Assembly (NCBI GenBank): GCA_002937455.1
Contig: PTJZ01000002.1
Span: forward strand, 186,001-250,000
Length of the DNA: 64,000 bases
Reading direction: 5' to 3'
DNA from: Alphaproteobacteria bacterium MarineAlpha11_Bin1
GTDB taxonomy: Bacteria; Pseudomonadota; Alphaproteobacteria; MPNO01; UBA830
The notes under the pieces are model-generated. The model saw only the letters and a list, made by a program, of their open reading frames with translations. It was not told the DNA's origin and did no database searches. Positions 1 through 64,000 of the stretch are shown here, one piece after another. How positions within the stretch are numbered: the first letter of the stretch is position 1; the number at the start of each line of letters is the position of its first letter. The translations under genes were made by a program, and so were the position numbers.

Positions 1-353
1 ATAGGATGTGCGCGTTTTGGGTATTGACGAATTACATCTATGTGAGCACGGGAGATATTGCGGCGACCTCGCTCATCCCGCTCAAACTTTCGTAATTGCG
101 AGCGGGTTGGCAGTTCACCGTGCCACATCAAATATGCCACCTCCTCAAATTTACAGTTCGCAGCAAGGTCCTGCACCGCATATCCGCGATAGGTCAGCGA
201 ATTAGTTTCCGGCATCACCTTCGAGACCGACGTGGTATCGACAGTGACACCAGCGAGTCCTTTGTAGATCGTCGGTTCCGAGACCTTAATTTTTTTCGAT
301 TTTATCGAGCCTGTTTCATTCACTCTTCTTTTTTTTGTCGCGGACTTAGCCAT
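1..353 (-). CDS. prpC: 2-methylcitrate synthase PrpC, N-terminal part (cut by window edge)
   Basis: The first 117 codons of a methylcitrate synthase, which condenses propionyl-CoA with oxaloacetate; the rest lies beyond the left edge. After a Lys-rich lead of about 25 residues the frame gives YKGLAGVTVDTTSV (from residue 30), LTYRGYAVQDLA and FEEVAYLMWHGELPTRSQL, the N-terminal citrate-synthase core in its PrpC form. The catalytic His/His/Asp residues are in the missing part, so ordinary citrate synthase is excluded mainly by context. The ATG (353-351) shares its A with the TGA of prpB, so translation is probably coupled. It is the third gene of a minus-strand prpD-prpB-prpC operon. Confidence 0.9.
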   Translation of the reverse strand, partial: MAKSATKKRRVNETGSIKSKKIKVSEPTIYKGLAGVTVDTTSVSKVMPETNSLTYRGYAVQDLAANCKFEEVAYLMWHGELPTRSQLRKFERDERGRRNISRAHIDVIRQYPKRAHP

Positions 354-1264
354 CACTCTCCCCCGTGTCCTTCGCTTCCAAAGTTGAATATATCCTTGTC
401 GAACTTATCGTAATCCCCGTAACGGATGAGTTCGTATAATCGAGTTCTTGTCTGCATTCGGTCCACAATCTCGCGCTGCGTGCCGTCTTTCCTAAGCTTA
501 GAAAAGCCATCCTCAACCGCCTTCATTGACAAACGCAGAGAGGTCACCGGATAAATAGCAATGTTGTACCCAAGCTCTTCGAGTTCGTTCTTTGTCAGTA
601 ATGGCGTTTTTCCGAATTCTGTTAGGTTAGCAAGCAAAGGAACGTCGATAGCTTCACGAACTTTTTCATATTCTTCCCAACCCTGAAGTGCTTCGGGAAA
701 GATTGCGTCGGCACCTGCATCTGTGTACGCCTTGCAGCGATCAATCGCCGCATCCAATCCCTCCGATGCGCGGGCATCTGTCCGCGCCATCAGGAGAAAA
801 TTAGGGTCCTTTTTAGCATCCGATGCGGCGCGGATCTTCATCACCATTTCTTTCGTCGGTACTATAGATTTGTTATCCAGATGACCGCACCGCTTTGGGT
901 TTACCTGATCCTCTAGATGGCAGCCCGCGAGGCCGAGTTGTTCTAACTCCTGTATGCTGCGGGCAGCGCTCATTGGCTCACCAAAGCCAGTGTCAATATC
1001 AATCAGTGCAGGTAAGTCTGTCACACGTGATATCTGGAGCCCTCTCTGCGAGACCTCAGTCAATGTAGTCAAACCAATATCTGGCAGGCCAAGCTCCGCC
1101 GATAATGCGGCACCCGAGATATAGACTCCATCGAAACCTTGTTCTTCGATAATAAGCGAAACGATAGGCGCATGGGCGCCCGGAAACTGGAGCAGGCGGC
1201 CAGTTGCAAGTTCTTCGCGAAACGCCGCTCGTTTTTCATAAGCAGTCTTTCTAGATAATAACAT
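353..1264 (-). CDS. prpB: 2-methylisocitrate lyase (ICL/PEP mutase superfamily)
   Basis: 303 residues, the usual length for PrpB, which cleaves 2-methylisocitrate to pyruvate and succinate. Visible family marks are the Mg-binding DIDTGFG stretch (residues ~89-95), the ED pair (~118-119) and the catalytic loop KRCGH (124-128), the isocitrate lyase/methylisocitrate lyase signature with the active-site Cys. Its start overlaps the prpD stop by one base and its stop overlaps the prpC start by one base, a tightly coupled operon. The related 2,3-dimethylmalate lyase is a less likely alternative. The prp context makes methylisocitrate lyase the best call. Confidence 0.92.
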   Translation of the reverse strand: MLLSRKTAYEKRAAFREELATGRLLQFPGAHAPIVSLIIEEQGFDGVYISGAALSAELGLPDIGLTTLTEVSQRGLQISRVTDLPALIDIDTGFGEPMSAARSIQELEQLGLAGCHLEDQVNPKRCGHLDNKSIVPTKEMVMKIRAASDAKKDPNFLLMARTDARASEGLDAAIDRCKAYTDAGADAIFPEALQGWEEYEKVREAIDVPLLANLTEFGKTPLLTKNELEELGYNIAIYPVTSLRLSMKAVEDGFSKLRKDGTQREIVDRMQTRTRLYELIRYGDYDKFDKDIFNFGSEGHGGE

Positions 1265-2772
1265 CAGAAAATTCCCTGGTCGTCTCTCGCGGCATGATCA
1301 AGTGCTGATGCGTCAAGTGTGACATGCAACCCACAAATTTCGTCCGCAGTGAGATCAGGCAGGCGCTGGACTGTATCTATAAAACGATCGCGTTCGCCGG
1401 GGCTTACAATGCCCTCGACCAACGTGTTGAACTTTTTTATGTAGTTCTCCCGGGCGAATGGCCGAGCCCCTGCAGGATGTGCATCGGCCACCGCCAACTC
1501 GTCCTCAAAGATCGTTCCATCCTTCATAGTGATAACTACTCGACCACCGAAAGCTCGCTGATTGGGGTCAGAATGGTGGTAGCGCTCGGTCCATATCGGA
1601 TCTTCAATCGTCGAGATCTTATGCCAGAGTTTAACCGTCTCGGGTCGCTGCGCCCGCTCAGGCGCATAGGATTTAACGTGGTGCCATGCCTGATCCTGTA
1701 AAGCGACCGCGAAAATATACATTATCGAGTGATCGAGCGTTTCGCGGCTTGCATTGGGATCCATCTTTTGTGGGTCACCAGCACCCGTTCCAATGACGTA
1801 ATGAGTATGATGGCTGGTATGAATAACAATACTATCGACGGCATCGAAATCGGAGATATTGACGCCCATTTTACGAGCAAGGTCGATCAGCGCCTGACTT
1901 TGGTACTCTGCAGAATGTTCCTTCGTGTAGGTCTCAAGGATCGCGCGCTTGGGCTCTCCATTTTCTGGAAGTGGCACCGTGTAGTTAGCCCCAGGACCAT
2001 CCAACATCCAAGCGAGCACACTATCCTCTCCCTCGTAGATTGGTGATGGCGCACCCTCACCACGCATACACCGGTCGACCGCTTCTATCGCAAGTTTTCC
2101 GGCATGGGCAGGAGCGTAAGCTTTCCAGCTAGAAATCTCACCTTTACGCGACTGTCGCGTGGTGCAGGTGACGTGCAAACCCTGCTGTACAGATTGGTAT
2201 ATCGTCTCTGTGTCTAGCCCGAGAAGTGTACCGATCGCCGCCGATGCGGATGGACCGATATGCGCGATATGATCGATTTTATGTTCGTGGAGGCAAATAC
2301 CCTTCACAAGATTAACTTGGATTTCGTACCCAGTCGCTATTCCTCGCAACAATTCCTTGCCGGTGCGCCTCTTCTGCTGGGCTACTGCCAGCGTCGGGGG
2401 AATGTTATCACCTGGATGTGAATAATCGGCGGCGAGGAATGTGTCATGATAGTCTAATTCCCGGACTGCCGTGCCATTTGCCCAGGCGGCCCATTCCGCC
2501 GAGAACCTCTGACCTAAAGGCATGCCAAATATCGTCGCGCCGCCGTCGCGAGGATGGCAGATCGCCATCGCACGGGCGTTTGCCACCGACCGTCTATTTA
2601 CGGACGCCATGGCCACCGAAGCATTATCGATCATCCGATTGATCACCATATTAGAGACTTCGTCTTCGACCTCTACTGGGTCAGAAGCGACGGCCGCGAT
2701 CTTCCATGCCAGCTGATCTTCGCGTTTAAGCTCCTGCTTCGATGGATAAACCTTTATAATATGATTTTTCAC
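1264..2772 (-). CDS. prpD: 2-methylcitrate dehydratase PrpD
   Basis: 502 residues, close to the 480-500 of PrpD, which dehydrates 2-methylcitrate to 2-methyl-cis-aconitate. The diagnostic stretch [20 protein letters not shown] (residues ~104-123) is present, as are the downstream MmgE/PrpD fold blocks. It is the first gene of the prpD-prpB-prpC operon, and its TGA shares one base with the prpB ATG. About 280 bp separate it from the divergent ThDP enzyme, so the promoter lies there. No PrpR-type activator gene is seen in the window. Confidence 0.93.
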
Positions 2773-3009
2773 TTGCGAATGGCTCCGTATTGATCTGGGA
2801 GTGGTTTTGGCGGGTCATCATAGCCCTAGCCTCGATTGCGTCAACGAAACGCACTCCATGCCTTGCGGATGAATGAACGCTATGAGACGGTTAGTCTGAT
2901 TATTCAAGGTTTAGTGGATGCTCACCTTTATGAAACGCGTTTAAATCTTATGTTATGACCTAGAAATTTGCGTCCTCGACACCCATCCTCATGCAATAAC
3001 GAAAGCATA

Positions 3010-3040
3010 GCGGCTTGCAGCCGCAGTTTGGGTTTAAACC
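3010..3040 (+). promoter_or_regulatory. Hairpin and palindrome in the leader of the ThDP enzyme gene
   Basis: GCGGCT-TGC-AGCCGC (3010-3024) is a perfect 6-bp inverted repeat with a 3-nt loop. It is followed by the perfect 10-bp palindrome GGTTTAAACC (3031-3040), just upstream of the ribosome binding site AAGGAAAG and the ATG at 3056. There is no T-tract, so this is not a terminator. It could be an operator or an mRNA structure. The rest of the 283-bp divergent region shows nothing I can name. Confidence 0.35.
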
Positions 3041-3055
3041 GATAAGGAAAGAACC

Positions 3056-4738
3056 ATGGCCGATACTACCTCTTCTAACCTCCGAACAGGTGGACAAATC
3101 CTAGTCGACTGCCTGCGCCTTCACGGTGTTGATAAAGTGTTCTGCGTGCCCGGTGAGAGCTATCTGGCAACTCTGGACGCGTTTCACGACGTTCAAGACA
3201 AGATAGAACTAGTCGTCTGTCGCCAAGAGGGTGGAGCAACCAACATGGCAGACGCATGGGGTAAGATGACGGGGAAGCCGGGCATTGCTTTCGTTACGCG
3301 CGGCCCCGGCGCAACCAACGCCTCGGTCGGCATTCACACCGCTCGACAAGACTCAACGCCCCTTATCCTGTTTGTCGGTCAGGTCGCTCGCGACACGGCG
3401 GAACGCGAAGCTTTCCAGGAGGTCGACTATCGCCGTATGTTTGGCGAAATGACGAAGTGGGTCGCGCAGATAGATGACCCGGCACGAATCCCGGAAATGG
3501 TAAGCCGGGCCTTTCATGTTGCTACGTCTGGCCGGCCGGGCCCGGTCGTGCTCGCCCTCCCGGAAGACATGCAGACAGAACATGCAGACGCCGTCGACGG
3601 CGAAGCGTATTGTTCCTCGCACGCTAGCTGCAGTTCTGCGGACTTGGATAAATTCCGCTATCTGCTCACTGTAGCAAGAACACCATTGGTGTTGGCGGGT
3701 GGCGGGGGTTGGACGCAAGAGGCTTGCGACGACCTTGCCACTTTCTCGGAAAGAAATCACCTCCCCGTCGCCGTCGCCTTCCGCCGTCAGGACCTGATGG
3801 ATAACCGACACCCCAATTATGCCGGCGTCGTTGGTCTCGGTATCAACCCAACCCTTAAAGAACGGATAGACAATGCCGATCTATTGATAGTGCTTGGTAC
3901 GCAGCTAGGAGAAATTGTCAGCGGTGGATATACCTATTTCACTTTTCCAAAGCCGAGGCAGACGATGGTCCACATCAGCGCTGGGGTAGAGGAACTTAAT
4001 AAAGTTTACCAGGCCGACCTCAGTATCAACGCCGGTATGTCGGAATTCTGCGCTGCAGCCAAGTCGATAGAACCTGTAGATGCGCCCTGGAAAACTGAGA
4101 CAGATGCCGCACATGCGGAATATATGGCCTTTTCCGCCCCTTCTGACATGCCAGGAGATGTTAATTATTCGGAGATCATAGGCTGGCTAAGCGATAATCT
4201 TCCAGAGGATGCATTGATCACTAACGGTGCTGGCAACTACACAGTCTGGCTACATCGATTCTTCCGATATAAGCAATATGGAACCCAGCTTGCGCCGCAG
4301 TCGGGCGCCATGGGATATGGTGTTCCGTCAGGAGTAGCAGCAAGCATCCGGCATCCGAAGCGCGTGGTCATCTCATTCAGCGGAGATGGTTGTTTTCAGA
4401 TGAACGGTCAAGAAATCGGAACCGCCGCCCAACAAAGAACCAACACAATCTTCGTTGTTGTGAATAATGGGATGTATGGCACCATTCGTATGCATCAGGA
4501 AATGCACTACCCCAAGCGCAAATCCGGTACCGATCTTTTTAATCCCGATTTTTCAGCTCTCGCTCGTGCCTATGGAGCCCACGGCGAAACAGTCTCAAAA
4601 ACTGAGGATTTCAGAGGCGCTTTTGAACGATGCTTGGAGAAGGAAGGTCCATCGCTAATTGAACTCATTGTAGAGCCCGACGCGATTTTACCGACAAATA
4701 CTCTGACAGCCATTCAAAAGGCTGCACTGTATCCTTGA
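3056..4738 (+). CDS. Acetolactate synthase-like thiamine-diphosphate enzyme
   Basis: 560 residues with the three-domain ThDP fold of acetolactate synthase large subunits. Seen: FCVPGESYLATLDAF (from residue ~29), the ThDP-activating Glu in VCRQEGGATNMAD (E58), and the C-terminal cofactor motif opening with GDGCFQMNGQE (~443) and closing with VVNN. Start supported by AAGGAAAG before the ATG. No regulatory small subunit (ilvN) follows, so a catabolic carboligase or decarboxylase of a 2-oxo acid is more likely than branched-chain amino acid synthesis. It stands alone on the plus strand between prpDBC (divergent) and a PEP-mutase-family gene (convergent). Substrate unknown. Confidence 0.8.
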   Translation: MADTTSSNLRTGGQILVDCLRLHGVDKVFCVPGESYLATLDAFHDVQDKIELVVCRQEGGATNMADAWGKMTGKPGIAFVTRGPGATNASVGIHTARQDSTPLILFVGQVARDTAEREAFQEVDYRRMFGEMTKWVAQIDDPARIPEMVSRAFHVATSGRPGPVVLALPEDMQTEHADAVDGEAYCSSHASCSSADLDKFRYLLTVARTPLVLAGGGGWTQEACDDLATFSERNHLPVAVAFRRQDLMDNRHPNYAGVVGLGINPTLKERIDNADLLIVLGTQLGEIVSGGYTYFTFPKPRQTMVHISAGVEELNKVYQADLSINAGMSEFCAAAKSIEPVDAPWKTETDAAHAEYMAFSAPSDMPGDVNYSEIIGWLSDNLPEDALITNGAGNYTVWLHRFFRYKQYGTQLAPQSGAMGYGVPSGVAASIRHPKRVVISFSGDGCFQMNGQEIGTAAQQRTNTIFVVVNNGMYGTIRMHQEMHYPKRKSGTDLFNPDFSALARAYGAHGETVSKTEDFRGAFERCLEKEGPSLIELIVEPDAILPTNTLTAIQKAALYP

Positions 4739-4763
4739 ACGGGGTACGTTTTGCCGAAGATGA

Positions 4764-5594
4764 TTATTCGGTCAGCATATTCATTTCCGGGTGGAGAATG
4801 TTACCTTCTCCCCACCCCAGAGTACCGGTGTCGTATAGTTCAGCACAGGCCTCGCGAACTTGGGTATAAATCATCAGGGAAAACAAGCCACCTATACTGA
4901 CCCGAGCAATGCCAATTTCGCGCAATTCATCGAGGCTAGGGGCAGCAGGATTAGCAAGAACGTTGACGGGGCCGTCAATGCCAGAGACCAGTCTTTCCAT
5001 CGTTTCTCGTTCGCGAACAAATGGCACGAAAACGCAACCTGCGCCAACCTCCAAATATGCATTGCAACGTCTGATGGCCTCATTCAGAGAATCCTCATTT
5101 CCTCCGCCACGAAATACGTCGGTCCGCGCGTTAATAACGAATGGCACGCCCGCGGCCTCCGACGCTTCCTTTCCAGCTCGGATCCGGGCTACGGAGCGAT
5201 CATAGTCAAGAAGTCGGGGACCTGAACCCTGTGACGACGAATCCTCAATATTGGCTCCCACCGCGCCCGCCGCTAGCGTTGCGATCACAGTATCCGCTAC
5301 CGCCTCTGGCTCCTCTCCATAACCAGCTTCCATATCTGCCGAAACCGGCAAATCAACACGATCTACTATCCGGCGGATGACAGACAACATATCGTCGCGG
5401 CTTATCACTTCTCCGTCGGGATAGCCTAACGACCAAGCTACGCCTGCGCTTGAAGTTGCTATGACAGGATAGTCGGCATCCGCTACTACACGGGCGCTTC
5501 CAACATCCCAGACATTAGGTAGGACCAGCATATCCTCATCATCAATTAGTGCCTGTAGTTTCTCGGCTTTTACGGTTAGTGCGGCTTTATCCAC
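4764..5594 (-). CDS. Isocitrate lyase/PEP mutase superfamily protein
   Basis: 276 residues. The (beta/alpha)8 fold marks are LVLPNVWDVGSARV near residue 25, the metal-binding SADMEAGYG (~90-98) and NIEDSS (~115-120). The KKCGH/KRCGH catalytic loop of isocitrate and methylisocitrate lyases is missing; the equivalent stretch reads QGSGPRLLD. It therefore belongs with the broad PEP mutase/phosphonopyruvate hydrolase/oxaloacetate hydrolase-like group (COG2513 type), C-C or P-C bond chemistry on a 2-oxo or 2-hydroxy acid. It is the last gene of the large minus-strand operon, 56 bp after a PrpD-family gene, which suggests a dehydratase/lyase pair. Confidence 0.75.
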   Translation of the reverse strand: MDKAALTVKAEKLQALIDDEDMLVLPNVWDVGSARVVADADYPVIATSSAGVAWSLGYPDGEVISRDDMLSVIRRIVDRVDLPVSADMEAGYGEEPEAVADTVIATLAAGAVGANIEDSSSQGSGPRLLDYDRSVARIRAGKEASEAAGVPFVINARTDVFRGGGNEDSLNEAIRRCNAYLEVGAGCVFVPFVRERETMERLVSGIDGPVNVLANPAAPSLDELREIGIARVSIGGLFSLMIYTQVREACAELYDTGTLGWGEGNILHPEMNMLTE

Positions 5595-5650
5595 TGCTTA
5601 CCCCTTTAATCCTCAATTCTGATCACCGAAACTGGAATAAATATGCATAG

Positions 5651-6973
5651 TCAAATCTGAACGTTTGGAACACCACCGCCATCCGCCATCGAGAGTATCC
5701 CATTGACCACTCCCTCAACGTCATTGACCATCGCGAAGGAGAGGAGTTCTCGCGATTTATTAATCATTTCCGTCCGGTTTAGCGGTAATTCGGGATCACC
5801 TTTGCAGGCACCGCGGGATGCTGTAACCGAACCTCCGTCTTTTAGATGCAAGGTCACCTCTCCACCCCAATCCCTCGGATATGCCGCGTTATATTTCTCG
5901 CCGGCCTGAACGTCTATGCAGTCTCGCAGCCTCGCTGCCCGATCCCGCGATGACGGGTCATAAGATTCGAAAACGTTTTTCCCATCCAACAAACTGATTG
6001 CGACGCAGTGCTGCAAAGAGAACTTCGCCTCGTATTCACTCTCCGGTTCAGGGCGATTGCAAACATCTATTGCCGCCTGGTAGGCAGTAACATCTACCCT
6101 GTCGATATCCTCCACATTTATTTTAGAAGAAAGCTCCAGAGCCGCGTCAATAACTGGGTGCGTATGCCGACAGGACGGCCATGGCTTGATCGACGTTAAG
6201 TGCACCTGCCAGGGCGCTTCCTGATTACGCAAGACGGCATCCGGATCCGCATCCGGACACGCACCGGAAAATAACCCTTTCGGACCTTCGAGGATTGCGG
6301 GCGGCCCAGTGAACCCGAGCTGAGCGAGTTGCGCGGCAACAATACCGGCTTCGGCACCTCGTCCCGCATGAAGATGTTTACTCATCGCACCGGTATTCAG
6401 AAATTCCCAAAGACCTGCAGACTGTGTACCCGCATTACCTAAAGCATGAACGGTCTCTCCGTCAGATAGGCCCAGTAACGTCGCGGCCGTCATTGCGGAG
6501 CCAAACGTGCCGCAGGTAGCGGTATTGTGCCACACCCTATAATGTTCCCTGCCAACCGCCATGCCGACCCGGGTACATGCCTCAAAGCCATAGAGTATGG
6601 CTTTGAGGAAGTTTTTTCCGGACGGGATTGCGTCTTGAGCCAGCGCGAGCGCAGCTGGAATTGTTACACAAGCCGGATGAACGACCGATGACTTGTGAAG
6701 ATCATCGACTTCAAGGATGTGGGTAAGCCCCCCCATTACGAAAGCGCGTCGGCCGCTATCTGCTTCCCTGCCCTTTAGGAATGTCAGCAGCATTTTGCCG
6801 GGGGTCGACCGCCGGCCAGCTAGCATATTAGCAACACCATCTAGTGTAAAAAGTGCCATCGCTTCTAGATCGGCCTGATCTATGTCCTTGTCACGGATCA
6901 AGGATACCAATTCTTCAGTCAGGGTACCTTTGAGCTGGGTTTCGTTACAGTGTTTCAGTTCTGTATTCATCAT
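5651..6973 (-). CDS. MmgE/PrpD family protein
   Basis: 440 residues, the length of generic MmgE/PrpD proteins (dehydratases or isomerases of tricarboxylic acids and relatives). Typical blocks are LFTLDGVANMLAGRR (from residue ~42), HPACVTIPAALALAQD (~99-114) and KPWPSCRHTHPVIDAALEL (~264-282). It is clearly a different branch from PrpD at 1264-2772, lacking the [15 protein letters not shown] motif. Starts at ATG 6973 or 6970. Lies between the broken TenA-like gene and the PEP-mutase-family gene in the same operon. Substrate unknown. Confidence 0.8.
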   Translation of the reverse strand: MMNTELKHCNETQLKGTLTEELVSLIRDKDIDQADLEAMALFTLDGVANMLAGRRSTPGKMLLTFLKGREADSGRRAFVMGGLTHILEVDDLHKSSVVHPACVTIPAALALAQDAIPSGKNFLKAILYGFEACTRVGMAVGREHYRVWHNTATCGTFGSAMTAATLLGLSDGETVHALGNAGTQSAGLWEFLNTGAMSKHLHAGRGAEAGIVAAQLAQLGFTGPPAILEGPKGLFSGACPDADPDAVLRNQEAPWQVHLTSIKPWPSCRHTHPVIDAALELSSKINVEDIDRVDVTAYQAAIDVCNRPEPESEYEAKFSLQHCVAISLLDGKNVFESYDPSSRDRAARLRDCIDVQAGEKYNAAYPRDWGGEVTLHLKDGGSVTASRGACKGDPELPLNRTEMINKSRELLSFAMVNDVEGVVNGILSMADGGGVPNVQI

Positions 6974-6984
6974 CTCTATCGGGA

Positions 6985-7298
6985 TTAGTTCATCGCGGGT
7001 GACTGGGGGTCTACTTCACCCAAAGCTTCGAAAAGATAGGTATCAGTTGTAGACGCCCATCTCAACATGTAGGCCTCTTCGACAACACAACGAGCTTAAT
7101 CATGGCGGCAAATTCCTGAATAGAAAATTTTACAAAATTTCCGTATTTGGCCATGTAAATGCCGCGGGCGCTTAGATCTAAATCACCCTTTGCAAGCTCT
7201 CGAAACATGGGATGGCGCTTCGTATGCCAGCGGTCGCGAATAGCTACTATATTATCGATAATATCATCGCTGGATGCGACTGCTCGTTCGGGTGGCAT
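6985..7298 (-). pseudogene. Broken TenA/PqqC-like (iron-containing redox enzyme type) gene
   Basis: The open frame from 7298 codes 78 residues. Its start resembles the first helices of TenA/PqqC-fold proteins: IRDRWHTKRHPMFRELAKG followed by YMAKYGNFVKFS. It has a strong AAGGAGGG ribosome binding site. The frame ends after residue 78, but an overlapping frame continues with VVEEAYMLRWASTTDTYLF down to a stop at 6985. Joined, the two pieces give only about 105 residues against about 230 for the family, so a frameshift plus an internal deletion is likely. A genuine small protein is the alternative. Family assignment rests on weak similarity. Confidence 0.4.
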
Positions 7299-7315
7299 TT
7301 GAGACCCTCCTTTTC

Positions 7316-8542
7316 TTAAGTAGCCGCGGTATAATCTGGGTATCTCTCAGATACATCTAGCTTGAAAAGCCGCCGCGCATTTTCACCGATTATGTTTTTC
7401 CGCTGACGATCATTAAGGAACGGGAGATCCCAGATGACACTTGGTAAATCCATATCCCAGTGCGGGTAATCAGAGCACCAGCAAAGTTGTGTTTCGGCAT
7501 TTATCATCTTGAACGTCATCTCCAAAACGTCTAGATCGTGTGGCATTTCCATTGGTTGGGACGAGTAATACATATTCGCCATGTACTCACTGGGTAGGCG
7601 TTTCAGTAGCGGCGCTTCCGATGACCGCATGCGGTAATCGTTATCGAGGCGCTGCATTAGCCACGGTATCCAGGCAAGCCCGCTCTCAATCCACATTACG
7701 TCAAGATTTGGAAAACGTTCCGGCAATCCGTTTATAATCCAGTTGCAGAGATGCACCGCGTTGTAGACAGTGAAACCCAGGGCATGGGTTACGAGGAACC
7801 GGTTCGTGTTGCCAAGCAGTTTATCGTTCCAGCTATAGGAGGCGTGAAAAGACAGCGGCTTTCCTATCTCCTGTATCAATGCATAGGTCTTCATGTAGGC
7901 ATTATCATATACTGGCTTATATCGCGTTGAGACCACCATAAAGCCCGCTACACCAGGCGCGTCGCCGAAGTCCCGAACTGTTTGATACGCCGCCTCCGGG
8001 TCATTGAACGGCAGATATAACATGGTTTTAAGCCGGGGTTCATTTGCTAGTATATGTTCAGTTAACCATCGGTTGTACGCCCGAGACATAGCTACTTCGT
8101 ATTCCGGCACCGGGTGTAGACCCAACAGCAACATTGGACCGGGGAATAACATAGCGTAATCTACACCCAACGCGTCCATCCATTTGAGGGAAAGGTGGAT
8201 ATCTCGATGAGTGCCATTGTCAGGTGTTCGATCCATCTTGCGAAGAGGATAGCGCGTGATCCGACCAGCTACATCCTGTGCACCCGGACTGCCAATCGTA
8301 AATGGACTGACGCCAACCCCACCGGCGGCATAAACCTGGCCGGTACGCCTTAAAACCGGATCCTCGATGAACTCAATGATCTCCGCCATAGACTCATTCT
8401 CGTAATGATGGCAGTCGACATCAACGACCAGTACGTCCTGCAGGTTTCTCTGATCTCGTTGTCGAGAAGCATTGATTAGGAGTTTCGAAGTATCAAACTC
8501 CTCAATCGTCATCTTGTGCAGATGATCTGTGGGAATTTCCAT
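7316..8542 (-). CDS. Amidohydrolase 2 (ACMSD-type) family enzyme, twin copy 1
   Basis: 408 residues, TIM-barrel amidohydrolase of the Amidohydro_2/ACMSD group, whose members carry out metal-dependent non-oxidative decarboxylation or hydrolysis of aromatic or ring-fission acids. Seen: N-terminal metal motif DVDCHHYE, His in LSFHASYSW, and the C-terminal Asp in CWCSDYPHWDMD. It is 28 bp downstream of a near twin (8571-9800) with tracts of identical DNA, and a third homologue lies at 40353-41591. It follows a Rieske ferredoxin and a small unknown gene in the operon, which suggests ring-acid catabolism. Exact reaction unknown. Confidence 0.85.
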   Translation of the reverse strand: MEIPTDHLHKMTIEEFDTSKLLINASRQRDQRNLQDVLVVDVDCHHYENESMAEIIEFIEDPVLRRTGQVYAAGGVGVSPFTIGSPGAQDVAGRITRYPLRKMDRTPDNGTHRDIHLSLKWMDALGVDYAMLFPGPMLLLGLHPVPEYEVAMSRAYNRWLTEHILANEPRLKTMLYLPFNDPEAAYQTVRDFGDAPGVAGFMVVSTRYKPVYDNAYMKTYALIQEIGKPLSFHASYSWNDKLLGNTNRFLVTHALGFTVYNAVHLCNWIINGLPERFPNLDVMWIESGLAWIPWLMQRLDNDYRMRSSEAPLLKRLPSEYMANMYYSSQPMEMPHDLDVLEMTFKMINAETQLCWCSDYPHWDMDLPSVIWDLPFLNDRQRKNIIGENARRLFKLDVSERYPDYTAAT

Positions 8543-8570
8543 CCGCTAGACCGCTCCTAAAAGGGCAATT

Positions 8571-9800
8571 CTACGAAGGTAGCTTGTAATCTGGGAACCT
8601 GTCTGAGACGTCGAGATTGTATAGATTACGCGCGTTTTCGCCGAGGATATTCTTTTTCTGCTTTTCATCGAGAAACGGCAAATCCCAAATAACGCTCGGC
8701 ACGTCCATATCCCAATGCGGGTAATCAGAGCACCAGCAAAGTTGTGTTTCGGCATTTATCATCTTGAACGTCATTTCGAGAATGTCGGGGTTATGCGGCA
8801 TCTCCATCGGCTGCGACGAATAGAACATTTCGCCCATGTACTCGCTGGGTAGGCGTTTCAGTAGCGGCGCTTCCGATGACCGCATGCGATAATCGTTATC
8901 GAGGCGCTGCATCAGCCATGGCACCCAGGCAAGCCCGCTCTCAATCCACATTACGTCAAGATTTGGAAAGCGCTCCGGTAACCCGTTTACGACCCAGTTA
9001 CACATATGTACTGCATTGAAGATCGTGAATCCCAACGCATGAGTGACCAAAAATCGGTTGGTGTTGCCGAGAAGTTGGTCATTCCAACTATACGAGCCGT
9101 GGAACGCTAACGGCTTACCCATTTCCTCTATCAGCGAATAAGTTTTCATATAAGCATTATCATAAACCGGCTTGTAACGCGTCGAGACCACCATAAAACC
9201 ACAGACGCCATCACGGTCACCGAAGTCCTGAACCATCTTGTACGTCGCATCCGGGTCATTGAACGGCAGGTATAGCATCGTCTTAAGCCGTGATTCCTCG
9301 GCGAGGATTCTTTCTGTCAGCCATCGGTTGTAAGCCCGCGACATCGCAACTTCGTATTCCGGAACGGGATGTAGACCTAGCAAAAGCATTGGCGTCGGGA
9401 ACAACATCACATAATCAACACCCATCGCATCCATCCATTTTAGCGATAGATGGATATCCCTATGCTTGCCATCTTTCGGGGTTTCCTCAATCTTCCGCAG
9501 CGGATAGCGCGTTACACGGCCAGCTACATCTTGGGAACCGGGACTTCCCATCATGAATGGGTTGTTGGCACCGGTGCCAGCGCCCGAATAGACTTGCGCA
9601 GTACGACGAAGGACCGGATCGTCGATAAATTCGACTATATCCTGCATAGATTCGTTTTCGTAGTGATGACAATCGACATCAACGATCAGCACATCCTCAA
9701 GACCTCGCTGATCCCTTTGGCGGGCTGCATTTATAAGGAGCTTTGATGTATCGAACTCCTCCACTGACATTTTATTAAGGTGATCTGTAGGTATTTCCAT
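8571..9800 (-). CDS. Amidohydrolase 2 (ACMSD-type) family enzyme, twin copy 2
   Basis: 409 residues, colinear with the neighbour at 7316-8542: DVDCHHYENESM near the N-terminus, AFHGSYSWNDQLLGN in the middle, and CWCSDYPHWDMDVPSVIWDL at the end. Both twins begin with MEIPTDHL and an -EEFDTSKLLINAARQRDQR-like helix. Tandem duplication is evident, with patches of near-identical DNA and patches that differ freely. It may form a heteromer with its twin or act on a related substrate. Start ATG at 9800 follows a GAGGAGGGATG-like ribosome binding region. Confidence 0.85.
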   Translation of the reverse strand: MEIPTDHLNKMSVEEFDTSKLLINAARQRDQRGLEDVLIVDVDCHHYENESMQDIVEFIDDPVLRRTAQVYSGAGTGANNPFMMGSPGSQDVAGRVTRYPLRKIEETPKDGKHRDIHLSLKWMDAMGVDYVMLFPTPMLLLGLHPVPEYEVAMSRAYNRWLTERILAEESRLKTMLYLPFNDPDATYKMVQDFGDRDGVCGFMVVSTRYKPVYDNAYMKTYSLIEEMGKPLAFHGSYSWNDQLLGNTNRFLVTHALGFTIFNAVHMCNWVVNGLPERFPNLDVMWIESGLAWVPWLMQRLDNDYRMRSSEAPLLKRLPSEYMGEMFYSSQPMEMPHNPDILEMTFKMINAETQLCWCSDYPHWDMDVPSVIWDLPFLDEKQKKNILGENARNLYNLDVSDRFPDYKLPS

Positions 9801-9825
9801 GTCATCCCTCCTCGCTCAAATAGCC

Positions 9826-10206
9826 TCAGCCACTCGACCATGCTTGCCACATACCTAGCTCAAATAATTCGATATTCACCGCCTGTAACATCGCGGTGCT
9901 CATAATCATTACAGACGTAACTGGTATTGTTCGTCCATTTGGGAAAGGATCCCACCTTTCTCCCTCTTGAAAACGAACAGTGTAGAGCTTTGTTAACGCA
10001 TCCAAGCCCTCTTGAATCATTTCCTTCGATGGCGCCTCACCGTCTGGCAAATCAATTAACTTCTGCGCCAATATTTTAAGCGCCTTTGTTTCATCAAGGA
10101 CATTTGCCAGAGGATCTCCGGTTTCTTGGGCGATTCTCGCTGTTGCCTTTCCATGAAACGGAGATTTAGACAACTCCTCCTCGCTTATCTCATCAGATGG
10201 TGACAT
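9826..10206 (-). CDS. Small acidic protein of unknown function beside the Rieske ferredoxin
   Basis: 126 residues from ATG 10206 (MSPSDEISEEEL), overlapping the end of the ferredoxin gene by 14 bp; upstream in-frame ATGs at 10218 and 10233 are possible but would overlap more. The protein is soluble and Glu/Asp-rich at its N-terminus, has no Cys or recognisable cofactor motif, and ends in a helical stretch (LQAVNIELFELGMWQAW). I do not recognise the family. The tight coupling with the Rieske ferredoxin upstream and the ACMSD-type twins downstream suggests an accessory subunit of that system. Confidence 0.7.
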   Translation of the reverse strand: MSPSDEISEEELSKSPFHGKATARIAQETGDPLANVLDETKALKILAQKLIDLPDGEAPSKEMIQEGLDALTKLYTVRFQEGERWDPFPNGRTIPVTSVMIMSTAMLQAVNIELFELGMWQAWSSG

Positions 10207-10561
10207 AGATATTGTCATCCTTTTCAACCACATCGTATTTCTTTAGCCGAAACTTTCGATCCGCGACCATGTCGCCGGTAGAGAGGTCAAATTCCCATCC
10301 ATGCCATGGGCAAACGATATGCATTTCATCGTGGTTAAAAGTCATTCCCTGATAGGTTTTATCCTCGGCAATAACCTCTTCAACCTTCGCCATAAGCAGA
10401 CCCTCGCAGGCTGGGCCGCCCTGGTGTGGGCACACATTCTGATAGGCGAAAAGTTCACCATTTACGCGATACACGCCGATTTCGTAATTACCGTTAGGTA
10501 CGATTTTCCTATCCCCATCGGCTAGCTCGTCCACTTTCGATACAAACAGTTCTGTAGCCAT
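10193..10561 (-). CDS. Rieske [2Fe-2S] ferredoxin
   Basis: 122 residues, a stand-alone Rieske protein. The two cluster motifs are visible: C-P-H in NVCPHQGGPACEG (~43-45) and C-P-W-H in IVCPWHGWEFD (~85-88). About 40 residues separate them, longer than in a minimal ferredoxin because of an inserted segment (LMAKVEEVIAEDKTYQG). It probably passes electrons to an oxygenase or reductase of the same pathway. No oxygenase alpha subunit is found in this operon, so its partner is either encoded elsewhere or is the neighbouring amidohydrolase/small-protein set. Confidence 0.88.
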   Translation of the reverse strand: MATELFVSKVDELADGDRKIVPNGNYEIGVYRVNGELFAYQNVCPHQGGPACEGLLMAKVEEVIAEDKTYQGMTFNHDEMHIVCPWHGWEFDLSTGDMVADRKFRLKKYDVVEKDDNIYVTI

Positions 10562-10588
10562 TCTTCCCGTTATCCCTCTTTGACGGAT

Positions 10589-11461
10589 CTAATTTGTCGG
10601 AGCGACGCCGAGTCCGCCCGACGCAGTTGTCTTCTTCCCTTTTGAGGTACTAGGTGCCATGTGGCGATTTACCCGATCCTGTAGACGGGTCATCCCGACA
10701 TTAGCGGCTGCGGCAATCGCAAAGATGATAAGGATAATCGCATACATAGGTGCTATGCGAAATTGTTCGTAGTAAATTCCAAGCCGATAGCCCAGTCCGC
10801 CATCCGCGAATTTCAACTCCGCGACCAGAACGCCAATCACCGTAATCGCCATACCAAGGCGCAGTCCAGTAATTACTGGGTTCACCATCGCCGGCATATA
10901 GATTTTAGAAACCATTTGCCATTTGTTCAAATTAAAGCTTTTACCAACCCGGATTAGCACCGGATTAATCAGGACCATACCGAGTGTGGTCGTGAAAACG
11001 ACGGGAAAAAAGGCCGACATGGCACCCTTCGCCATTTTTGACTCGATGCCGGTTCCAAACATCAGAAAAAGGATAGGTAAGAAAATTATTTTGGGGGTTG
11101 ATCCAATTGCATTGAGATATGGTTCCAACGCCCCACGTACCAGCGGGCTTGTCCCCATCCAGATACCGACAAAAATAGCGATAATGGACCCGACGATAAA
11201 ACCTACGATGTGTTCGGCAAAGGTAATGCCAAGATCGCGATAGAATCCGGCGGAAACCAGTTCCTCGTATATTGCGTAAACAATAGCCCAGATATGGGGC
11301 ACAACATCGTTATAGAGAACGCCAACAGTTCCAAGCGTTGCAATGACTTCCCATGCAAGCACAAGTCCAACCGCCGTCACAATGCGAATTCGCCTAATCG
11401 CACCGTCCATTGAAAGATTGGTGTCAGTCGATTTACTATCAATCATACCGGTCTGAGCCAT
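10589..11461 (-). CDS. ABC transporter permease, NitT/TauT (SsuC-like) family
   Basis: 290 residues with about six membrane helices and the inner-membrane permease signature near the EAA loop (VGKSFNLNKWQMVSKIYMPA, ~residues 171-190), which contacts the ATPase. It overlaps the upstream permease gene by 19 bp. With the second permease, ATPase and solute-binding protein it completes a NitT/TauT-type importer for a small organic acid, sulfonate or pyrimidine-like solute. Substrate is not deducible from sequence; the co-transcribed catabolic genes suggest it is the pathway substrate. Confidence 0.88.
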   Translation of the reverse strand: MAQTGMIDSKSTDTNLSMDGAIRRIRIVTAVGLVLAWEVIATLGTVGVLYNDVVPHIWAIVYAIYEELVSAGFYRDLGITFAEHIVGFIVGSIIAIFVGIWMGTSPLVRGALEPYLNAIGSTPKIIFLPILFLMFGTGIESKMAKGAMSAFFPVVFTTTLGMVLINPVLIRVGKSFNLNKWQMVSKIYMPAMVNPVITGLRLGMAITVIGVLVAELKFADGGLGYRLGIYYEQFRIAPMYAIILIIFAIAAAANVGMTRLQDRVNRHMAPSTSKGKKTTASGGLGVAPTN

Positions 11462-12195
11462 TTCTCTATTCTTCCGAAACCCCAGTAGAAAAAGACGCTG
11501 ACAAAAACAACGGCGATAATGCTGGCATAGGTACCAGGGGTGTCAAAGCGGAAATACATCTCTGAGACAATCCGCCCAAGGCCACCAAAGTCGATCAAAT
11601 ATTCAATCGCGACTATATTTACCAAGGTATACATTACGCCAATTCGGATCCCCGTAAAGATGGTCGGGACAGCGCTAGGTAGCTGGATTTTCCAGAACAT
11701 TTCCCGATCGGAGACATTGAAGCTGCGGCCGACATTTAAAAGCGTTCGCGAAACGCCAAGCAGCCCTTGCCGAGTTTGAATAATGATCGGAATAGCTCCT
11801 GGAATAAACCCCATCGCGATCAGGGTTGCATGGCTACGGCCGAATATCACAAGGAATAGCGGATATAATAATACCGTCGGCGCGGCGAATGCCGCTGCGA
11901 GCCAACCCTCGTACGCAACGCCGTATTGGCTATTACGCCACAGGAAGTATCCAAAGGGTACGCCAATTACAAGGGCCAGTAGCGTGGCACCGGCCGTCAT
12001 TCCCAAAGTTACAAAAAAATTACCGAAAAGATCCATATCCTCTTGAACTTCAGGAAATGCGAGGATGGTATCCGACGGCCGGGGAACAACCAGCTGCATC
12101 ACCCATCCGACGTCGACCGCAAACTCGAGTAGCAGCGCACAGGCTACAAGTCCGATCAGGCCAACGACGATAGGCATTTTGTGCAATTTGGACAT
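11443..12195 (-). CDS. ABC transporter permease, NitT/TauT (SsuC-like) family
   Basis: About 250 residues from ATG 12195 (MSKLHKMPIVVG); a TTG at 12207 is an alternative start with no better ribosome site. Six predicted membrane helices and the EAA-loop region LLNVGRSFNVSDREMFWKIQ (~139-158). It heads the permease pair, 26-38 bp after the solute-binding protein gene. The two permeases are clearly homologous but divergent, so the membrane domain is probably a heterodimer. Confidence 0.87.
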   Translation of the reverse strand: MSKLHKMPIVVGLIGLVACALLLEFAVDVGWVMQLVVPRPSDTILAFPEVQEDMDLFGNFFVTLGMTAGATLLALVIGVPFGYFLWRNSQYGVAYEGWLAAAFAAPTVLLYPLFLVIFGRSHATLIAMGFIPGAIPIIIQTRQGLLGVSRTLLNVGRSFNVSDREMFWKIQLPSAVPTIFTGIRIGVMYTLVNIVAIEYLIDFGGLGRIVSEMYFRFDTPGTYASIIAVVFVSVFFYWGFGRIEKWLRPV

Positions 12196-12233
12196 ATTCC
12201 CCGGCAATCGGTTGTGGTTATTAACTTAGCTGA

Positions 12234-13196
12234 TCAGGGCTTGTTACCCATTGGATGAACCAGCTCCTTGAGCTGAGCTGCTGTGAGAAGTTTTTTGATT
12301 TTTTTATTTTCCAGCGCGATCTGATTGATTTTATCCAATCCTGCGACTGGCATGAGCGTCGTTACCTCGGCCGGGGTATCCTGCGGCGCGGTTTTGACAT
12401 CGGCAAGATTTAGCTTCCAGCGTTTGGCATAAGTCTTAAGTCGCTTTTCGCTGGTATAGGTCATTGCACGGGCCTCTTTGAATGCCAGCATCATCCGCTT
12501 TGCAACATCACGGTTTTTGTTAAGCCAGTTGACGTTGGCCGCTATCACTCGGATCGTTACGCCATTAAGGCCAGCTGCCTGTTTACCCGTACCAATAATG
12601 CGGATCTTTCCTTCTCGAAGGAGGTTTTTGTTCAGCGGATACACCGACCAGCCAGTCGCGACCTGTCCTGACATCAGCTGAGTGCGTGACCCTGAGGGGC
12701 CGCCTACAGAGGTTAGCTTGGCTTTCAACCCAAGTGCATTCTTAATAAACAAAGCAGCAAGGTTGGTTGTTGATCCTGGGCGAGAGTAAGCAAGTTCCTG
12801 TCCGGCTTTCAGATCTTTAAACGTTTTAATTGGGCTATCCGTTTTCACGTACCAATAAAGGTCTGGAACACCCCGAATATTACTGCCGAGAATTCGGACA
12901 GGTGCACCCTTCGCATAGGCAGATAGAACTCCAAGGACGCCATTACCCCACACAATATCCTGACTGCCAGTTAGGACGGCTTGCAGGGAAGCCGCGCCAC
13001 CAGAACCGTGTATCACGGATACATCAAGTTTATGCTTCTTAAAAATTCCCTCTTCGAGCGCTGTGTAGGGATGCTCAGTTTCGAAGACTACCTTAGTGCT
13101 ATTCACGAGACGAACCTTATCCGCCGCGATCGCAGGCGCTACCAAAAGGGCAGTTCCTGTAGTTGCAATTGCAAGTGTTTTCAACATCTTGGACAT
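12234..13196 (-). CDS. ABC transporter solute-binding protein, NMT1/SsuA-like
   Basis: 320 residues beginning with a Sec signal peptide (MSKMLKTLAIATTG, cleavage probably after APAIAA), so periplasmic. The body shows the NMT1/THI5/SsuA layout: FKKHKLDVSVIHGSGG, LTGSQDIVWGNGVLG, and the AYSRPGSTTNLAALF loop that closes over the ligand. Strong ribosome site GGGAGGAAA before the ATG. Ligand unknown. Confidence 0.87.
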   Translation of the reverse strand: MSKMLKTLAIATTGTALLVAPAIAADKVRLVNSTKVVFETEHPYTALEEGIFKKHKLDVSVIHGSGGAASLQAVLTGSQDIVWGNGVLGVLSAYAKGAPVRILGSNIRGVPDLYWYVKTDSPIKTFKDLKAGQELAYSRPGSTTNLAALFIKNALGLKAKLTSVGGPSGSRTQLMSGQVATGWSVYPLNKNLLREGKIRIIGTGKQAAGLNGVTIRVIAANVNWLNKNRDVAKRMMLAFKEARAMTYTSEKRLKTYAKRWKLNLADVKTAPQDTPAEVTTLMPVAGLDKINQIALENKKIKKLLTAAQLKELVHPMGNKP

Positions 13197-13268
13197 TTTT
13201 TTTCCTCCCGGGTTATGTGTCCGTTACATTAATTTCGTCAAAGATCTTTTATGTATGGAAACCGGTCG

Positions 13269-14075
13269 CTAAGTCGCTGCGATCGCTGCCTCCTCGTCAA
13301 CCATGCCTCGTGAGGCTTCCTCACGCAACAAAGTCCATAGTTTGCCGACATAGGTACCGAACTCTGGCGTTGAGATAACTTCCGATGACCTCGGCCGCGG
13401 CAGATCAACCTCAATGATATCCTTTATCGTTCCCGGCCGGTAAGACATTACCACTACACGATCTGAAAGCTGTACAGCCTCCGTAATGTTATGTGTGATA
13501 AGCAGCATGGTCTGGTTTAATGCGGACCAAATCTCCAGCATCTTGTCACCCAGTAACATACGGGTCTGCTCATCCAATGCGCCAAACGGTTCGTCCAGAA
13601 GCATAATCCGTGGCTCGTATGCCAGTGTCCGAGCAACCGCCGTGCGCTGTTTCATGCCACCTGATAACTGCGCAGGATAATGATTTTCGAACCCATCCAG
13701 TCCAACCAGTTTGATGAACTTCTTGGCAAGTTCTTCGCGTTTACCTTTTTCGATGCCCTCGATCTCAAGAGGAAATACGACATTGTCGAGCGTCGATCTC
13801 CACGGGAACGTGGACTCTTCTTGGAATACTACTCCAACATCTTTGTGAGCTCCATCCACAGGACGACCCTCAATCAATACCTCCCCTTCGTGATCGGCGA
13901 TCAGGCCACCTATAACGTTGAAAAGGGTTGATTTACCGCATCCGGACGGGCCGATTATCGAGACGAATTCACCCTCTGAGATGTTTAGGTCGACCGCATT
14001 CAATGCCTTTACGGGATCGTCGCTGTCCTCGTTGTAGGTCTTCGAAACACCCTTTATTTGTAAAATGTCAGACAT
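13269..14075 (-). CDS. ABC transporter ATP-binding protein, SsuB/TauB-like
   Basis: 268 residues. Walker A GPSGCGKSTL (~43-52), Q-loop VVFQEESTFPW, signature LSGGMKQRTAVAR, Walker B IMLLDEPFGALD, and H-loop LLITHN are all present, so the ATPase should be active. It energises the two permeases downstream. The gene sits 13 bp after the ThDP enzyme gene that opens the operon. Confidence 0.93.
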   Translation of the reverse strand: MSDILQIKGVSKTYNEDSDDPVKALNAVDLNISEGEFVSIIGPSGCGKSTLFNVIGGLIADHEGEVLIEGRPVDGAHKDVGVVFQEESTFPWRSTLDNVVFPLEIEGIEKGKREELAKKFIKLVGLDGFENHYPAQLSGGMKQRTAVARTLAYEPRIMLLDEPFGALDEQTRMLLGDKMLEIWSALNQTMLLITHNITEAVQLSDRVVVMSYRPGTIKDIIEVDLPRPRSSEVISTPEFGTYVGKLWTLLREEASRGMVDEEAAIAAT

Positions 14076-14088
14076 CGCGTTGCTCCTG

Positions 14089-15903
14089 TCAGCTTGCCTT
14101 GCCAGTAGAAGCTTCGCCGCTAGCCCGCGTCACCATCGGTGCCGAATAACCGGGCTGAACGCGTACGTCTATGAAATATGGTTCTCCAGTCGCTACGGTA
14201 GCTAGACCTTTTTCAAAGGCGCCGACTAAATCGCCGGCCTTCTCAATCGGCCCGTCCGCTTTAACGCCCTGCGACCGCGCATATCCAGCTAGGTCTAGAG
14301 CTGGATCATCGATCCGCTGGCCGATCCAGCGGTTCTCCACCGGTCGGTTACGTTGGGTCGCCATTGCTTCTTGGTGAACCTCATCGTTAAAGTTCGATCG
14401 GTTGTTTGAAATGATGAATAGTACCGGAATCTGGTAATGCGCCGCCGTCCAGAGCGCTGACCCTCCCTGCATGAAGTCACCATCACCTAGAATGGCAACT
14501 GGAATTCTCGGACTATCTATCAGAGCCAAACCAACGCCGATTGCACTTCCCGGTCCACAGCCCAGTCCACCGCCGCCGTCGTTACCCAGGTAATCCAGCG
14601 GATGATTGACTTCCCAGGAGTCCGCCGCCCACCCGAGCGGTACCCGCGTGAGGGTTATATCATGGTCGCCACGCGCCTCTTTCAAGGCGTAGGCAATATC
14701 TCTAGGTGCGATAGCGGCGTCATTCGATTTATCTTCTCGATCCGGGGTTTCAGCTTTTGCCTTGGCGCTACCATCCCAGCGGGACCTACCGTCCAGCTTG
14801 TCCTTCAACGTCAACAAAAGCTGCCCGGCGAAAACATCTGGATCCGCGAGAACGGGTATATCTGCGGGCGCGAGACCGAAGTGATCTGCACTCCAGCCGT
14901 TATGAGCATAGGAATCTACTGTACAATTTACGATTTTGCCCGGTATGCCGCCACGAGGTGCAAGCGGTTTTAGAGATCCTGCAAGGTCCAACCAGTCAAA
15001 CACTATCACAGCATCGGCCTGCATAAGTTCTTCCTGCCCGATAGGACTAACCCAGTTGGCCGGTGCCCCGACATGCAGTGCATGCTCCGATGGGAAAGAC
15101 GCACGATTTTTAAGGTCCGTGATCACCCCAGCACCCACCAGTTCCGCGAGATCGACACGTTGCTGCCAATCCTCCATGCTTGGCGACATGCGACCAAACA
15201 TGAAAACAACCTTTTTTGAATTCACGATTAAGTTTGCGGCATCCTCAACAGCGTCGTTGGATGCCGGGGGTGGGTCAGCAAGCAGGAAACGCTCGACATC
15301 GGGGATAGTGACCTCACCTTCCTTAAGCGGTGTTTCTTGGAGACCTGCATCAAAACACACATACACCGGTCCCTTTGGCGCCTGTTGCGCCATAATATTG
15401 GCACGGAGCATTGTCTCGACGATAGCTTCAGCCGAACGCGGCTCGTCGTCGTATTTTACGTAATTCCGTAGGAGGGCTCCCTGATCCTTCGCGGTGTGAA
15501 TCCAATCAATCCAGGGTCGTCGCAGGGGCGCATCAACCGGTCCGGTCGCACCCATAACAAGGATCGGTGCCCGGTCACACCAAGCATTAAAAATCCCCAT
15601 AAGCCCGTGCATCAGCCCAACATTTGAATGTAGGATAGCACCCATCATTTCGTCTGCGACTTTGGAATAGCCATGCGCAATGGCAACGGCGTGATCTTCA
15701 TGCAGGCATAATAGCATCTGGGGATCTTCATTACCCAGATAGTTGACAAGTGAGTCATGAAAGCCTCGATAGCTTGCCCCCGGATTCAGCGAAACGTACT
15801 TTACGCCAAGCTTACGAAGCATTTCGGCAGAAACGTCGCTGACCCATTCCATCTTGTTGTTATTGCCGGGAACAGGCCGATCGATCTTTTTGATATCACT
15901 CAT
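14089..15903 (-). CDS. ThDP-dependent decarboxylase/carboligase (benzoylformate decarboxylase/acetolactate synthase-like)
   Basis: 604 residues, three-domain ThDP enzyme. The activating Glu lies in LCLHEDHAVAIAHGYSKVAD (E69) and the cofactor motif begins GDGDFMQGGSALW (~473) and ends with SNN. Acts on a 2-oxo acid or a CoA ester; related families include benzoylformate decarboxylase, oxalyl-CoA decarboxylase and sulfopyruvate-type enzymes. It has a clear AGGAG site before its ATG and is the first gene of the long operon that runs to about 4.8 kb, so the promoter should lie in 15904-16040. Substrate unknown. Confidence 0.8.
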   Translation of the reverse strand: MSDIKKIDRPVPGNNNKMEWVSDVSAEMLRKLGVKYVSLNPGASYRGFHDSLVNYLGNEDPQMLLCLHEDHAVAIAHGYSKVADEMMGAILHSNVGLMHGLMGIFNAWCDRAPILVMGATGPVDAPLRRPWIDWIHTAKDQGALLRNYVKYDDEPRSAEAIVETMLRANIMAQQAPKGPVYVCFDAGLQETPLKEGEVTIPDVERFLLADPPPASNDAVEDAANLIVNSKKVVFMFGRMSPSMEDWQQRVDLAELVGAGVITDLKNRASFPSEHALHVGAPANWVSPIGQEELMQADAVIVFDWLDLAGSLKPLAPRGGIPGKIVNCTVDSYAHNGWSADHFGLAPADIPVLADPDVFAGQLLLTLKDKLDGRSRWDGSAKAKAETPDREDKSNDAAIAPRDIAYALKEARGDHDITLTRVPLGWAADSWEVNHPLDYLGNDGGGGLGCGPGSAIGVGLALIDSPRIPVAILGDGDFMQGGSALWTAAHYQIPVLFIISNNRSNFNDEVHQEAMATQRNRPVENRWIGQRIDDPALDLAGYARSQGVKADGPIEKAGDLVGAFEKGLATVATGEPYFIDVRVQPGYSAPMVTRASGEASTGKAS

Positions 15904-16042
15904 TTTTTATTACTCCTGCATCGGTAGTTTAAAAAAGGAAATACACTCGGAACGCTTGGCGAGACCACCGATGCGAACTATTCGATAATTTCTTCACTTA
16001 GTTTGTATAGACTTTCGGGCCCAAGCAACCCCTTCATCATAT

Positions 16043-16399
16043 TCATTTCTGTTTTGAGACGCTTGAATACGCACCCAAGTCAAGCGCATCACAGAAGCTC
16101 ATTGGCGCCAAAAAAACCGGCAAACGCTTTTTACGCCCGTGAACTGTGGAATTCGGATCAACTCTTCGAACACCCCTCAGAACCGCCGGCTTGAATGCCA
16201 ATCTATCCAACGAATGGTGGTTTCGTAGCAGGGATGTCTCGTTATCGGCTCCGACTAACAAATAGGACCACGTTTCCGGCGACAGGATCTGGTGAACAGC
16301 TTTAACGATTCCATGCGATGTTGCGAAAGCGCCCACACCATAGTTCCTCCCTGATTGCCGGATTCTGCCCGACATAAAACCCCTTAAGGGAAATTTCAT
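16043..16399 (-). pseudogene. Remnant of an FMN-dependent 2-hydroxyacid oxidase/dehydrogenase
   Basis: A 118-codon frame whose middle matches the N-terminal block of lactate dehydrogenase/glycolate oxidase-type flavoproteins: SPETWSYLLVGADNETSLLR, then FKPAVLRGVRRVDPNST and LPVFLAPMSFCDAL. The family runs to about 350-400 residues and needs the later catalytic His/Arg and the FMN phosphate loop, all missing. After MSFCDAL the similarity stops and the frame ends shortly after. No continuation is found in the next 130 bp in any frame. A decayed gene is the simplest reading. Confidence 0.6.
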
Positions 16400-16574
16400 T
16401 TATAGGCGGCATTTTAACTGGATATCGTAACGCTGACCATATCCTATCCTAAAATTAAACCCTATTTATTACTCAAGTTAATGGTGAGTTAGCTAAAAGC
16501 GTTTTCTATCTATACCATCTTAGAACAAAATATGGTTAGAATTAGGTTGTAAACAGATAAAGGGACAAAACGAT

Positions 16575-17645
16575 ATGAAACGTTTCTCAATTATGATTGC
16601 AGCGGTAGCTCTGGGTTTTGGAGTTGTTGCCTGTGATGAGGCGCCCAAAGAGAGTGAAAGCAAGACGCCGCCGACATCAAACGTCGCTTCTGGAGGAACT
16701 CTAGACGACGTGAAGAAACGCGGAGTTCTACAGTGCGGAATAAACACCGGGCTTGCTGGCTTTGCCTATACAGATGACAGCGGAAAATGGGCAGGCTTTG
16801 ACGTTGCCTATTGTAGAGCGCTTGCCGCCGCAGTGCTGGGTGATCCGGACAAAGTAAAATACGTAAACCTTACCGGTAAAAACAGATTCCCCGCCCTTGC
16901 TTCGGGTGAAATTGATGTCCTGTCAAGGAACACGACTTGGACATTTTCTCGTGACGTAAAACTCGGGTTTACTTTCATAGGCGTTAGCTACTATGACGGT
17001 CAGGGTTTCATCGGTCGAAAAAAATTGGGTGTTAAGAGCGCGAAAGAATTAGACGGCGCCTCAATCTGCATTCAAACAGGCACGACGACCGAGCTTAACC
17101 TTGCCGATTTCTTCCGGGTAAATAAGATTAAGTACGAGCCGGTGCCGATCGAAACGAATGAAGAAGCTCGAAAAGCTTACCTAGCCGAGCGGTGTGACGT
17201 CTATACGACAGACGCATCCGGTCTTGCAGCTACAAAATCAACATTTTCAGATGCCGCAAACCACATGGTTTTTCCAGAAATTATCTCGAAAGAACCACTC
17301 GGCCCATTGGTGAGACAGGGTGATGACGCTTGGGCAGATATTGCCCGTTGGACGCTGAATGCTCTCATTAACGCTGAGGAGTACGGTGTTACCAGTGCGA
17401 ATATCGATCAGATGCTAAAGGGGACTAAGAACCCTGAGATCAATCGTATGCTCGGCACTGAGGGTACACTCGGTGAGATGCTCGGCCTTCCTAAGGATTG
17501 GGCAGTGAAAGCGCTGAAGGCTGGCGGAAACTATGGTGAGATTTTCGACCGTTATCTCGGTGAAAAAACACCGCTCGGTCTCTCTCGGGGTTTGAACGCC
17601 CTTTGGAATAACGGTGGAATATTATACGCACCACCGATGCGTTAA
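16575..17645 (+). CDS. aapJ: General L-amino acid ABC transporter solute-binding protein
   Basis: 356 residues of the AapJ/BztA family: LDDVKKRGVLQCGINTGLAG (~47-66), GKWAGFDVAYCRALAAAVLG and RNTTWTFSRDV are typical. The N-terminus is a lipoprotein signal with lipobox VVAC (Cys ~21) followed by DEAPKES, so it is predicted to be membrane-anchored, unlike the usual soluble periplasmic AapJ. Ribosome site AAAGGGA precedes the ATG. First gene of aapJQMP; a strong stem-loop follows its stop. Confidence 0.92.
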   Translation: MKRFSIMIAAVALGFGVVACDEAPKESESKTPPTSNVASGGTLDDVKKRGVLQCGINTGLAGFAYTDDSGKWAGFDVAYCRALAAAVLGDPDKVKYVNLTGKNRFPALASGEIDVLSRNTTWTFSRDVKLGFTFIGVSYYDGQGFIGRKKLGVKSAKELDGASICIQTGTTTELNLADFFRVNKIKYEPVPIETNEEARKAYLAERCDVYTTDASGLAATKSTFSDAANHMVFPEIISKEPLGPLVRQGDDAWADIARWTLNALINAEEYGVTSANIDQMLKGTKNPEINRMLGTEGTLGEMLGLPKDWAVKALKAGGNYGEIFDRYLGEKTPLGLSRGLNALWNNGGILYAPPMR

Positions 17646-17653
17646 ATTTCTAC

Positions 17654-17690
17654 GGGGCTGCCTTTGATTTTTGGCAGCCCCTTCATTTTC
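17654..17690 (+). terminator. Stem-loop terminator/attenuator between aapJ and aapQ
   Basis: GGGGCTGCC (17654-17662) and GGCAGCCCC (17673-17681) form a perfect 9-bp stem with a 10-nt loop, followed by TTCATTTTC. It lies 9 bp after the aapJ stop and about 50 bp before aapQ. Placement between a binding-protein gene and its permease genes suggests partial termination or 3'-end protection that makes AapJ more abundant than the membrane parts. Confidence 0.8.
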
Positions 17691-17739
17691 AAATTCAAAC
17701 AAGGTGGCAGATTGCTAAAATGTTAGAAAGTCTGCCTTA

Positions 17740-18906
17740 ATGACCAGTCGTATAAACTTTCGAAACATATGGTTCGATAAACGTGGGCGTGGGTACCTGC
17801 TACAACTCCTCGTGTTATTCGGCGTTGCCATCTTCTTGGCAGTCATAACTTCAAATACACTCGCCAACCTGCAAAGAGCGGGCCTCACGTCCGGTTTTGG
17901 TTTTCTCGGCGATCAAGCTTTTTTCGACATTAACCAGCGCCTAATCGACTACACCTCACAGTCTTCCTTTGGAAGAGCATTAATTGTTGGCCTGTTAAAC
18001 ACTGTCCTGGTCTCGTGCCTTGGAATAATAACAGCCACTTTAATAGGTTTTGTTGCAGGAATACTAAGGCTCTCCAATAACTGGCTGGTAAGTCGACTTA
18101 TTACTTCTTACGTGGAGATCACCCGAAACGTCCCGCTCTTGCTGCAGATTATTCTTTGGTGGTCCATTTTAACAAGCCTGCCAAAAGTTAGAGATAGCAT
18201 GTCTATCTTTGGTGCATTCTTCCTGAATAATCGTGGATTACGTGCGCCATCCCCGGATTTTGAAGCTCCATTTCTATGGTTATTTGCGGCAGTATTTCTT
18301 TCCGTACTCGCCACAGTAGCTATCTCTATTTGGTCGCGCCGTCGTCAGAAACTTACTGGAAAGACCTTTCCTGTAGTTTTTTCCGGCCTCATCCTGTTAC
18401 TGGTTGTCCCTATCTTTGTGTTTTACCTGTTGGGCCAGCCTATCAGCTGGGACATCCCTGCGAAGACACGTTTCAATTTTGGGGGCGGTTTCAATATTAC
18501 TCCCGAACTACTTGCGCTTTGGGTTGCCCTTGCCACTTACACGGGGGCTTTTATATCAGAAATCGTAAGAGCAGGAATCCTCTCCGTTAGTGCCGGCCAA
18601 TCCGAAGCAGCTCTATCCCTCGGCCTCCGGAAGAATCAGACAATGCGTTTAGTAACTATACCTCAAGCACTTCGTGTGATTATCCCGCCGTTAACAAGTC
18701 AGTATTTAAATCTTACAAAAAATTCATCTTTGGCAATTGCCATTGGATATCAGGATCTCGTTTCTATTGGCGGAACAATTCTGAACCAAAGCGGGCACGC
18801 GCTTGAGGTCGTTGCAATCTGGATGTTCGTTTACCTTAGCCTCAGTCTTGCTACCTCGGCCTTTATGAATTGGTACAACAAGAAAATGTCTTTGGTAGAG
18901 CGCTGA
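17740..18906 (+). CDS. aapQ: General L-amino acid ABC transporter permease AapQ
   Basis: 388 residues, about eight membrane helices; the extended N-terminal region before the conserved permease core is characteristic of AapQ/BztB. The EAA loop appears as GQSEAALSLGLRKNQTMRLV (~287-306) followed by IPQALRVIIPPLTSQYLNL. Its TGA overlaps the ATG of aapM by one base. Transports broad L-amino acids with AapM and AapP. Confidence 0.92.
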   Translation: MTSRINFRNIWFDKRGRGYLLQLLVLFGVAIFLAVITSNTLANLQRAGLTSGFGFLGDQAFFDINQRLIDYTSQSSFGRALIVGLLNTVLVSCLGIITATLIGFVAGILRLSNNWLVSRLITSYVEITRNVPLLLQIILWWSILTSLPKVRDSMSIFGAFFLNNRGLRAPSPDFEAPFLWLFAAVFLSVLATVAISIWSRRRQKLTGKTFPVVFSGLILLLVVPIFVFYLLGQPISWDIPAKTRFNFGGGFNITPELLALWVALATYTGAFISEIVRAGILSVSAGQSEAALSLGLRKNQTMRLVTIPQALRVIIPPLTSQYLNLTKNSSLAIAIGYQDLVSIGGTILNQSGHALEVVAIWMFVYLSLSLATSAFMNWYNKKMSLVER

Positions 18907-20012
18907 TGATGAACCCCACGGACGACACAACCAAGCAATACATACAGGGCCGGCCACCGCCCCTAGCATCTACCGGGATCATAGGATGGCTTCGTCAGAA
19001 TCTCTTTTCGAGTATTTCGAATACAGTTTTAACTCTCGTTTCCATTTATCTTCTTTCGCTAGCCATACCAGCGATTCTGGACTGGATGTTACTAAGTTCT
19101 CAAATTTCTGGTGATACTAGGTTTGACTGCAAAGTCGATGGAGCTTGCTGGGCTTGGGTAGATCAACGCTTTGGACAATTTTTGTTCGGATTTTATCCAC
19201 CAGATGAAAGGTGGCGAGTTGTAATTGCTTTTATCCTTTTATTTCCGGCGCTCATTCCCTGGTTAACTAACGGCACACCCGGGGAACGTTACCTTCGATG
19301 GTTTTCGGTTACCTACCCCGTAATCGCTACGGTTCTTTTGGCAGGAGGGTTTGGCCTTCAGGAAGTCCCAACCGACAAGTTTGGTGGGTTTATGCTAAAT
19401 TTGATCGTGGGACTGTCGGGAATTGTCCTATCCCTCCCGGTTGGGATACTGCTAGCCCTCGGTAGACAGTCGAAATTACCCCTGATCCGGTGGTTCTCGA
19501 TAGGTTTTATTGAGGCGGTAAGAGGTGTTCCTCTGATAACGCTATTGTTCGTCTCAAATATACTTTTACCGATTTTCCTGCCACCAGATGTAACGCTAGA
19601 CTCGATCATTCGAGTTATCATAATGGTAACGGCTTTTGCATCCGCCTATATGGCAGAGGTAATTCGCGGCGGTCTCCAAGCAATACCCTCCGGTCAATAC
19701 GAAGCAGCTAACGCGATGGGTCTCAACTATTGGAAGTCGATGCGGCTAATCGTACTTCCCCAGGCTCTGAGGATATCGATACCGGGTATCGTCAATACAT
19801 TTATAGGTCTCTTTAAGGATACAACCTTGGTAATCGTGATTGGTCTTTTTGATATCCTAGGGATTGCCAATGCAATGGTTTCAAACCCTGACTGGCTTGG
19901 ATTGTCGACTGAAACTTATGTTTTTGTTGCGGTTTTCTTTTTCGCGGTTTGTTTTTCAATGTCACGATACTCCATGTGGCTCGAGCGACGACTAGGCGGA
20001 AAAGGGTATTAG
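18906..20012 (+). CDS. aapM: General L-amino acid ABC transporter permease AapM
   Basis: 368 residues from the ATG at 18906, which shares one base with the aapQ stop; an upstream in-frame start at 18870 would overlap aapQ by 37 bp and is less likely. Multiple membrane helices with a long first periplasmic loop and the EAA loop [20 protein letters not shown]. Ends 10 bp before aapP. Partner of AapQ in the membrane domain. Confidence 0.91.
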
Positions 20013-20022
20013 GAGTTTAGAG

Positions 20023-20793
20023 ATGAACGAAAAGGGATTTGATAAATCAAAAAATCAAAGCCGGGTCATACAGATTGAAGGCCTAAACAAATGGTTCGGC
20101 TCTTTCCATGTTCTGAGGGATGTTTCGTTGTCTGTTGGGCAAGGTGAAAAAATAGTCATCTGCGGCCCTTCCGGGAGCGGTAAATCTACGCTTATTCGTT
20201 GCATTAATTTTTTAGAGGAACACCAGGAAGGACAGATAATCGTCGATGGCATAGAGCTTACGGGGGACCTGAAGAATATTGATGCCGTTAGACGGGAGGT
20301 TGGAATGGTTTTTCAGTCATTCAACCTCTTCCCTCACCTATCCGTTATTGAAAATTGTACTCTCGCGCCAATATGGGTCCGAAAAACTCCACATGCAGAA
20401 GCCGAAGAACTCGCAATGGAATATCTTGATCGGGTAAAAATCCCGGAACAAGCGCACAAGTACCCTGGTCAACTCTCTGGCGGACAACAGCAAAGGGTCG
20501 CCATCGCGCGTTCCTTGTGTATGAAGCCCAAAATAATGTTGTTCGATGAGCCAACCTCCGCTCTCGATCCAGAGATGATCAAGGAGGTCCTGGACGTGAT
20601 GGTCGATCTTGCTGATTCCGGCATGACAATGCTTGTCGTCACCCATGAAATGGGTTTTGCCGCGCAGGTAGCCGATCAGGTAATCTTTATGGATGAAGGC
20701 CAGATCATTGAACAGAACACGCCCAATGAGTTTTTTGATAACCCGCAATCCGACCGAACCAAACTATTTTTAAGCCAAATTCTAAGTCACTGA
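20023..20793 (+). CDS. aapP: General L-amino acid ABC transporter ATP-binding protein
   Basis: 256 residues with all ATPase motifs: Walker [12 protein letters not shown]-loop [11 protein letters not shown], signature [13 protein letters not shown], Walker [14 protein letters not shown]-loop VVTHEM. Ribosome site GGAG upstream of the ATG. Last gene of aapJQMP. A diverged copy of its last ~50 codons lies at 24341-24503 between the CHAT genes, evidence of a local duplication. Confidence 0.95.
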
Positions 20794-20831
20794 TAAAACC
20801 ATTTCTCCGTCAATATTTTAATCAGCGGTTG

Positions 20832-20930
20832 TTACTCTTGAACGACGAGTGCGAATGGTGCCCAGAATATTGGGTGTGCATATGAGAATAGAGCTTTCCC
20901 GTTCTGATAAGTAAATTCTGGACCAGTGAA
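20832..20930 (-). pseudogene. Third CHAT-gene 3' end (relic)
   Basis: Directly behind aapP the minus strand reads YQNGKALFSYAHPIFWAPFA and stops, matching the C-terminus of the 24530-27727 CHAT protein (DQNGKTLFSFAHPIFWAPFT). Only about 32 codons remain; an in-frame stop lies just upstream and the next ~100 bp (20941-21043) match nothing I recognise. The same order, aapP tail then CHAT tail, recurs at 24341-24640, so this is the end of an earlier copy in a tandem duplication. Confidence 0.8.
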
Positions 20931-21043
20931 TCAGTTTTTTACCCATTTCACGGAGGGTGTGGGGGTAGAGAACGACCGGCTTTATTATCTGGGTTTCAGT
21001 CCACTCTTATCCCCGGTCTGGAAGCGGTGCAGTAACACGCCAA

Positions 21044-24000
21044 TTAGGGGAGTCCAATTAAACCAAATGCGCCCCAAAATATCGGGTGGGAGTAACTGAA
21101 TACCATCTGGTTTTCTGCTGTTTTAAAGCCACTATGATTTATTAAATAGCGATAGGATTGACCTGCTGCTTCCGATTTTGACAGTGTCGGGTCAACAATT
21201 TGCCGCTTGAATAGGTCCGTGGTTAGTAACCTAGCTGACGTCGTTTCAACCGGCCAATAGGTAACCAACATTGCACGTGCGCCTGCATAAAAGAATGCAC
21301 CTCCTAGTCCCGATATCGCTTCCGCCCCGCTACCATCTGCAGCACCAGTGTTGCATGCGGACAAGATGATCCAGTCGGCGTCAAGTCGCAGTGCCATAAT
21401 TTCGTCCATGGTCAGCAACCCGTCCTCATCACTTTCGGTGACCTTTGGTGAAGACATTGCTAGCGCCGGTTGTCGTAACCCATCGAGATCACCGGATACT
21501 AGCCCATGCGTGGCAAACGCCAAAACTTTGTACTTTTCTAAGGGCGCGGATTTGACGCTTTCCTCGGACGCACTGGCTCCAAGATAGATATCGCGGGATG
21601 GGTCTGCTCCCAACACTAGGGCGAGTTCGCGTATTTCATAGCCTGTATCCGGCAGTTGCGGGAGATCTCCAAGTTTGGCAGAACGCAGGAGCGTTGTTTG
21701 CGGTGAAGCCCGAAAAGTAAAATCTGGAGCGCCGCGCAGAGTGGCGGCGCGAGACGAACTCTCAGGTGTTTTTTTTAGACCCGAATCAGAAAAGATAGGG
21801 TCGCCAAAACCGGCAAATGAGAGTTGAGGTTTCGGTTTTCTCACCATGCCGCGCAAAAACCGCAGTGATGACACGGAGGGCAGTGTTGCAATGTCAAAGG
21901 TGTTAATGATCCAGTCGACATTGCGATAACCAGAGAATAGTGGGGTTGCCTCAAGATTTGGAGTTGTCACGCTCATTGGTAGGACCGCTAGCGGCAATGT
22001 CCCAAGAGCGGCGTGAGGCACATATATTAAAGTCTCTCCATCTTGCCAATTTTCAGCACTCTCAGCGAATAGCAGGTTAAACAATTTGTTGCCAGCTGCT
22101 ACATCAAAGTCCGGGATGTCCGCAAGGGATACAATTCCTCGCGGGTCAAGGCCAGTACGCACGTCGTGTATAAGCTGACCTATATCGTTTCTCGACCTCT
22201 CAACCACGTGCATGCCAATAGCGCCTGATTTTGGAATGTTCCAGACAAATGTTCGTCGATCCCCTATATAGACAGATAAGAGTCTCTCGTTCTCACGCAA
22301 AAGTCCTCGGGCTGCTTCGACGCTTATACGGGGGGGATTTATAAGTTCTGCGTATCCGGGAAAATTATGCTCGATTTCTTGCATAAGTGCAGCGCGCGCG
22401 ATCCGGAGTTTAGTGATAAGGTTCCGAGCGTCATTTTGTGTTGCATCATTTATTACACCGTTAAGCGTTCCAGCGGAAAGGCTGGCCCATTGGGCACTGA
22501 TCTGCCGTTGTAGGTCTTGTTCGCGTCTCGCTAAATCTGCAAGCCTCGGGTTCAATACTGCAGCGCGTGCACTGTTTCGTGCGAGCATTCTCTCGACTTT
22601 GCTTGACCGCGCTGCGTCGGCGATTTTGAAAGCTTCATTGATTACATCGAATTTTATACTCGCTTCGATAGATGTTCCGCGTATATTCGCTAGTAAGCCT
22701 ATATAGCTTTCAAGCACCATACGGCGCTTGAATGTAATGGACCTGGTTCCTTCAGAGTGCGTTTCTGACTGGCGAGAACGTTGCAACATTAAAGGTACTG
22801 CCTCAGCGAACATTTTTACAGCGATCCGGGGGCTTCCTGCTTGAGCATACGCCATTGCAAGAAATGCTTTCGTTTCAACTGTGTCATAATGTTTATTTCC
22901 AAGGACGCGCGTTAGACGAACCAGTCTTGATTCCAGCATTGGGATGGCGCGGTCTGGTTGATTACTTTTTATCAAAGATAAAGCATGGTCAGGTGCGCCG
23001 GCGAATTTAGCATTGAACGCACCTTGATTAATTCCAAGCTCACTCTGAATTAAGTCATATTGCTCAGTGGCTTTCTTCCATTTCCCTAGAGCCATATACG
23101 AACGCGCTAAATTATTTCTAGCTTCAGCCCTATATATGGAACTCTTTAAGACGCAGTCCAAATTTCCCAAAGAAATTGTTAATTTTGCCATGTCGGCTGC
23201 TTCGACGTATCGGCCTTGCTCATACAGCACTGTGCTGTAACTATTACGGATCGGCATCGCCGAGACTCGGCTCATACCCTCGCTGCCCAATGCCATGATC
23301 AATATTGCTTCCGCTTCGACTAGCCGGCCTTGCTTCATGCGGATCCAAGACAGATGAGAAAGGATCCTATTGTATCGAGGGTTGTCACTCGTAACTGACT
23401 TTAATGCTGATCGAGCATTCTCGAATGCCCGGGCAGCCTCGTCGAGACGGCCAACTGCTTCAAGGTATGCCCCCTCGCCGCGTGCACGCCAAAAAACCGA
23501 CCAGTTGTCCGATGAGCGGCCCCTCGACAAGGAAACATACTTACGGGACGCCTCAGTGTCTCCGTTCAGAGCTGCAAGGTATGCCAACTGTCCCATATGG
23601 TTTCGTAGTCGCCCCCCTGAGCTGAGGCGGGCGGAACGCTTGAGCCACTCAAACGCGGGAATTGTCTCGCCCATACGTTCATACGCCTTGGAAATAGATG
23701 CCGTTAGCTCAGACGGAAGGTCCGTTACATCCCAGTCCTTGAGATATCTAATTTCTTCAGGAGTTTGGCCCACCAAATCTCCGCGGTTAAAGATCCTAGT
23801 CAACACCGTCACGCTCTGATGGAAGAATTTACTACTAGTGTTGTTTGGATCGTTACAAACGTTTGGTCGGGCCTCAAAAAAACTCAATAAGTCCGGGCGC
23901 ATGCCAGGGTCGTGAATGGTCCGTTCCGGGATTCGGAGAGACAGAGACTTGAAGCTGGTAGATATATTCTTGGCCTCTTGAACAGACATCATTTGCGAAG

Positions 24001-24088
24001 TCTTACAGCCGGTTAAGATAATAGCCGAGGTTGTGGTGATTAGGGCCGTGGTTAACAGTTTAAGGAATTTTGTATGCCTCTTAATCAC
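21044..24088 (-). CDS. TPR-CHAT caspase-like lipoprotein
   Basis: 1014 residues. An N-terminal lipoprotein signal ends in lipobox LTGC (Cys ~28). TPR-like helices fill roughly residues 150-450, with a long helical linker after them. The C-terminal ~320 residues are a CHAT domain (clan CD, caspase/separase-like). The catalytic dyad is visible as His in FATHGLVSGDLDG (~861) and Cys in LSACNTGAADG (~914). The start is GTG at 24088 with GGAG upstream. It is the distal gene of the cyclase-CHAT cluster and is paralogous to 24530-27727. Predicted periplasmic protease or protein-protein platform; substrate unknown. Confidence 0.88.
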   Translation of the reverse strand: MIKRHTKFLKLLTTALITTTSAIILTGCKTSQMMSVQEAKNISTSFKSLSLRIPERTIHDPGMRPDLLSFFEARPNVCNDPNNTSSKFFHQSVTVLTRIFNRGDLVGQTPEEIRYLKDWDVTDLPSELTASISKAYERMGETIPAFEWLKRSARLSSGGRLRNHMGQLAYLAALNGDTEASRKYVSLSRGRSSDNWSVFWRARGEGAYLEAVGRLDEAARAFENARSALKSVTSDNPRYNRILSHLSWIRMKQGRLVEAEAILIMALGSEGMSRVSAMPIRNSYSTVLYEQGRYVEAADMAKLTISLGNLDCVLKSSIYRAEARNNLARSYMALGKWKKATEQYDLIQSELGINQGAFNAKFAGAPDHALSLIKSNQPDRAIPMLESRLVRLTRVLGNKHYDTVETKAFLAMAYAQAGSPRIAVKMFAEAVPLMLQRSRQSETHSEGTRSITFKRRMVLESYIGLLANIRGTSIEASIKFDVINEAFKIADAARSSKVERMLARNSARAAVLNPRLADLARREQDLQRQISAQWASLSAGTLNGVINDATQNDARNLITKLRIARAALMQEIEHNFPGYAELINPPRISVEAARGLLRENERLLSVYIGDRRTFVWNIPKSGAIGMHVVERSRNDIGQLIHDVRTGLDPRGIVSLADIPDFDVAAGNKLFNLLFAESAENWQDGETLIYVPHAALGTLPLAVLPMSVTTPNLEATPLFSGYRNVDWIINTFDIATLPSVSSLRFLRGMVRKPKPQLSFAGFGDPIFSDSGLKKTPESSSRAATLRGAPDFTFRASPQTTLLRSAKLGDLPQLPDTGYEIRELALVLGADPSRDIYLGASASEESVKSAPLEKYKVLAFATHGLVSGDLDGLRQPALAMSSPKVTESDEDGLLTMDEIMALRLDADWIILSACNTGAADGSGAEAISGLGGAFFYAGARAMLVTYWPVETTSARLLTTDLFKRQIVDPTLSKSEAAGQSYRYLINHSGFKTAENQMVFSYSHPIFWGAFGLIGLP

Positions 24089-24340
24089 AGTATTTCTCTC
24101 CAGAGGGTACCCTTAGAGCGAAGGGTAAAAAAAAATTTATCTGAGTCTGGTGTATTTTAAATCATCCGTACGGTACGAAACGCTGGATAACGGCGTTAAC
24201 AGATTATCTGGCATTTTTTTGTCAGAAATTTGGGACGAGAGGATAGGCGTCTTAAGCCTCTAACCCCAGGCTAAAATAAGCGGCCAGAATACATCGTACT
24301 TGGACCGATGTGCAAAAAATCTAAGACGTATGAATTGCTT
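24089..24340. other. Spacer upstream of the CHAT lipoprotein gene
   Basis: Non-coding in all frames as far as I can see. It contains a 7-bp inverted repeat TACCCTT/AAGGGTA (24108-24127), in the leader of the CHAT gene, and the palindrome CCGTACGG near 24170. No clear promoter can be named. With the adjoining aapP relic it makes a 441-bp gap between the two CHAT genes, large enough for a separate promoter. Confidence 0.5.
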
Positions 24341-24503
24341 ATGCCGATAGCGATAACAACGTCACAACTCATGAAATAGATTTTACCGCCCAGATCATCT
24401 TCATGGATGAAGGTCAGATCGTCGAACAGAACACGCCTAATGAGTTCTTCGACAATCCTCGATCCGATCGAACCAAGTTTTTTGATGCAGATATTAAATT
24501 ACT
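24341..24503 (+). pseudogene. Duplicated, decayed 3' fragment of aapP
   Basis: The plus strand reads [20 protein letters not shown] followed by NPRSDRTKFF, against [20 protein letters not shown] and PQSDRTKLF at the end of AapP. About four codons (VADQ region) are deleted, no Walker motifs remain, and the DNA has diverged by many substitutions. It is followed directly by the 3' end of the CHAT gene on the other strand, repeating the aapP-CHAT junction at 20.8 kb. It marks the left border of a tandem duplication unit. Confidence 0.85.
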
Positions 24504-24529
24504 AATACCGTCTTCTCTGAATCTTTTTA

Positions 24530-27500
24530 CTAATAAACGGTTGTTCCTCCATCACCAACGAGTGTGAATGGCGCCCAGAATATCGGGTGTGCAAATGAGA
24601 AAAGAGTTTTCCCGTTCTGATCGGTATATCCCGGCCCATTAAGTAATTGAACCATTGACCGACGCACTGCCTGTGCACGACTAAGACCGGGTTGATCGGC
24701 CTGCCGCCTGAATATGTCAGTTGTAAGTTTCTTGGCAGAAATTGTCTCGACCGGCCAATTTGAGACCAGTAAAGCTCTAGCACCGGCATAAAAGAAGGCT
24801 CTCGCAAGTCCCGACATCGCCTCGGTCGTTTCGCTATCGGCGCTCCCCGTATTACACGCAGATAGAACTATCCAATCCGCATCAAGCCTCAACGCAAGGA
24901 TTTCGCCGAGGGTGAGAAGACCGTCACCGCCTTCTTCGCTAACAGCTGGCGATGTCATCGCGAGGGCGGGCTCCGTCAGCCCATCCAAGTCACCCGCCAT
25001 AAGGCCATGGGTTGCAAAAACAATGACCTTGTATTTAGAAAGGTTCAGCTCCTTTACCTTATTTTCAGTGGCCTCACGTCCAAGAAAGACATCCCTTTCC
25101 AGGTCCGCCTTACTTACTTTTGCAATGCCAATCACCTCTTCCGCGGTGTCGGGCAGCCTCGGCAAAAGCGCAATATCTGCAGTCGAGACACCACTCAGTT
25201 TCGGTGCAGCGCGGAGTTGGATAGGAAGACCTCTGACCGTTACTCTAGTATCAGTTACCTGCAGCTTCTTGCGATTTTTATCAGCCTCAAAAGCCTGCTG
25301 CTTACTGAAAAGGGGATCGCCTATTCCGACAAAGCTTTTTCTCTCTAGCTTATTGGATGGAAAGTTACGCAATGCGATCAAAGACGAGACAGACGGAACG
25401 ACAGCGACGGAATGGCTCTGAATAAGGAAGGGAACCTTCTTGTAACTGGCGAAATAAGATTCCGGATGCGCTTCAAGCTCAGTCTGTTTCGTGACCATTA
25501 CAGAGAAAGGTAGCTGGCCAAGCGGCCCGTCTGGGATCACCAGCAGGTCCTTCGCTCCTTTCCAGCCTTCAGCAACGGGTTCCAAAATCTCTCGGTAAAT
25601 CCTACCCGCAAGTTTCACATTAAACGCTGGGATATCGTCAAGTGTCTCAACGACGGGATTTAGGGACCTACGCAGAGAACCAATATCTTTCTGAAGCTTC
25701 TCCCTGCCAATATCTGATGCACTGAAGGTAACCTCACCCGACTTTGGGATCGCCCAGACAAAGGTCTTCTCGTCTCCTACATGCGTAACGATCAAGGCCT
25801 CCCCCGGCCGGAGAGACGCCCTTAATGTTTTCAAAGAGACCGGCTTCGGGTTCATAAGATTAGAATATTCCGGGAATCTCTCTTCTATCTCTTCAGCTAA
25901 AGATACCCGTGCATTATTAATATCCGAGATCTGATTGCGCAGCTTCTCGAGCGCTACCTCACCCCCTTGACCGCCGGCTTGGTTAATACGGCTCAGAAGT
26001 AGCCCATTCCGGTTTTTTGAGCGCTGCACTAGATCTTGATACTTTCGTACCAGATCAGATAAATCTTTACTCCCTGCCGCAGCCCTCGTTGATGAAGCTG
26101 CAAATGCCTTCTGCACCGAACCGCTGGCCGCGAGTTGGGCAACTTCGAACGCCTTCATCGATATGGCCGGATCCTTCTCCCTTGCGAAGACTTTAGACAA
26201 CTGGTCCAGATAAGCTTCGTGAATTATCCGCTTCCATTGGTTGAACTCCGCGTCTCTTGTGCTCTCCAACGCACTTCTTCGGGAGTGCTCGGAAACAATA
26301 GGCAACACCCCCTCAAGGAGAGTGAGTGATTCATCATCTTTATCTGATCGGTTCAACACAACGCCAAGCGCCCCCCTCGACAGCGCAGTCGTAATAGATT
26401 TCTCGCCTAGGATCTCGCGATTAAATGTAATAAGCGCGGATAGAAGTTTTTCCGCTTCCACGTTTCTCCCCGAAAAAGAAAGCGCAAGGCCGTGCGCAGG
26501 TGATGTTCTAAGCGTCGAATTTAAAATACTGGGTCGGTCTCCGATCGCCGCCTGGACAAACGAAAATTCAGCCCCGGCCTCCCTCCAAAGGCCTAAACCA
26601 GCAAGAGCCCGTGCGCGCACAAGATGCGCCTTCAGTTTCCCGGTATTGTTTTTGGCCAGCCCCGCTGCCGTGTGAAAGCCGATTATCTTACTTGTAATCG
26701 TCTCTGCATCTTTCAAACGGCCCTGAGCCAACAAGACATTAGAAAGAGATAAAAGGTGATTCGTGGTGACAATAGAATTTGGACCAGTGCCTGCAAGTGA
26801 ACCCTTAATCGCGGTTCGGATCACACTTTCGGCCTCAGCAGAACGACCCGCACGTACAAGTAAGTTGACATAAAGATCGACAGCACGGCCGTACTTTCTT
26901 CTTAGTCGAAAACTCCCTGCTTCTTCTGAAATCGCGCCGCCTTGCGAGGATTGATATCCTCTTTCGACAAGTCTTTTGCAGTCTTTTACTGCTTGTCGCA
27001 TTTGTTGTATTGCACGGTCTAAGCGCCCCTTTTCTCGTTGGACAAGGCCCAGCATCTGGAAACGATAGCAATCCCAGAGCTCTCCAAAATTATCGTATGC
27101 GCGATAAGACCTTATTTCAGAGTATAGTATTTCGGCCTGAACGGTCTCTTTTTCAGCCTCATCTAAGAGCCCCGCTCGAGCAAGAAGGCTGGCGTCAGAT
27201 GCATGATTTCGAAAATGAAATCCATTTCCGTGGCCCGCGAAATCACTTCTTATTTTACGCATCGAATCGATCGCATCGTCGACGAATCCAGTTTCAATTA
27301 GAACCTCCGCAAGGTCCTCACGAATATTCCGTATAAAGCGACTCGGCTTTTTTAGAGCTAAATTTAGGTCACGTATTTCCTCGTTCGAGCGCCCCCGCCG
27401 AGCATTCGCCTGACTTCTCAGATAATAAAATTCCGACTTCTTGCTATCGTTGAGACCTAATGGGGGTTCTGAGTCCGCAAGTATTCTGTCAGCGTCGAGT

Positions 27501-27727
27501 TGTTTTGGATCCGTTGGACGTTGACTATTAAGTAATTTCTCAATGTCGGAAATCGATTTTGGAGGCACGACGAACGCGCGCCCATCTAACTTCTGGATTG
27601 TGGTTTCGGAGTCGCCACCAAAAGTATCGGGCTCTGATATACCGAGATCGTCTGCCCAACTTATTGTCGCGGGGCTAACAATGAAAAAAATTATAAGAAT
27701 CGGAAAAAGGAGGTGATGATATTTCAA
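24530..27727 (-). CDS. Exported TPR-CHAT caspase-like protein
   Basis: 1065 residues. The TTG start at 27727 is supported by GGAGG seven bases upstream and leads into a Sec signal peptide (LLFPILIIFFIVSPATISWA), so it is predicted to be soluble in the periplasm, in contrast to its lipoprotein paralogue. TPR-like repeats span roughly residues 100-470. The C-terminal CHAT domain keeps the His in FATHGLMAGDLDG (~908) and the Cys in LSACNTGSADSE (~958). It lies 41 bp downstream of the CHASE2 cyclase gene in the same direction, so the two are probably co-transcribed. Confidence 0.88.
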   Translation of the reverse strand: MKYHHLLFPILIIFFIVSPATISWADDLGISEPDTFGGDSETTIQKLDGRAFVVPPKSISDIEKLLNSQRPTDPKQLDADRILADSEPPLGLNDSKKSEFYYLRSQANARRGRSNEEIRDLNLALKKPSRFIRNIREDLAEVLIETGFVDDAIDSMRKIRSDFAGHGNGFHFRNHASDASLLARAGLLDEAEKETVQAEILYSEIRSYRAYDNFGELWDCYRFQMLGLVQREKGRLDRAIQQMRQAVKDCKRLVERGYQSSQGGAISEEAGSFRLRRKYGRAVDLYVNLLVRAGRSAEAESVIRTAIKGSLAGTGPNSIVTTNHLLSLSNVLLAQGRLKDAETITSKIIGFHTAAGLAKNNTGKLKAHLVRARALAGLGLWREAGAEFSFVQAAIGDRPSILNSTLRTSPAHGLALSFSGRNVEAEKLLSALITFNREILGEKSITTALSRGALGVVLNRSDKDDESLTLLEGVLPIVSEHSRRSALESTRDAEFNQWKRIIHEAYLDQLSKVFAREKDPAISMKAFEVAQLAASGSVQKAFAASSTRAAAGSKDLSDLVRKYQDLVQRSKNRNGLLLSRINQAGGQGGEVALEKLRNQISDINNARVSLAEEIEERFPEYSNLMNPKPVSLKTLRASLRPGEALIVTHVGDEKTFVWAIPKSGEVTFSASDIGREKLQKDIGSLRRSLNPVVETLDDIPAFNVKLAGRIYREILEPVAEGWKGAKDLLVIPDGPLGQLPFSVMVTKQTELEAHPESYFASYKKVPFLIQSHSVAVVPSVSSLIALRNFPSNKLERKSFVGIGDPLFSKQQAFEADKNRKKLQVTDTRVTVRGLPIQLRAAPKLSGVSTADIALLPRLPDTAEEVIGIAKVSKADLERDVFLGREATENKVKELNLSKYKVIVFATHGLMAGDLDGLTEPALAMTSPAVSEEGGDGLLTLGEILALRLDADWIVLSACNTGSADSETTEAMSGLARAFFYAGARALLVSNWPVETISAKKLTTDIFRRQADQPGLSRAQAVRRSMVQLLNGPGYTDQNGKTLFSFAHPIFWAPFTLVGDGGTTVY

Positions 27728-27768
27728 AAGAACCTCCGGAAAATTGATTGAATTATCACGTACTCCGT

Positions 27769-29919
27769 TTATTTATCCGTCAAGATGTTAATGGGAGACC
27801 AACCGTCCGCGGGAGGGTTTTCCGAGAGGTAGGAGGCTTTTTCATGAAGTCGTTTCGAGAGATCATCTTCTTCGTGTACAGCTTGCAATAGATCTCTCAC
27901 GACAGAAAACTCACCATTATACCACGCAGCCAACGCTAACTCGTAGGTTCGGCATATCTCTCGTGTCTGCAGAGGTATATCTACCTTTGCTCCCACCGGT
28001 TCATATATCGAAATAGGATTCTCCTTACCTACAACCTGTATTTTATCGACTTTTCGGCAAAGTATTTGCTCATCAACTAACTTTTTAGTTGTTTCAGATA
28101 ACAAGATCTCCGTCCCGAATGCCTTGTTAGCTCCCTCTAACCGGGAAGCAGTGTTCACCACGTCTCCTATTACAGTGTAATTAAATCGTCTTTCAGAGCC
28201 GATGTTTCCAACTAGCGCCTTTCCGGTGTTAATCCCTATTCTCGCCATTAACTGAAGGCTGCCGAAGTCAGCGTTAAAATTTAATTCCTTGAGCCTTTTC
28301 CGGCAGCCTATTGCCGCGGCTACGGCGTCTTTACTGTGACTTTCTATCTCTAATGGAGCACCAAATACGGCAACGATCGCATCTCCAATATATTTGTCAA
28401 CGAACCCTCCATGCTCCTCGATAATATTTGTCATCGCCGAAAGGTATTTGTTGAGCAAAAGGACAAGCTCTTGCGGATCATATTTCTCAGAAAATTTTGT
28501 AAATCCTGCGAGATCCGAAAACAAAACCGTTATTTCCCTCTCCTCGCCCCCGAGTTTAGGGGGTCGTTCAGACTTGACGAGTTCATCAACGACAACCGGA
28601 GACAGGTAAAATTTAAAATTACTACGGAGATTCCTCTGAGATTTTTCCGTTATAACAAAACGGTAACCTAAGATCCCTGTGAAGGTTATTAAAGAAGCAA
28701 TAACCGCCTGTAAAAACGGAAGGACGTAGAAGCTGGACAGGCCGTTAACCCCCAAAGCAAAAAAACCTAGCATCGAGGCAATACTGGCAATTGCGGCAAC
28801 AATGGGTCGGACGAAACCGGCAATCAGTCCGATATAAACAGCGAAAGCGAAACAAATGCCAAAGATAGTCGTACCATTCGGTTCAATCAAATATTCTTGC
28901 AATAAAATATTACTCACTGCCGTTGCCTGAACCAAAACCCCGGGGACAGTTGGCCGAGTGGAACCCGAAACTGCAGCGTATTCGGGATGACCCTCTGTGC
29001 ACCTTTTACCAAACGATAACTTATCTGGTTTTGTTGCGTATCTATTTGACGTGGACAGTCGGTCTTCTATATCCAGCCAAGTCCCTAATAGAACCACCTT
29101 CCCCTGAAATTTTTTACGAAGAAAATCAGTGTTTCCTTCTGTAATACAGCGATGAATATCCTCTATCGAGTGAGCACGAATTGCCTGAGACCCCGATCCA
29201 AAATTTAGCAAGATAGTGTTTTCAATTGAATCGGAAAGCCCGCGCCGTCCTACCCTAAGTTGTTCGCGGAGCAGTAATGCCGGTTCTTTCCCAATAGCTC
29301 TTGCGGCTATTTCAAGAGAGAAGGAAGGCTCTTTAATTTCTTTCTTTTCTTCTAGACCTTTTTTGTCAAAGAAAAGTGGCGATCTCCGGACAATTTCATC
29401 GGGGTCGGAAACAAGATTTGCGGCTCTAATATTTTTGCTTCCATAAACAGCAAAGCTCTGGCCGCGGAAAGGTACAATAGGCTCACGCCCATGTTGTACT
29501 TTTGCGAGAACAATTCGACCATCTTTAGCGCCTCTTCTTAAAACCCTCAAAAACTCTCTTTCATGCCTTGGCACAAATTTATCAATTGTGGTGGGAAATA
29601 TGAAATCGAGCCCTATCACTCTCGCCTTAGCATCAAGAAGCCCCCCAATTACCCTCGCAATATGGGGGGTCCAGAATACTTTCGGCGTGCCCGCGAAGGG
29701 TGGGGTCCGATATGTAGTTTCATCTAAAGCAATTATCGAAATTGGAGCATCGATAGAGCGATCATGATTCTCACCCAGAATGCTTGTTCCACCGAAAAGG
29801 AGATCCAGAGAAATTCCTTTTAGAAAGTTTAGCGGCGGGGAAACTGTTAAGAGCGTTGATATAGCCGCAATTATTACAATGGAGGTGAATGACTTAAATC
29901 GCGTTCGCCCCCGGAACAT
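27769..29919 (-). CDS. CHASE2 receptor adenylate cyclase (class III)
   Basis: 716 residues. After an N-terminal membrane anchor, an extracytoplasmic CHASE2 sensor domain covers roughly residues 40-330 (PISIIALDETTY, ARVIGLDFIF). About three membrane helices follow (~345-430), then a cytoplasmic class III cyclase domain (~455-640). Catalytic residues are intact: metal Asp in FSDLAGFT (~467) and in IGDAIVAVFG (~511), Lys in VDKYIGDA, Asp in NYTVIGDVV and Asn/Arg in VNTASRLEG, which favours ATP as substrate. It starts one base after the stop of the exported 237-aa protein, so the two are coupled. It should turn a periplasmic signal into cytoplasmic cAMP. Confidence 0.92.
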   Translation of the reverse strand: MFRGRTRFKSFTSIVIIAAISTLLTVSPPLNFLKGISLDLLFGGTSILGENHDRSIDAPISIIALDETTYRTPPFAGTPKVFWTPHIARVIGGLLDAKARVIGLDFIFPTTIDKFVPRHEREFLRVLRRGAKDGRIVLAKVQHGREPIVPFRGQSFAVYGSKNIRAANLVSDPDEIVRRSPLFFDKKGLEEKKEIKEPSFSLEIAARAIGKEPALLLREQLRVGRRGLSDSIENTILLNFGSGSQAIRAHSIEDIHRCITEGNTDFLRKKFQGKVVLLGTWLDIEDRLSTSNRYATKPDKLSFGKRCTEGHPEYAAVSGSTRPTVPGVLVQATAVSNILLQEYLIEPNGTTIFGICFAFAVYIGLIAGFVRPIVAAIASIASMLGFFALGVNGLSSFYVLPFLQAVIASLITFTGILGYRFVITEKSQRNLRSNFKFYLSPVVVDELVKSERPPKLGGEEREITVLFSDLAGFTKFSEKYDPQELVLLLNKYLSAMTNIIEEHGGFVDKYIGDAIVAVFGAPLEIESHSKDAVAAAIGCRKRLKELNFNADFGSLQLMARIGINTGKALVGNIGSERRFNYTVIGDVVNTASRLEGANKAFGTEILLSETTKKLVDEQILCRKVDKIQVVGKENPISIYEPVGAKVDIPLQTREICRTYELALAAWYNGEFSVVRDLLQAVHEEDDLSKRLHEKASYLSENPPADGWSPINILTDK

Positions 29920-29920
29920 G

Positions 29921-30634
29921 TTATTTATCCGCTAAGCGTATTAGACGTTCAATTATAGTAGTGGTTCCTGCGACCGCTGATTCATGAATCACGAATTCAA
30001 TACTCTGTTTACCAACCGTCGCACGGTATTTCGAGCCCGGTTTGAGTGTAATTTCTAACTTCGCTAAATCGACAAACTTACCCCGTAGTAGATCCTTGGT
30101 GCTTATCATCAGCTCGAATTCCATTTTCGATGGTTGCACTTGATGCAACTGGAATTGTTCGGCGTCGCCAACTTCAATAATTGGTGATACATGTTTTATA
30201 ATTATCTTTGGTTTACTTGCAGGACTTTTTTTTCGTTGAGGTGCTCGGAAGGCCAATACTCCAGAAGCCTTTCCCTGCGACTTTGTTAGGGAAAGTTTGG
30301 TACTGGGACATATAGTTACTCGACGGTATAGACTTCCTCCCGTGACAACACTCTGATGAAGTCCGACAATCACTCGACCGCCAACGATAGTTTCCTGAGT
30401 GCAGGACGAAAAATAACTTAAAGAAATTAATTCTTTTGCTTTGAGATCAATTACTTGACCTTCTCGAACATAATCCATGAATTCCAGGTTAATTCCGGGG
30501 GCTGTGATCTCTTCGACAATTGCCCTCGGTACACCAGCCGCACATAAACCCGACGCAAACGCGCTTAAAAGTAACCCCGCTGCTACCACTGCACTTGGAC
30601 ACTTAAACCTTTTGGGTATACTAAAACCTTTCAA
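29921..30634 (-). CDS. Exported protein of unknown function, first gene of the cyclase-CHAT cluster
   Basis: 237 residues with a Sec signal (VVAAGLLLSAFASGLCAAG) and a beta-rich body; no catalytic motif is visible. The segment REGQVIDLKAKELISLSYFS recalls FecR-like domains of exported regulatory proteins, but similarity is faint. Two internal Cys (SSCTQE, TICPS) could form a disulfide. The start is TTG at 30634 after GGGAGG; no better ATG is available. Coupling to the CHASE2 cyclase (1-bp gap) suggests it is a periplasmic partner or signal carrier for CHASE2. Confidence 0.65.
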   Translation of the reverse strand: MKGFSIPKRFKCPSAVVAAGLLLSAFASGLCAAGVPRAIVEEITAPGINLEFMDYVREGQVIDLKAKELISLSYFSSCTQETIVGGRVIVGLHQSVVTGGSLYRRVTICPSTKLSLTKSQGKASGVLAFRAPQRKKSPASKPKIIIKHVSPIIEVGDAEQFQLHQVQPSKMEFELMISTKDLLRGKFVDLAKLEITLKPGSKYRATVGKQSIEFVIHESAVAGTTTIIERLIRLADK

Positions 30635-30921
30635 TTTCGCCGTTTCCTCCCGTCAACAAGTTACAATTTTATCTTCTGTTATTTATAGCGACGTAATCAA
30701 TACCGCCTATTTAGTCACTCACGCGAGAATGGGATGCCGAGACTGCCCGGCGAACTGACACTAGGTTCATTTCCTGCCTGTCAGCAAGTAATGTTTTAAT
30801 CGGAATCGGGTTATTGAGCATCGGAATCCAGACCAACATAGAACGCAAACGATGCTGATCTTATTTGCAAAAAATCATAGGGATATTCATAGATCCCACT
30901 GTCAACACTTGGCAGACCTAT

Positions 30922-32571
30922 CTAATCTTCGTCCTCGCCCCTCAAGGTCCTAACCTCTGTATTCATAGTTAAGTCGCTTCGGCGGCGCTGCGCTATAATT
31001 TCACCGGTCTTGAAATAATCGCTCTCGACGGCACGTTGCGCCATAACATCAAATTCTTCTTCCCATTCCCCAAGGGAATAACCATGCCATGGCACCTGTG
31101 GCCTGAGTTCCGGCAGGCCGAGCTCATCCCATATTTCTTTGGCGTTCTCCATGTATTCCTTTTTTGGCAGTGAAATCGGTGGAAAATCTTCTTTAAGAGT
31201 TGCATCGAAAAGAACAGAAGCATCCTCCCCGCCGTTTCGCGCACTTCGGGGACCGTGTCCTGAGTCCCGGTGCTTCAAAATTTCAACATCTAGTGCTGGA
31301 TTGGCGCGGTAGGCCATGGCCCAGAACACCGCATCGGCGTTATTCGGGTCAATGTCGTCATTTACCGCAATCACGTATTTACCCGCTGCGCGGTGGAGAG
31401 ATGCAGCGCCATACATAGCGCGCCAGACTTCTGTTGTCGGCATTCCGCGTTCGCAGATTATTACGATTAGTTTGCGGATATTGGTCAATGGTTCATGCAT
31501 CGAGACCCGGATAATACCCTTGATGCCAAGGTGATCACGTAGGTGCTCAGTGAACATTGGTTCGTAGGCAACTCGCTTAATAACAGAGGACTCAGATGGC
31601 GTGACCTGGCTGATGATAGAAGTCAGAATTGCATCTCGCTTCCTCGTTATACAGGTAACATCCATAAAGGCGTTGTATTCTTGGAGGTTCACGTGCCCGT
31701 GGGACTCACCAAAAGGTGCTTCGGGTTCCAGGTACTCCGTGTCGATATAACCCTCAATCACGATTTCAGCCTCGGCCGGGACCATGAGATCGACGGTTTT
31801 GGCCTTGACGATATTTATCGGCGAACCAGCAAGCGCGCCGGCAACGCGGAATTCGTCAATATCTTCTTTCAGCTTTATTGCTGACGTGAAGGTCACGGCC
31901 GGCGGCGCGCCCAGCACCACGGCTGCAGGCATTTTTTTCCCCAGTTTCTTGTGCTTTTCCCAGTGAATGAATATACCTGGACGTAGTTCCAGAGACGGGT
32001 TCATACCCATTCTCTTTTGGCTCTTGATCTGCCCTCTGTAGTTGCCCATGTTCTGGATCCCACTATCAGGATCCTTAGTGATGTACTGCGACAAAGTCGT
32101 ATAGGGGGCATTATCCCAGCCAGGTGTTGATATTGGCACAGGGATACCGTCTAGTCCCTGCCCCGCGACATCTAGGTCATCTCCCTCCCAGACGACTTCT
32201 TGGCAAGGAGCATTCTTTACCTCTGTGGGGTCTATCGGATTAGCCGTCGCGCGTTTCCATGTCTCCTCAATTTCGTCCAGCTCGCAGCCGATGCCGGTAC
32301 GGTAGATATCACGGCTAGCCGCAAGTACTCCGACGGCTACCGGGATATCAAACTTTCGCCCCTTTGAGTCCACAACGTTAGTGAACAGGAATGCCTTACG
32401 GTCTTTTTCTTCCAGCCCGCCCCGAAACTGCCACCGAACCAAAGGATGTAACTCGGTATCCTTATTTATTTCTCGATCAACCCGCACAAGAAGGCCTCGC
32501 CGATCGAGCTCCTCAAGGTGGTCGTGCAGATCCGGATAGTCGCGCTTCACCGTCTTTTCACTCTTTATCAT
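30922..32571 (-). CDS. UbiD-family decarboxylase, paralogue 1
   Basis: 549 residues, the length of UbiD/phenolic-acid/aroyl decarboxylases, which use prenylated FMN to (de)carboxylate aromatic or unsaturated acids. The family hallmark with the acidic active-site residues is LEPEAPFGESHGHVNLQEYN. Other blocks are LVRWQFRGG near residue 44 and SQVTPSESSVIKR. Third of three tandem UbiD genes on the minus strand. The ATG at 32571 lies inside the end of a small open frame that precedes it. No UbiX (prFMN synthase) is found in the window. Confidence 0.9.
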   Translation of the reverse strand: MIKSEKTVKRDYPDLHDHLEELDRRGLLVRVDREINKDTELHPLVRWQFRGGLEEKDRKAFLFTNVVDSKGRKFDIPVAVGVLAASRDIYRTGIGCELDEIEETWKRATANPIDPTEVKNAPCQEVVWEGDDLDVAGQGLDGIPVPISTPGWDNAPYTTLSQYITKDPDSGIQNMGNYRGQIKSQKRMGMNPSLELRPGIFIHWEKHKKLGKKMPAAVVLGAPPAVTFTSAIKLKEDIDEFRVAGALAGSPINIVKAKTVDLMVPAEAEIVIEGYIDTEYLEPEAPFGESHGHVNLQEYNAFMDVTCITRKRDAILTSIISQVTPSESSVIKRVAYEPMFTEHLRDHLGIKGIIRVSMHEPLTNIRKLIVIICERGMPTTEVWRAMYGAASLHRAAGKYVIAVNDDIDPNNADAVFWAMAYRANPALDVEILKHRDSGHGPRSARNGGEDASVLFDATLKEDFPPISLPKKEYMENAKEIWDELGLPELRPQVPWHGYSLGEWEEEFDVMAQRAVESDYFKTGEIIAQRRRSDLTMNTEVRTLRGEDED

Positions 32572-32635
32572 TTTCCGCGTTCCAGTGTAGGTAGTTGTAG
32601 TCGTAACTCGGACATTTGGGCAGATACATCAACAT
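32558..32635 (-). CDS. Possible 25-residue microprotein between UbiD genes
   Basis: The gap between UbiD paralogues 2 and 1 is open for 47 codons in one frame (32558-32701), directly after the in-frame TAA of paralogue 2. The composition looks protein-like: YLPKCPSYDYNYLHW near the end. An ATG at 32635 preceded by AAGGA gives 25 residues; a longer product would need a non-standard start (ATT) or read-through of the TAA. Its TGA overlaps the next UbiD start by 14 bp, which would couple translation. It does not resemble the zinc-ribbon subunit D of hydroxyarylic acid decarboxylases. Confidence 0.3.
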   Translation of the reverse strand: MLMYLPKCPSYDYNYLHWNAENDKE

Positions 32636-32701
32636 CTCATCACATTCCTTACCAGACTTATGATCGATACGAACTTCACTCTCGCCGCTGTAAATGGCCC
32701 G

Positions 32702-34435
32702 TTACTTGTCCTTCTCCCTAACTTGTGAGGCATCTTCCAGCTTGTCCCAAGTCAGGTTCTCGTCGACATCGTCACCGGCTCCCGGATTTCCCATGTCGAG
32801 CGTCCGGACTTCGGTGTTGATGGGCACGTCACCGCGCCGGCGTTGCGCAATGATCTGACCCGTTGTCCAGTACTCACTCTTCACCGCTCGTCGGGCCATG
32901 GCCTCTAATCCAGTATTCCATTCACCAAGATCGTATCCGAACCACGGCGCCTTAGGTTTGAGTTTGGGAAGTCCAAGGTCCTCCCAGATTTTCTTCGCCT
33001 TTTCCATATACTCGCGTTTAGGCAACGAAACCGGAGGGAAAGTCTCTTTTAGGGTCGCATCAATCAACACCGCGCTATCTTCGGAGTCCAGTAAACTTCG
33101 CGGACCGTGTCCCTCATGCTTATGCTTTAGGATTTCGACGTCGTTATGCGGTTTGCAACGATACGACATCGCCCAGAAGACGGCATCAGTATCGTCGGGA
33201 TCGATGTCTTCGTTTACCGCTATTATCCACTTACCCTCCGCCTGACGCAGGGAGGCAACACCATACATAGCACGCCAGATTTCCGTGCGAGGAACGCTGC
33301 GCTCTAGCACTATGATGATTAACTTGTGAAGCGAGGTAAGAGGTTCATGCGTTGAAACGTGTTTGACCCCCTTAATTCCCAGATGATCCCTCAGGTGTTC
33401 TATCTGTCGCGCCTCATAAGCGGGCCGCTTGATGGTCCCCGACTCCGATGGCGTAACCTGGCTCACCCAAGACGTCATAACGGACTTCTTGCGGCGCGTG
33501 ATAGCCGTGATATCAAGGTAAGCGTTGTATTCCTGCAGATTTACGTGTCCATGTGACTCCCCAAACGGTGCCTCCGGCTCTAGCAGTTCGGTAGAGACAA
33601 AGCCCTCGATAACGATTTCCGATTCTGCGGGCACGATCAAATCAACCGTCCTGCATTTAGTGACATTGAGCGGGGCACCCGCGAGCCCTCCGGATACTGC
33701 TAGCTCATCTACCTTTTCTGGCACTTTTTGAACAGCGGTGAAGGATACAACCGGCGGTGCACCGACAACTACGGCGACCGGCATCGGCTTTCCGAGTTTT
33801 TTCCATTCAAGCCAGTGCATGTAACCGCCGGTCCGTAATTCTGTAGAGGGGTTCATCCCTAGCCTGTTGGGCGCTTTAACCATGCCTCGGTAATTGCCCA
33901 TATTCTGGACACCGGTATTTGGATCCTTGGTGATGAAGTGTGACGAAGAAAAATAAGGTGCGTTGTCCCATCCCGGCGACGAGATTGGGACCGGGATTGC
34001 ATCCAAACCATTGCCGTTCAGTAGATCGTCCCCTTCGAATACCAGATCATGGCAGGGCGCGTCGCCGTCGGGGACCTTGTTGGGTTCAAGTGGGTTGTTG
34101 ATGGCATTAATCCATGTATTTTTTAGATCTTTCAGATCGCAGCGCATGCCAAGCTGATAGATTTCTTGATTGCCTGCGAGACCGCAGACTAATACTGGGA
34201 TGTCATACTTCCGTCCCTTTGAATCCGTAATGTTGGTGAATAGAAAAGCCTTACGCTCTTCTTCATCGATGCCGCCGCGAAACTGCCATCGGACAAGCGG
34301 ATGCATTTCCGTATCCTTGTTGATCTCGCGATCTATCTCGACAAGAAGACCTTTCTCCCGCAGTTCTTCAATATGTTCGTGAAGATCGGTATAACCGCGA
34401 TCTTCCAGCGTCGTACCTGCCGTTTTAGTTGGCAT
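32702..34435 (-). CDS. UbiD-family decarboxylase, paralogue 2
   Basis: 577 residues from ATG 34435 (MPTKTAGTTLED); a TTG at 34450 is an alternative. Contains LVRWQFRGGIDEEERKAFLF, the active-site block LLEPEAPFGESHGHVNLQEY and SQVTPSESGTIKR. It is about 30 residues longer at the C-terminus than its neighbours (DMGNPGAGDDVDENLTWDKL). Lies 33 bp downstream of paralogue 3. Prenyl-FMN dependence is expected from the family. Substrate unknown; the adjacent carboxylate uptake genes suggest an aromatic or heteroaromatic acid. Confidence 0.9.
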   Translation of the reverse strand: MPTKTAGTTLEDRGYTDLHEHIEELREKGLLVEIDREINKDTEMHPLVRWQFRGGIDEEERKAFLFTNITDSKGRKYDIPVLVCGLAGNQEIYQLGMRCDLKDLKNTWINAINNPLEPNKVPDGDAPCHDLVFEGDDLLNGNGLDAIPVPISSPGWDNAPYFSSSHFITKDPNTGVQNMGNYRGMVKAPNRLGMNPSTELRTGGYMHWLEWKKLGKPMPVAVVVGAPPVVSFTAVQKVPEKVDELAVSGGLAGAPLNVTKCRTVDLIVPAESEIVIEGFVSTELLEPEAPFGESHGHVNLQEYNAYLDITAITRRKKSVMTSWVSQVTPSESGTIKRPAYEARQIEHLRDHLGIKGVKHVSTHEPLTSLHKLIIIVLERSVPRTEIWRAMYGVASLRQAEGKWIIAVNEDIDPDDTDAVFWAMSYRCKPHNDVEILKHKHEGHGPRSLLDSEDSAVLIDATLKETFPPVSLPKREYMEKAKKIWEDLGLPKLKPKAPWFGYDLGEWNTGLEAMARRAVKSEYWTTGQIIAQRRRGDVPINTEVRTLDMGNPGAGDDVDENLTWDKLEDASQVREKDK

Positions 34436-34468
34436 CTCTATGCACTCCAATTATTGGGTTTGTTTACT

Positions 34469-36139
34469 TTAGGTCGAATCTTCATCCCAGCCTGGGACTG
34501 ACCGGACATGGGTATTTGGTCTCACACCCGCACGTCGGCGCTGGGAGCTGCGCTTACCATTTTCGATATACCCTCCTTGCGCGGCACGTTCTGCCAGCTG
34601 GTCCCACTCTTCCGTCCAGTCGCCAAGCGAGTATCCGTGCCATGGGCTCTCCGGCGTAAGCGACGGCAAACCGAGTTGTTCCCAGAGTTCCCTAGCGCGC
34701 TCCATGTATTCTCGCTTCGGCAGCGCTAAGGGTGGCATCTCGCTTTTAAGCGTTGCATCAATCAATAGCGTGGAGTCCTCTGGCCGCGTGCCATCTTTGC
34801 CCTTAGGCCCATGCCCAGCATCGCGATGACGTAGGATCTCTATATCCTTGTCCGGGTCTGCACGATACCCCAACGACCAAAAGACGGCATCACCGTTATC
34901 CGGATCGATATCCTCATTCACTGCAATAACATATTTACCGCAATCGGCTCGGAGGCTTGTCGCACCATACAGCGCCCGCCATACCTCCGTTCGCGGGGTA
35001 CCGGGTTCCATCTGCAGGAAAATCACACGCCGGATATTGGTCAGCGGCTCGTGCAGGAAGACCTGCTTCACACCCTTGATACCGAGCTGATCCCGAAGGT
35101 GGGCAAGAAACATCGGCTCATAAGCAACGCGTTTAATAACTGAAGACTCAGATGGCGTCACTTGACTGATAATTGACGAAAGAACCGCGTTCGATTTACG
35201 AGTAATTGCCGAGACCTCAAAGATCATATTGAAATCTTCGAGCGAAATATGGCCGTGGGACTCGCCGAATGGTGCCTCAGGCTCGAGGTACTCAGTATCG
35301 ATGTAGCCCTCAATTATGATTTCAGAATCCGCTGGAACCATTATGTCGAGGGTTTTACATTTCACAATCCGAATTGATGCACCGGCAAGAGCACCAGCAA
35401 TCGTAAGCTCATCAACATCTCGCCTGATTTTCTGAGGTCCAGTATAGGCAACCGCCGGAGGGCACCCGAGGACCACAGCACACGGCATCCTCTTTCCCAA
35501 TGCCTTATATTTCTCCCAGTGCAGGTATCCGCCTGCCCCTCCTTCGCGGGCCGACATCCGCACGGCCATGCGGTTAGAAGCCTTCAATCCTCCGCGATAC
35601 GTCCCCATATTCTGTACGCCAGTTTCTGGATCAACTGTTACGAATAAACCAGCTGTCAAATAAGGGGCGCTGTCGAACCCAGGGGTCGAAATCGGTACCG
35701 GAAGTGCGTCCAACCCTTTGCTATCTCCGATAATCTCGTCATCAACAAGGATAACTTCTTGGCAAGGTGCTTCGGTAACAGAAACGGTTTTGATAGGATT
35801 GTTTACCGCGTTCGCCCAATGCGGGCCTATATCCTGCAGCGGCACGCCGATCCCCGTCCGGTATATTTCCCGGTTGGCCGCAAGCGCGCCAACCACAACA
35901 GGCATATCGAATTTGCGACCGCGACTGTCGTGAACATTGGTAAAGAAAAATGCCTTTCGATTTTCATCGGAAATTCCACCCCGGTACTGCCAGCGAACGA
36001 GAGGGTGAAGTTCAGTATCCTTATTGACCGGCTCATCGATCCGCCTCAGCAACCCTGCCTTTTCCAAGGATGACAAATGATCCTGCAAATCCGGATAGCC
36101 CCCTTCGGAAGACTGAGAGGGCGTTGGACTGGTTATCAT
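34469..36139 (-). CDS. UbiD-family decarboxylase, paralogue 3
   Basis: 556 residues starting at ATG 36139, first gene of the UbiD trio. Seen: LHPLVRWQYRGGISDENRKA, the active-site block EPEAPFGESHGHISLEDFN and SQVTPSESSVIKRV. The trio is colinear along its length, so it arose by two tandem duplications, but the copies have diverged well beyond recent-duplicate level. A palindrome 70-90 bp upstream (36211-36226) matches one before tctA and probably controls the operon. Confidence 0.9.
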   Translation of the reverse strand: MITSPTPSQSSEGGYPDLQDHLSSLEKAGLLRRIDEPVNKDTELHPLVRWQYRGGISDENRKAFFFTNVHDSRGRKFDMPVVVGALAANREIYRTGIGVPLQDIGPHWANAVNNPIKTVSVTEAPCQEVILVDDEIIGDSKGLDALPVPISTPGFDSAPYLTAGLFVTVDPETGVQNMGTYRGGLKASNRMAVRMSAREGGAGGYLHWEKYKALGKRMPCAVVLGCPPAVAYTGPQKIRRDVDELTIAGALAGASIRIVKCKTLDIMVPADSEIIIEGYIDTEYLEPEAPFGESHGHISLEDFNMIFEVSAITRKSNAVLSSIISQVTPSESSVIKRVAYEPMFLAHLRDQLGIKGVKQVFLHEPLTNIRRVIFLQMEPGTPRTEVWRALYGATSLRADCGKYVIAVNEDIDPDNGDAVFWSLGYRADPDKDIEILRHRDAGHGPKGKDGTRPEDSTLLIDATLKSEMPPLALPKREYMERARELWEQLGLPSLTPESPWHGYSLGDWTEEWDQLAERAAQGGYIENGKRSSQRRRAGVRPNTHVRSVPGWDEDST

Positions 36140-36210
36140 TATAGCATAGCCTGTATTTAAGGGGCCGATCGCCCAATGACTGCAGTATTACGACGTCCTA
36201 ATATAAGGTC

Positions 36211-36226
36211 AATACGCCACCGTATG
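36211..36226. promoter_or_regulatory. Candidate TetR operator upstream of the UbiD operon
   Basis: AATACGCCACCGTATG: half-sites ATACG and CGTAT separated by CCAC, in the 104-bp gap between the UbiD paralogue 3 start and the TetR gene stop. The site at 40269-40287 in front of tctA shares 13 of 15 positions (ATACGCC-two bases-CGTATG). Two such matches next to a TetR regulator and its likely target operons suggest a common operator. Confidence 0.55.
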
Positions 36227-36243
36227 CCCGGTAAGATATTGTT

Positions 36244-36840
36244 TTATTGTCCTAAATTAGTTGAGAGAAGCAGGTGGAATTCTCGCGCCCGGGTAAGCCG
36301 TTCCGTCAACGGCAACCCGCCGCTTCGCAAAAATTCACCTGTCATTATCGCCTGGTAAATTTGTCCTCGCACACGTGCCTCTTCTTGCGGGAAACCTATT
36401 TCTTTAAGCTCCCTCACCAAAAATGCCAGTCGATGTGCATCTCGCTCTTCTATCCGACGCGCAACCTCTGGGTCTTTATGCGAGAGAAGCCTCAGCGTTA
36501 CTGTCTGCCCTCGCGTTGTGCGCTGTATCACGCTTTCAAACAAAGACCAGATCCGGTCCGGGGCATTATCGTCAGCTTCGTAGGCTGGCAAAAGATGATC
36601 TTTCCCGATCGCGAACCAACGATCGAGTAGTGCATCCAGTAATTCCTGCCGCTCTTTGAAATGCCAGTAAAAGCTACCCTTGGTAACGCCCAAGCGTTTT
36701 GCCAGAGGTTCAACTCGAACCCCGTCAAGCCCTGTTTCGCCTAGCATCTCCCATGCACCAGTGATCCAGTCTTCTCGTGTTAAACTCTCGTTTCCCCGTC
36801 TTGCCGGTTCAATCGAGGATAATTCAGCGTCATCCGCCAT
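36244..36840 (-). CDS. TetR-family transcriptional regulator
   Basis: About 198 residues from ATG 36840 (MADDAELSSIEPARR), chosen because GGAGAAAGG lies seven bases upstream; an ATG at 36876 would add 12 residues without a good ribosome site. N-terminal helix-turn-helix: LDGVRVEPLAKRLGVTKGSF then YWHFKERQELLDALLDRW, the TetR_N signature. The C-terminal helical domain would bind a ligand. Sits between the UbiD trio and the TTT uptake genes, so it probably represses both in the absence of substrate. Confidence 0.9.
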   Translation of the reverse strand: MADDAELSSIEPARRGNESLTREDWITGAWEMLGETGLDGVRVEPLAKRLGVTKGSFYWHFKERQELLDALLDRWFAIGKDHLLPAYEADDNAPDRIWSLFESVIQRTTRGQTVTLRLLSHKDPEVARRIEERDAHRLAFLVRELKEIGFPQEEARVRGQIYQAIMTGEFLRSGGLPLTERLTRAREFHLLLSTNLGQ

Positions 36841-36935
36841 TATTTGCCTTTCTCCAAATAAAATGAATGCCGACAAATCATTTGAAGAGCAACCCAGAAA
36901 AAGAGGTTTATTTCATTTCTTCATACTCTTCCCAA

Positions 36936-36949
36936 ATTCTCGTGAGAAT
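36936..36949. promoter_or_regulatory. Inverted repeat upstream of the TTT solute-binding gene
   Basis: ATTCTC-GT-GAGAAT, a 6-bp inverted repeat with a 2-nt centre, 42 bp before the ATG at 36991 and in the divergent region with the TetR gene. It is unlike the ATACG palindromes of the UbiD and tctA regions. It may be a separate operator or part of a promoter. Confidence 0.3.
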
Positions 36950-36990
36950 CGTAGTCTGTAATTTGAGAGGACAAAACAGGGAGGAATTAA

Positions 36991-38022
36991 ATGTCCACAG
37001 ATATAAGAAAAGCAATTACGGTGGCGTCCGCCGTCGGTATTCTTGGAATTAGCACTCCGGCTATCGCAGATGGGTATCAAAAAGTCGCCAGTTTTTACAA
37101 AGGAAAGACCGTCACGGTGATGGTTCCATCGGGACTGGGTGCCACGCTTGGACTGTACGGCCGGCTCACGACAGAGCACCTCGGAAAACACATCCCCGGC
37201 AATCCAACAGTAATCATCCAATCACGCCCAGGAGGCGGAGGTACGAAGGGTGCCGCGTACGCGTACAACGCAGCGCCAAAAGACGGAACATATATAGCCG
37301 AAGCGTTAGCACCATCTGTTCTTGCTCCGCTACTACGCAAGATGAAATTTGATGCCTCAAAGTTCCAGTGGCTTGGATCAATCGCTCCCCGCCCAGCAGT
37401 CGTATCCGTTTGGCACAAGGCACCGGTTAGCGACTTAGCTTCAGCGCAAAACCGTGAGGCCATCATGGGTTCAACTGGCCTCGGCTCCGAAACGTACCTC
37501 GCACCAACACTTCTAAACCACATAGCCGGAACAAAATTCAAGGTTGTTAAGGGCTACAAGGGTGGCGCCAAGATCAACAAAGCCATGGAAGGTGGCGAAG
37601 TCCACGGTCGGATGAATTATTGGTCTGGCTGGACGGCGGGTAAACCAGCTTGGGTTAGCGGCAATAAACTCCGCCACATCGTCAGCTATGGCGGCAAGAT
37701 TTCTGCACTTCCAAACTTGCCGACGATGATTGACCTTGCCAAAACAGCAGAAGAGAAAGCGATGGTTCGCTTTCTAGAAGTTGCACCGCGGATTGGTATG
37801 GGCTTCTGGGTGCACCCGGAAGTACCAAAGGACCGGGTTGCCGCGCTCCGCAAGGCATTCATGTCAATGTTGAATTCATCTGAATTCCGGGCGGATGCGA
37901 AGAAACGCAATGCGCCGGTTAATCCAGTTCCAGGGGTAAAGCTCGACAAGTTGGTCGCTGAAGCTTACGCGACGCCACCTGCGACCATACAGAAGCTTAA
38001 GAAAGTATTCGGTTTCAAATAA
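36991..38022 (+). CDS. TTT-type solute-binding protein (Bug/TctC family)
   Basis: 343 residues with a Sec signal (cleavage near STPAIADG). Bug-family blocks: FYKGKTVTVMVPSGLGATLG (~35-54), IIQSRPGGGGTKGAAYAYNA, and a C-terminal helix ending in KKVFGFK. The periplasmic binding protein of a tripartite tricarboxylate transporter, for a carboxylate. The fused permease gene (38093-40228) lies convergent just downstream rather than in the same operon. A rho-independent terminator follows. Confidence 0.88.
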   Translation: MSTDIRKAITVASAVGILGISTPAIADGYQKVASFYKGKTVTVMVPSGLGATLGLYGRLTTEHLGKHIPGNPTVIIQSRPGGGGTKGAAYAYNAAPKDGTYIAEALAPSVLAPLLRKMKFDASKFQWLGSIAPRPAVVSVWHKAPVSDLASAQNREAIMGSTGLGSETYLAPTLLNHIAGTKFKVVKGYKGGAKINKAMEGGEVHGRMNYWSGWTAGKPAWVSGNKLRHIVSYGGKISALPNLPTMIDLAKTAEEKAMVRFLEVAPRIGMGFWVHPEVPKDRVAALRKAFMSMLNSSEFRADAKKRNAPVNPVPGVKLDKLVAEAYATPPATIQKLKKVFGFK

Positions 38023-38048
38023 GAAGAATTTCAGTTTAAATTAGAAAA

Positions 38049-38078
38049 CCTCGGAGTTCGCACTCCGGGGTTTTTTTT
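38049..38078 (+). terminator. Rho-independent terminator after the TTT binding-protein gene
   Basis: CCTCGGAGT (38049-38057), loop TCGC, ACTCCGGGG (38062-38070), then eight T. Nine paired positions including one G-T pair. It lies 27 bp after the stop of the binding-protein gene and before the convergent permease gene. Confidence 0.9.
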
Positions 38079-38092
38079 CAAAAATGAATCTC

Positions 38093-40228
38093 TCAAAACA
38101 TATTCGCCCACGGGATAGACCGAAGTTGCGGAAACCAGTCCCCTAAAAGTGACTGCGGCCATGGGATTATCAAAATATAGTGAAACAGACCATAGGAAAG
38201 TGCCCAGATCGACGTTGCCACTGTTAATGTGGTGCCCCATTTCTCCTTACCCTCAAAGCGCATATATCCAAGCAGGAAGACAAACATCGCGGGAAGAAGA
38301 CCTATTACTGCTGAAGTTCCAAAGAAAAATAACAACCAGGCAAAGTAGGTGATGACCCGCCTCGTGATTTCTGACCCTGGCAGATCGCCGTAATCGGCGC
38401 TGATGTCGAAATGTACGTCACTTTGCGCTGGGGCCCCGCCCTCTCCACGACCCGGTATACCTTCTTCGCCGAGATCTGCTTTCTCACCCGGCGCGACAAA
38501 CATTGCCGACATGATTAACCAGCCGATAAAGATCATAGCGGCAACGGACACAACCTGAGGGATAAGCCTAGCGCCAAATTCCCAATTTGACGAAATCCCG
38601 AACGCTATCGCAAATAGTGCAAATAGAATAATTGCAAAGAAGAAGTCCGGATTGATCGCAGCTTTTTGAAAGCCAAACTTACTCGCTGTTTTATTGGCCT
38701 TCGCGCGGGCACGATACCCCCTGATTATCGGTGCCAATACGCCATAAAGTGTGACGGCAAAGATGATAGGAACATATGGTGCGAACACCACATTGCCGTC
38801 TCCAAAGTCTCGCCATATCCAGAGCCAATCTGCGCCGTAACGCTCTGTTGAAATAAACATATATCGCTCGACCAAACCGCCGAGCACGAAACCCAGAATT
38901 AGCGGCGGGCGAGGCCAACGAAGGCGTTTCATTATCCAACCGATCAGCCCGAATATCAGCAGAGCATATATGTCACCCCACTGGCGAGAACCCTGAAATG
39001 CTCCCACATACGTCACAGCCAAAACGACTGGCGCAAGGATGCCAATACGGATCAGTGCAACCTTTGCAAGCTGGTTCGCAAAGGTGAAGCAGATACCAGC
39101 GCCAAGAATGTTAGCGATCGCAACCGACCATACTAGGGTGTAAGTTACGTCCAGATTTTTAGTCAGCATTTCGGGTCCGGGTACAAGACCGTGGATCAGA
39201 AAAGCGCCTAGAATTAGCGCCATCGAAGCGGACCCGGGCACGCCGAAGGCGATGGTCGGTACTAGGGCGCCGCCTTCTTTCGCGTTGTTCGATGATTCCG
39301 ATGAAATTACGCCGCGTACGTCACCTTTGCCGAACGTCTCGGCCGCCCCTTTTTCAGATCGTGCAGCGTGGCCGTAAGCAATCCAGTCAATAACAGAGGC
39401 GCCGATGCCGGGTACTGCCCCGAGCGACGACCCAATTGATGCACACCGAAGGACTAAGAACCAGTTTCTAAAGGTATCCTTGATACCCTCGATTTGCCCA
39501 AATCGAACGTTTTGTTTCTCTGCGCCCTTAACGTTGATTGATTGTTTGGTAATTGCCATATCTGCGAGTTCCGGTATCGCGAATAACCCGAGCGCAAGCG
39601 GAACTACTGGCAACCCATCCCAAAGATAGAGAGAATCGAATGTCCATCGCAGCGTCCCAGTCTGGGGATCATCGCCAGCCGTGGCAACCATGAGGCCGAT
39701 ACACGCTCCCGCCAAGCCTTTAAGCGGAGAACCACCAGAAAGAACCGCGACAAGGGAAAGACCAAAGACACAGATCGCAAGCAACTCTGGGGAACCAATT
39801 TCAAGCACAATCGGACGCAGTACAGGTACACTGACACCTAGCAAAAGTGCACCGAACAGTCCGCCGATCACAGACGCGGAGAAAGCAGCCCCAAAAGCAC
39901 GGCCCGCCTCTCCCTTCCGTGCCATGGGGTAGCCGTCCAAGATAGTTGCGGCTGATCCTACCGTTCCCGGCACGCCAAATAACACCGCTGGTATTGTATC
40001 CGATGTCACTACAACCGCCTGAAGGCCCATCATAAACGCGAGAGCGGTGAACGGGTCCATGTTAAACGTGAAAGGCAATAGGAGAGACAGGCCCACCAGC
40101 CCGCCTAGCCCTGGTATTACGCCCAACACGAGACCGATAATTACACCAAAAGAGAGAAAGCCTAGTCTTTCAAGACTCGCCATGTTCTGGAACGCCTCAA
40201 TGGCGCTCCCTAGCATATCAACTTCCAT
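38093..40228 (-). CDS. TTT permease, fused TctA-TctB
   Basis: 711 residues. Residues ~1-500 are TctA: FGVIIGLVLGVIPGLGGLVG near the N-terminus, the second repeat GAVPGIGASVIDWIAYGHAA, and FGVPGSASMALILGAFLIHG. Residues ~530-711 add four membrane helices typical of the small TctB subunit, linked by a hydrophilic stretch (EKADLGEEGIPGRGEGG). So both membrane subunits are in one chain, a known but less common arrangement. Start ATG 40228 preceded by GGAG. The candidate TetR operator lies 41-59 bp upstream. Confidence 0.88.
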   Translation of the reverse strand: MEVDMLGSAIEAFQNMASLERLGFLSFGVIIGLVLGVIPGLGGLVGLSLLLPFTFNMDPFTALAFMMGLQAVVVTSDTIPAVLFGVPGTVGSAATILDGYPMARKGEAGRAFGAAFSASVIGGLFGALLLGVSVPVLRPIVLEIGSPELLAICVFGLSLVAVLSGGSPLKGLAGACIGLMVATAGDDPQTGTLRWTFDSLYLWDGLPVVPLALGLFAIPELADMAITKQSINVKGAEKQNVRFGQIEGIKDTFRNWFLVLRCASIGSSLGAVPGIGASVIDWIAYGHAARSEKGAAETFGKGDVRGVISSESSNNAKEGGALVPTIAFGVPGSASMALILGAFLIHGLVPGPEMLTKNLDVTYTLVWSVAIANILGAGICFTFANQLAKVALIRIGILAPVVLAVTYVGAFQGSRQWGDIYALLIFGLIGWIMKRLRWPRPPLILGFVLGGLVERYMFISTERYGADWLWIWRDFGDGNVVFAPYVPIIFAVTLYGVLAPIIRGYRARAKANKTASKFGFQKAAINPDFFFAIILFALFAIAFGISSNWEFGARLIPQVVSVAAMIFIGWLIMSAMFVAPGEKADLGEEGIPGRGEGGAPAQSDVHFDISADYGDLPGSEITRRVITYFAWLLFFFGTSAVIGLLPAMFVFLLGYMRFEGKEKWGTTLTVATSIWALSYGLFHYILIIPWPQSLLGDWFPQLRSIPWANMF

Positions 40229-40268
40229 CCTATGCTCCCCGTCAGTCCCTTTTTACTTTGCCCAATAA

Positions 40269-40287
40269 CACATACGCCCGCGTATGT
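40269..40287. promoter_or_regulatory. Candidate TetR operator upstream of tctA-tctB
   Basis: ACATACG-CCCG-CGTATGT: perfect 7-bp arms with a 4-nt centre at 40270-40287, between the permease start (40228) and the end of the amidohydrolase gene (40353). Nearly the same as the site before the UbiD operon. Length and symmetry fit a TetR dimer site. Confidence 0.6.
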
Positions 40288-40352
40288 TTGATTGGTATCA
40301 GACCGGCCTTGCCTGTCAAGCGAACAACCAACAATATATCACGTTGATTAAC

Positions 40353-41591
40353 TTATTCAGCCGCAATCCCCAAATAATCCGGGTGCCTCGCACTAACATC
40401 TATATTAAAAATTTTTTGGGCGGTCCTGCCCAATATGTTCCGTTTCGCTTCCTGATCGATAAACGGGAGGTCCCAAATGACGGAGGGAATATCCATGTCC
40501 CAGTGTGGGTAGTCGGATGCCCAAAGAAGCTGTGTTTCTGCGTTCATAGCTGCGAAAGTTGCTTCCAGTAACCCTATATCGTCTGGCATCTCCATCGGCT
40601 GCGTCGTGTAATACATATCGCGCATATAATCACTGGGGAGCTTTTTTAGCATGGGGCATTCCGATGAGCGCATACGGTACTGTGTATCAAGCCGTTGCAT
40701 CAGGAACGGGACCCAGGAAATGCCGGATTCGATCCAGACCACGGGGAGACCAGGGAACCGTTCATTCATCCCGTTCAGAACCCAGTTGGTGCAATGCACG
40801 ACATTGTACCAAGTGAAGCCAAGCGCGTGGACCGCCAAAAACCGATTACAAGTTCGAAACATCGGGTCATCCCAGTTAAAACCTGAATGGAACCCAATCG
40901 GAAGGCCGAGTTCCTCGATTGCGCTATAAATTTTCATGTAGTCGTTATGGTGGACAGGCCTATGACGGACAGATGTGACCATGAAACCGATCACACCTTC
41001 ACCGTCACCGAAATCTTCAACGATTTTCAATGCCGCGTCGGGATTATTAAAGGGCAAGTACAGCATTGATTTCATACGCGGGCTTCCGGGCAATATCTTC
41101 TCGACCAACCACCGATTATAGGCACGTGCCAAAGTCACCTCGACATCGGCCTGCGGATGCATTGCCAAGCCAAGCATCGGGGTCGGAAACACGCATGCAT
41201 AATCGACGCCCATCGCATCCATCCAGCGGTGGCTGAGATGTACATCCCGATGAATACCGTCGCTGGGCGTTTCTTCCATGCCGCGCAAGGGATATCGGGT
41301 TACTCGACCGCCAATATCCTGGTAGCCGACCCGCCCTAACGTAAACATCGATCCTCTGTGGGCGATCTGCTGAGCTGATTGAGCCAGCTGACGGAGTACA
41401 GGGTCTTCAATAAATTCGACGATTTCGTTCATCGACTCCGTTTCGTAATGGTGAGCATCGACATCAATAATCAACATTTCGTTGAATTTGCGACGGTCGC
41501 GTTGCCGTGCCGCATTCTGCATAAGCTTTTCGGTGTCGAATTCCTCGACGCTCATGCGGAAATAACGTTCGTTCCCTGTGGGGAGTTCCAT
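40353..41591 (-). CDS. Amidohydrolase 2 (ACMSD-type) family enzyme, third homologue
   Basis: About 412 residues from ATG 41591 (MELPTGNERYF), chosen by the GAGAGGGG site and by alignment with the twins at 7.3-9.8 kb, which begin MEIPT; the frame is open to 41696 but that part overlaps the divergent promoter region. Metal residues: DVDAHHYETESM, GFHSGFNWDD, and LWASDYPHWDMDIPSVIWDL. Clear paralogue of the twins but about 32 kb away and in a different operon, upstream of the TTT permease. Reaction unknown; decarboxylase or hydrolase on an aromatic-derived acid is likely. Confidence 0.85.
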   Translation of the reverse strand: MELPTGNERYFRMSVEEFDTEKLMQNAARQRDRRKFNEMLIIDVDAHHYETESMNEIVEFIEDPVLRQLAQSAQQIAHRGSMFTLGRVGYQDIGGRVTRYPLRGMEETPSDGIHRDVHLSHRWMDAMGVDYACVFPTPMLGLAMHPQADVEVTLARAYNRWLVEKILPGSPRMKSMLYLPFNNPDAALKIVEDFGDGEGVIGFMVTSVRHRPVHHNDYMKIYSAIEELGLPIGFHSGFNWDDPMFRTCNRFLAVHALGFTWYNVVHCTNWVLNGMNERFPGLPVVWIESGISWVPFLMQRLDTQYRMRSSECPMLKKLPSDYMRDMYYTTQPMEMPDDIGLLEATFAAMNAETQLLWASDYPHWDMDIPSVIWDLPFIDQEAKRNILGRTAQKIFNIDVSARHPDYLGIAAE

Positions 41592-41717
41592 TACCCCTCT
41601 CCCGTATAAACCCTCAATCAGTCTATTGTAACGCGAAACATACCGGTCGCCAAAGGATTGGATTCCGCGACTTACTTGCCCCATAAAGCTCTTCACAAAT
41701 AGTTCAGGGAGGAGCTA

Positions 41718-42482
41718 ATGACTGAAAAGTTATTTACCAGTATCGGCACACCGACATCGGATACCGACCGTTTCCGGATGCGTGGCCACGACGTACTAAC
41801 TGAAATTCTTGGAGAAAAAAGTTTCTCTGAGACTTTCTACCTTTTGGTCACAGGTAATGAACTGCCAGAGAGCTATTCGCGGACTTTCGACGCCTGCATG
41901 GTAATCCTTATGGATCACGGCATTACCCCGACCGCGCTCGTCGCCCGCATGGTCCACGATTCTCTACCAGAGGATGTTCAACTGCCTATGATGGCAGGCG
42001 CAATGATGGTAGGTAATAAATTCGCCGGCACGATGGCAGGCGCAGGTGAAATTTTTAAGGCAGGCGTCGACGCCGGCGGTGACCCGCGTGAATATGCAAA
42101 ATCCGTAATCGCTCGCCACCGAGAGCAGAAAAAATTCATCCCGGGATACGGCCATCCCTACTACTTTCCAACTGACCCGCGTTCAGACCGTATGTTCCAG
42201 ATCGCCTACGAAGGCGGTGTCAATGGGAGATATATCGAATTAGCAAAGGTTCTGGCTGAAGAAATCGAAGGATCACGCGGTAGGCCGCTGACCCTAAATG
42301 TGACCGGTGCGCTTGGCGCCGTCCTAAATGAAGTATCTTTCCCGGTGGAAGTAATGCGCGGAGTCGCGGCAGTCAGCAGGGCTGCGGGCTTGATTGGCCA
42401 TATCTATGAGGAAATGGGAAATCCGATAGCGCCGTCGGTAGTCGATTTTATTAATAACATTGAATATCGCGATCCAGACTGA
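41718..42482 (+). CDS. Short citrate synthase-fold protein (citryl-CoA lyase-like) with altered active site
   Basis: 254 residues, the length of stand-alone citryl-CoA lyases rather than full citrate synthases. It keeps the two catalytic His regions (MDHGITPTALVARM and GYGHPYY). At the place of the catalytic Asp, normally in a NVDG-like motif, it reads LNVTGALGAV, i.e. Thr. C-terminal GLIGHIYEE matches the family. Good ribosome site AGGGAGGAG. First gene of a plus-strand set with an EamA exporter and an enoyl-CoA hydratase. It may have a changed C-C lyase/hydrolase activity on a CoA ester. Confidence 0.75.
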   Translation: MTEKLFTSIGTPTSDTDRFRMRGHDVLTEILGEKSFSETFYLLVTGNELPESYSRTFDACMVILMDHGITPTALVARMVHDSLPEDVQLPMMAGAMMVGNKFAGTMAGAGEIFKAGVDAGGDPREYAKSVIARHREQKKFIPGYGHPYYFPTDPRSDRMFQIAYEGGVNGRYIELAKVLAEEIEGSRGRPLTLNVTGALGAVLNEVSFPVEVMRGVAAVSRAAGLIGHIYEEMGNPIAPSVVDFINNIEYRDPD

Positions 42483-42536
42483 ATGGGTAAAAAGCATAGT
42501 GCCCTGTGTAGTGAAAGGTGACCTTTTACGTGCGCA

Positions 42537-43463
42537 ATGAGTAAAAATAAAATTACCCAGACTATGGGCCCAGTCGCTTGGGGAATGCTTATTCTTCTCT
42601 CCATCGTGTGGGGTTGTACGTTTTTCTTTCAAGAGATCGCGGTAAAAGAATTACCGGTATTTACTATAGTAGCCATGCGTGTCGTCCTCGCGGCGACTAT
42701 TTTATTTGGTATCCTTGCAGCTGCCAGAGAATCTTTACCCCGCGGCTGGAAGGTATGGCGCGAACTGGCCCTACTGGCGCTGATCAACAACGTAATACCA
42801 TTTTGCCTTATCGTATGGGGCCAGAAAGAAATAGCTTCAGGACTAGCCTCGATACTAAATGCCACCACGCCCGTGTTTACGGTGTTGGTGGCGCATTTTG
42901 TCACCACCGACGAAAAATTATCTAGTATGAAGCTAATTGGCGTCATCTCAGGCTTGTTGGGTGCGACCATTCTGATCGGAGTGGAGCTTTTGGAGGGGCT
43001 CGGGACCGCGGTGATTGCACAAGTCGCCGTGCTCGGCGCAGCTTTATCCTATGGTATCTCGGCAATTTACGGCAGACGTTTTCTAGCAATGGGTATAACG
43101 CCCACAGCCACTGCTACCGGCCAGCTTACGGCAGCATCTTTTATCTTGGTTCCAGTTGCACTGGTTTTTGATGCGCCTTGGAGACTGCAGCCACCAGCCC
43201 CCGCAACCATTGCCGCAGTAATAGGACTTGCGTCGGTTTCCACGGCACTCGCATACTATCTTTATTTCAGAATTCTCAAGAAGGTGGGCGCGACCAACTT
43301 GATGCTGGTGACCTTCCTTATTCCGGTTAGCGCCCTAGCGCTCGGAATATTTGTTCTCGAAGAAACCCTGATGATACAACATGTTATTGGATTACTTTTC
43401 ATTGGCCTCGGCCTTGCCTTTCTCGACGGTCGTCTTTTCAACCGTACGAAGAGGAATCCTTGA
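42537..43463 (+). CDS. EamA/DMT-family exporter 1
   Basis: 308 residues, ten membrane helices in two EamA repeats (AWGMLILLSIVWGCTFFFQE at the N-terminus, TALAYYLYFRILKKVGATNL in the second half). Drug/metabolite transporters of this kind export amino acids or small organic molecules. Located between a citryl-CoA-lyase-like gene and an enoyl-CoA hydratase gene. Two more EamA proteins lie at 49384 and 51190. Confidence 0.88.
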   Translation: MSKNKITQTMGPVAWGMLILLSIVWGCTFFFQEIAVKELPVFTIVAMRVVLAATILFGILAAARESLPRGWKVWRELALLALINNVIPFCLIVWGQKEIASGLASILNATTPVFTVLVAHFVTTDEKLSSMKLIGVISGLLGATILIGVELLEGLGTAVIAQVAVLGAALSYGISAIYGRRFLAMGITPTATATGQLTAASFILVPVALVFDAPWRLQPPAPATIAAVIGLASVSTALAYYLYFRILKKVGATNLMLVTFLIPVSALALGIFVLEETLMIQHVIGLLFIGLGLAFLDGRLFNRTKRNP

Positions 43464-43558
43464 TTTTAAAAAACTTCGATCATTCGTATAATCCTCTAAC
43501 CTCGACGACACCTGACCGCAACAGACCACAAGTAAGTTCAAAAGAACCGGAGAAGAAA

Positions 43559-44371
43559 ATGGTTTCGGATATCTACGCGCAGGAGCGCGCCAAGCTGCTT
43601 GAAAACATAGATGGCCTGCACGTGGAAAAGGATAAGGAGAAACGTGTCGGCACCCTGATTCTAGATCGACCACCGATGAATATAATCCACTTTCGTAATC
43701 GAGCCCAGATCTCCGCTCTGATCGAAGCAATGGATAACGATCCGGATATCCGTGTCATCGTGATCAGGGGCGCCAATGGCGTATTCAGCTCGGGCGGCGA
43801 CATTGCGGGTTTTTTGAAAGAACCCCGCGATGGTATGTCCAGCATGGCTGATGACATCTCTGCCCCAGAACGCGCCCGAAAGCCGGTAATCGCAGCTATC
43901 GAGAAATTCGCCCTTGGGGTGTCGTTCGAGTTGGCTTTGGCATGCGATTTTCGGATTGCAACTCAAAATAGCCAGATGGGACTTCCCGAAATTGGCCTCG
44001 GCACTATGCCAGGCAGCGGTGGTACGCATCGTCTTGCGCAGTTAGTCGGTTTGGGAAGAGCGAAGAACACCATTATGCGTGGCCGACGCATCTCGGCGCT
44101 TGAAGCCCTAGACTGGGGTATTATTACCGAACTAGTCCCCGACGGCGAGTTAGACGCCGCCGTTAACAACCTTACGTCAGATCTCGCAGGCCGTCCCCTA
44201 ATCCCACTCACTTCAGTCAAGCGGGTTCTCAATACAGCAGGAGATGCTCCGCTCCATGTAGGGCTTGAACTAGAAGGCCAAGCCTTCGAAAAAATACGTT
44301 TTGGGCCTGAGTTTGAGCACGGTGTAGATTCGTTCCTGGAAAAAAAGAAACCCGATTTTTCAGAAATGTAG
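43559..44371 (+). CDS. Enoyl-CoA hydratase/isomerase family protein
   Basis: 270 residues from ATG 43559 (MVSDIYAQERAKLL) with GGAG six bases upstream; the frame is open back to a TTG at 43460 but those 33 residues look non-globular. Crotonase marks: oxyanion-hole segment GVFSSGGDIAGF, and the second block ALACDFRIATQNSQMGLPEI followed by GTMPGSGGTHRL, which carries the usual active-site Glu. Hydrates, isomerises or cleaves a CoA ester. Its neighbours (CoA-transferase, acyl-CoA synthetase, citryl-CoA-lyase-like protein) form a CoA-ester pathway. Confidence 0.85.
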   Translation: MVSDIYAQERAKLLENIDGLHVEKDKEKRVGTLILDRPPMNIIHFRNRAQISALIEAMDNDPDIRVIVIRGANGVFSSGGDIAGFLKEPRDGMSSMADDISAPERARKPVIAAIEKFALGVSFELALACDFRIATQNSQMGLPEIGLGTMPGSGGTHRLAQLVGLGRAKNTIMRGRRISALEALDWGIITELVPDGELDAAVNNLTSDLAGRPLIPLTSVKRVLNTAGDAPLHVGLELEGQAFEKIRFGPEFEHGVDSFLEKKKPDFSEM

Positions 44372-44420
44372 GCACCGTTCGGGTTTACCACGACCGGATT
44401 TATAATTGGCGCAGCTTTAC

Positions 44421-45599
44421 CTAGACAACTCCCTTATCGCGGAGGTGTCTCACCATTTCTTCATCCAGCCCCAATTCGCCCAGAACCTCCCCTGTGTGCT
44501 CGCCTAGCTGTGGGGGCGGAAGTTTGGGCTGATCGTCACGAGAACCATCGATATAGACCGCACGACGGCTGAAGGTTTGCGTGCCCTCCTCCGGATGCTC
44601 AACCTCGAAAAAGGTGTCGAGATGCTTTACCTGCGGATCATCAAACACGTCTGCTAAAGTGTTAATAGGTGCGTAGGGTACATCGTTTTCTTCGAGACGT
44701 GGCATCCAGTGATCTCGTGGCTGCATCGCTGCCGCCTGCTTAAACTCCGCGCCCATGTCGAAGTAGTGCGCAATCCGGGACATACGGTCGGTGTATCGGG
44801 GATCCTCTCGCATATGCTCAACACCGAAAGCCGTCGTTACCCCCTGCCAGAACTTCTCCTGCGAGGATAGGTGCACAGCAAGTAACTTCCCATCTCCACA
44901 TTTCAGAGCATGTGACTGAGATGCCTCCGAGCGTGATGTCGGGCTTGGCTGAATATCCTGCTGCGTTAAATTTGCGAAAGGGTCAGGCAGAAACCAGATC
45001 GAACTCTCGAGCATATTAACGGAGAGCGATCTCGCTGGTCCGCCACGCTCCCGCTCGAATAGCGCGGAAAGAATACCGTAGCAGGCATTTATCCCGGTGA
45101 TGTTGTCACCGATCGTCGGTCCCGTCGTCTGCGGACTGTCGGGATCAAGAAATAGGCTAGCGACGCCCGAAAGGGACTGAGCCACAGCATCGTACGCCGG
45201 GCGCTTCTCGTAGGGGCCATCTTCGCCAAACCCTGTGATAGAACAATATATTAGCTGGGGGTTCCTCTTACGTAACTCATCAACTGATAATTTCAGCCGG
45301 TCCATCACACCAGGACGAAAATTTTCTACTAATACATCTGCCGTCTCAACCATCATAAGCAAGATTTCTCTGCCCTCGTCGGAACGAACGTCGAGCGTGA
45401 CGGAGCGTTTATTACGATTATAAGCTCCGAACTGCGCGGAATATGTACCTCCCCGCCAAGCCCGAAACATGTCGCCGCCGTCCACTTTTTCCACCTTTAT
45501 ACAATCAGCTCCCATATCACCCAGCATCTGGCCGCACAGCGATCCTGTGATCATGGTGGTCAATTCTATAACTCGAACTCCATCTAGCGGTCCCGCCAT
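44421..45599 (-). CDS. CaiB/BaiF class III CoA-transferase
   Basis: 392 residues. Seen: LDGVRVIELTTMITGSLCGQ at the N-terminus, LVENFRPGVMDRLKLS, ITGFGEDGPYEKRPAYDAVA, and the catalytic Asp in TIGDNITGINA (~165). Transfers CoA from a donor ester (often succinyl-CoA) to a carboxylic acid. Class III members include succinyl-CoA:glutarate and aromatic-acid CoA-transferases. Lies 57 bp after the Rieske oxygenase gene in the same direction. Acceptor acid unknown. Confidence 0.87.
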   Translation of the reverse strand: MAGPLDGVRVIELTTMITGSLCGQMLGDMGADCIKVEKVDGGDMFRAWRGGTYSAQFGAYNRNKRSVTLDVRSDEGREILLMMVETADVLVENFRPGVMDRLKLSVDELRKRNPQLIYCSITGFGEDGPYEKRPAYDAVAQSLSGVASLFLDPDSPQTTGPTIGDNITGINACYGILSALFERERGGPARSLSVNMLESSIWFLPDPFANLTQQDIQPSPTSRSEASQSHALKCGDGKLLAVHLSSQEKFWQGVTTAFGVEHMREDPRYTDRMSRIAHYFDMGAEFKQAAAMQPRDHWMPRLEENDVPYAPINTLADVFDDPQVKHLDTFFEVEHPEEGTQTFSRRAVYIDGSRDDQPKLPPPQLGEHTGEVLGELGLDEEMVRHLRDKGVV

Positions 45600-45656
45600 G
45601 TATTTATTCCCTATTGTTGATAGCTATTCCGAGGTGACCCATTTTATCAGATAAGC

Positions 45657-46697
45657 TTAAACGCGCTCCGAGGCGATCATTTCGTCAATCATTCGCCGCA
45701 CCTGTATGTTTGGAGCATCGGCATTGATGTCTATTTCATTTGCCTCCGGAAATTCCGTCATACGAACCTGCTGCCCCTCGAGTACTGTTTTATCCTCATC
45801 GAAAATTTGAGTGAATTGGGTGCGATAAATTTCGTCCCATTCTTCGGAGTCAATTTCGAAATGCCTACAGTGGGAATAGAAATAATGGGTCGTGGTTTCC
45901 GTTTCCGGTGTGGGTAGATTCATTATTTTCATTTCAACACCACGTTGCGGGCCTACTTCTCCGGGGGTGATACCGGTTCCAACCTCCACCGACCTGGCAT
46001 CAGACGCCATGTAACAGGGCAAATCAGACGTTGTCATTATCCATCGGTCCACATTACCGTTAAATTGCCCCGCTTTTTGATAGAACGGCGCTGCAGGGCG
46101 ATCATAAATGACGCGGCTCATCTTCACGCGTTTTTCATGTTCCCAGCGTTCTGGTTTTACGGGGAAATCAACGATTGATTCGGCACCTATCGAGGACGCA
46201 TGAACATAAGTGAGATGCGTTATATCGAATAAATTATCCGACACTAGCAAGTAGTTCGCATTTAGGTGCATTGGCGTACCACACCGCTCTGGAATAGTTT
46301 TCCATTCTGGGCTTTCCAACCACCACCAGTTAGGAATCTTTTCGGGGTCGGCTTTTTCGGAATCACCGGTCCAGATCCATATCCACTCATATTTCCTCAG
46401 AACGGGATACGAACGGACTTCCGCACCAGGCGGGACTTGCGACTGACCAGGCACCTTTAAGCATTTTCCAGTCTCGTCGAATTCAAGCCCGTGATAACCA
46501 CACTGCAGATAATTACCAACGACTTTACCCATCGACAGGGGTAAGGACCGGTGACAGCAACGGTCTTCAAGTACCGCAAAACCTGCAGGCGTACGAAACA
46601 TCACTACCGGTTCATTCATAATCGTTCGAGCCAAAGGTATCTCACCGACTTCGGTTCCCATGCTGCTACGTACCAAGCGTTCCGAACGAACATTCAT
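45657..46697 (-). CDS. Rieske non-haem iron oxygenase, vanillate O-demethylase (VanA)-like
   Basis: 346 residues from ATG 46697 or 46700 (AGGGAGA upstream); the open frame to 46796 would overlap the divergent gene. Rieske cluster residues: CCHRS and CGYHGLEF. The mononuclear iron site D-x2-H-x4-H appears in DNLFDITHLTYVHASSIG, as in VanA. Catalyses oxidative demethylation or hydroxylation of an aromatic acid with electrons from a reductase. No VanB-like reductase is in the window. Divergent from an amidohydrolase gene with a striking inverted repeat between them. Confidence 0.88.
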   Translation of the reverse strand: MNVRSERLVRSSMGTEVGEIPLARTIMNEPVVMFRTPAGFAVLEDRCCHRSLPLSMGKVVGNYLQCGYHGLEFDETGKCLKVPGQSQVPPGAEVRSYPVLRKYEWIWIWTGDSEKADPEKIPNWWWLESPEWKTIPERCGTPMHLNANYLLVSDNLFDITHLTYVHASSIGAESIVDFPVKPERWEHEKRVKMSRVIYDRPAAPFYQKAGQFNGNVDRWIMTTSDLPCYMASDARSVEVGTGITPGEVGPQRGVEMKIMNLPTPETETTTHYFYSHCRHFEIDSEEWDEIYRTQFTQIFDEDKTVLEGQQVRMTEFPEANEIDINADAPNIQVRRMIDEMIASERV

Positions 46698-46735
46698 CAT
46701 TCTCCCTGAATTCTTTTTTTCCCATATTGAACGGG

Positions 46736-46774
46736 TTTTGCACAATGGCGCAGGGCAACTATCATTGCGCAAAA
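46736..46774. promoter_or_regulatory. Inverted repeat TTTTGC-R-CAATG in a divergent promoter region
   Basis: TTTTGCACAATG (46736-46747) and its near-perfect inverse CATTGCGCAAAA (46763-46774), 11 of 12 positions matching, separated by 15 bp. Each arm contains an 8-bp TTGC-R-CAA element and their centres are 27 bp apart. Located between the divergent Rieske oxygenase and amidohydrolase genes, so a shared operator for both is likely. No regulator gene lies adjacent. Confidence 0.5.
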
Positions 46775-46794
46775 TATAATTGCAGGGGAAACAC

Positions 46795-47802
46795 ATGGCT
46801 CGTATCGATGCCTATAACCATGTCATTCCAGAAGCCTACTTTGAGAAGCTATCGGAAGTAGCGCCGGACCCGAATATCGTTAAATTCTTCGGCACACTTA
46901 CCGCGCTCCATGATGAAGACGCTCATAAACGGCTTCTTGACAATTTCGACGACTACCGTCAGATCATCTCGCTTGCAAACCCGCCAATCGAGATACTGGG
47001 CTCTCCCGAAGAGACCCCTACACTTGCGCGGATTGCGAATGACGGACTTGCCAAAAGGGTCCAAAACAACCCCGATCGCATCGCGGGTTTTATCGCATCA
47101 TTGCCCATGAACAATCCGGATGCCGCCGTGGCAGAAGCTACCCGCGCCGTAAACGAACTCGGCTCATGCGGTGTTCAATTCTTTACAAACGTGTTGGGTA
47201 AACCGTTGTCAACGTCGGAGTTCTATCCAATATTCGAAACAATGGCTCAATATGATCTGCCTATATGGATACATCCGATGCGCGGCCCTAATTTCCCCGA
47301 CTATGCGCAAGAAAATGCGTCGGAGTTCGAAATTTGGTTCACCTTCGGCTGGCCCTACGAAACCAGTGCATGTATGACCCGGCTAATCTATTCTGGTATT
47401 TTCGATAAACTACCCGACATCAAGATTATCACACACCATTTCGGTGGAATGATACCGTTTTTCGCAGAGAAAATCGGGATTGGCTTTCAACAGATCTTTA
47501 GCGGAAATAACGAGCATAACCCCTTAGCTGAACGGGCAGGACTAAAAAAACAGCCGAAGGATTATTTCAAGATGTTCTACGCCGATACCGCGACCAACGG
47601 TTCTGTTGCCGCGACTACTTGCGGTCTCGAATTTTTCGGCGCCGATCACTCGCTCTTCGCCACCGATGCGCCGTTCGACCCCGAGGGCGGGTCACTGCTA
47701 ATTCGAGAGACTTTAAGTGCCGTAGACAGCCTCGATATCGACACCGTAACGCGGGATAAGATTTATGGTGGTAATCTTAAACGACTTTTAAAGCTCTCCT
47801 GA
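46795..47802 (+). CDS. Amidohydrolase family (ACMSD-like) enzyme
   Basis: 335 residues from ATG 46795 (GGGGA upstream). Seen: MARIDAYNHVIPEAYFEKL, where the usual first metal His of the HxH pair is Tyr, IWIHPMRG, the THHFGGMIPFF block, and the C-terminal Asp in FATDAPFDPEGG. This is a different branch from the three longer ACMSD-type homologues in the window. Followed after 4 bp by an acyl-CoA synthetase gene, so the two form a unit; a hydrolytic or decarboxylating step before CoA activation is plausible. Confidence 0.83.
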   Translation: MARIDAYNHVIPEAYFEKLSEVAPDPNIVKFFGTLTALHDEDAHKRLLDNFDDYRQIISLANPPIEILGSPEETPTLARIANDGLAKRVQNNPDRIAGFIASLPMNNPDAAVAEATRAVNELGSCGVQFFTNVLGKPLSTSEFYPIFETMAQYDLPIWIHPMRGPNFPDYAQENASEFEIWFTFGWPYETSACMTRLIYSGIFDKLPDIKIITHHFGGMIPFFAEKIGIGFQQIFSGNNEHNPLAERAGLKKQPKDYFKMFYADTATNGSVAATTCGLEFFGADHSLFATDAPFDPEGGSLLIRETLSAVDSLDIDTVTRDKIYGGNLKRLLKLS

Positions 47803-47806
47803 GACA

Positions 47807-49378
47807 ATGATAAAATCGACTTTAGACCCGGGAACATTGGAAATTCCTTTCCGAACTCTAGGCACTGCCTTTGCGGATTACGCCGCCCAACATCCAGAAA
47901 AAACTGCAATCCACGCTATCGACCAAGCAAGATCTATCTCCTTCATCGAGCTGCAGGAACTGACCGACCGGGTAGCTGCGCGGATGGTGATGGACGGTGT
48001 TAAATATGGTGATAGGGTTGCTATTCTCGCAAGCGAATGTCTCGAAAAACTGGTTCTCATGTTCGCCGCATGGCGTTGTGGCGCATCCTCGTGTCCATTT
48101 CATGCGGAAATCGCGCCGGACCATTTGACTTCGATCCTACATACCATTGAGCCAGCATTAATCGTCTGGCGCCAGAATGATCTCGACGGCGCCGCGCTAA
48201 CAGAAGGTATATCCTGTCCTGCGTATGAATTTTCTTCCTTAGATGCGGCTACTGGCTATTTCGGAGACCTGCCAAAGGTTGCAATAAACCTGCCGATCAT
48301 TGGCACCGAATACGGTCCCGAAGACGAAGGTTGCATATTCGCAACGTCTGGGACGACAGACAGACCCAAATGCGTTGTTTGGGATCATTTGGGCCTTTGG
48401 CTATGCGGTTTGTCGACTATAGATTTTACTGGGATGCACGAAGAGGATCGGATACTTGAATACCGGACCTTCAGCTGGCTTTCTCCGCAGATCGTCACGT
48501 TCATGCCATTTGTCTCGCTGGGACTAACTATTGTAATGGCAGAGGGGTTTTCGAGGTCTCGGTTCTTGGAATGGATCAAGGAACATTCGATCACAGTCGC
48601 GGCTGGTGTTCCGACAGTGATAAATATGCTTTTAGATGAGCCGGTAGCTTTCAATCAGGAAGATATTGAGACGCTTCGCATCATGACGGCTAGCTCCGCT
48701 CCACTGGCCCCTGAAAGATGGCAGCAATTTGAGTCTCATTACGGTATCCGTCTACTGCAGTTTTACGGTGCGTCTGAAGGCGGCTGGCTTTGCGGTAACC
48801 GGCTGGACAAATTTCGTATTGGCACCGCTGGCCCCCCGGCTCGCCATATGGATTTGGCAATTTTGGACCCAAGAGGAAATGAATGCGCTGCCGGCGTGGA
48901 AGGTGAAATAACTATAAAAGGTCCGCAAACTGCCCTGGCATCGATCAGCGCAAATGGGATCTGGGAGGACCGTTCAGGGTTCAGGCTGACTGAGAGAACG
49001 CGTGTCGGCGATCTCGGCATCATGGACGCCGAAGGCTTCGTAACTGTCACCGGGCGGGTAAAAGATATCATTCTTCGCGGCGGCGTATCCATCGCGCCAT
49101 TGGAGATCGATGCCGCGTTAATGAGCCATCCCAGCGTGCACGAAGCAGCGGTTATCGGCGTCCCGGACCGGGTCTGGGGCGAGGAAATCGCAGCTTATGT
49201 AGTTAAGACTGAAGGGATTAATACCTTGCCCGAGGAAATCCTAGCCCACGCCGCCAAAATACTTCCAGAATCTAAACGACCTAAAACGGTCGAATTCGTA
49301 AAGTCACTTCCAAAAAATGAACGTGGGAAAATTCGCCGAGAAACCCTGAAGAAATTAAGGCGAACATCCGACGCCTAA
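47807..49378 (+). CDS. AMP-forming acyl-CoA synthetase
   Basis: 523 residues of the ANL superfamily. P-loop-like motif FATSGTTDRPKCVVW (~183-197), AMP-binding FYGASEGG, adenylate-contacting GDLGIMDAEGFVTVTGRVKD (~400-419) and the C-terminal catalytic Lys region NERGKIRRETL. Activates a carboxylic acid to its CoA ester with ATP. Starts 4 bp after the amidohydrolase stop, so co-translated. Substrate not deducible; aromatic or medium-chain acid possible. Confidence 0.9.
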   Translation: MIKSTLDPGTLEIPFRTLGTAFADYAAQHPEKTAIHAIDQARSISFIELQELTDRVAARMVMDGVKYGDRVAILASECLEKLVLMFAAWRCGASSCPFHAEIAPDHLTSILHTIEPALIVWRQNDLDGAALTEGISCPAYEFSSLDAATGYFGDLPKVAINLPIIGTEYGPEDEGCIFATSGTTDRPKCVVWDHLGLWLCGLSTIDFTGMHEEDRILEYRTFSWLSPQIVTFMPFVSLGLTIVMAEGFSRSRFLEWIKEHSITVAAGVPTVINMLLDEPVAFNQEDIETLRIMTASSAPLAPERWQQFESHYGIRLLQFYGASEGGWLCGNRLDKFRIGTAGPPARHMDLAILDPRGNECAAGVEGEITIKGPQTALASISANGIWEDRSGFRLTERTRVGDLGIMDAEGFVTVTGRVKDIILRGGVSIAPLEIDAALMSHPSVHEAAVIGVPDRVWGEEIAAYVVKTEGINTLPEEILAHAAKILPESKRPKTVEFVKSLPKNERGKIRRETLKKLRRTSDA

Positions 49379-49383
49379 ACCTG

Positions 49384-50274
49384 TCAAATGTTGCGATTAT
49401 CGGGGGCCGATACCAGTGCGATACCGCCAATGATCAACACCAGGCCGGACGCAAGTTCAAATGTAAGTTCCTCGTCTAAAAACAAGACGCTTAGGAGGAG
49501 CGCAAATACAGGAGCCCCCAAGAGGCCAACCGTTGAGACAACCGTCGGCAAATATCTTACGCAGGTAGTAACTGACATCATAGCCAGCGCAGTCCCGAAT
49601 GTTCCTCCATAGGTAACCATGGCCCACTCAGTTTCAGTCCAGTCGAAATCGGGCCAAGGTTCAAAAATTAGAGCTAGCACCCCTATAAATGATGCCGAAA
49701 TCATTAGCTGGTATGGCGCAAGCTGAATTGGCGTGAGAATAGGCCTGTATACTCGGATATGAATTATGGTAACCGACCACAGTAGTGCACAGATCAATAG
49801 AAGTGCATTGCCCGTAACTACATCGCCGTTTGTCCAGTCAAAACCGCCGGGATTAAACAACATAACCAGTCCAATCATAGCGGTAGCCATACCGATCATT
49901 TTACGTTTGGGCGGCTTCTCACCAAGAAGCAGGTAGGCTGCCGGCATCACCCAGAGCGGTGTGGTATATCCGAGCAGCGCAGCACGCCCAGCTTCGACAT
50001 ACAAAAGTGCGATATGCATTAGAGTGGTGTAAAATGCCAACATAAGGAAGCCGATTGATAGAACCAACGGCAAATCATGTCGGGACGGTAATCGAAGGCG
50101 TCTGGTAAAATGCAATATACCTAGCAGTATAATAACACCCGTCCACATCCGGAGAGAAGCAAACCAGAAGGGAGGAATTGTCTCAATTGCCTTGCGAGTA
50201 ATCGGCCACAATCCACCATAACCAACAACGGCACCAACCAAGGCGAGATATCCCACGGTTCGGTTGCTCAGCAT
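49384..50274 (-). CDS. EamA/DMT-family exporter 2
   Basis: About 296 residues from ATG 50274 (MLSNRTVGYLALVGAVVGYG), just after the SDR stop; a longer frame to 50436 lies inside the SDR gene and is not credible. Ten membrane helices, two EamA repeats (GGLWPITRKAIETIPPFWFA, TPLWVMPAAYLLLGEKPPKR). Closely related to 51190-52092. Co-transcribed with the SDR gene upstream. Confidence 0.87.
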   Translation of the reverse strand: MLSNRTVGYLALVGAVVGYGGLWPITRKAIETIPPFWFASLRMWTGVIILLGILHFTRRLRLPSRHDLPLVLSIGFLMLAFYTTLMHIALLYVEAGRAALLGYTTPLWVMPAAYLLLGEKPPKRKMIGMATAMIGLVMLFNPGGFDWTNGDVVTGNALLLICALLWSVTIIHIRVYRPILTPIQLAPYQLMISASFIGVLALIFEPWPDFDWTETEWAMVTYGGTFGTALAMMSVTTCVRYLPTVVSTVGLLGAPVFALLLSVLFLDEELTFELASGLVLIIGGIALVSAPDNRNI

Positions 50275-50281
50275 GAAGAAT

Positions 50282-51031
50282 TTAGCCGAACGCTGCTCCA
50301 CCGTTGATATTGGTATTTTCGCCGGTAATAAATCCGGCTTCATCCGACAACAGCCAGATTGCGGCTGCGGCCTGCTCTTCGGGCTGTGACACTCGCCTGA
50401 GCGCAGCACGGTCGGCTGCTCCCTGCATTGCTTCATCGGTATATTCTTTTGTCATCGCAGTTTCGACAACGCCGGGGCTGATAGCATTTATGCGAATACC
50501 GTGTTTGCCCCAGGACTTAGCCAGCGTTCGCACGAGTATCAGCACTCCGCCTTTAGATGTCGTATAAGCCGGACCACCCCTACCATTCTCACCAGTTCCA
50601 CCCATAAACACGCCACCAGAGGCCGTAAGCACCATCGCGCCCTTGATACCCTGATCAATCATTACCTTGGCTGCGGCTTTCGCCATTAAGAAAGAACCGG
50701 TGACATTGATGGAAAGAATTCGGTTGAATTCATCTTCATCCGCCGATTCCCAGTTCAGTTTTGAATGGGCAGCCGCAAAATGGGCCAGACAATCAACTCG
50801 CCCGAAAGCGTCCAACGCTATCTGCGCTGCGGCATTTGCTGTCTCGGATCTAGCTACGTCACCGGGTGCGAACTTCAACGTATTAGTTTCTCCACCGAAC
50901 TCATCCTGGAGCCGGTCGCCGTCAAGATCGACTACTACTACTTGATTGCCGTCTCGGATGAGCCTTTTCGCGCACGCTCGGCCTATGCCGCTAGCGGCAC
51001 CGGAAACGATAACAGTTCTACTGGTTAACAT
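50282..51031 (-). CDS. Short-chain dehydrogenase/reductase
   Basis: 249 residues from ATG 51031 (MLTSRTVIVSGAAS); an ATG at 51049 would add six residues. Cofactor motif SGAASGIG, acidic residue VVVDLDGD favouring NAD, catalytic YTTSK, and a C-terminal NINGGAAFG. Oxidises or reduces an alcohol/carbonyl of unknown identity. Homologous to the SDR at 54187-54921 (HFAAAHS/HWGAAHS and YTTSK blocks alike). Confidence 0.87.
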   Translation of the reverse strand: MLTSRTVIVSGAASGIGRACAKRLIRDGNQVVVVDLDGDRLQDEFGGETNTLKFAPGDVARSETANAAAQIALDAFGRVDCLAHFAAAHSKLNWESADEDEFNRILSINVTGSFLMAKAAAKVMIDQGIKGAMVLTASGGVFMGGTGENGRGGPAYTTSKGGVLILVRTLAKSWGKHGIRINAISPGVVETAMTKEYTDEAMQGAADRAALRRVSQPEEQAAAAIWLLSDEAGFITGENTNINGGAAFG

Positions 51032-51189
51032 TTGCACCTTAAGCTCCATTTTTCATTTGTTAGCTATCATTTTTTGTTCTCGACGCCCACTCGTCTGCAA
51101 GCCTCTTAGAGTGAAATACCCAGGAACTTCAAAACGAATCTGGGTCCGAGAGGAATTTCTTCCTGCAAGCAAATTCACACCCTCGAAAG

Positions 51190-52092
51190 TTAAGTGACGA
51201 TTTTTTTTTCCGGCTGATGCGATAACGTCACGGCGGCGATCCCACACACGATAAGTACCAATCCAACAATTAGCGACCAAGTTAGTATTTCTCCAAGAAA
51301 TGCGACGCTTATAATCATGGCAAAAACCGGCACTCCCAAAAGCCCGATCGTCGAAGTTGTTGCAGGCAGGTTCATGATAGCGGTGGTGACACCCCAATTC
51401 CCGATACCGCTACATATGACCCCTGCATACAAGAAAATTATCCAACCGGCACCGCTTACCTCAAAAACAGGCGGCCCCTCAAACATAAGACCTGCTATGG
51501 CGGCCACTAAAAACGAGACCACTAGGTACCAGGGAACTAACGCAAGGGTATCGGACACCTGCCGGTGTATCCTGAGGTGCAGAATTACGCAGGACCACAG
51601 CATTACGCATAATACCAATAAGCCGTTGCCGATCAGTACATTTCTGTCCGACCAGTCCAATTCAGCTGGGCTGAACAAGAGAAGAAACCCCGCCATAGCG
51701 CTCATAAGACCAACAACTTTCATGCGGGTCAGATTCTCACCCAGTAATAAAACTGCGACAGGCGTTACGAATATCGCGGTTGTGTAACCAAGGATCGTTG
51801 CTCGCCCAGCATGCACGAATTCAAGCGCGCACTGAAAGATTGAAGAATACAGTCCAAGCATGATCCCTCCAACCGACAGAATGATTGGAATATCTGCGCG
51901 TTCGGGAATTTTGAGCCTGCCCTGCAAATAGAGTAAAATCGCTACAAACATCGCGCCTATGGCGAACCGACCAGCTGTGAACCAAAGTGGCGGCAGGTAA
52001 TCAATCGATAGTTTTGCTGTCGTCCAGAGTGTGCCAAAGCAGAAGATAGTAGTCGCGAGTGCGACAAACCCAAGTCGCCTATTTTCACCCAT
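51190..52092 (-). CDS. EamA/DMT-family exporter 3
   Basis: 300 residues, ten membrane helices in two EamA repeats (TLWTTAKLSIDYLPPLWFTA, GYTTAIFVTPVAVLLLGENL). A paralogue of the exporter at 49384-50274, the two flanking an SDR gene. The 51032-51189 gap between them holds no recognisable gene. Upstream lies a hairpin after dctM. Confidence 0.87.
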   Translation of the reverse strand: MGENRRLGFVALATTIFCFGTLWTTAKLSIDYLPPLWFTAGRFAIGAMFVAILLYLQGRLKIPERADIPIILSVGGIMLGLYSSIFQCALEFVHAGRATILGYTTAIFVTPVAVLLLGENLTRMKVVGLMSAMAGFLLLFSPAELDWSDRNVLIGNGLLVLCVMLWSCVILHLRIHRQVSDTLALVPWYLVVSFLVAAIAGLMFEGPPVFEVSGAGWIIFLYAGVICSGIGNWGVTTAIMNLPATTSTIGLLGVPVFAMIISVAFLGEILTWSLIVGLVLIVCGIAAVTLSHQPEKKIVT

Positions 52093-52109
52093 TAGGTTGA
52101 TAAACCAGT

Positions 52110-52140
52110 CGGACGGCGCGTAATTTTAACGCGCCGTCCG
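52110..52140 (-). terminator. Strong hairpin between dctM and an EamA gene
   Basis: CGGACGGCGCG (52110-52120), loop TAATTTTAA, CGCGCCGTCCG (52130-52140): a perfect 11-bp GC-rich stem, immediately after the dctM stop. The following T-run on the minus strand is short (TTTAT), so termination may be partial. It probably ends the dctQM transcript and protects its 3' end. Confidence 0.7.
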
Positions 52141-52144
52141 GTCA

Positions 52145-53419
52145 TTAATTCAGGAAGCGTGTCAGGAACAATGACAGTTCCGGAATGTAAGTAATAACCA
52201 TCAAGGCAATGAGGTTCACAATGATGAACGGCACCAAGCCCGGATAAATACTTGAGAGTGGCGCCTTAAATAGCGCCTGGGTGACGAAGATGTTCAGCCC
52301 GAAGGGCGGCGTGAACATTCCGATCGCGAGGTTAACCGTCATGATTATACCGAAGTGGATCAAATCGACACCCATTGCGGCGGCGATTGGGGCCAGCAGT
52401 GGGGTCAAGACTAAAATAGCGGAACCCGGGTCAAGTAAACAGCCAACGAACAGCAAGAAAACGTTGATAACCAATAGGACCATCCACGGCTTCATATTCA
52501 TATCTTGGATAGCTTGTACCGCGTCCTGCGGAATACCGCTGATCGTTAAGAGATTAGAGAACACTCCGGCAGCTGCCACAATTATAAGGACTTGGGCAGT
52601 CAGGAACATTGAGTTAACCGACACATCCCAGATGCCCGACCAAGAGATATCACCATACACGAAGCGGGTTACAAATATCGCGTATACACAAGCAACGCCC
52701 GCGGACTCGGTCGGCGAAAAGATACCGGCGTAAATCCCACCGAGGATAATGAAAGGCGTACCAAGCGCCCAAATACCCTCCTTACTGGCCGTGAGGAACT
52801 GAGCGAAGGAGAACCCTGCCGCCTCGCGAATACCACTCCTTAGCGCAAAAGCGTAAATGTATGCGGCCATCAGACCGGCCATGACTAGGCCGGGAATTAC
52901 ACCAGCGACGAATAGAAGCGCAACCGATTGTTCAGCAGATGCTCCATACAGGATCATACTAATGGATGGCGGGATAACTATTGCAATCGCACCTGACGAT
53001 GCCAGAAGTCCAGAGGAGAATTTTTCATTATATCCAGCGTCACGCAACGGCCCATACAAAAGGCGGCCGACCGCCGCAACAGTAGCGGGACTTGAGCCCG
53101 AGATAGCACCGAATACAGTGCAGGTGCCCACAGTCGTCAGCGCAAGACTCCCGCGAACACCACCAATGATCGATAATACCCAGGCCACAATCCGCTTCGA
53201 AATCCCACCATGGCCCATGATTTCGCCGGCGAAGATGAAAAATGGAACCGCCATAAGTGCGAACTTATCAACACTGCCGAACATATTGATATGCATTGCC
53301 ATCGGCGGTACAGGCGCGAAAATCATTAAAACTACTGCAGCGGTAGCAAGCAAGATAATAAAAATCGGAAATCCAAGTACCAACAAGATAACCGGTACAA
53401 TCCCCATAACCCATTCCAT
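52145..53419 (-). CDS. dctM: TRAP transporter large permease DctM
   Basis: 424 residues, about twelve membrane helices. DctM blocks: VPFFIFAGEIMGHGGISKRI, GTCTVFGAISGSSPATVAAV (~97-116), SSGAIAIVIPPSISMILYG and TVNLAIGMFTPPFGLNIFV. Imports a carboxylate with Na+ or H+ coupling. Ribosome site AAGGAG. It follows dctQ by 38 bp, but no DctP binding-protein gene is adjacent on either side. Confidence 0.93.
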   Translation of the reverse strand: MEWVMGIVPVILLVLGFPIFIILLATAAVVLMIFAPVPPMAMHINMFGSVDKFALMAVPFFIFAGEIMGHGGISKRIVAWVLSIIGGVRGSLALTTVGTCTVFGAISGSSPATVAAVGRLLYGPLRDAGYNEKFSSGLLASSGAIAIVIPPSISMILYGASAEQSVALLFVAGVIPGLVMAGLMAAYIYAFALRSGIREAAGFSFAQFLTASKEGIWALGTPFIILGGIYAGIFSPTESAGVACVYAIFVTRFVYGDISWSGIWDVSVNSMFLTAQVLIIVAAAGVFSNLLTISGIPQDAVQAIQDMNMKPWMVLLVINVFLLFVGCLLDPGSAILVLTPLLAPIAAAMGVDLIHFGIIMTVNLAIGMFTPPFGLNIFVTQALFKAPLSSIYPGLVPFIIVNLIALMVITYIPELSLFLTRFLN

Positions 53420-53457
53420 AGATACGCTCCTTCTTCTCTCGTTCTTTCTCTAGGGGA

Positions 53458-54024
53458 TTAGTTTTTGTCGGTAGCGGCGGCGTCGCCGTCACCGTATTCG
53501 TCTACTAATTCGTCAACCTCGGAGCTAAGCGTACCCATCACGTGGGATTTGAACCTCACCACAACAGATATGAAGATCATCACAAAACCTAGCAGGAGTG
53601 CGAAATGTGGGATCACCATTGGTGCTTCCGCGACCACGCTGCGCTGGTCGTTAGCCCACATTAGTTCAACTACGATCCAATTATACGGGATGACATAAAC
53701 ACAGGTTAGAAGCACACACGCAACCGCGATAAAATTGATAATCTCCTTGAAGGGTGACGGTAGCATGATTGAAAAGAAATCCATTTTTAGATGCTGCCCC
53801 TCGAACGATACCAAAACCGCACCTATAAACACCGTCCACACCATAATGTAGATCATGATCTCCTCGGCCCAGACGATTGGTTCAAGGAAAAAATACCTAC
53901 CAAGAACGTTAGCGAAATTTATTGCTATCCCGAGAAGTATAGCCACGCCGATAATGAATCTCGGAATTGTGACGATTCCAAAAATTAGCGGCTTAGGTAA
54001 AGATTTATTAGACGTATCAGACAT
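53458..54024 (-). CDS. dctQ: TRAP transporter small permease DctQ
   Basis: 188 residues, four membrane helices; NVLGRYFFLEPIVWAEEIMI (~residues 39-58) is the typical DctQ block, and a charged tail (DEYGDGDAAATDKN) follows. Partner of DctM in the membrane. First gene of dctQM; AGGAG before the ATG. Divergent from the SDR at 54187 with a 12-bp palindrome between. Confidence 0.9.
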   Translation of the reverse strand: MSDTSNKSLPKPLIFGIVTIPRFIIGVAILLGIAINFANVLGRYFFLEPIVWAEEIMIYIMVWTVFIGAVLVSFEGQHLKMDFFSIMLPSPFKEIINFIAVACVLLTCVYVIPYNWIVVELMWANDQRSVVAEAPMVIPHFALLLGFVMIFISVVVRFKSHVMGTLSSEVDELVDEYGDGDAAATDKN

Positions 54025-54157
54025 GTAGTCTCCTGAGACGGCGACCGATGCGGCCGATGTACCCTGTTAAATGGCCCTCTTAAGGGACCTCTGTTTGAGA
54101 GGATAGCACCATTTGGCGGATCCCCTCCCTCGATTAATGTTGATAGCTTACACTCTG

Positions 54158-54169
54158 TTAGATATCTAA
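54158..54169. promoter_or_regulatory. 12-bp palindrome in the dctQ/SDR divergent region
   Basis: TTAGATATCTAA is a perfect palindrome 17 bp before the SDR start at 54187 and 134 bp before dctQ. The position suits a repressor site overlapping the SDR promoter or start. No regulator gene is adjacent. Confidence 0.4.
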
Positions 54170-54186
54170 TCAATTCGGGGAAAATT

Positions 54187-54921
54187 ATGGGAAAGACAGT
54201 TTTGGTTACTGGTGCGGCAAGCGGGATAGGCTTAGCCTGCACGAAATTGCTTCTCGAACAGGGTGATAGAATACTTGCGTTCGATCCTCAGGAAGACCGA
54301 ATGCGGGCCGAACTGCCATCTTGCGAAGAGGTAGAGTTTTTCAGAGGCGATGTAGCTGAAACCGACGATTGTAAAACTGCCGTTGCCAAGGCCGTCGAGA
54401 AATATGGAAATCTCAATGCAATAATGCATTGGGGCGCTGCACATTCATCAAAGAGATGGGACGAATTGGATGCTGATGAGTGCAATTTTATTATGGCCGT
54501 CAACGTCACCGGTTCTTTCCTGATCTCGCAAGCAGCCGCTGCCCACATGATGACGCATGATGGCGGTTCGATCATGCTAACTACGTCGGCGTCTATGCTC
54601 TACGGTGTCACCGGCGGGAACGGTCAAGGTGGCCCTGCATATACAACCTCTAAGGCCGCAATTATTGGCTTAAATCGCTCACTAGCTCGTTCGCTAGCGC
54701 CAAAAGTTCGATGTAATGCGATCAGCCCCGGCATTGCCGAAACCGCAATGATAGCCGAATATACTGAAGAACAGCGTAGCACGATGTCGGCGCGGTTCCC
54801 CATGGGCCGGTTTGGGGAACCCGAGGAAATCGCCCATGCGGGTATCTTTCTGATTTCTGACAAAGCAAGTTTCATCACAGGCGAGGTCATTCACGCGAAT
54901 GGTGGCTCTAACTTTAACTGA
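54187..54921 (+). CDS. Short-chain dehydrogenase/reductase of the N-heterocycle module
   Basis: 244 residues. MGKTVLVTGAASGIGLACTK at the N-terminus gives the cofactor motif; acidic AFDPQEDR suggests NAD; catalytic Ser in MLTTSASM and YTTSK; ends HANGGSNFN. First gene of SDR, isochorismatase-like, enamidase (plus strand). In the E. barkeri nicotinate route the enamidase product 2-formylglutarate is acted on by a dehydrogenase, so this SDR is a candidate for that step, by inference only. Confidence 0.86.
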   Translation: MGKTVLVTGAASGIGLACTKLLLEQGDRILAFDPQEDRMRAELPSCEEVEFFRGDVAETDDCKTAVAKAVEKYGNLNAIMHWGAAHSSKRWDELDADECNFIMAVNVTGSFLISQAAAAHMMTHDGGSIMLTTSASMLYGVTGGNGQGGPAYTTSKAAIIGLNRSLARSLAPKVRCNAISPGIAETAMIAEYTEEQRSTMSARFPMGRFGEPEEIAHAGIFLISDKASFITGEVIHANGGSNFN

Positions 54922-54968
54922 GCAAACTAAAATTGTATTATTACTAAAATTGAAAAGGGAGATATCTC

Positions 54969-55679
54969 ATGCCCCACGAATTTGAAATGCCCCAAAAGTA
55001 TATCGACAAAATGATTGATAGGATGGGACGTGAGCACTCGCAGGAGACGTTTGATACAGGAAAGACTGCGCTAGTGGTCGTCGATATGCAGAATTATTTC
55101 ATGGACGAAAGCCAGCAGGCCGGCTGCCCCGTCGGCCAGACAGTGGTAGGCAACGTCAACCGTATCGCGGATACTGTCCGTCGAACCGGCGGCATCGTAA
55201 TTTGGATCCAGAACTTGGCGCCAAGCGACACTGAAGAAACTTGGTCCGCCGCACACGAACGCTATTTGCCGGAGAAAGCGGAACTCCGCGTAGAATCCAT
55301 GACACCAGGAGAGTGGCCATTCGAACTGTGGTCTGAACTCGAGGTCAAAGATGATGACTTCCGCGTAATAAAGCGCCGTTATAGCGCTTTCATTCAGGGC
55401 TCGTCCGATATCGAATTGATCCTAAAAGATAATGGAATCGAAAATATTCTAGTCTGCGGAGTGGCAACAAATGTATGTTGCGAGAGCACAGCGCGTGATG
55501 CGATGATGCTGAACTATCGGGCGTTGATGGTCTCTGACGGTTGCGCCACATCTTCTGACGAGGAACACACAAACTCCTTGATCGCTTTTTACAATAATTT
55601 TGGTGACGTCCAGAACACTGACGAACTTTGCGCTCGACTTGAGGCCTCTGACCGGCGGAATTCAGCAGCCACCGAATAA
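54969..55679 (+). CDS. Isochorismatase-like cysteine hydrolase
   Basis: 236 residues. The triad is visible: Asp in ALVVVDMQNYF (~36), Lys in FRVIKRRYSAF, and Cys in LVCGVATNVCCESTARDAMM. Family members hydrolyse amides such as N-formylmaleamate, nicotinamide or ureidoacrylate. Ribosome site AAGGGAGAT. Placed between an SDR and an enamidase, so an amide-hydrolysis step of N-heterocycle breakdown is the likely role; other substrates are possible. Confidence 0.87.
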   Translation: MPHEFEMPQKYIDKMIDRMGREHSQETFDTGKTALVVVDMQNYFMDESQQAGCPVGQTVVGNVNRIADTVRRTGGIVIWIQNLAPSDTEETWSAAHERYLPEKAELRVESMTPGEWPFELWSELEVKDDDFRVIKRRYSAFIQGSSDIELILKDNGIENILVCGVATNVCCESTARDAMMLNYRALMVSDGCATSSDEEHTNSLIAFYNNFGDVQNTDELCARLEASDRRNSAATE

Positions 55680-55708
55680 ATCTTACGCAATTATCAGGAA
55701 AGCACATA

Positions 55709-56899
55709 ATGGCTGGTCCCACAGCGCCGGAGACGCCGAGAGGCAAAACCGTCATAAGGAATGTCGGCATGATGCTGTCCGGCGCAATGGAGAACCCTAT
55801 CCTAGACGCCGATACTCTTATCACGCTTGATGGCAGGATTGACTCCTTTGGAAGCGAAAAGGAACTTGATACCGATCAGGCCGATGTGACTATCGACGCT
55901 CATGGCACTACTTTGTGTCCTGGGTTGATCGATAGTCATGTCCATCCGGTTTTTGGTGACTGGACGCCGCGCCAAAACCAAGTTAACTGGATCGATTCTT
56001 CGATGCATGGCGGCGTCACCACAATGATCTCGGCCGGTGAAGTCCATCTCCCAGGTCGGCCAAAGGATCCGAAGGGAGTGGTAGCGCTTGGAATAACCGC
56101 GCAACGCTGTTTTTCAGCGTTCCCGCCAGGTGGTGTGAAAGTCCACGCTGGGGCTCCGATCCTCGAGAAGGGTATGGTCGAAGAAGATTTCAAGGAGTTG
56201 GGTGAAGCTGGTGTCAAGCTGCTGGGAGAAATCGGCCTTGGAGGCGTAAAAGCGGGCGACGAGGCCAAGGAAATGGTCGACTGGGCACGCAAATATGGCA
56301 TCCAATCAACCATCCATACCGGCGGTCCATCGGTCCCAGGTTCTGGTTTGATTGACAAGGATGTTATCCTCGAAGCCGGAGCGGACATTATCGGTCATAT
56401 TAATGGTGGTCACACATCTCTCCCGCTTGACCAAATCCGTTGCCTTTGCGAAGACTGTAGTGCGGGGATTGAAATCGTCCATAATGGCAACGAGAAAGCT
56501 GCATTATTCGCTTTACGTACCGCCTTTGAGTTGGATCAATCCGAGAGGGTCATTCTCGGTACGGACGGTCCAGCGGGGTCCGGCGTGCAGCCTCTTGGTA
56601 TCATCCGTATGGTGTCAATGCTATCAGCTCTCGGTGATATCCCCGCTGAAATAGCATTTTGTTTTGCCACCGGAAATACTGCGCGAATGCGTGATCTCGA
56701 CTGTGGTCTTATAGAGAAAGGTCGCGCCGCAGATTTTGTGTTTCTTGACAGAGCACAACACACGGCGGGCAAGAGTTTATTAGAAAGCGTTCAACTGGGT
56801 GATATACCTGGCGTGGGCATGGTAGTAATCGATGGCAAGGTCGCTTCTGGCCGCAGCCGTAACACCCCGCCAGCGGAAAATGTGCCGGAAGTAACCTGA
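55709..56899 (+). CDS. Enamidase (cyclic amidohydrolase, Ena-like)
   Basis: 396 residues. Metal-site motifs: GLIDSHVHPVFGDW (HxH), a Glu in LLGEIGLGGVKA at the place of the bridging carboxylate, IHTGGPSVPGS, GHINGGHTS and Asp in GTDGPAGSGVQPLGI. HGGVTTMISAGEVHLPGRPK and the C-terminal SRNTPPA match what I recall of Eubacterium barkeri enamidase, which opens 1,4,5,6-tetrahydro-6-oxonicotinate to 2-formylglutarate plus ammonia. A 6-hydroxynicotinate-reductase homologue, the enzyme that makes this substrate, lies 5 kb away, supporting the call. Confidence 0.85.
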   Translation: MAGPTAPETPRGKTVIRNVGMMLSGAMENPILDADTLITLDGRIDSFGSEKELDTDQADVTIDAHGTTLCPGLIDSHVHPVFGDWTPRQNQVNWIDSSMHGGVTTMISAGEVHLPGRPKDPKGVVALGITAQRCFSAFPPGGVKVHAGAPILEKGMVEEDFKELGEAGVKLLGEIGLGGVKAGDEAKEMVDWARKYGIQSTIHTGGPSVPGSGLIDKDVILEAGADIIGHINGGHTSLPLDQIRCLCEDCSAGIEIVHNGNEKAALFALRTAFELDQSERVILGTDGPAGSGVQPLGIIRMVSMLSALGDIPAEIAFCFATGNTARMRDLDCGLIEKGRAADFVFLDRAQHTAGKSLLESVQLGDIPGVGMVVIDGKVASGRSRNTPPAENVPEVT

Positions 56900-57077
56900 T
56901 CCAGCTTAAGGCGTCCGTAGCGGAAACCAATAAATCAGTTGGACTGGTATATATTTAATCCTCGTTTTAAGCGACTTCTGACGCACCTGAACCAAATGGC
57001 TTACTCAAATAAACCTATCAGCCTCGAGGCTAGAGAAGGGTTATATTGAATTGAGGCAAGCGCTCCTTTCCAAGACC

Positions 57078-57662
57078 TCACCGCAACCCATCCTCTCCAA
57101 TCATCTCGTCTGTCGTAAGCCCGCCAACGCGCGGAAATGGGCGGCCGGAGTCGGTTACAGATATCGCTACTAAGATTTCGTTTGCCCTAGGCGCGTCTGC
57201 CAACCGAACTTCCATCCCATCGAAGTGACTACGCACATAAGCAGCATCCTTATGACCAAGTGGCACATCTATCGGCGTCCCCGGGCCGCCCAATTTCTTG
57301 ACCGACGGAACGAGAGCTGCACCTTTTTCAACTGTCTTTCTAAGCGGGGCGCCAAGCTTCGGATGCAGGATGGCTGCCGCGTGCTCCCATTCGCCGTTCT
57401 CGCCAACGATTGCCGCCTTGCCATAGCTCTCCGCTTCTTCGGGTTCAATGCCTAAAGCATCGACGCACATCTTGCCAAGCAACTCGCCTAGTTCAGCGCC
57501 AATTTCTATTAGCTCAGTCAAGTCCTCCTCGTATTTGCCAGCAAACGGGTTCTCTATAGCGGCCAATGCCGCAGCCTTGCGGGTCGGTGGGCTTACATTT
57601 CTCCCAATATCCTGGCGCGTTTCTTCGATAATCACCGAGGTTTTACGAATATTGGCCGGCAT
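57078..57662 (-). CDS. AA_synth (PF06684-type) family protein, copy 1
   Basis: 194 residues from ATG 57662 (MPANIRKTSVIIEE) with AGGGAG seven bases upstream; the frame is open to 57731. Blocks: NPFAGKYEEDLTELIEIGAE, GKAAIVGENGEWEHAAAILH, LGGPGTPIDVPLGHKDAAYV and DAPRANEILVAI. This family is called amino-acid-synthesis by name only; its reaction is not established. Paralogue of 60247-60879 and, like it, tied to the heterocycle genes. Confidence 0.83.
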   Translation of the reverse strand: MPANIRKTSVIIEETRQDIGRNVSPPTRKAAALAAIENPFAGKYEEDLTELIEIGAELGELLGKMCVDALGIEPEEAESYGKAAIVGENGEWEHAAAILHPKLGAPLRKTVEKGAALVPSVKKLGGPGTPIDVPLGHKDAAYVRSHFDGMEVRLADAPRANEILVAISVTDSGRPFPRVGGLTTDEMIGEDGLR

Positions 57663-57687
57663 AGGACACTCCCTGCAGTTTGATTTC

Positions 57688-57765
57688 ATTTGTATGCATA
57701 TGATGTTTATGCCCGCGAGATCTGAAGTCAATAGCGGGACCCGCGCATACGCGATGCGCTTTTTT
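57688..57765. promoter_or_regulatory. Palindromes in the divergent AA_synth/molybdenum hydroxylase region
   Basis: TATGCATA (57693-57700), within TTGTATGCATATGATG, is a perfect 8-bp palindrome of the kind bound by GntR/FadR-type regulators. GCGCAT-ACGCG-ATGCGC (57743-57759) followed by six T could be a second operator or a terminator on the plus strand. Both lie between the start of AA_synth copy 1 (57662) and of the hydroxylase gene (57834). Confidence 0.35.
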
Positions 57766-57833
57766 GACCGATTGCGCCGATAATATGCTCTGGTAAATTA
57801 CTCTATAAATGTTCCATTCGAGAGCCTTAAAAT

Positions 57834-60173
57834 ATGCCCGACCACGCCGCCATGGATAATCTTAAATTCGGCATTGGACAGCCCGTGCTGCGTACCGAGG
57901 ACCCCAAGCTGCTGACTGGCCGTGGCGAATACACCGACGACTATAATGCCGAGGGACAGGCCTACTGTGCCTTTCTACGTTCCCCGGTCGCGCATGGAAA
58001 TATATTGGCTATAGACACATCTGCCGCGGCGACCGCAGCCGGCGTAATCGCAATAATTACTGGCCAAGACCTTCGAGACGCGGGCGTCAAGGATATCCCG
58101 TGCGCGATCAGCGTCAAAAGTCGAGACGGCTCCGCCGCGGTTATTCCACAGCGTCCAGCGATGGCCGTAGGACAGGTGAAACATGTTGGCGATCCGGTAG
58201 TTGCGGTTATCGCGGAAACCTCATCACAAGCACGTGATGCGGCAGAGATGATCATACTTGATACAGAAACTCTACCGTCCGTGGCGGATCCGGTGGCGGC
58301 CGAAAAAGATGGCGCCCCTCAAGTCTGGGAGGAGGCGCCGGGCAATACATGCCTAGATTTCCAATGGGGCGATGATGAAGCAGTGGAAAAAGCCGTTGCC
58401 GAGGCTGACCATTTTACCAGAATAAAGCTTACCAACACACGAGTCGTTGTCAGCGCCATGGAACCGCGCGCAACCGTCGCCAAATACGATTCTGAAACAG
58501 ATAAGTTTACGCTTCATGTTGGCACGCAAGGGGTGTCCGGATATTGCGGGGCAATGTCTAACATGCTTGGCGTCGAACGTGATCAAATGCGGATCATATC
58601 AAAAGAAGTAGGCGGCTCATTCGGGATGAAAGGTAGCGCGTTCAACGAAGCAGTCGTAGTTCTTCATGCGGCTCGTTCGCTCGGCCGGCCGGTAAAATGG
58701 ACAGCCGACCGTTCAGAAAGTTTCGTGTCTGATCACCATGGTAGAGCTATGACATTTGAACTCGGCCTCGCCCTCGATAAAGCCGGGAATTTTCTAGCGC
58801 TCCGCGTCGACGGTGTCGGCGATATGGGGGCCTACCTGACCGCGATGGGACCGTGGCCAGCAACTATGGTTACCAGCCGCAACATCATCAGTGTATACAA
58901 AACGCCGGCCATTTCTTTTAATGCGAAATGCATATTCACCAATACCGTTCCTACCGGCCCGTACCGTGGCGCCGGGCGCCCGGAGTCAAAATTTTTTCTC
59001 GAGCGTCTGATTGATAAAGCGGCCGAAGAAATGGGGATTGACCGGATTGAACTGCGGCGTAGGAATATGATTAGTCCCGAGATGCTACCTCACGAGACAC
59101 CAGTCGATTTAACATACGACTCCGGCGAGTTCGAAACCATTATGGATCTGTGCCTCGAACGATCCGACTATGCCGGATACACAGCACGAAAGGAGGCATC
59201 CAAAGCCGTAGGTATGATCCGAGGATTTGGCGTAGCACCCTATTTGGAGACCACAGCAGGTGCGGGTACAGAACTTGCAGACATTCGTTTTGAGGAAGAT
59301 GGGTCCGTCACGCTAGTCACCGGTAATAAGGATTTTGGCATGGGCCACGCGACACCGTTCGCACAGGTGCTATCAGCACAGCTCGGCGTCCCTTTCGAAG
59401 TCATCAAACTGGTACAGCATGACTCCGATGAGATGAGCCTTGGCGCCGGAGGGTCAGGCGGTTCACGGTCCATGATTGCCGCCAGTGGTGCAATCCTTGA
59501 ATGTGCTGAAGCTATCGTAGAAAATGGAAAGAAACTGGCGGGCCACGTGCTTGAAGCAGCGATAGAGGATATAGAATTCGCCGGCGGCGTCTTCACCGTT
59601 GCCGGTACGGACCGCAATATTGGTATAATGACGCTTGCGGAAAAAGCTCGCGAGTTGGGCGGAGAAGCAGATTTACCCGAAGAACTCTCCCACAAGGTCA
59701 ATCATAGTACAGCTCCCACTAGCTTCCCGAACGGGTGTCACGCAGCAGAGGTGGAGATAGATCCGGATACTGGCGTCGTTACCATCGATCGGTATACCGT
59801 CGTAGATGATTTCGGTGTAGTGGTGAACCCGCTAATCGTCGAGGGACAAGTCCATGGTGGAATAGCCCAAGGTATTGGCCAAGTCTTGGCGGAGGATACA
59901 ATTTATGACGCCGACGGCCAACTGATGACCGGCACTTTTCTCGATTATCAGCTGCCCAGAGCAGACGATATTGCCCATATAAATTTTACCACTCACGAAG
60001 TCCCATGCAAAACCAACCCGCTCGGTGTGAAGGGTTGCGGCGAAGCTGGAAATGGCGGTTCATACCCTGTGATCTACAACGCGATAATGGATGCCCTGAA
60101 CGGCAATGGTGGCAAGGAAATAGGAATTCCTGCAACCCCCCACCGCATATGGCAAGCTCTGGTGGAACACTAA
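57834..60173 (+). CDS. Molybdenum hydroxylase large subunit (xanthine dehydrogenase family)
   Basis: 779 residues, complete. N-terminal GQPVLRTEDPKLLTGRGEYT; molybdopterin motifs VGGSFGMKGSAF (~258-269), PTGPYRGAGRPESKFFLERL (~375-394), AGGSGGSRSMIAASGA; catalytic Glu in VKGCGEAGNGGSYP near the end. It lacks the AYRCSFR loop of CO dehydrogenase. Hydroxylates an N-heterocycle such as nicotinate or a pyrimidine. The [2Fe-2S] and FAD subunits are not adjacent, so they must come from elsewhere or be shared with the second large subunit at the right edge. Confidence 0.88.
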   Translation: MPDHAAMDNLKFGIGQPVLRTEDPKLLTGRGEYTDDYNAEGQAYCAFLRSPVAHGNILAIDTSAAATAAGVIAIITGQDLRDAGVKDIPCAISVKSRDGSAAVIPQRPAMAVGQVKHVGDPVVAVIAETSSQARDAAEMIILDTETLPSVADPVAAEKDGAPQVWEEAPGNTCLDFQWGDDEAVEKAVAEADHFTRIKLTNTRVVVSAMEPRATVAKYDSETDKFTLHVGTQGVSGYCGAMSNMLGVERDQMRIISKEVGGSFGMKGSAFNEAVVVLHAARSLGRPVKWTADRSESFVSDHHGRAMTFELGLALDKAGNFLALRVDGVGDMGAYLTAMGPWPATMVTSRNIISVYKTPAISFNAKCIFTNTVPTGPYRGAGRPESKFFLERLIDKAAEEMGIDRIELRRRNMISPEMLPHETPVDLTYDSGEFETIMDLCLERSDYAGYTARKEASKAVGMIRGFGVAPYLETTAGAGTELADIRFEEDGSVTLVTGNKDFGMGHATPFAQVLSAQLGVPFEVIKLVQHDSDEMSLGAGGSGGSRSMIAASGAILECAEAIVENGKKLAGHVLEAAIEDIEFAGGVFTVAGTDRNIGIMTLAEKARELGGEADLPEELSHKVNHSTAPTSFPNGCHAAEVEIDPDTGVVTIDRYTVVDDFGVVVNPLIVEGQVHGGIAQGIGQVLAEDTIYDADGQLMTGTFLDYQLPRADDIAHINFTTHEVPCKTNPLGVKGCGEAGNGGSYPVIYNAIMDALNGNGGKEIGIPATPHRIWQALVEH

Positions 60174-60246
60174 TAACTCTGCTACTAACGTTGAGTTGCG
60201 CAGCCACCTATAAACATAGGTGTGGCGGCCGACTGCCGCTCATTTA

Positions 60247-60879
60247 TCAGCGTAGCCCGTCTTCGCCAACTACATCCTCATCTTTTAAACCCGCTGAACG
60301 ACTATATATTCGCGCTGCATTGGACATCGACTGTATCCAGACAATTTCGTTGGCGCGTGGTGCATCGTTAATTGAGCACACGACAGTATCGAAATGCGAG
60401 CGGACATAAGCAGCATTAGCGTGCCCTATCGGAACGTCGATCGTGCAACCTGGGCCGCCTACCTTTTTGGTTGAAGGGACGATTGCAGCTGATTTTTCCA
60501 TCAACTGTCGCATGCCGTATCCACCGGGTTCATGCCACAGAGCAGCGTGCTCCAGTTCACCATTTTCTCCGACGATCGCCGCCTTGCCGTATGCGACGAT
60601 AGCATCAGCGCCCCCCATCACGGCCATCAATCTCTTAGACATTTCAATGCCCATGGGTTTGAGTTGCTCCATTAATGGCAGGATATTCTCGACGTACTCG
60701 CCGGCGTAGGGATTATGTGTAACAGCAGCGATATAGCCCTTCTTCTGGGGTTTTTTCGCCGGTGGACCAAATTCGTGTAAAACTTCCTCAACATGCATTA
60801 CGAACTTTCGGACCTTTACCAAACTCCCGAAATCTCCGCCCGTGGTTGTCTCCACTGCAACTCGTCCGTCATCCATCAT
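60247..60879 (-). CDS. AA_synth (PF06684-type) family protein, copy 2
   Basis: About 210 residues from ATG 60879 (MMDDGRVAVETTTGG), with AAAGG just upstream and 13 bp after the UPF0280 stop; upstream ATG 60924 would overlap that gene. Blocks shared with copy 1: NPYAGEYVENILPLMEQLKP, GKAAIVGENGELEHAALWHE, GGPGCTIDVPIGHANAAYVR and DAPRANEIVWIQ. Fourth gene of the minus-strand run that contains the hydroxynicotinate reductase homologue. Confidence 0.84.
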   Translation of the reverse strand: MMDDGRVAVETTTGGDFGSLVKVRKFVMHVEEVLHEFGPPAKKPQKKGYIAAVTHNPYAGEYVENILPLMEQLKPMGIEMSKRLMAVMGGADAIVAYGKAAIVGENGELEHAALWHEPGGYGMRQLMEKSAAIVPSTKKVGGPGCTIDVPIGHANAAYVRSHFDTVVCSINDAPRANEIVWIQSMSNAARIYSRSAGLKDEDVVGEDGLR

Positions 60880-60892
60880 TCTATCCTTTTCT

Positions 60893-61753
60893 CTAAATCT
60901 TTTTCGGGAGAGCTTTCGGTACATCTCCTACAGCTCGTATTTCATTTTTCAAAACCAGTACCGCCGCTGATATGAGTCCATTATCGTGCATCCGTTCCGC
61001 CACTTTCATTCCGTTACCCAGCGCCGTTTCAACGGTAATAGAATCCAGGTCGCCGACACTTACGGTGACCATACGGTCGCCAAGATCGGACTGATCCTCC
61101 TGCGTAGACGCGGCGGTTCGTTTGATCGCTTGGTGATCGGTATTCACGGCATTGGCTATTAGGGTGGCGGCAACGTCAGCTGCCGCTGCGTTTTCAGCAA
61201 GTACTGTAACCGCGTCAGCAATGCCGAGAGACAAGCTTCGCCCTCGCCAGCCACTAGTGGCTATTCCCCGCACAGGCCTGTCGGATGTAAGTTCCGCGGT
61301 TCCCTCAATCGTGGGGCAAAAAAGCTGGGCCACTATACCTAGTTTTAGCGTTTTCCCCGGTGTTAGGTAAATAGAGATATCACCGGAGTTGTTGATGTAG
61401 GCTTTCTCAAGAGATCGTCCATTGATAAGTGCGCACAACATCTCATCTGAAACGGAACCCGCCACCGCCGACATCGGGGTCACGAAAGTTTTCCTGTGTG
61501 GCCAGACGGCATCAATCATCCGTATGGCAGTCGGCCCTGCTACAATTGGACGCGGGTCGCATACCGGTCGCCGCAATAGCGGCAGTTCTTCAACTAATTC
61601 TGCAAGAACCGTCTCGAATTTCGTACTAACCTGTCGGTAAGCTGCCCGGATTTCCTGAGTATCTCCGAATGCCTCTATGACAAGATCAATTGGGCCATGT
61701 TGCAGATGCAGCCGGCGGCCGTCTGCCAACAATCCGACTTGGGGAGTGCTCAT
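60893..61753 (-). CDS. UPF0280 family protein (ApbE superfamily-like)
   Basis: 286 residues from ATG 61753 (MSTPQVGLLADGRRLHLQHG), directly after the reductase stop at 61759; the longer frame to 61798 overlaps it. UPF0280 marks: VAGPTAIRMIDAVWP, VTPMSAVAGSVSDEML (~98-113), AYINNSGDISIYL, and GIATSGWRGRSLSLGIADAV. The fold is related to ApbE flavin transferases, but the reaction is not known. Position between a flavo-iron-sulfur reductase homologue and AA_synth suggests a maturation or accessory role. Confidence 0.85.
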   Translation of the reverse strand: MSTPQVGLLADGRRLHLQHGPIDLVIEAFGDTQEIRAAYRQVSTKFETVLAELVEELPLLRRPVCDPRPIVAGPTAIRMIDAVWPHRKTFVTPMSAVAGSVSDEMLCALINGRSLEKAYINNSGDISIYLTPGKTLKLGIVAQLFCPTIEGTAELTSDRPVRGIATSGWRGRSLSLGIADAVTVLAENAAAADVAATLIANAVNTDHQAIKRTAASTQEDQSDLGDRMVTVSVGDLDSITVETALGNGMKVAERMHDNGLISAAVLVLKNEIRAVGDVPKALPKKI

Positions 61754-61758
61754 TTCAA

Positions 61759-63291
61759 TTAGGTGTCTTCCAACGCCATTCGCTCGGCCAGAGGCCACGG
61801 ATTGTTACCTTGCCACAACATGGGCTGAACACCGTGTAGCCCCCCTTCCCGCATAACGTCGGTTAGCGGTTTGATATGATCCTCGTATCCTCCCAAAGCT
61901 AGGTATTCCTCTCGGGACATGGAAAACTCAATGGGTGCGACTAGGGCCGGTGTCGGCACGTAACCAAAAGAATCGTCTGGCAAACGAAGAACGTCGACCA
62001 TTACCGTTATACCGCCACCCGGCCATACATAAACCGGCGCACCTCCGCAGGTAACCCTGGTACGTAATTCACGCACCGAACGTGTCAGCAGAACTGGGTT
62101 TACGGTTACGCCGGCCCTCAGAGATCCGCCTGCTCCTCCCATGAATAAGACCGTAGATAGCGCAGGCTCGCAGTTTTCCGCGATGCGATTGACTGAAACT
62201 TCAAGGTCGGTCGGCATGTCGGCCGCGACGGGGTTCAGTTCTTCGTCGAGTATGAAATAGGCCTGGTCCTCACCGGTAGTGCTGACCATCAGGAGGCGAA
62301 GGCCGGGCCAAGAAACATCCGGGTCAATTTTTTCGATTATAGAAAGCGGTTCGGTTATATCGGTGCCACCCCAGCCGGCTCCCGGTTCCGCAACCTGAAA
62401 GTAACGACCAGGCGTTGACCTGCGGCCGCGCACGCGAATACCCGCGGGTGGCATATCTAGGAATTTGCCCGACTGATGTTCGGATAGAACACCGGTAATA
62501 TGGTCATCGACTACAATGACCTCATCCGCATGACCATGCCATTGCAGCGCAAACATTCCGATTGCCGCCGACCCACAGCCGACGCGCATACGCTCTTCTT
62601 GGTTACTGTCGATGATGGGCGGTTTGCCTGCCTGTACCGTTAGTGTCGCTCCCCCATCAATAGTCATTTCGATGGCATCTTTGTTGCAGAGGGACAACAT
62701 CGACTGACAGGTTATATTTCCCTCCTTCTTGCTACCGCCGGTTAGGTGGTGCACACCGCCCAACGCAAGCATCTGCGAACCGTACTCAGCAATAGTTACG
62801 TGGCCTATTTCCTCGCCTTTTACACGGACTGGAGCCGATTCTGGGCCGATATAACGGTCCGTATCGATCTTCACTTTTACACCGCAGTAGCTAAAAACCC
62901 CCTCAGATACCACCGTGACCATATCGACCTCATGATGTTCCGACGACACAATAAACGGGGCCGGCTTATAATCTGGATAGGTGGTAGTTGCACCAATTCC
63001 GGTGATGAAGGATGGAGACTGAAAATTCAACGACCCATCCCATTCTTCCTGTTCAGGTAAAAACGGCACAAGGCCACCGTTTTCATCCGCAATCTGTTGT
63101 GTAACAATCACCGGATCCGTCCGCGTTAGCTTACCATCAACGTTACCATATCGGCTGCAAGCCCCAGTTTTTTCTGGGCGAATTCTGCAAAGGACTGGAC
63201 ACGCGTCGCAGGTAATAACGACGTTACTGTCCGTACCTCCTTCTACAGCCGCGGACGCGATTTCGGTATTGCCCTCGGATTGACTGCTCAT
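61759..63291 (-). CDS. 6-hydroxynicotinate reductase homologue (Hnr-like)
   Basis: 510 residues. N-terminal iron-sulfur motif TCDACPVLCRIRPEKTGACS (C-x2-C-x3-C with a fourth Cys), then a large domain with GGSKKEGNITCQSMLSLCNK and a Gly-rich C-terminal half (LFMGGAGGSLRAGVTV, CGGAPVYVWPGGGITVMVD). In E. barkeri Hnr reduces 6-hydroxynicotinate to 1,4,5,6-tetrahydro-6-oxonicotinate using ferredoxin. Its ATG overlaps the stop of the molybdenum hydroxylase by 4 bp (ATGA), strong coupling. The exact heterocycle is inferred from family and context. Confidence 0.82.
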   Translation of the reverse strand: MSSQSEGNTEIASAAVEGGTDSNVVITCDACPVLCRIRPEKTGACSRYGNVDGKLTRTDPVIVTQQIADENGGLVPFLPEQEEWDGSLNFQSPSFITGIGATTTYPDYKPAPFIVSSEHHEVDMVTVVSEGVFSYCGVKVKIDTDRYIGPESAPVRVKGEEIGHVTIAEYGSQMLALGGVHHLTGGSKKEGNITCQSMLSLCNKDAIEMTIDGGATLTVQAGKPPIIDSNQEERMRVGCGSAAIGMFALQWHGHADEVIVVDDHITGVLSEHQSGKFLDMPPAGIRVRGRRSTPGRYFQVAEPGAGWGGTDITEPLSIIEKIDPDVSWPGLRLLMVSTTGEDQAYFILDEELNPVAADMPTDLEVSVNRIAENCEPALSTVLFMGGAGGSLRAGVTVNPVLLTRSVRELRTRVTCGGAPVYVWPGGGITVMVDVLRLPDDSFGYVPTPALVAPIEFSMSREEYLALGGYEDHIKPLTDVMREGGLHGVQPMLWQGNNPWPLAERMALEDT

Positions 63292-64000
63292 GGTATTTCT
63301 TCTTTATGAGCAAGAATTGCAGCACGGACCCGATCCGGCGTCGCAGGTGCCTGCTTCATGTGCACGCCAGTGGCATGGTAAATCGCTCCGAATATCGCGG
63401 GTGGTGTCGGTATAAGAGCCGGTTCGCCGATCCCCTTCGCCCCATAAGGGCCTGTCGGTTCTGGATCTTCAATAAGAAAAACATCGATCGGTGGTACATC
63501 GCCGAAAGTTGGCATTAAATAATCGTGCAAGTTCTCTGTTCTCCCGGGAATATATTCCTCCATGAGAGCGAGGCCGAGACCTTGCGCCACACCGCCATGT
63601 ATTTGCCCTTCGACTTGAATGGGATTGATCGCAGCGCCAACATCATGCGCTGCCCAGACATGCAAAACTTTTACGGTACCAAGCTCGGTATCAACTTCAA
63701 CTTGAGCAACTTGGGCGCCAAAACCATATGTACCATAGGGGTTGCCCTGCCCCATTTCATCCAACGGAGTTGCAGGTGGATCAAATGTGGCTTCACCTAA
63801 TAGAACATTTCCTCCATGCTTGTTCGCAGAAAGGCCGGTCAGGTCGATTTCTCGTACCGCACCACCGTCCGTAACCGTAAGCGTACCTTCGCCGAATTCG
63901 AAGGTCGCAGAATCCCCGGCATTAGCCATCCGCAATATCTGACGGCGCAGATTCTGGCCGGCTTCCATAGCCGCCCTGCCAGACACATAAGCTTGGCGTG
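63288..64000 (-). CDS. Molybdenum hydroxylase large subunit, C-terminal part (cut by window edge)
   Basis: The frame is open to the right edge, so the true start is outside; 237 codons are seen. It shows AYVSGRAAMEAGQNLRRQIL, WAAHDVGAAINPIQVEGQIH, GGVAQGLGLALMEE and the catalytic Glu in GAKGIGEPALIPTPPAIFGA, all xanthine dehydrogenase family. Distinct from the complete large subunit at 57834-60173. Upstream, off-window, the small subunits are expected. Its stop overlaps the start of the hydroxynicotinate reductase homologue, so hydroxylation and ring reduction are probably expressed together. Confidence 0.9.
   Translation of the reverse strand, partial: RQAYVSGRAAMEAGQNLRRQILRMANAGDSATFEFGEGTLTVTDGGAVREIDLTGLSANKHGGNVLLGEATFDPPATPLDEMGQGNPYGTYGFGAQVAQVEVDTELGTVKVLHVWAAHDVGAAINPIQVEGQIHGGVAQGLGLALMEEYIPGRTENLHDYLMPTFGDVPPIDVFLIEDPEPTGPYGAKGIGEPALIPTPPAIFGAIYHATGVHMKQAPATPDRVRAAILAHKEEIP

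Follow-up and report, generated by a model that had tools for sequence, protein, structure and literature searches.

What connects a cyclase carrying a CHASE2 sensor domain with caspase-like proteins that appear to be exported? To our knowledge, the signals sensed by CHASE2 domains are largely unknown. The question is raised here by a locus in a 64,000-nucleotide stretch of Alphaproteobacteria bacterium MarineAlpha11_Bin1 (the window; contig PTJZ01000002.1, positions 186,001 to 250,000), in which genes for a 237-aa protein, a CHASE2 cyclase and two large TPR-CHAT proteins follow one another (Table 1).

Locus organization and encoded proteins

Gaps of 1, 41 and 441 bp separate the genes, read from the 237-aa protein through the cyclase and the 1065-aa protein to the 1014-aa protein; the open reading frame (ORF) listing agrees with the coordinates, gaps and single direction given by a first-pass annotation of the window. 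Three of the four genes have non-ATG starts (TTG, TTG, and GTG). In addition, we observe a 240-bp imperfect direct repeat (76%), with one copy on either side of the gene for the 1014-aa protein.

Table 1. Features of the locus in window coordinates
Feature	Position	Strand	Basis or content
237-aa protein gene	29921..30634	-	ORF
CHASE2 class III cyclase gene (predicted adenylate cyclase), 716 aa	27769..29919	-	ORF + Pfam
CHASE2 sensor domain, residues 23-365	28825..29853	-	Pfam 1.9e-25
Class III cyclase catalytic domain, residues 461-634	28018..28539	-	Pfam Guanylate_cyc 1.9e-28
TPR-CHAT protein 1 gene, 1065 aa	24530..27727	-	ORF + Pfam
CHAT domain of protein 1, residues 705-1059, His907 + Cys958	24551..25615	-	Pfam
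TPR-CHAT protein 2 gene, 1014 aa	21044..24088	-	ORF + Pfam
CHAT domain of protein 2, residues 665-1012, His861 + Cys912	21053..22096	-	Pfam
Repeat copy 1	24400..24638	.	protein 1 gene 3' end + remnant of ABC-transporter ATPase gene 3' end
Repeat copy 2	20686..20925	.	ABC ATPase gene 3' end + remnant of a CHAT gene 3' end

Pfam recovers both the sensor and the catalytic domain in the 716-aa protein, as the first-pass annotation had proposed. One of its hydrophobic segments (8-26) precedes the sensor domain, and the others (352-370 and 399-423) lie at the end of that domain or after it. The residues D469, K509, D513, D586, N589, and R593, which we take to be the catalytic positions, are all present. 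Among them Asp586, presumably the adenine-type residue of class III cyclases, suggests ATP as the substrate, and the protein should make cAMP.

No Pfam family was matched by the 237-aa protein in a Pfam scan, and no confident fold match was found for it. It has a hydrophobic segment at residues 15-33 (heuristic), is predicted to be exported, and comprises an N-terminal beta domain (~34-111) and a C-terminal Ig/FN3-like beta domain (~143-227). Cys 78 and Cys 109 are invariant across 65 aligned homologues.

The Pfam CHAT model (cut-off 24 bits) matches protein 1 at 3.7e-51 (174.7 bits) and protein 2, which is 32% identical to it, at 9.8e-39 (133.9 bits); TPR_12 exceeds its own cut-off in both. 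The motifs FATHG and SACNT start at residues 904 and 956 of protein 1 and at 858 and 910 of protein 2, so that the earlier reading of two TPR-CHAT proteins with intact His and Cys holds. A predicted model of protein 1 has a helical TPR region (~59-625) and a CHAT region (~643-1058). The catalytic His and Cys are invariant in 37 aligned CHATs with 28 to 39% identity to protein 1, an alignment that omits L139, L145, L146, and L151 from the 39 frames with a length of 900 aa or more, L139 and L145 being without the Cys motif. On these features, both large proteins are members of the TPR-CHAT protease family and predicted proteases. Few substrates are known for CHAT and C14 proteases.

Export signals, also claimed by the first-pass annotation, are present as heuristic predictions. 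Protein 1 has a Sec-type N terminus with a hydrophobic segment at residues 6-24, and protein 2, a predicted lipoprotein, has a weaker hydrophobic stretch that ends in the lipobox LTGC (Cys28) and no segment over the threshold used for the other three proteins. A cytoplasmic location of the CHAT proteins had been set beforehand as a refutation test; 13 of 15 pair-linked CHAT proteins look exported, counting those with frames alignable in length and omitting ten short, duplicate or edge frames.

Recurrence of the locus across genomes

The small-protein gene lies directly upstream of the cyclase gene in 78 of 80 cyclase loci (the best 80 of 553 confirmed matches). The constant core is this pair, with CHAT as a recurrent third partner. 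Among 385 genomes of the class, of which 184 contain CHASE2, 76 contain CHAT and at least 88 contain C14, we observe CHAT within 8 kb of 12 of 51 small-family places versus 0.21 expected, a comparison that assumes random placement and is uncorrected for kinship; one of the 51 places (G224, L221) was not recovered by a second profile. CHASE2 was unmatched beside the small family at 16 of the 51 places, some of which are weak matches or short contigs. CHAT lies within 8 kb of only 1 of 150 CHASE2 places (the best-scoring 150 of a longer list), and the CHAT link thus tracks cyclases with the 237-aa partner.

Gene order varies, the proteases being encoded upstream, downstream or convergently relative to the pair. 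There are at least eight changes on a tree of dereplicated cyclases that is enriched in CHAT loci, part of the set having been collected via CHAT. Absence of recurrent co-occurrence had also been set beforehand as a refutation test; the association is found again in other genomes, with several different gene orders, and the linkage of pair and protease is well supported. The CHAT-linked pair is present, for instance, in two Ferrovibrio MAGs (L054 and L061).

Other proteases also occupy this neighborhood. A C14 caspase is encoded beside the small gene in 16 loci, with the dyad intact in 13 of 13 checked, and an M48 peptidase in 21; in both groups the cyclase is usually present too. Eight of the small-family places have C14, and only four of these, near relatives, have the CHASE2 cyclase. 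Counting L203-L206, which look like near relatives, once gives 5 observed versus 0.56 expected (p 3e-4), again under random placement and uncorrected for kinship. Some Azospirillum carry a TpsB secretion gene in place of the protease; in Azospirillum sp. B510 and A. lipoferum 4B the small-protein, cyclase and TpsB genes are consecutive. Because 29 of 78 dereplicated cyclases, many from Bradyrhizobium, have no CHAT, C14, M48, or TpsB match nearby, the pair can evidently occur with no protease linked to it. The term "four-gene cluster" used by the first-pass annotation describes the genes correctly and is too narrow, since at other loci C14 or M48 stands in for CHAT, or CHAT is missing; the constant unit is small protein plus cyclase. 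That the pair stays constant while the type of protease beside it changes is an argument for envelope proteolysis as an input to, or an output of, this CHASE2 cyclase.

A proposed relay and its alternatives

We infer both the direction of signaling and the protease substrate as follows. The locus would be a relay from envelope to cytoplasm, with the partner protein beyond the inner membrane, on the CHASE2 domain or close to it. Through its TPR part a CHAT protein would recognize either a signal or a scaffold; once activated, the protease would cut the partner, or a third protein held by it, and the cut would change cyclase activity and with it cytoplasmic cAMP. Gating of cAMP synthesis by the protease, as proposed in the first-pass annotation, belongs to this inferred part. 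The same role would fall to an exported C14 caspase, or to an M48 metallopeptidase, in other lineages, and the Sec-type and lipoprotein CHAT paralogues could be two proteases in different envelope compartments. We put even odds on this model, in which cyclase activity is governed by an exported protease through its action on the small partner or on a third protein. Several results weigh against it: cyclases with no linked protease, small-family places lacking a CHASE2 match, the C14 places without the cyclase, the 22 of 33 close CHAT homologues located away from the pair, CRP-like sites that are not in excess, and the lack of a confident fold match for the small protein. More tentatively, and with the balance of probability somewhat against it, the locus may represent an undescribed class of transmembrane signaling in which an exported CHAT or C14 (or M48) protease processes a beta-sandwich partner and thereby switches a CHASE2 cyclase.

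The same linkage of pair and proteases would also arise if signaling ran in reverse, the cyclase sensing an envelope signal via its small partner and the exported proteases being cAMP-controlled outputs kept nearby for co-regulation. Different protease types, or TpsB in some Azospirillum, fit a variable-output slot of this kind. However, proteases placed upstream, downstream or convergently do not form a simple output operon, and CRP-like sites in the window are not in excess (20 versus 22 expected, with the E. coli consensus); we consider this direction unlikely, if a serious competitor. It is less probable still that the TPR-CHAT proteins are envelope scaffolds or ligand receptors in which the CHAT fold is only structural, given the invariant His and Cys and the replacement of CHAT by C14 with intact dyads and by M48.

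Conflict systems often contain CHAT and C14 proteases, and Pycsar cyclase models in PADLOC give scores for the catalytic domain, both of which would suit a conflict or cell-death module with the caspase-like protein as executioner and cAMP as trigger. Against this, the proteases look exported, the other three proteins receive only weak PADLOC matches, and the adenine-type Asp586 is present, leaving such a module highly improbable; the "defence relay" of the first-pass annotation finds no support in PADLOC output that consists of generic cyclase models and weak CHAT-protein matches. Chance neighborhood of functionally unrelated genes would be in keeping with the 22 of 33 close CHAT homologues that do not adjoin the pair and sit elsewhere in the genome, and with counts that ignore kinship, but the excess of CHAT near the small family, the several gene orders and the repeated changes on the tree make it equally remote.

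Comparison with known systems

The closest likeness of the CHAT proteins is to Csx29 of the type III-E CRISPR Craspase, which has TPR and CHAT with His/Cys and a fold that aligns with the protein 1 model. In the accessible part of one report, Csx29 cuts an inhibitor and thereby controls a regulator (PMC10028731). However, Csx29 is bound to Cas7-11, whereas the proteins here look exported and their linked output is a cyclase. Cas7-11 is larger than 1065 aa, the length of the longest complete ORF in the window; judged by ORF length, the window holds no gene of Cas7-11 size, and Craspase identity, which calls for Cas7-11/gRAMP beside the TPR-CHAT gene, was rejected. Pycsar consists of a cyclase next to a cyclic-nucleotide effector. 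Pycsar identity was likewise rejected, as the PADLOC scan of the four proteins gives Pycsar scores to the cyclase alone, and these come from 13 different PycC models.

The CHASE2 adenylate cyclases CyaD1, CyaD2, and CyaK of Sinorhizobium meliloti, acting with NsrA and Clr, are inner-membrane proteins responding to an extracellular protein signal, and the available portions of these papers mention neither an envelope protease nor a 237-aa partner (PMC13001267, PMC7529298). In magnetotactic bacteria, MtxA resembles the 237-aa protein in being encoded just before a CHASE2 adenylate cyclase and in combining a signal peptide with a beta-rich region and an Ig-like domain; unlike it, MtxA has a C-terminal TPR part, and no protease is mentioned in the accessible text (PMC4439547). 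MtxA was not among the listed matches to the 237-aa family, and its N-terminal part is missing from its solved structure.

As far as the available text goes, the BiofilmReg operon also encodes an exported-type partner, a FecR-LysM protein with a predicted signal peptide, beside a CHASE2 receptor, which in that case is a histidine kinase and not a cyclase (PMC5192318). The Pfam FecR model does not match the 237-aa protein itself, and FecR is absent from the 24 Pfam families matched by any of the 65 small-family members at E up to 1, a test in which HMMER filters discard most weak matches. Finally, Trichodesmium erythraeum joins a caspase-fold domain to CHASE2 in a single fused metacaspase protein, the caspase part of which its authors place in the cytoplasm, and the sections at hand mention no cyclase (PMC3501461, PMC2853523).

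Implications for CHASE2 signaling

Extracytoplasmic proteolysis is familiar mainly through sigma factors as its outputs. RseA is the sigma-factor example of proteolytic control, and Csx30 is a cytoplasmic parallel in the part of the Craspase report at hand (PMC10028731). The proteases encoded beside the pair in relatives suggest, at the level of sequence, a link between cAMP signaling and the cutting of proteins beyond the cytoplasm. A dedicated pair with interchangeable proteases provides CHASE2 with a candidate partner and also with an input that can be tested. If the proposed relay is correct, a second messenger would join the outputs of extracytoplasmic proteolysis, and proteolysis outside the cytoplasm would be read as cAMP.

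Organization of the cluster

The four genes lie on one strand at the positions given by the first-pass annotation, separated by successive gaps of 1, 41, and 441 bp. Its reading of a CHASE2 class III cyclase with two TPR-CHAT proteins is borne out by Pfam, and the catalytic motifs FATHG and SACNT, carrying the His/Cys dyad, are intact in both CHAT domains. The catalytic residues of the cyclase are likewise all present (D469, K509, D513, D586, N589, and R593). Export of the small protein and of both CHAT proteins, as also claimed there, is predicted by heuristics: the N-terminus is hydrophobic in the 237-aa and 1065-aa proteins, and the 1014-aa protein carries the lipobox LTGC. The cluster adjoins what we take, from reading the sequence, to be an amino-acid ABC transporter operon and three tandem paralogous UbiD-type decarboxylase-like genes.

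Features of the cluster and of related loci (positions are those of the window, or of the locus named)
Feature	Coordinates	Strand	Pfam
Amino-acid ABC transporter operon (presumed)	16575-20793		
Direct repeat, one copy	20686-20925		
1014-aa protein gene	21044-24088	-	TPR + CHAT
Direct repeat, other copy	24400-24638		
1065-aa protein gene	24530-27727	-	TPR + CHAT
Cyclase gene	27769-29919	-	CHASE2 + Guanylate_cyc
237-aa protein gene	29921-30634	-	no family
UbiD-type decarboxylase-like genes (presumed)	30922-36139		
Long frame, locus L003	15153-22091	opposite to cyclase	DUF5649 repeats
TPS-C14 protein gene, locus L067	13883-21445		
TPR-CHAT gene, locus L150	1963-3675		

An imperfect 240-bp direct repeat (76% identity), with the 1014-aa CHAT gene between its copies, explains part of the 441-bp gap. 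Each copy brings together the 3' ends of two genes, the ABC-transporter ATPase gene and a CHAT gene; in one copy the ATPase part is a remnant, and in the other the CHAT part is. This structure is consistent with an earlier tandem duplication of the ATPase/CHAT junction, within which the putative lipoprotein CHAT gene now lies, and the repeat would be the scar of that event.

CHAT genes recur beside the pair

The recurrence in other genomes of CHAT next to the small protein and cyclase (the pair) is confirmed. Among 385 evenly drawn genomes of the class, the small family occupies 51 places in 45 genomes and CHAT (PF12770) 133 places in 76 genomes. CHAT lies within 8 kb of the small-family gene at 12 of the 51 places, versus 0.21 expected under random placement (Poisson, 1.3e-17, uncorrected for kinship), and it occurs anywhere in 31 of the 45 genomes with the small family versus 45 of the 340 without it. 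By comparison, only 1 of the best-scoring 150 CHASE2 places listed has CHAT within 8 kb (Fisher, 2.6e-7 versus 12/51), which indicates that the link tracks the small family and its cyclases and not CHASE2 generally. That one place is on contig 88 of genome G037, with no small-family match within 8 kb.

The reverse search yielded 33 places in the same genomes with CHAT close to the 1065-aa protein: 11 adjoin the small protein and cyclase, 2 (loci L145 and L150) adjoin a cyclase fragment or a different cyclase, and 20 have neither the pair nor such a cyclase beside them. At L150, the cyclase gene that directly precedes the TPR-CHAT gene encodes a 2Fe-2S (Fer2) domain and gives no CHASE2 match.

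Within the best 80 cyclase loci, a CHAT homologue was found in the fetched flanks of 8, upstream of and co-directional with the pair in five (L003, L004, L006, L008, and L010) and downstream and convergent in three (L047, L054, and L061); the order seen in the window (small protein, cyclase, CHAT, co-directional) is also found in L133. Homologues of the 1065-aa protein (E ≤1e-10) occur anywhere in 17 of 30 hand-picked cyclase-locus genomes that include the 8 with adjoining CHAT, so that some cyclase-bearing genomes carry unlinked CHAT. L003 also has, about 3 kb past its cyclase, a long frame with DUF5649 repeats (12 stretches) that is adhesin-like by composition.

Other proteases in place of CHAT

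In L017, a gene upstream of the pair encodes a protein that looks exported and has a C14 caspase domain. Searches with this protein recovered C14 in 16 loci, comprising 9 of the best 80 cyclase loci (L017, L021, L025, L034, L049, L058, L062, L066, and L067) and 7 loci of the 51-place set (L192, L193, L203 to L206, and L215). With one further place added, C14 is near the small family at 8 of the 51 places among the matches listed, versus 0.56 expected; the small gene is next to a CHASE2 cyclase in 4 of these (L203 to L206, near relatives), and no CHASE2 match was found at L192, L193, L215, and the place in G037. Peptidase_C14 was present in 11 of 11 loci scanned by profile, and GHG and DxC dyad motifs in 13 of 13 loci checked, out of the 16.

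In 21 loci, a gene for an M48 metallopeptidase follows in the same orientation; these loci include at least two places fetched twice (L077/L210 and L063/L218). In three of the 21 (L225 to L227), where weak small-family matches are followed by M48, no cyclase was found. L079 has a weak M48 match upstream of the cyclase and no small-family match. Four further small-family genes (L195, L196, L198, and L201) are without a cyclase, and their neighbors are presumably a MerR regulator and a metal P-type ATPase.

ShlB/TpsB comes next in several Azospirillum loci, as identified by Pfam for one and by similarity for the others. The annotations of Azospirillum sp. B510 and A. lipoferum 4B show this gene as well and list the small protein as a "hypothetical protein." L067, from Azospirillum griseum, encodes a 2521-aa TpsA-like protein with a TPS secretion domain and a C14 domain at its C-terminal end, adjoining both a TpsB gene and the pair. 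In L021 (Azospirillum), the C14 domain stands at the end of a frame that contains MBG_2 repeats and is broken by the contig end, which places any secretion domain beyond view.

Dereplication of 112 cyclases at 85% left 78 for a single FastTree tree, whose neighbors are CHAT in 20, C14 in 12, M48 in 15, Tps in 2, and none in 29; CHAT loci are overrepresented, since part of the set was fetched through CHAT. Minimum changes on the tree number 8 for CHAT, 5 for C14, and 3 for M48, and the biggest protease-free group is formed by Bradyrhizobium and relatives.

A possible proteolytic input to the sensor pair

The association is real and recurrent, and it extends beyond the four-gene CHASE2-CHAT cluster first described, taking in a new family of partner proteins and proteases that replace one another. 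Adjacency is conserved and catalytic residues are intact in both cyclase and protease. Since two caspase-clan types, CHAT and C14, and the metallopeptidase M48 are exchanged beside one sensor pair, proteolysis emerges as the common element, and this exchange is the strongest argument for linking it to the pair. Judging from their sequences, the proteases and the partner are likely exported and may meet outside the inner membrane, where the small partner would contact CHASE2 and the protease could act on the partner or on a third protein; control may run from the protease to the cyclase or, less likely, the other way.

Precedents exist for parts of such a system. Csx29 cleaves Csx30 and thereby relieves sigma factor inhibition (PMC10028731), and Sinorhizobium meliloti CHASE2 cyclases answer a protein signal via the outer-membrane protein NsrA (PMC13001267, PMC7529298). 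The nearest published connection of a caspase fold to CHASE2 that we found is one fusion protein, from Trichodesmium (PMC3501461, PMC2853523); the metacaspase operon section of PMC3501461 names no cyclase. Our search for CHASE2 or a cyclase together with CHAT, caspase, or FecR, which lay mostly outside the subscription literature, found no account of the combination seen here. Extracytoplasmic proteolysis controlling a transmembrane signal is a known theme, which would here involve a cyclase, and the small partner family is new.
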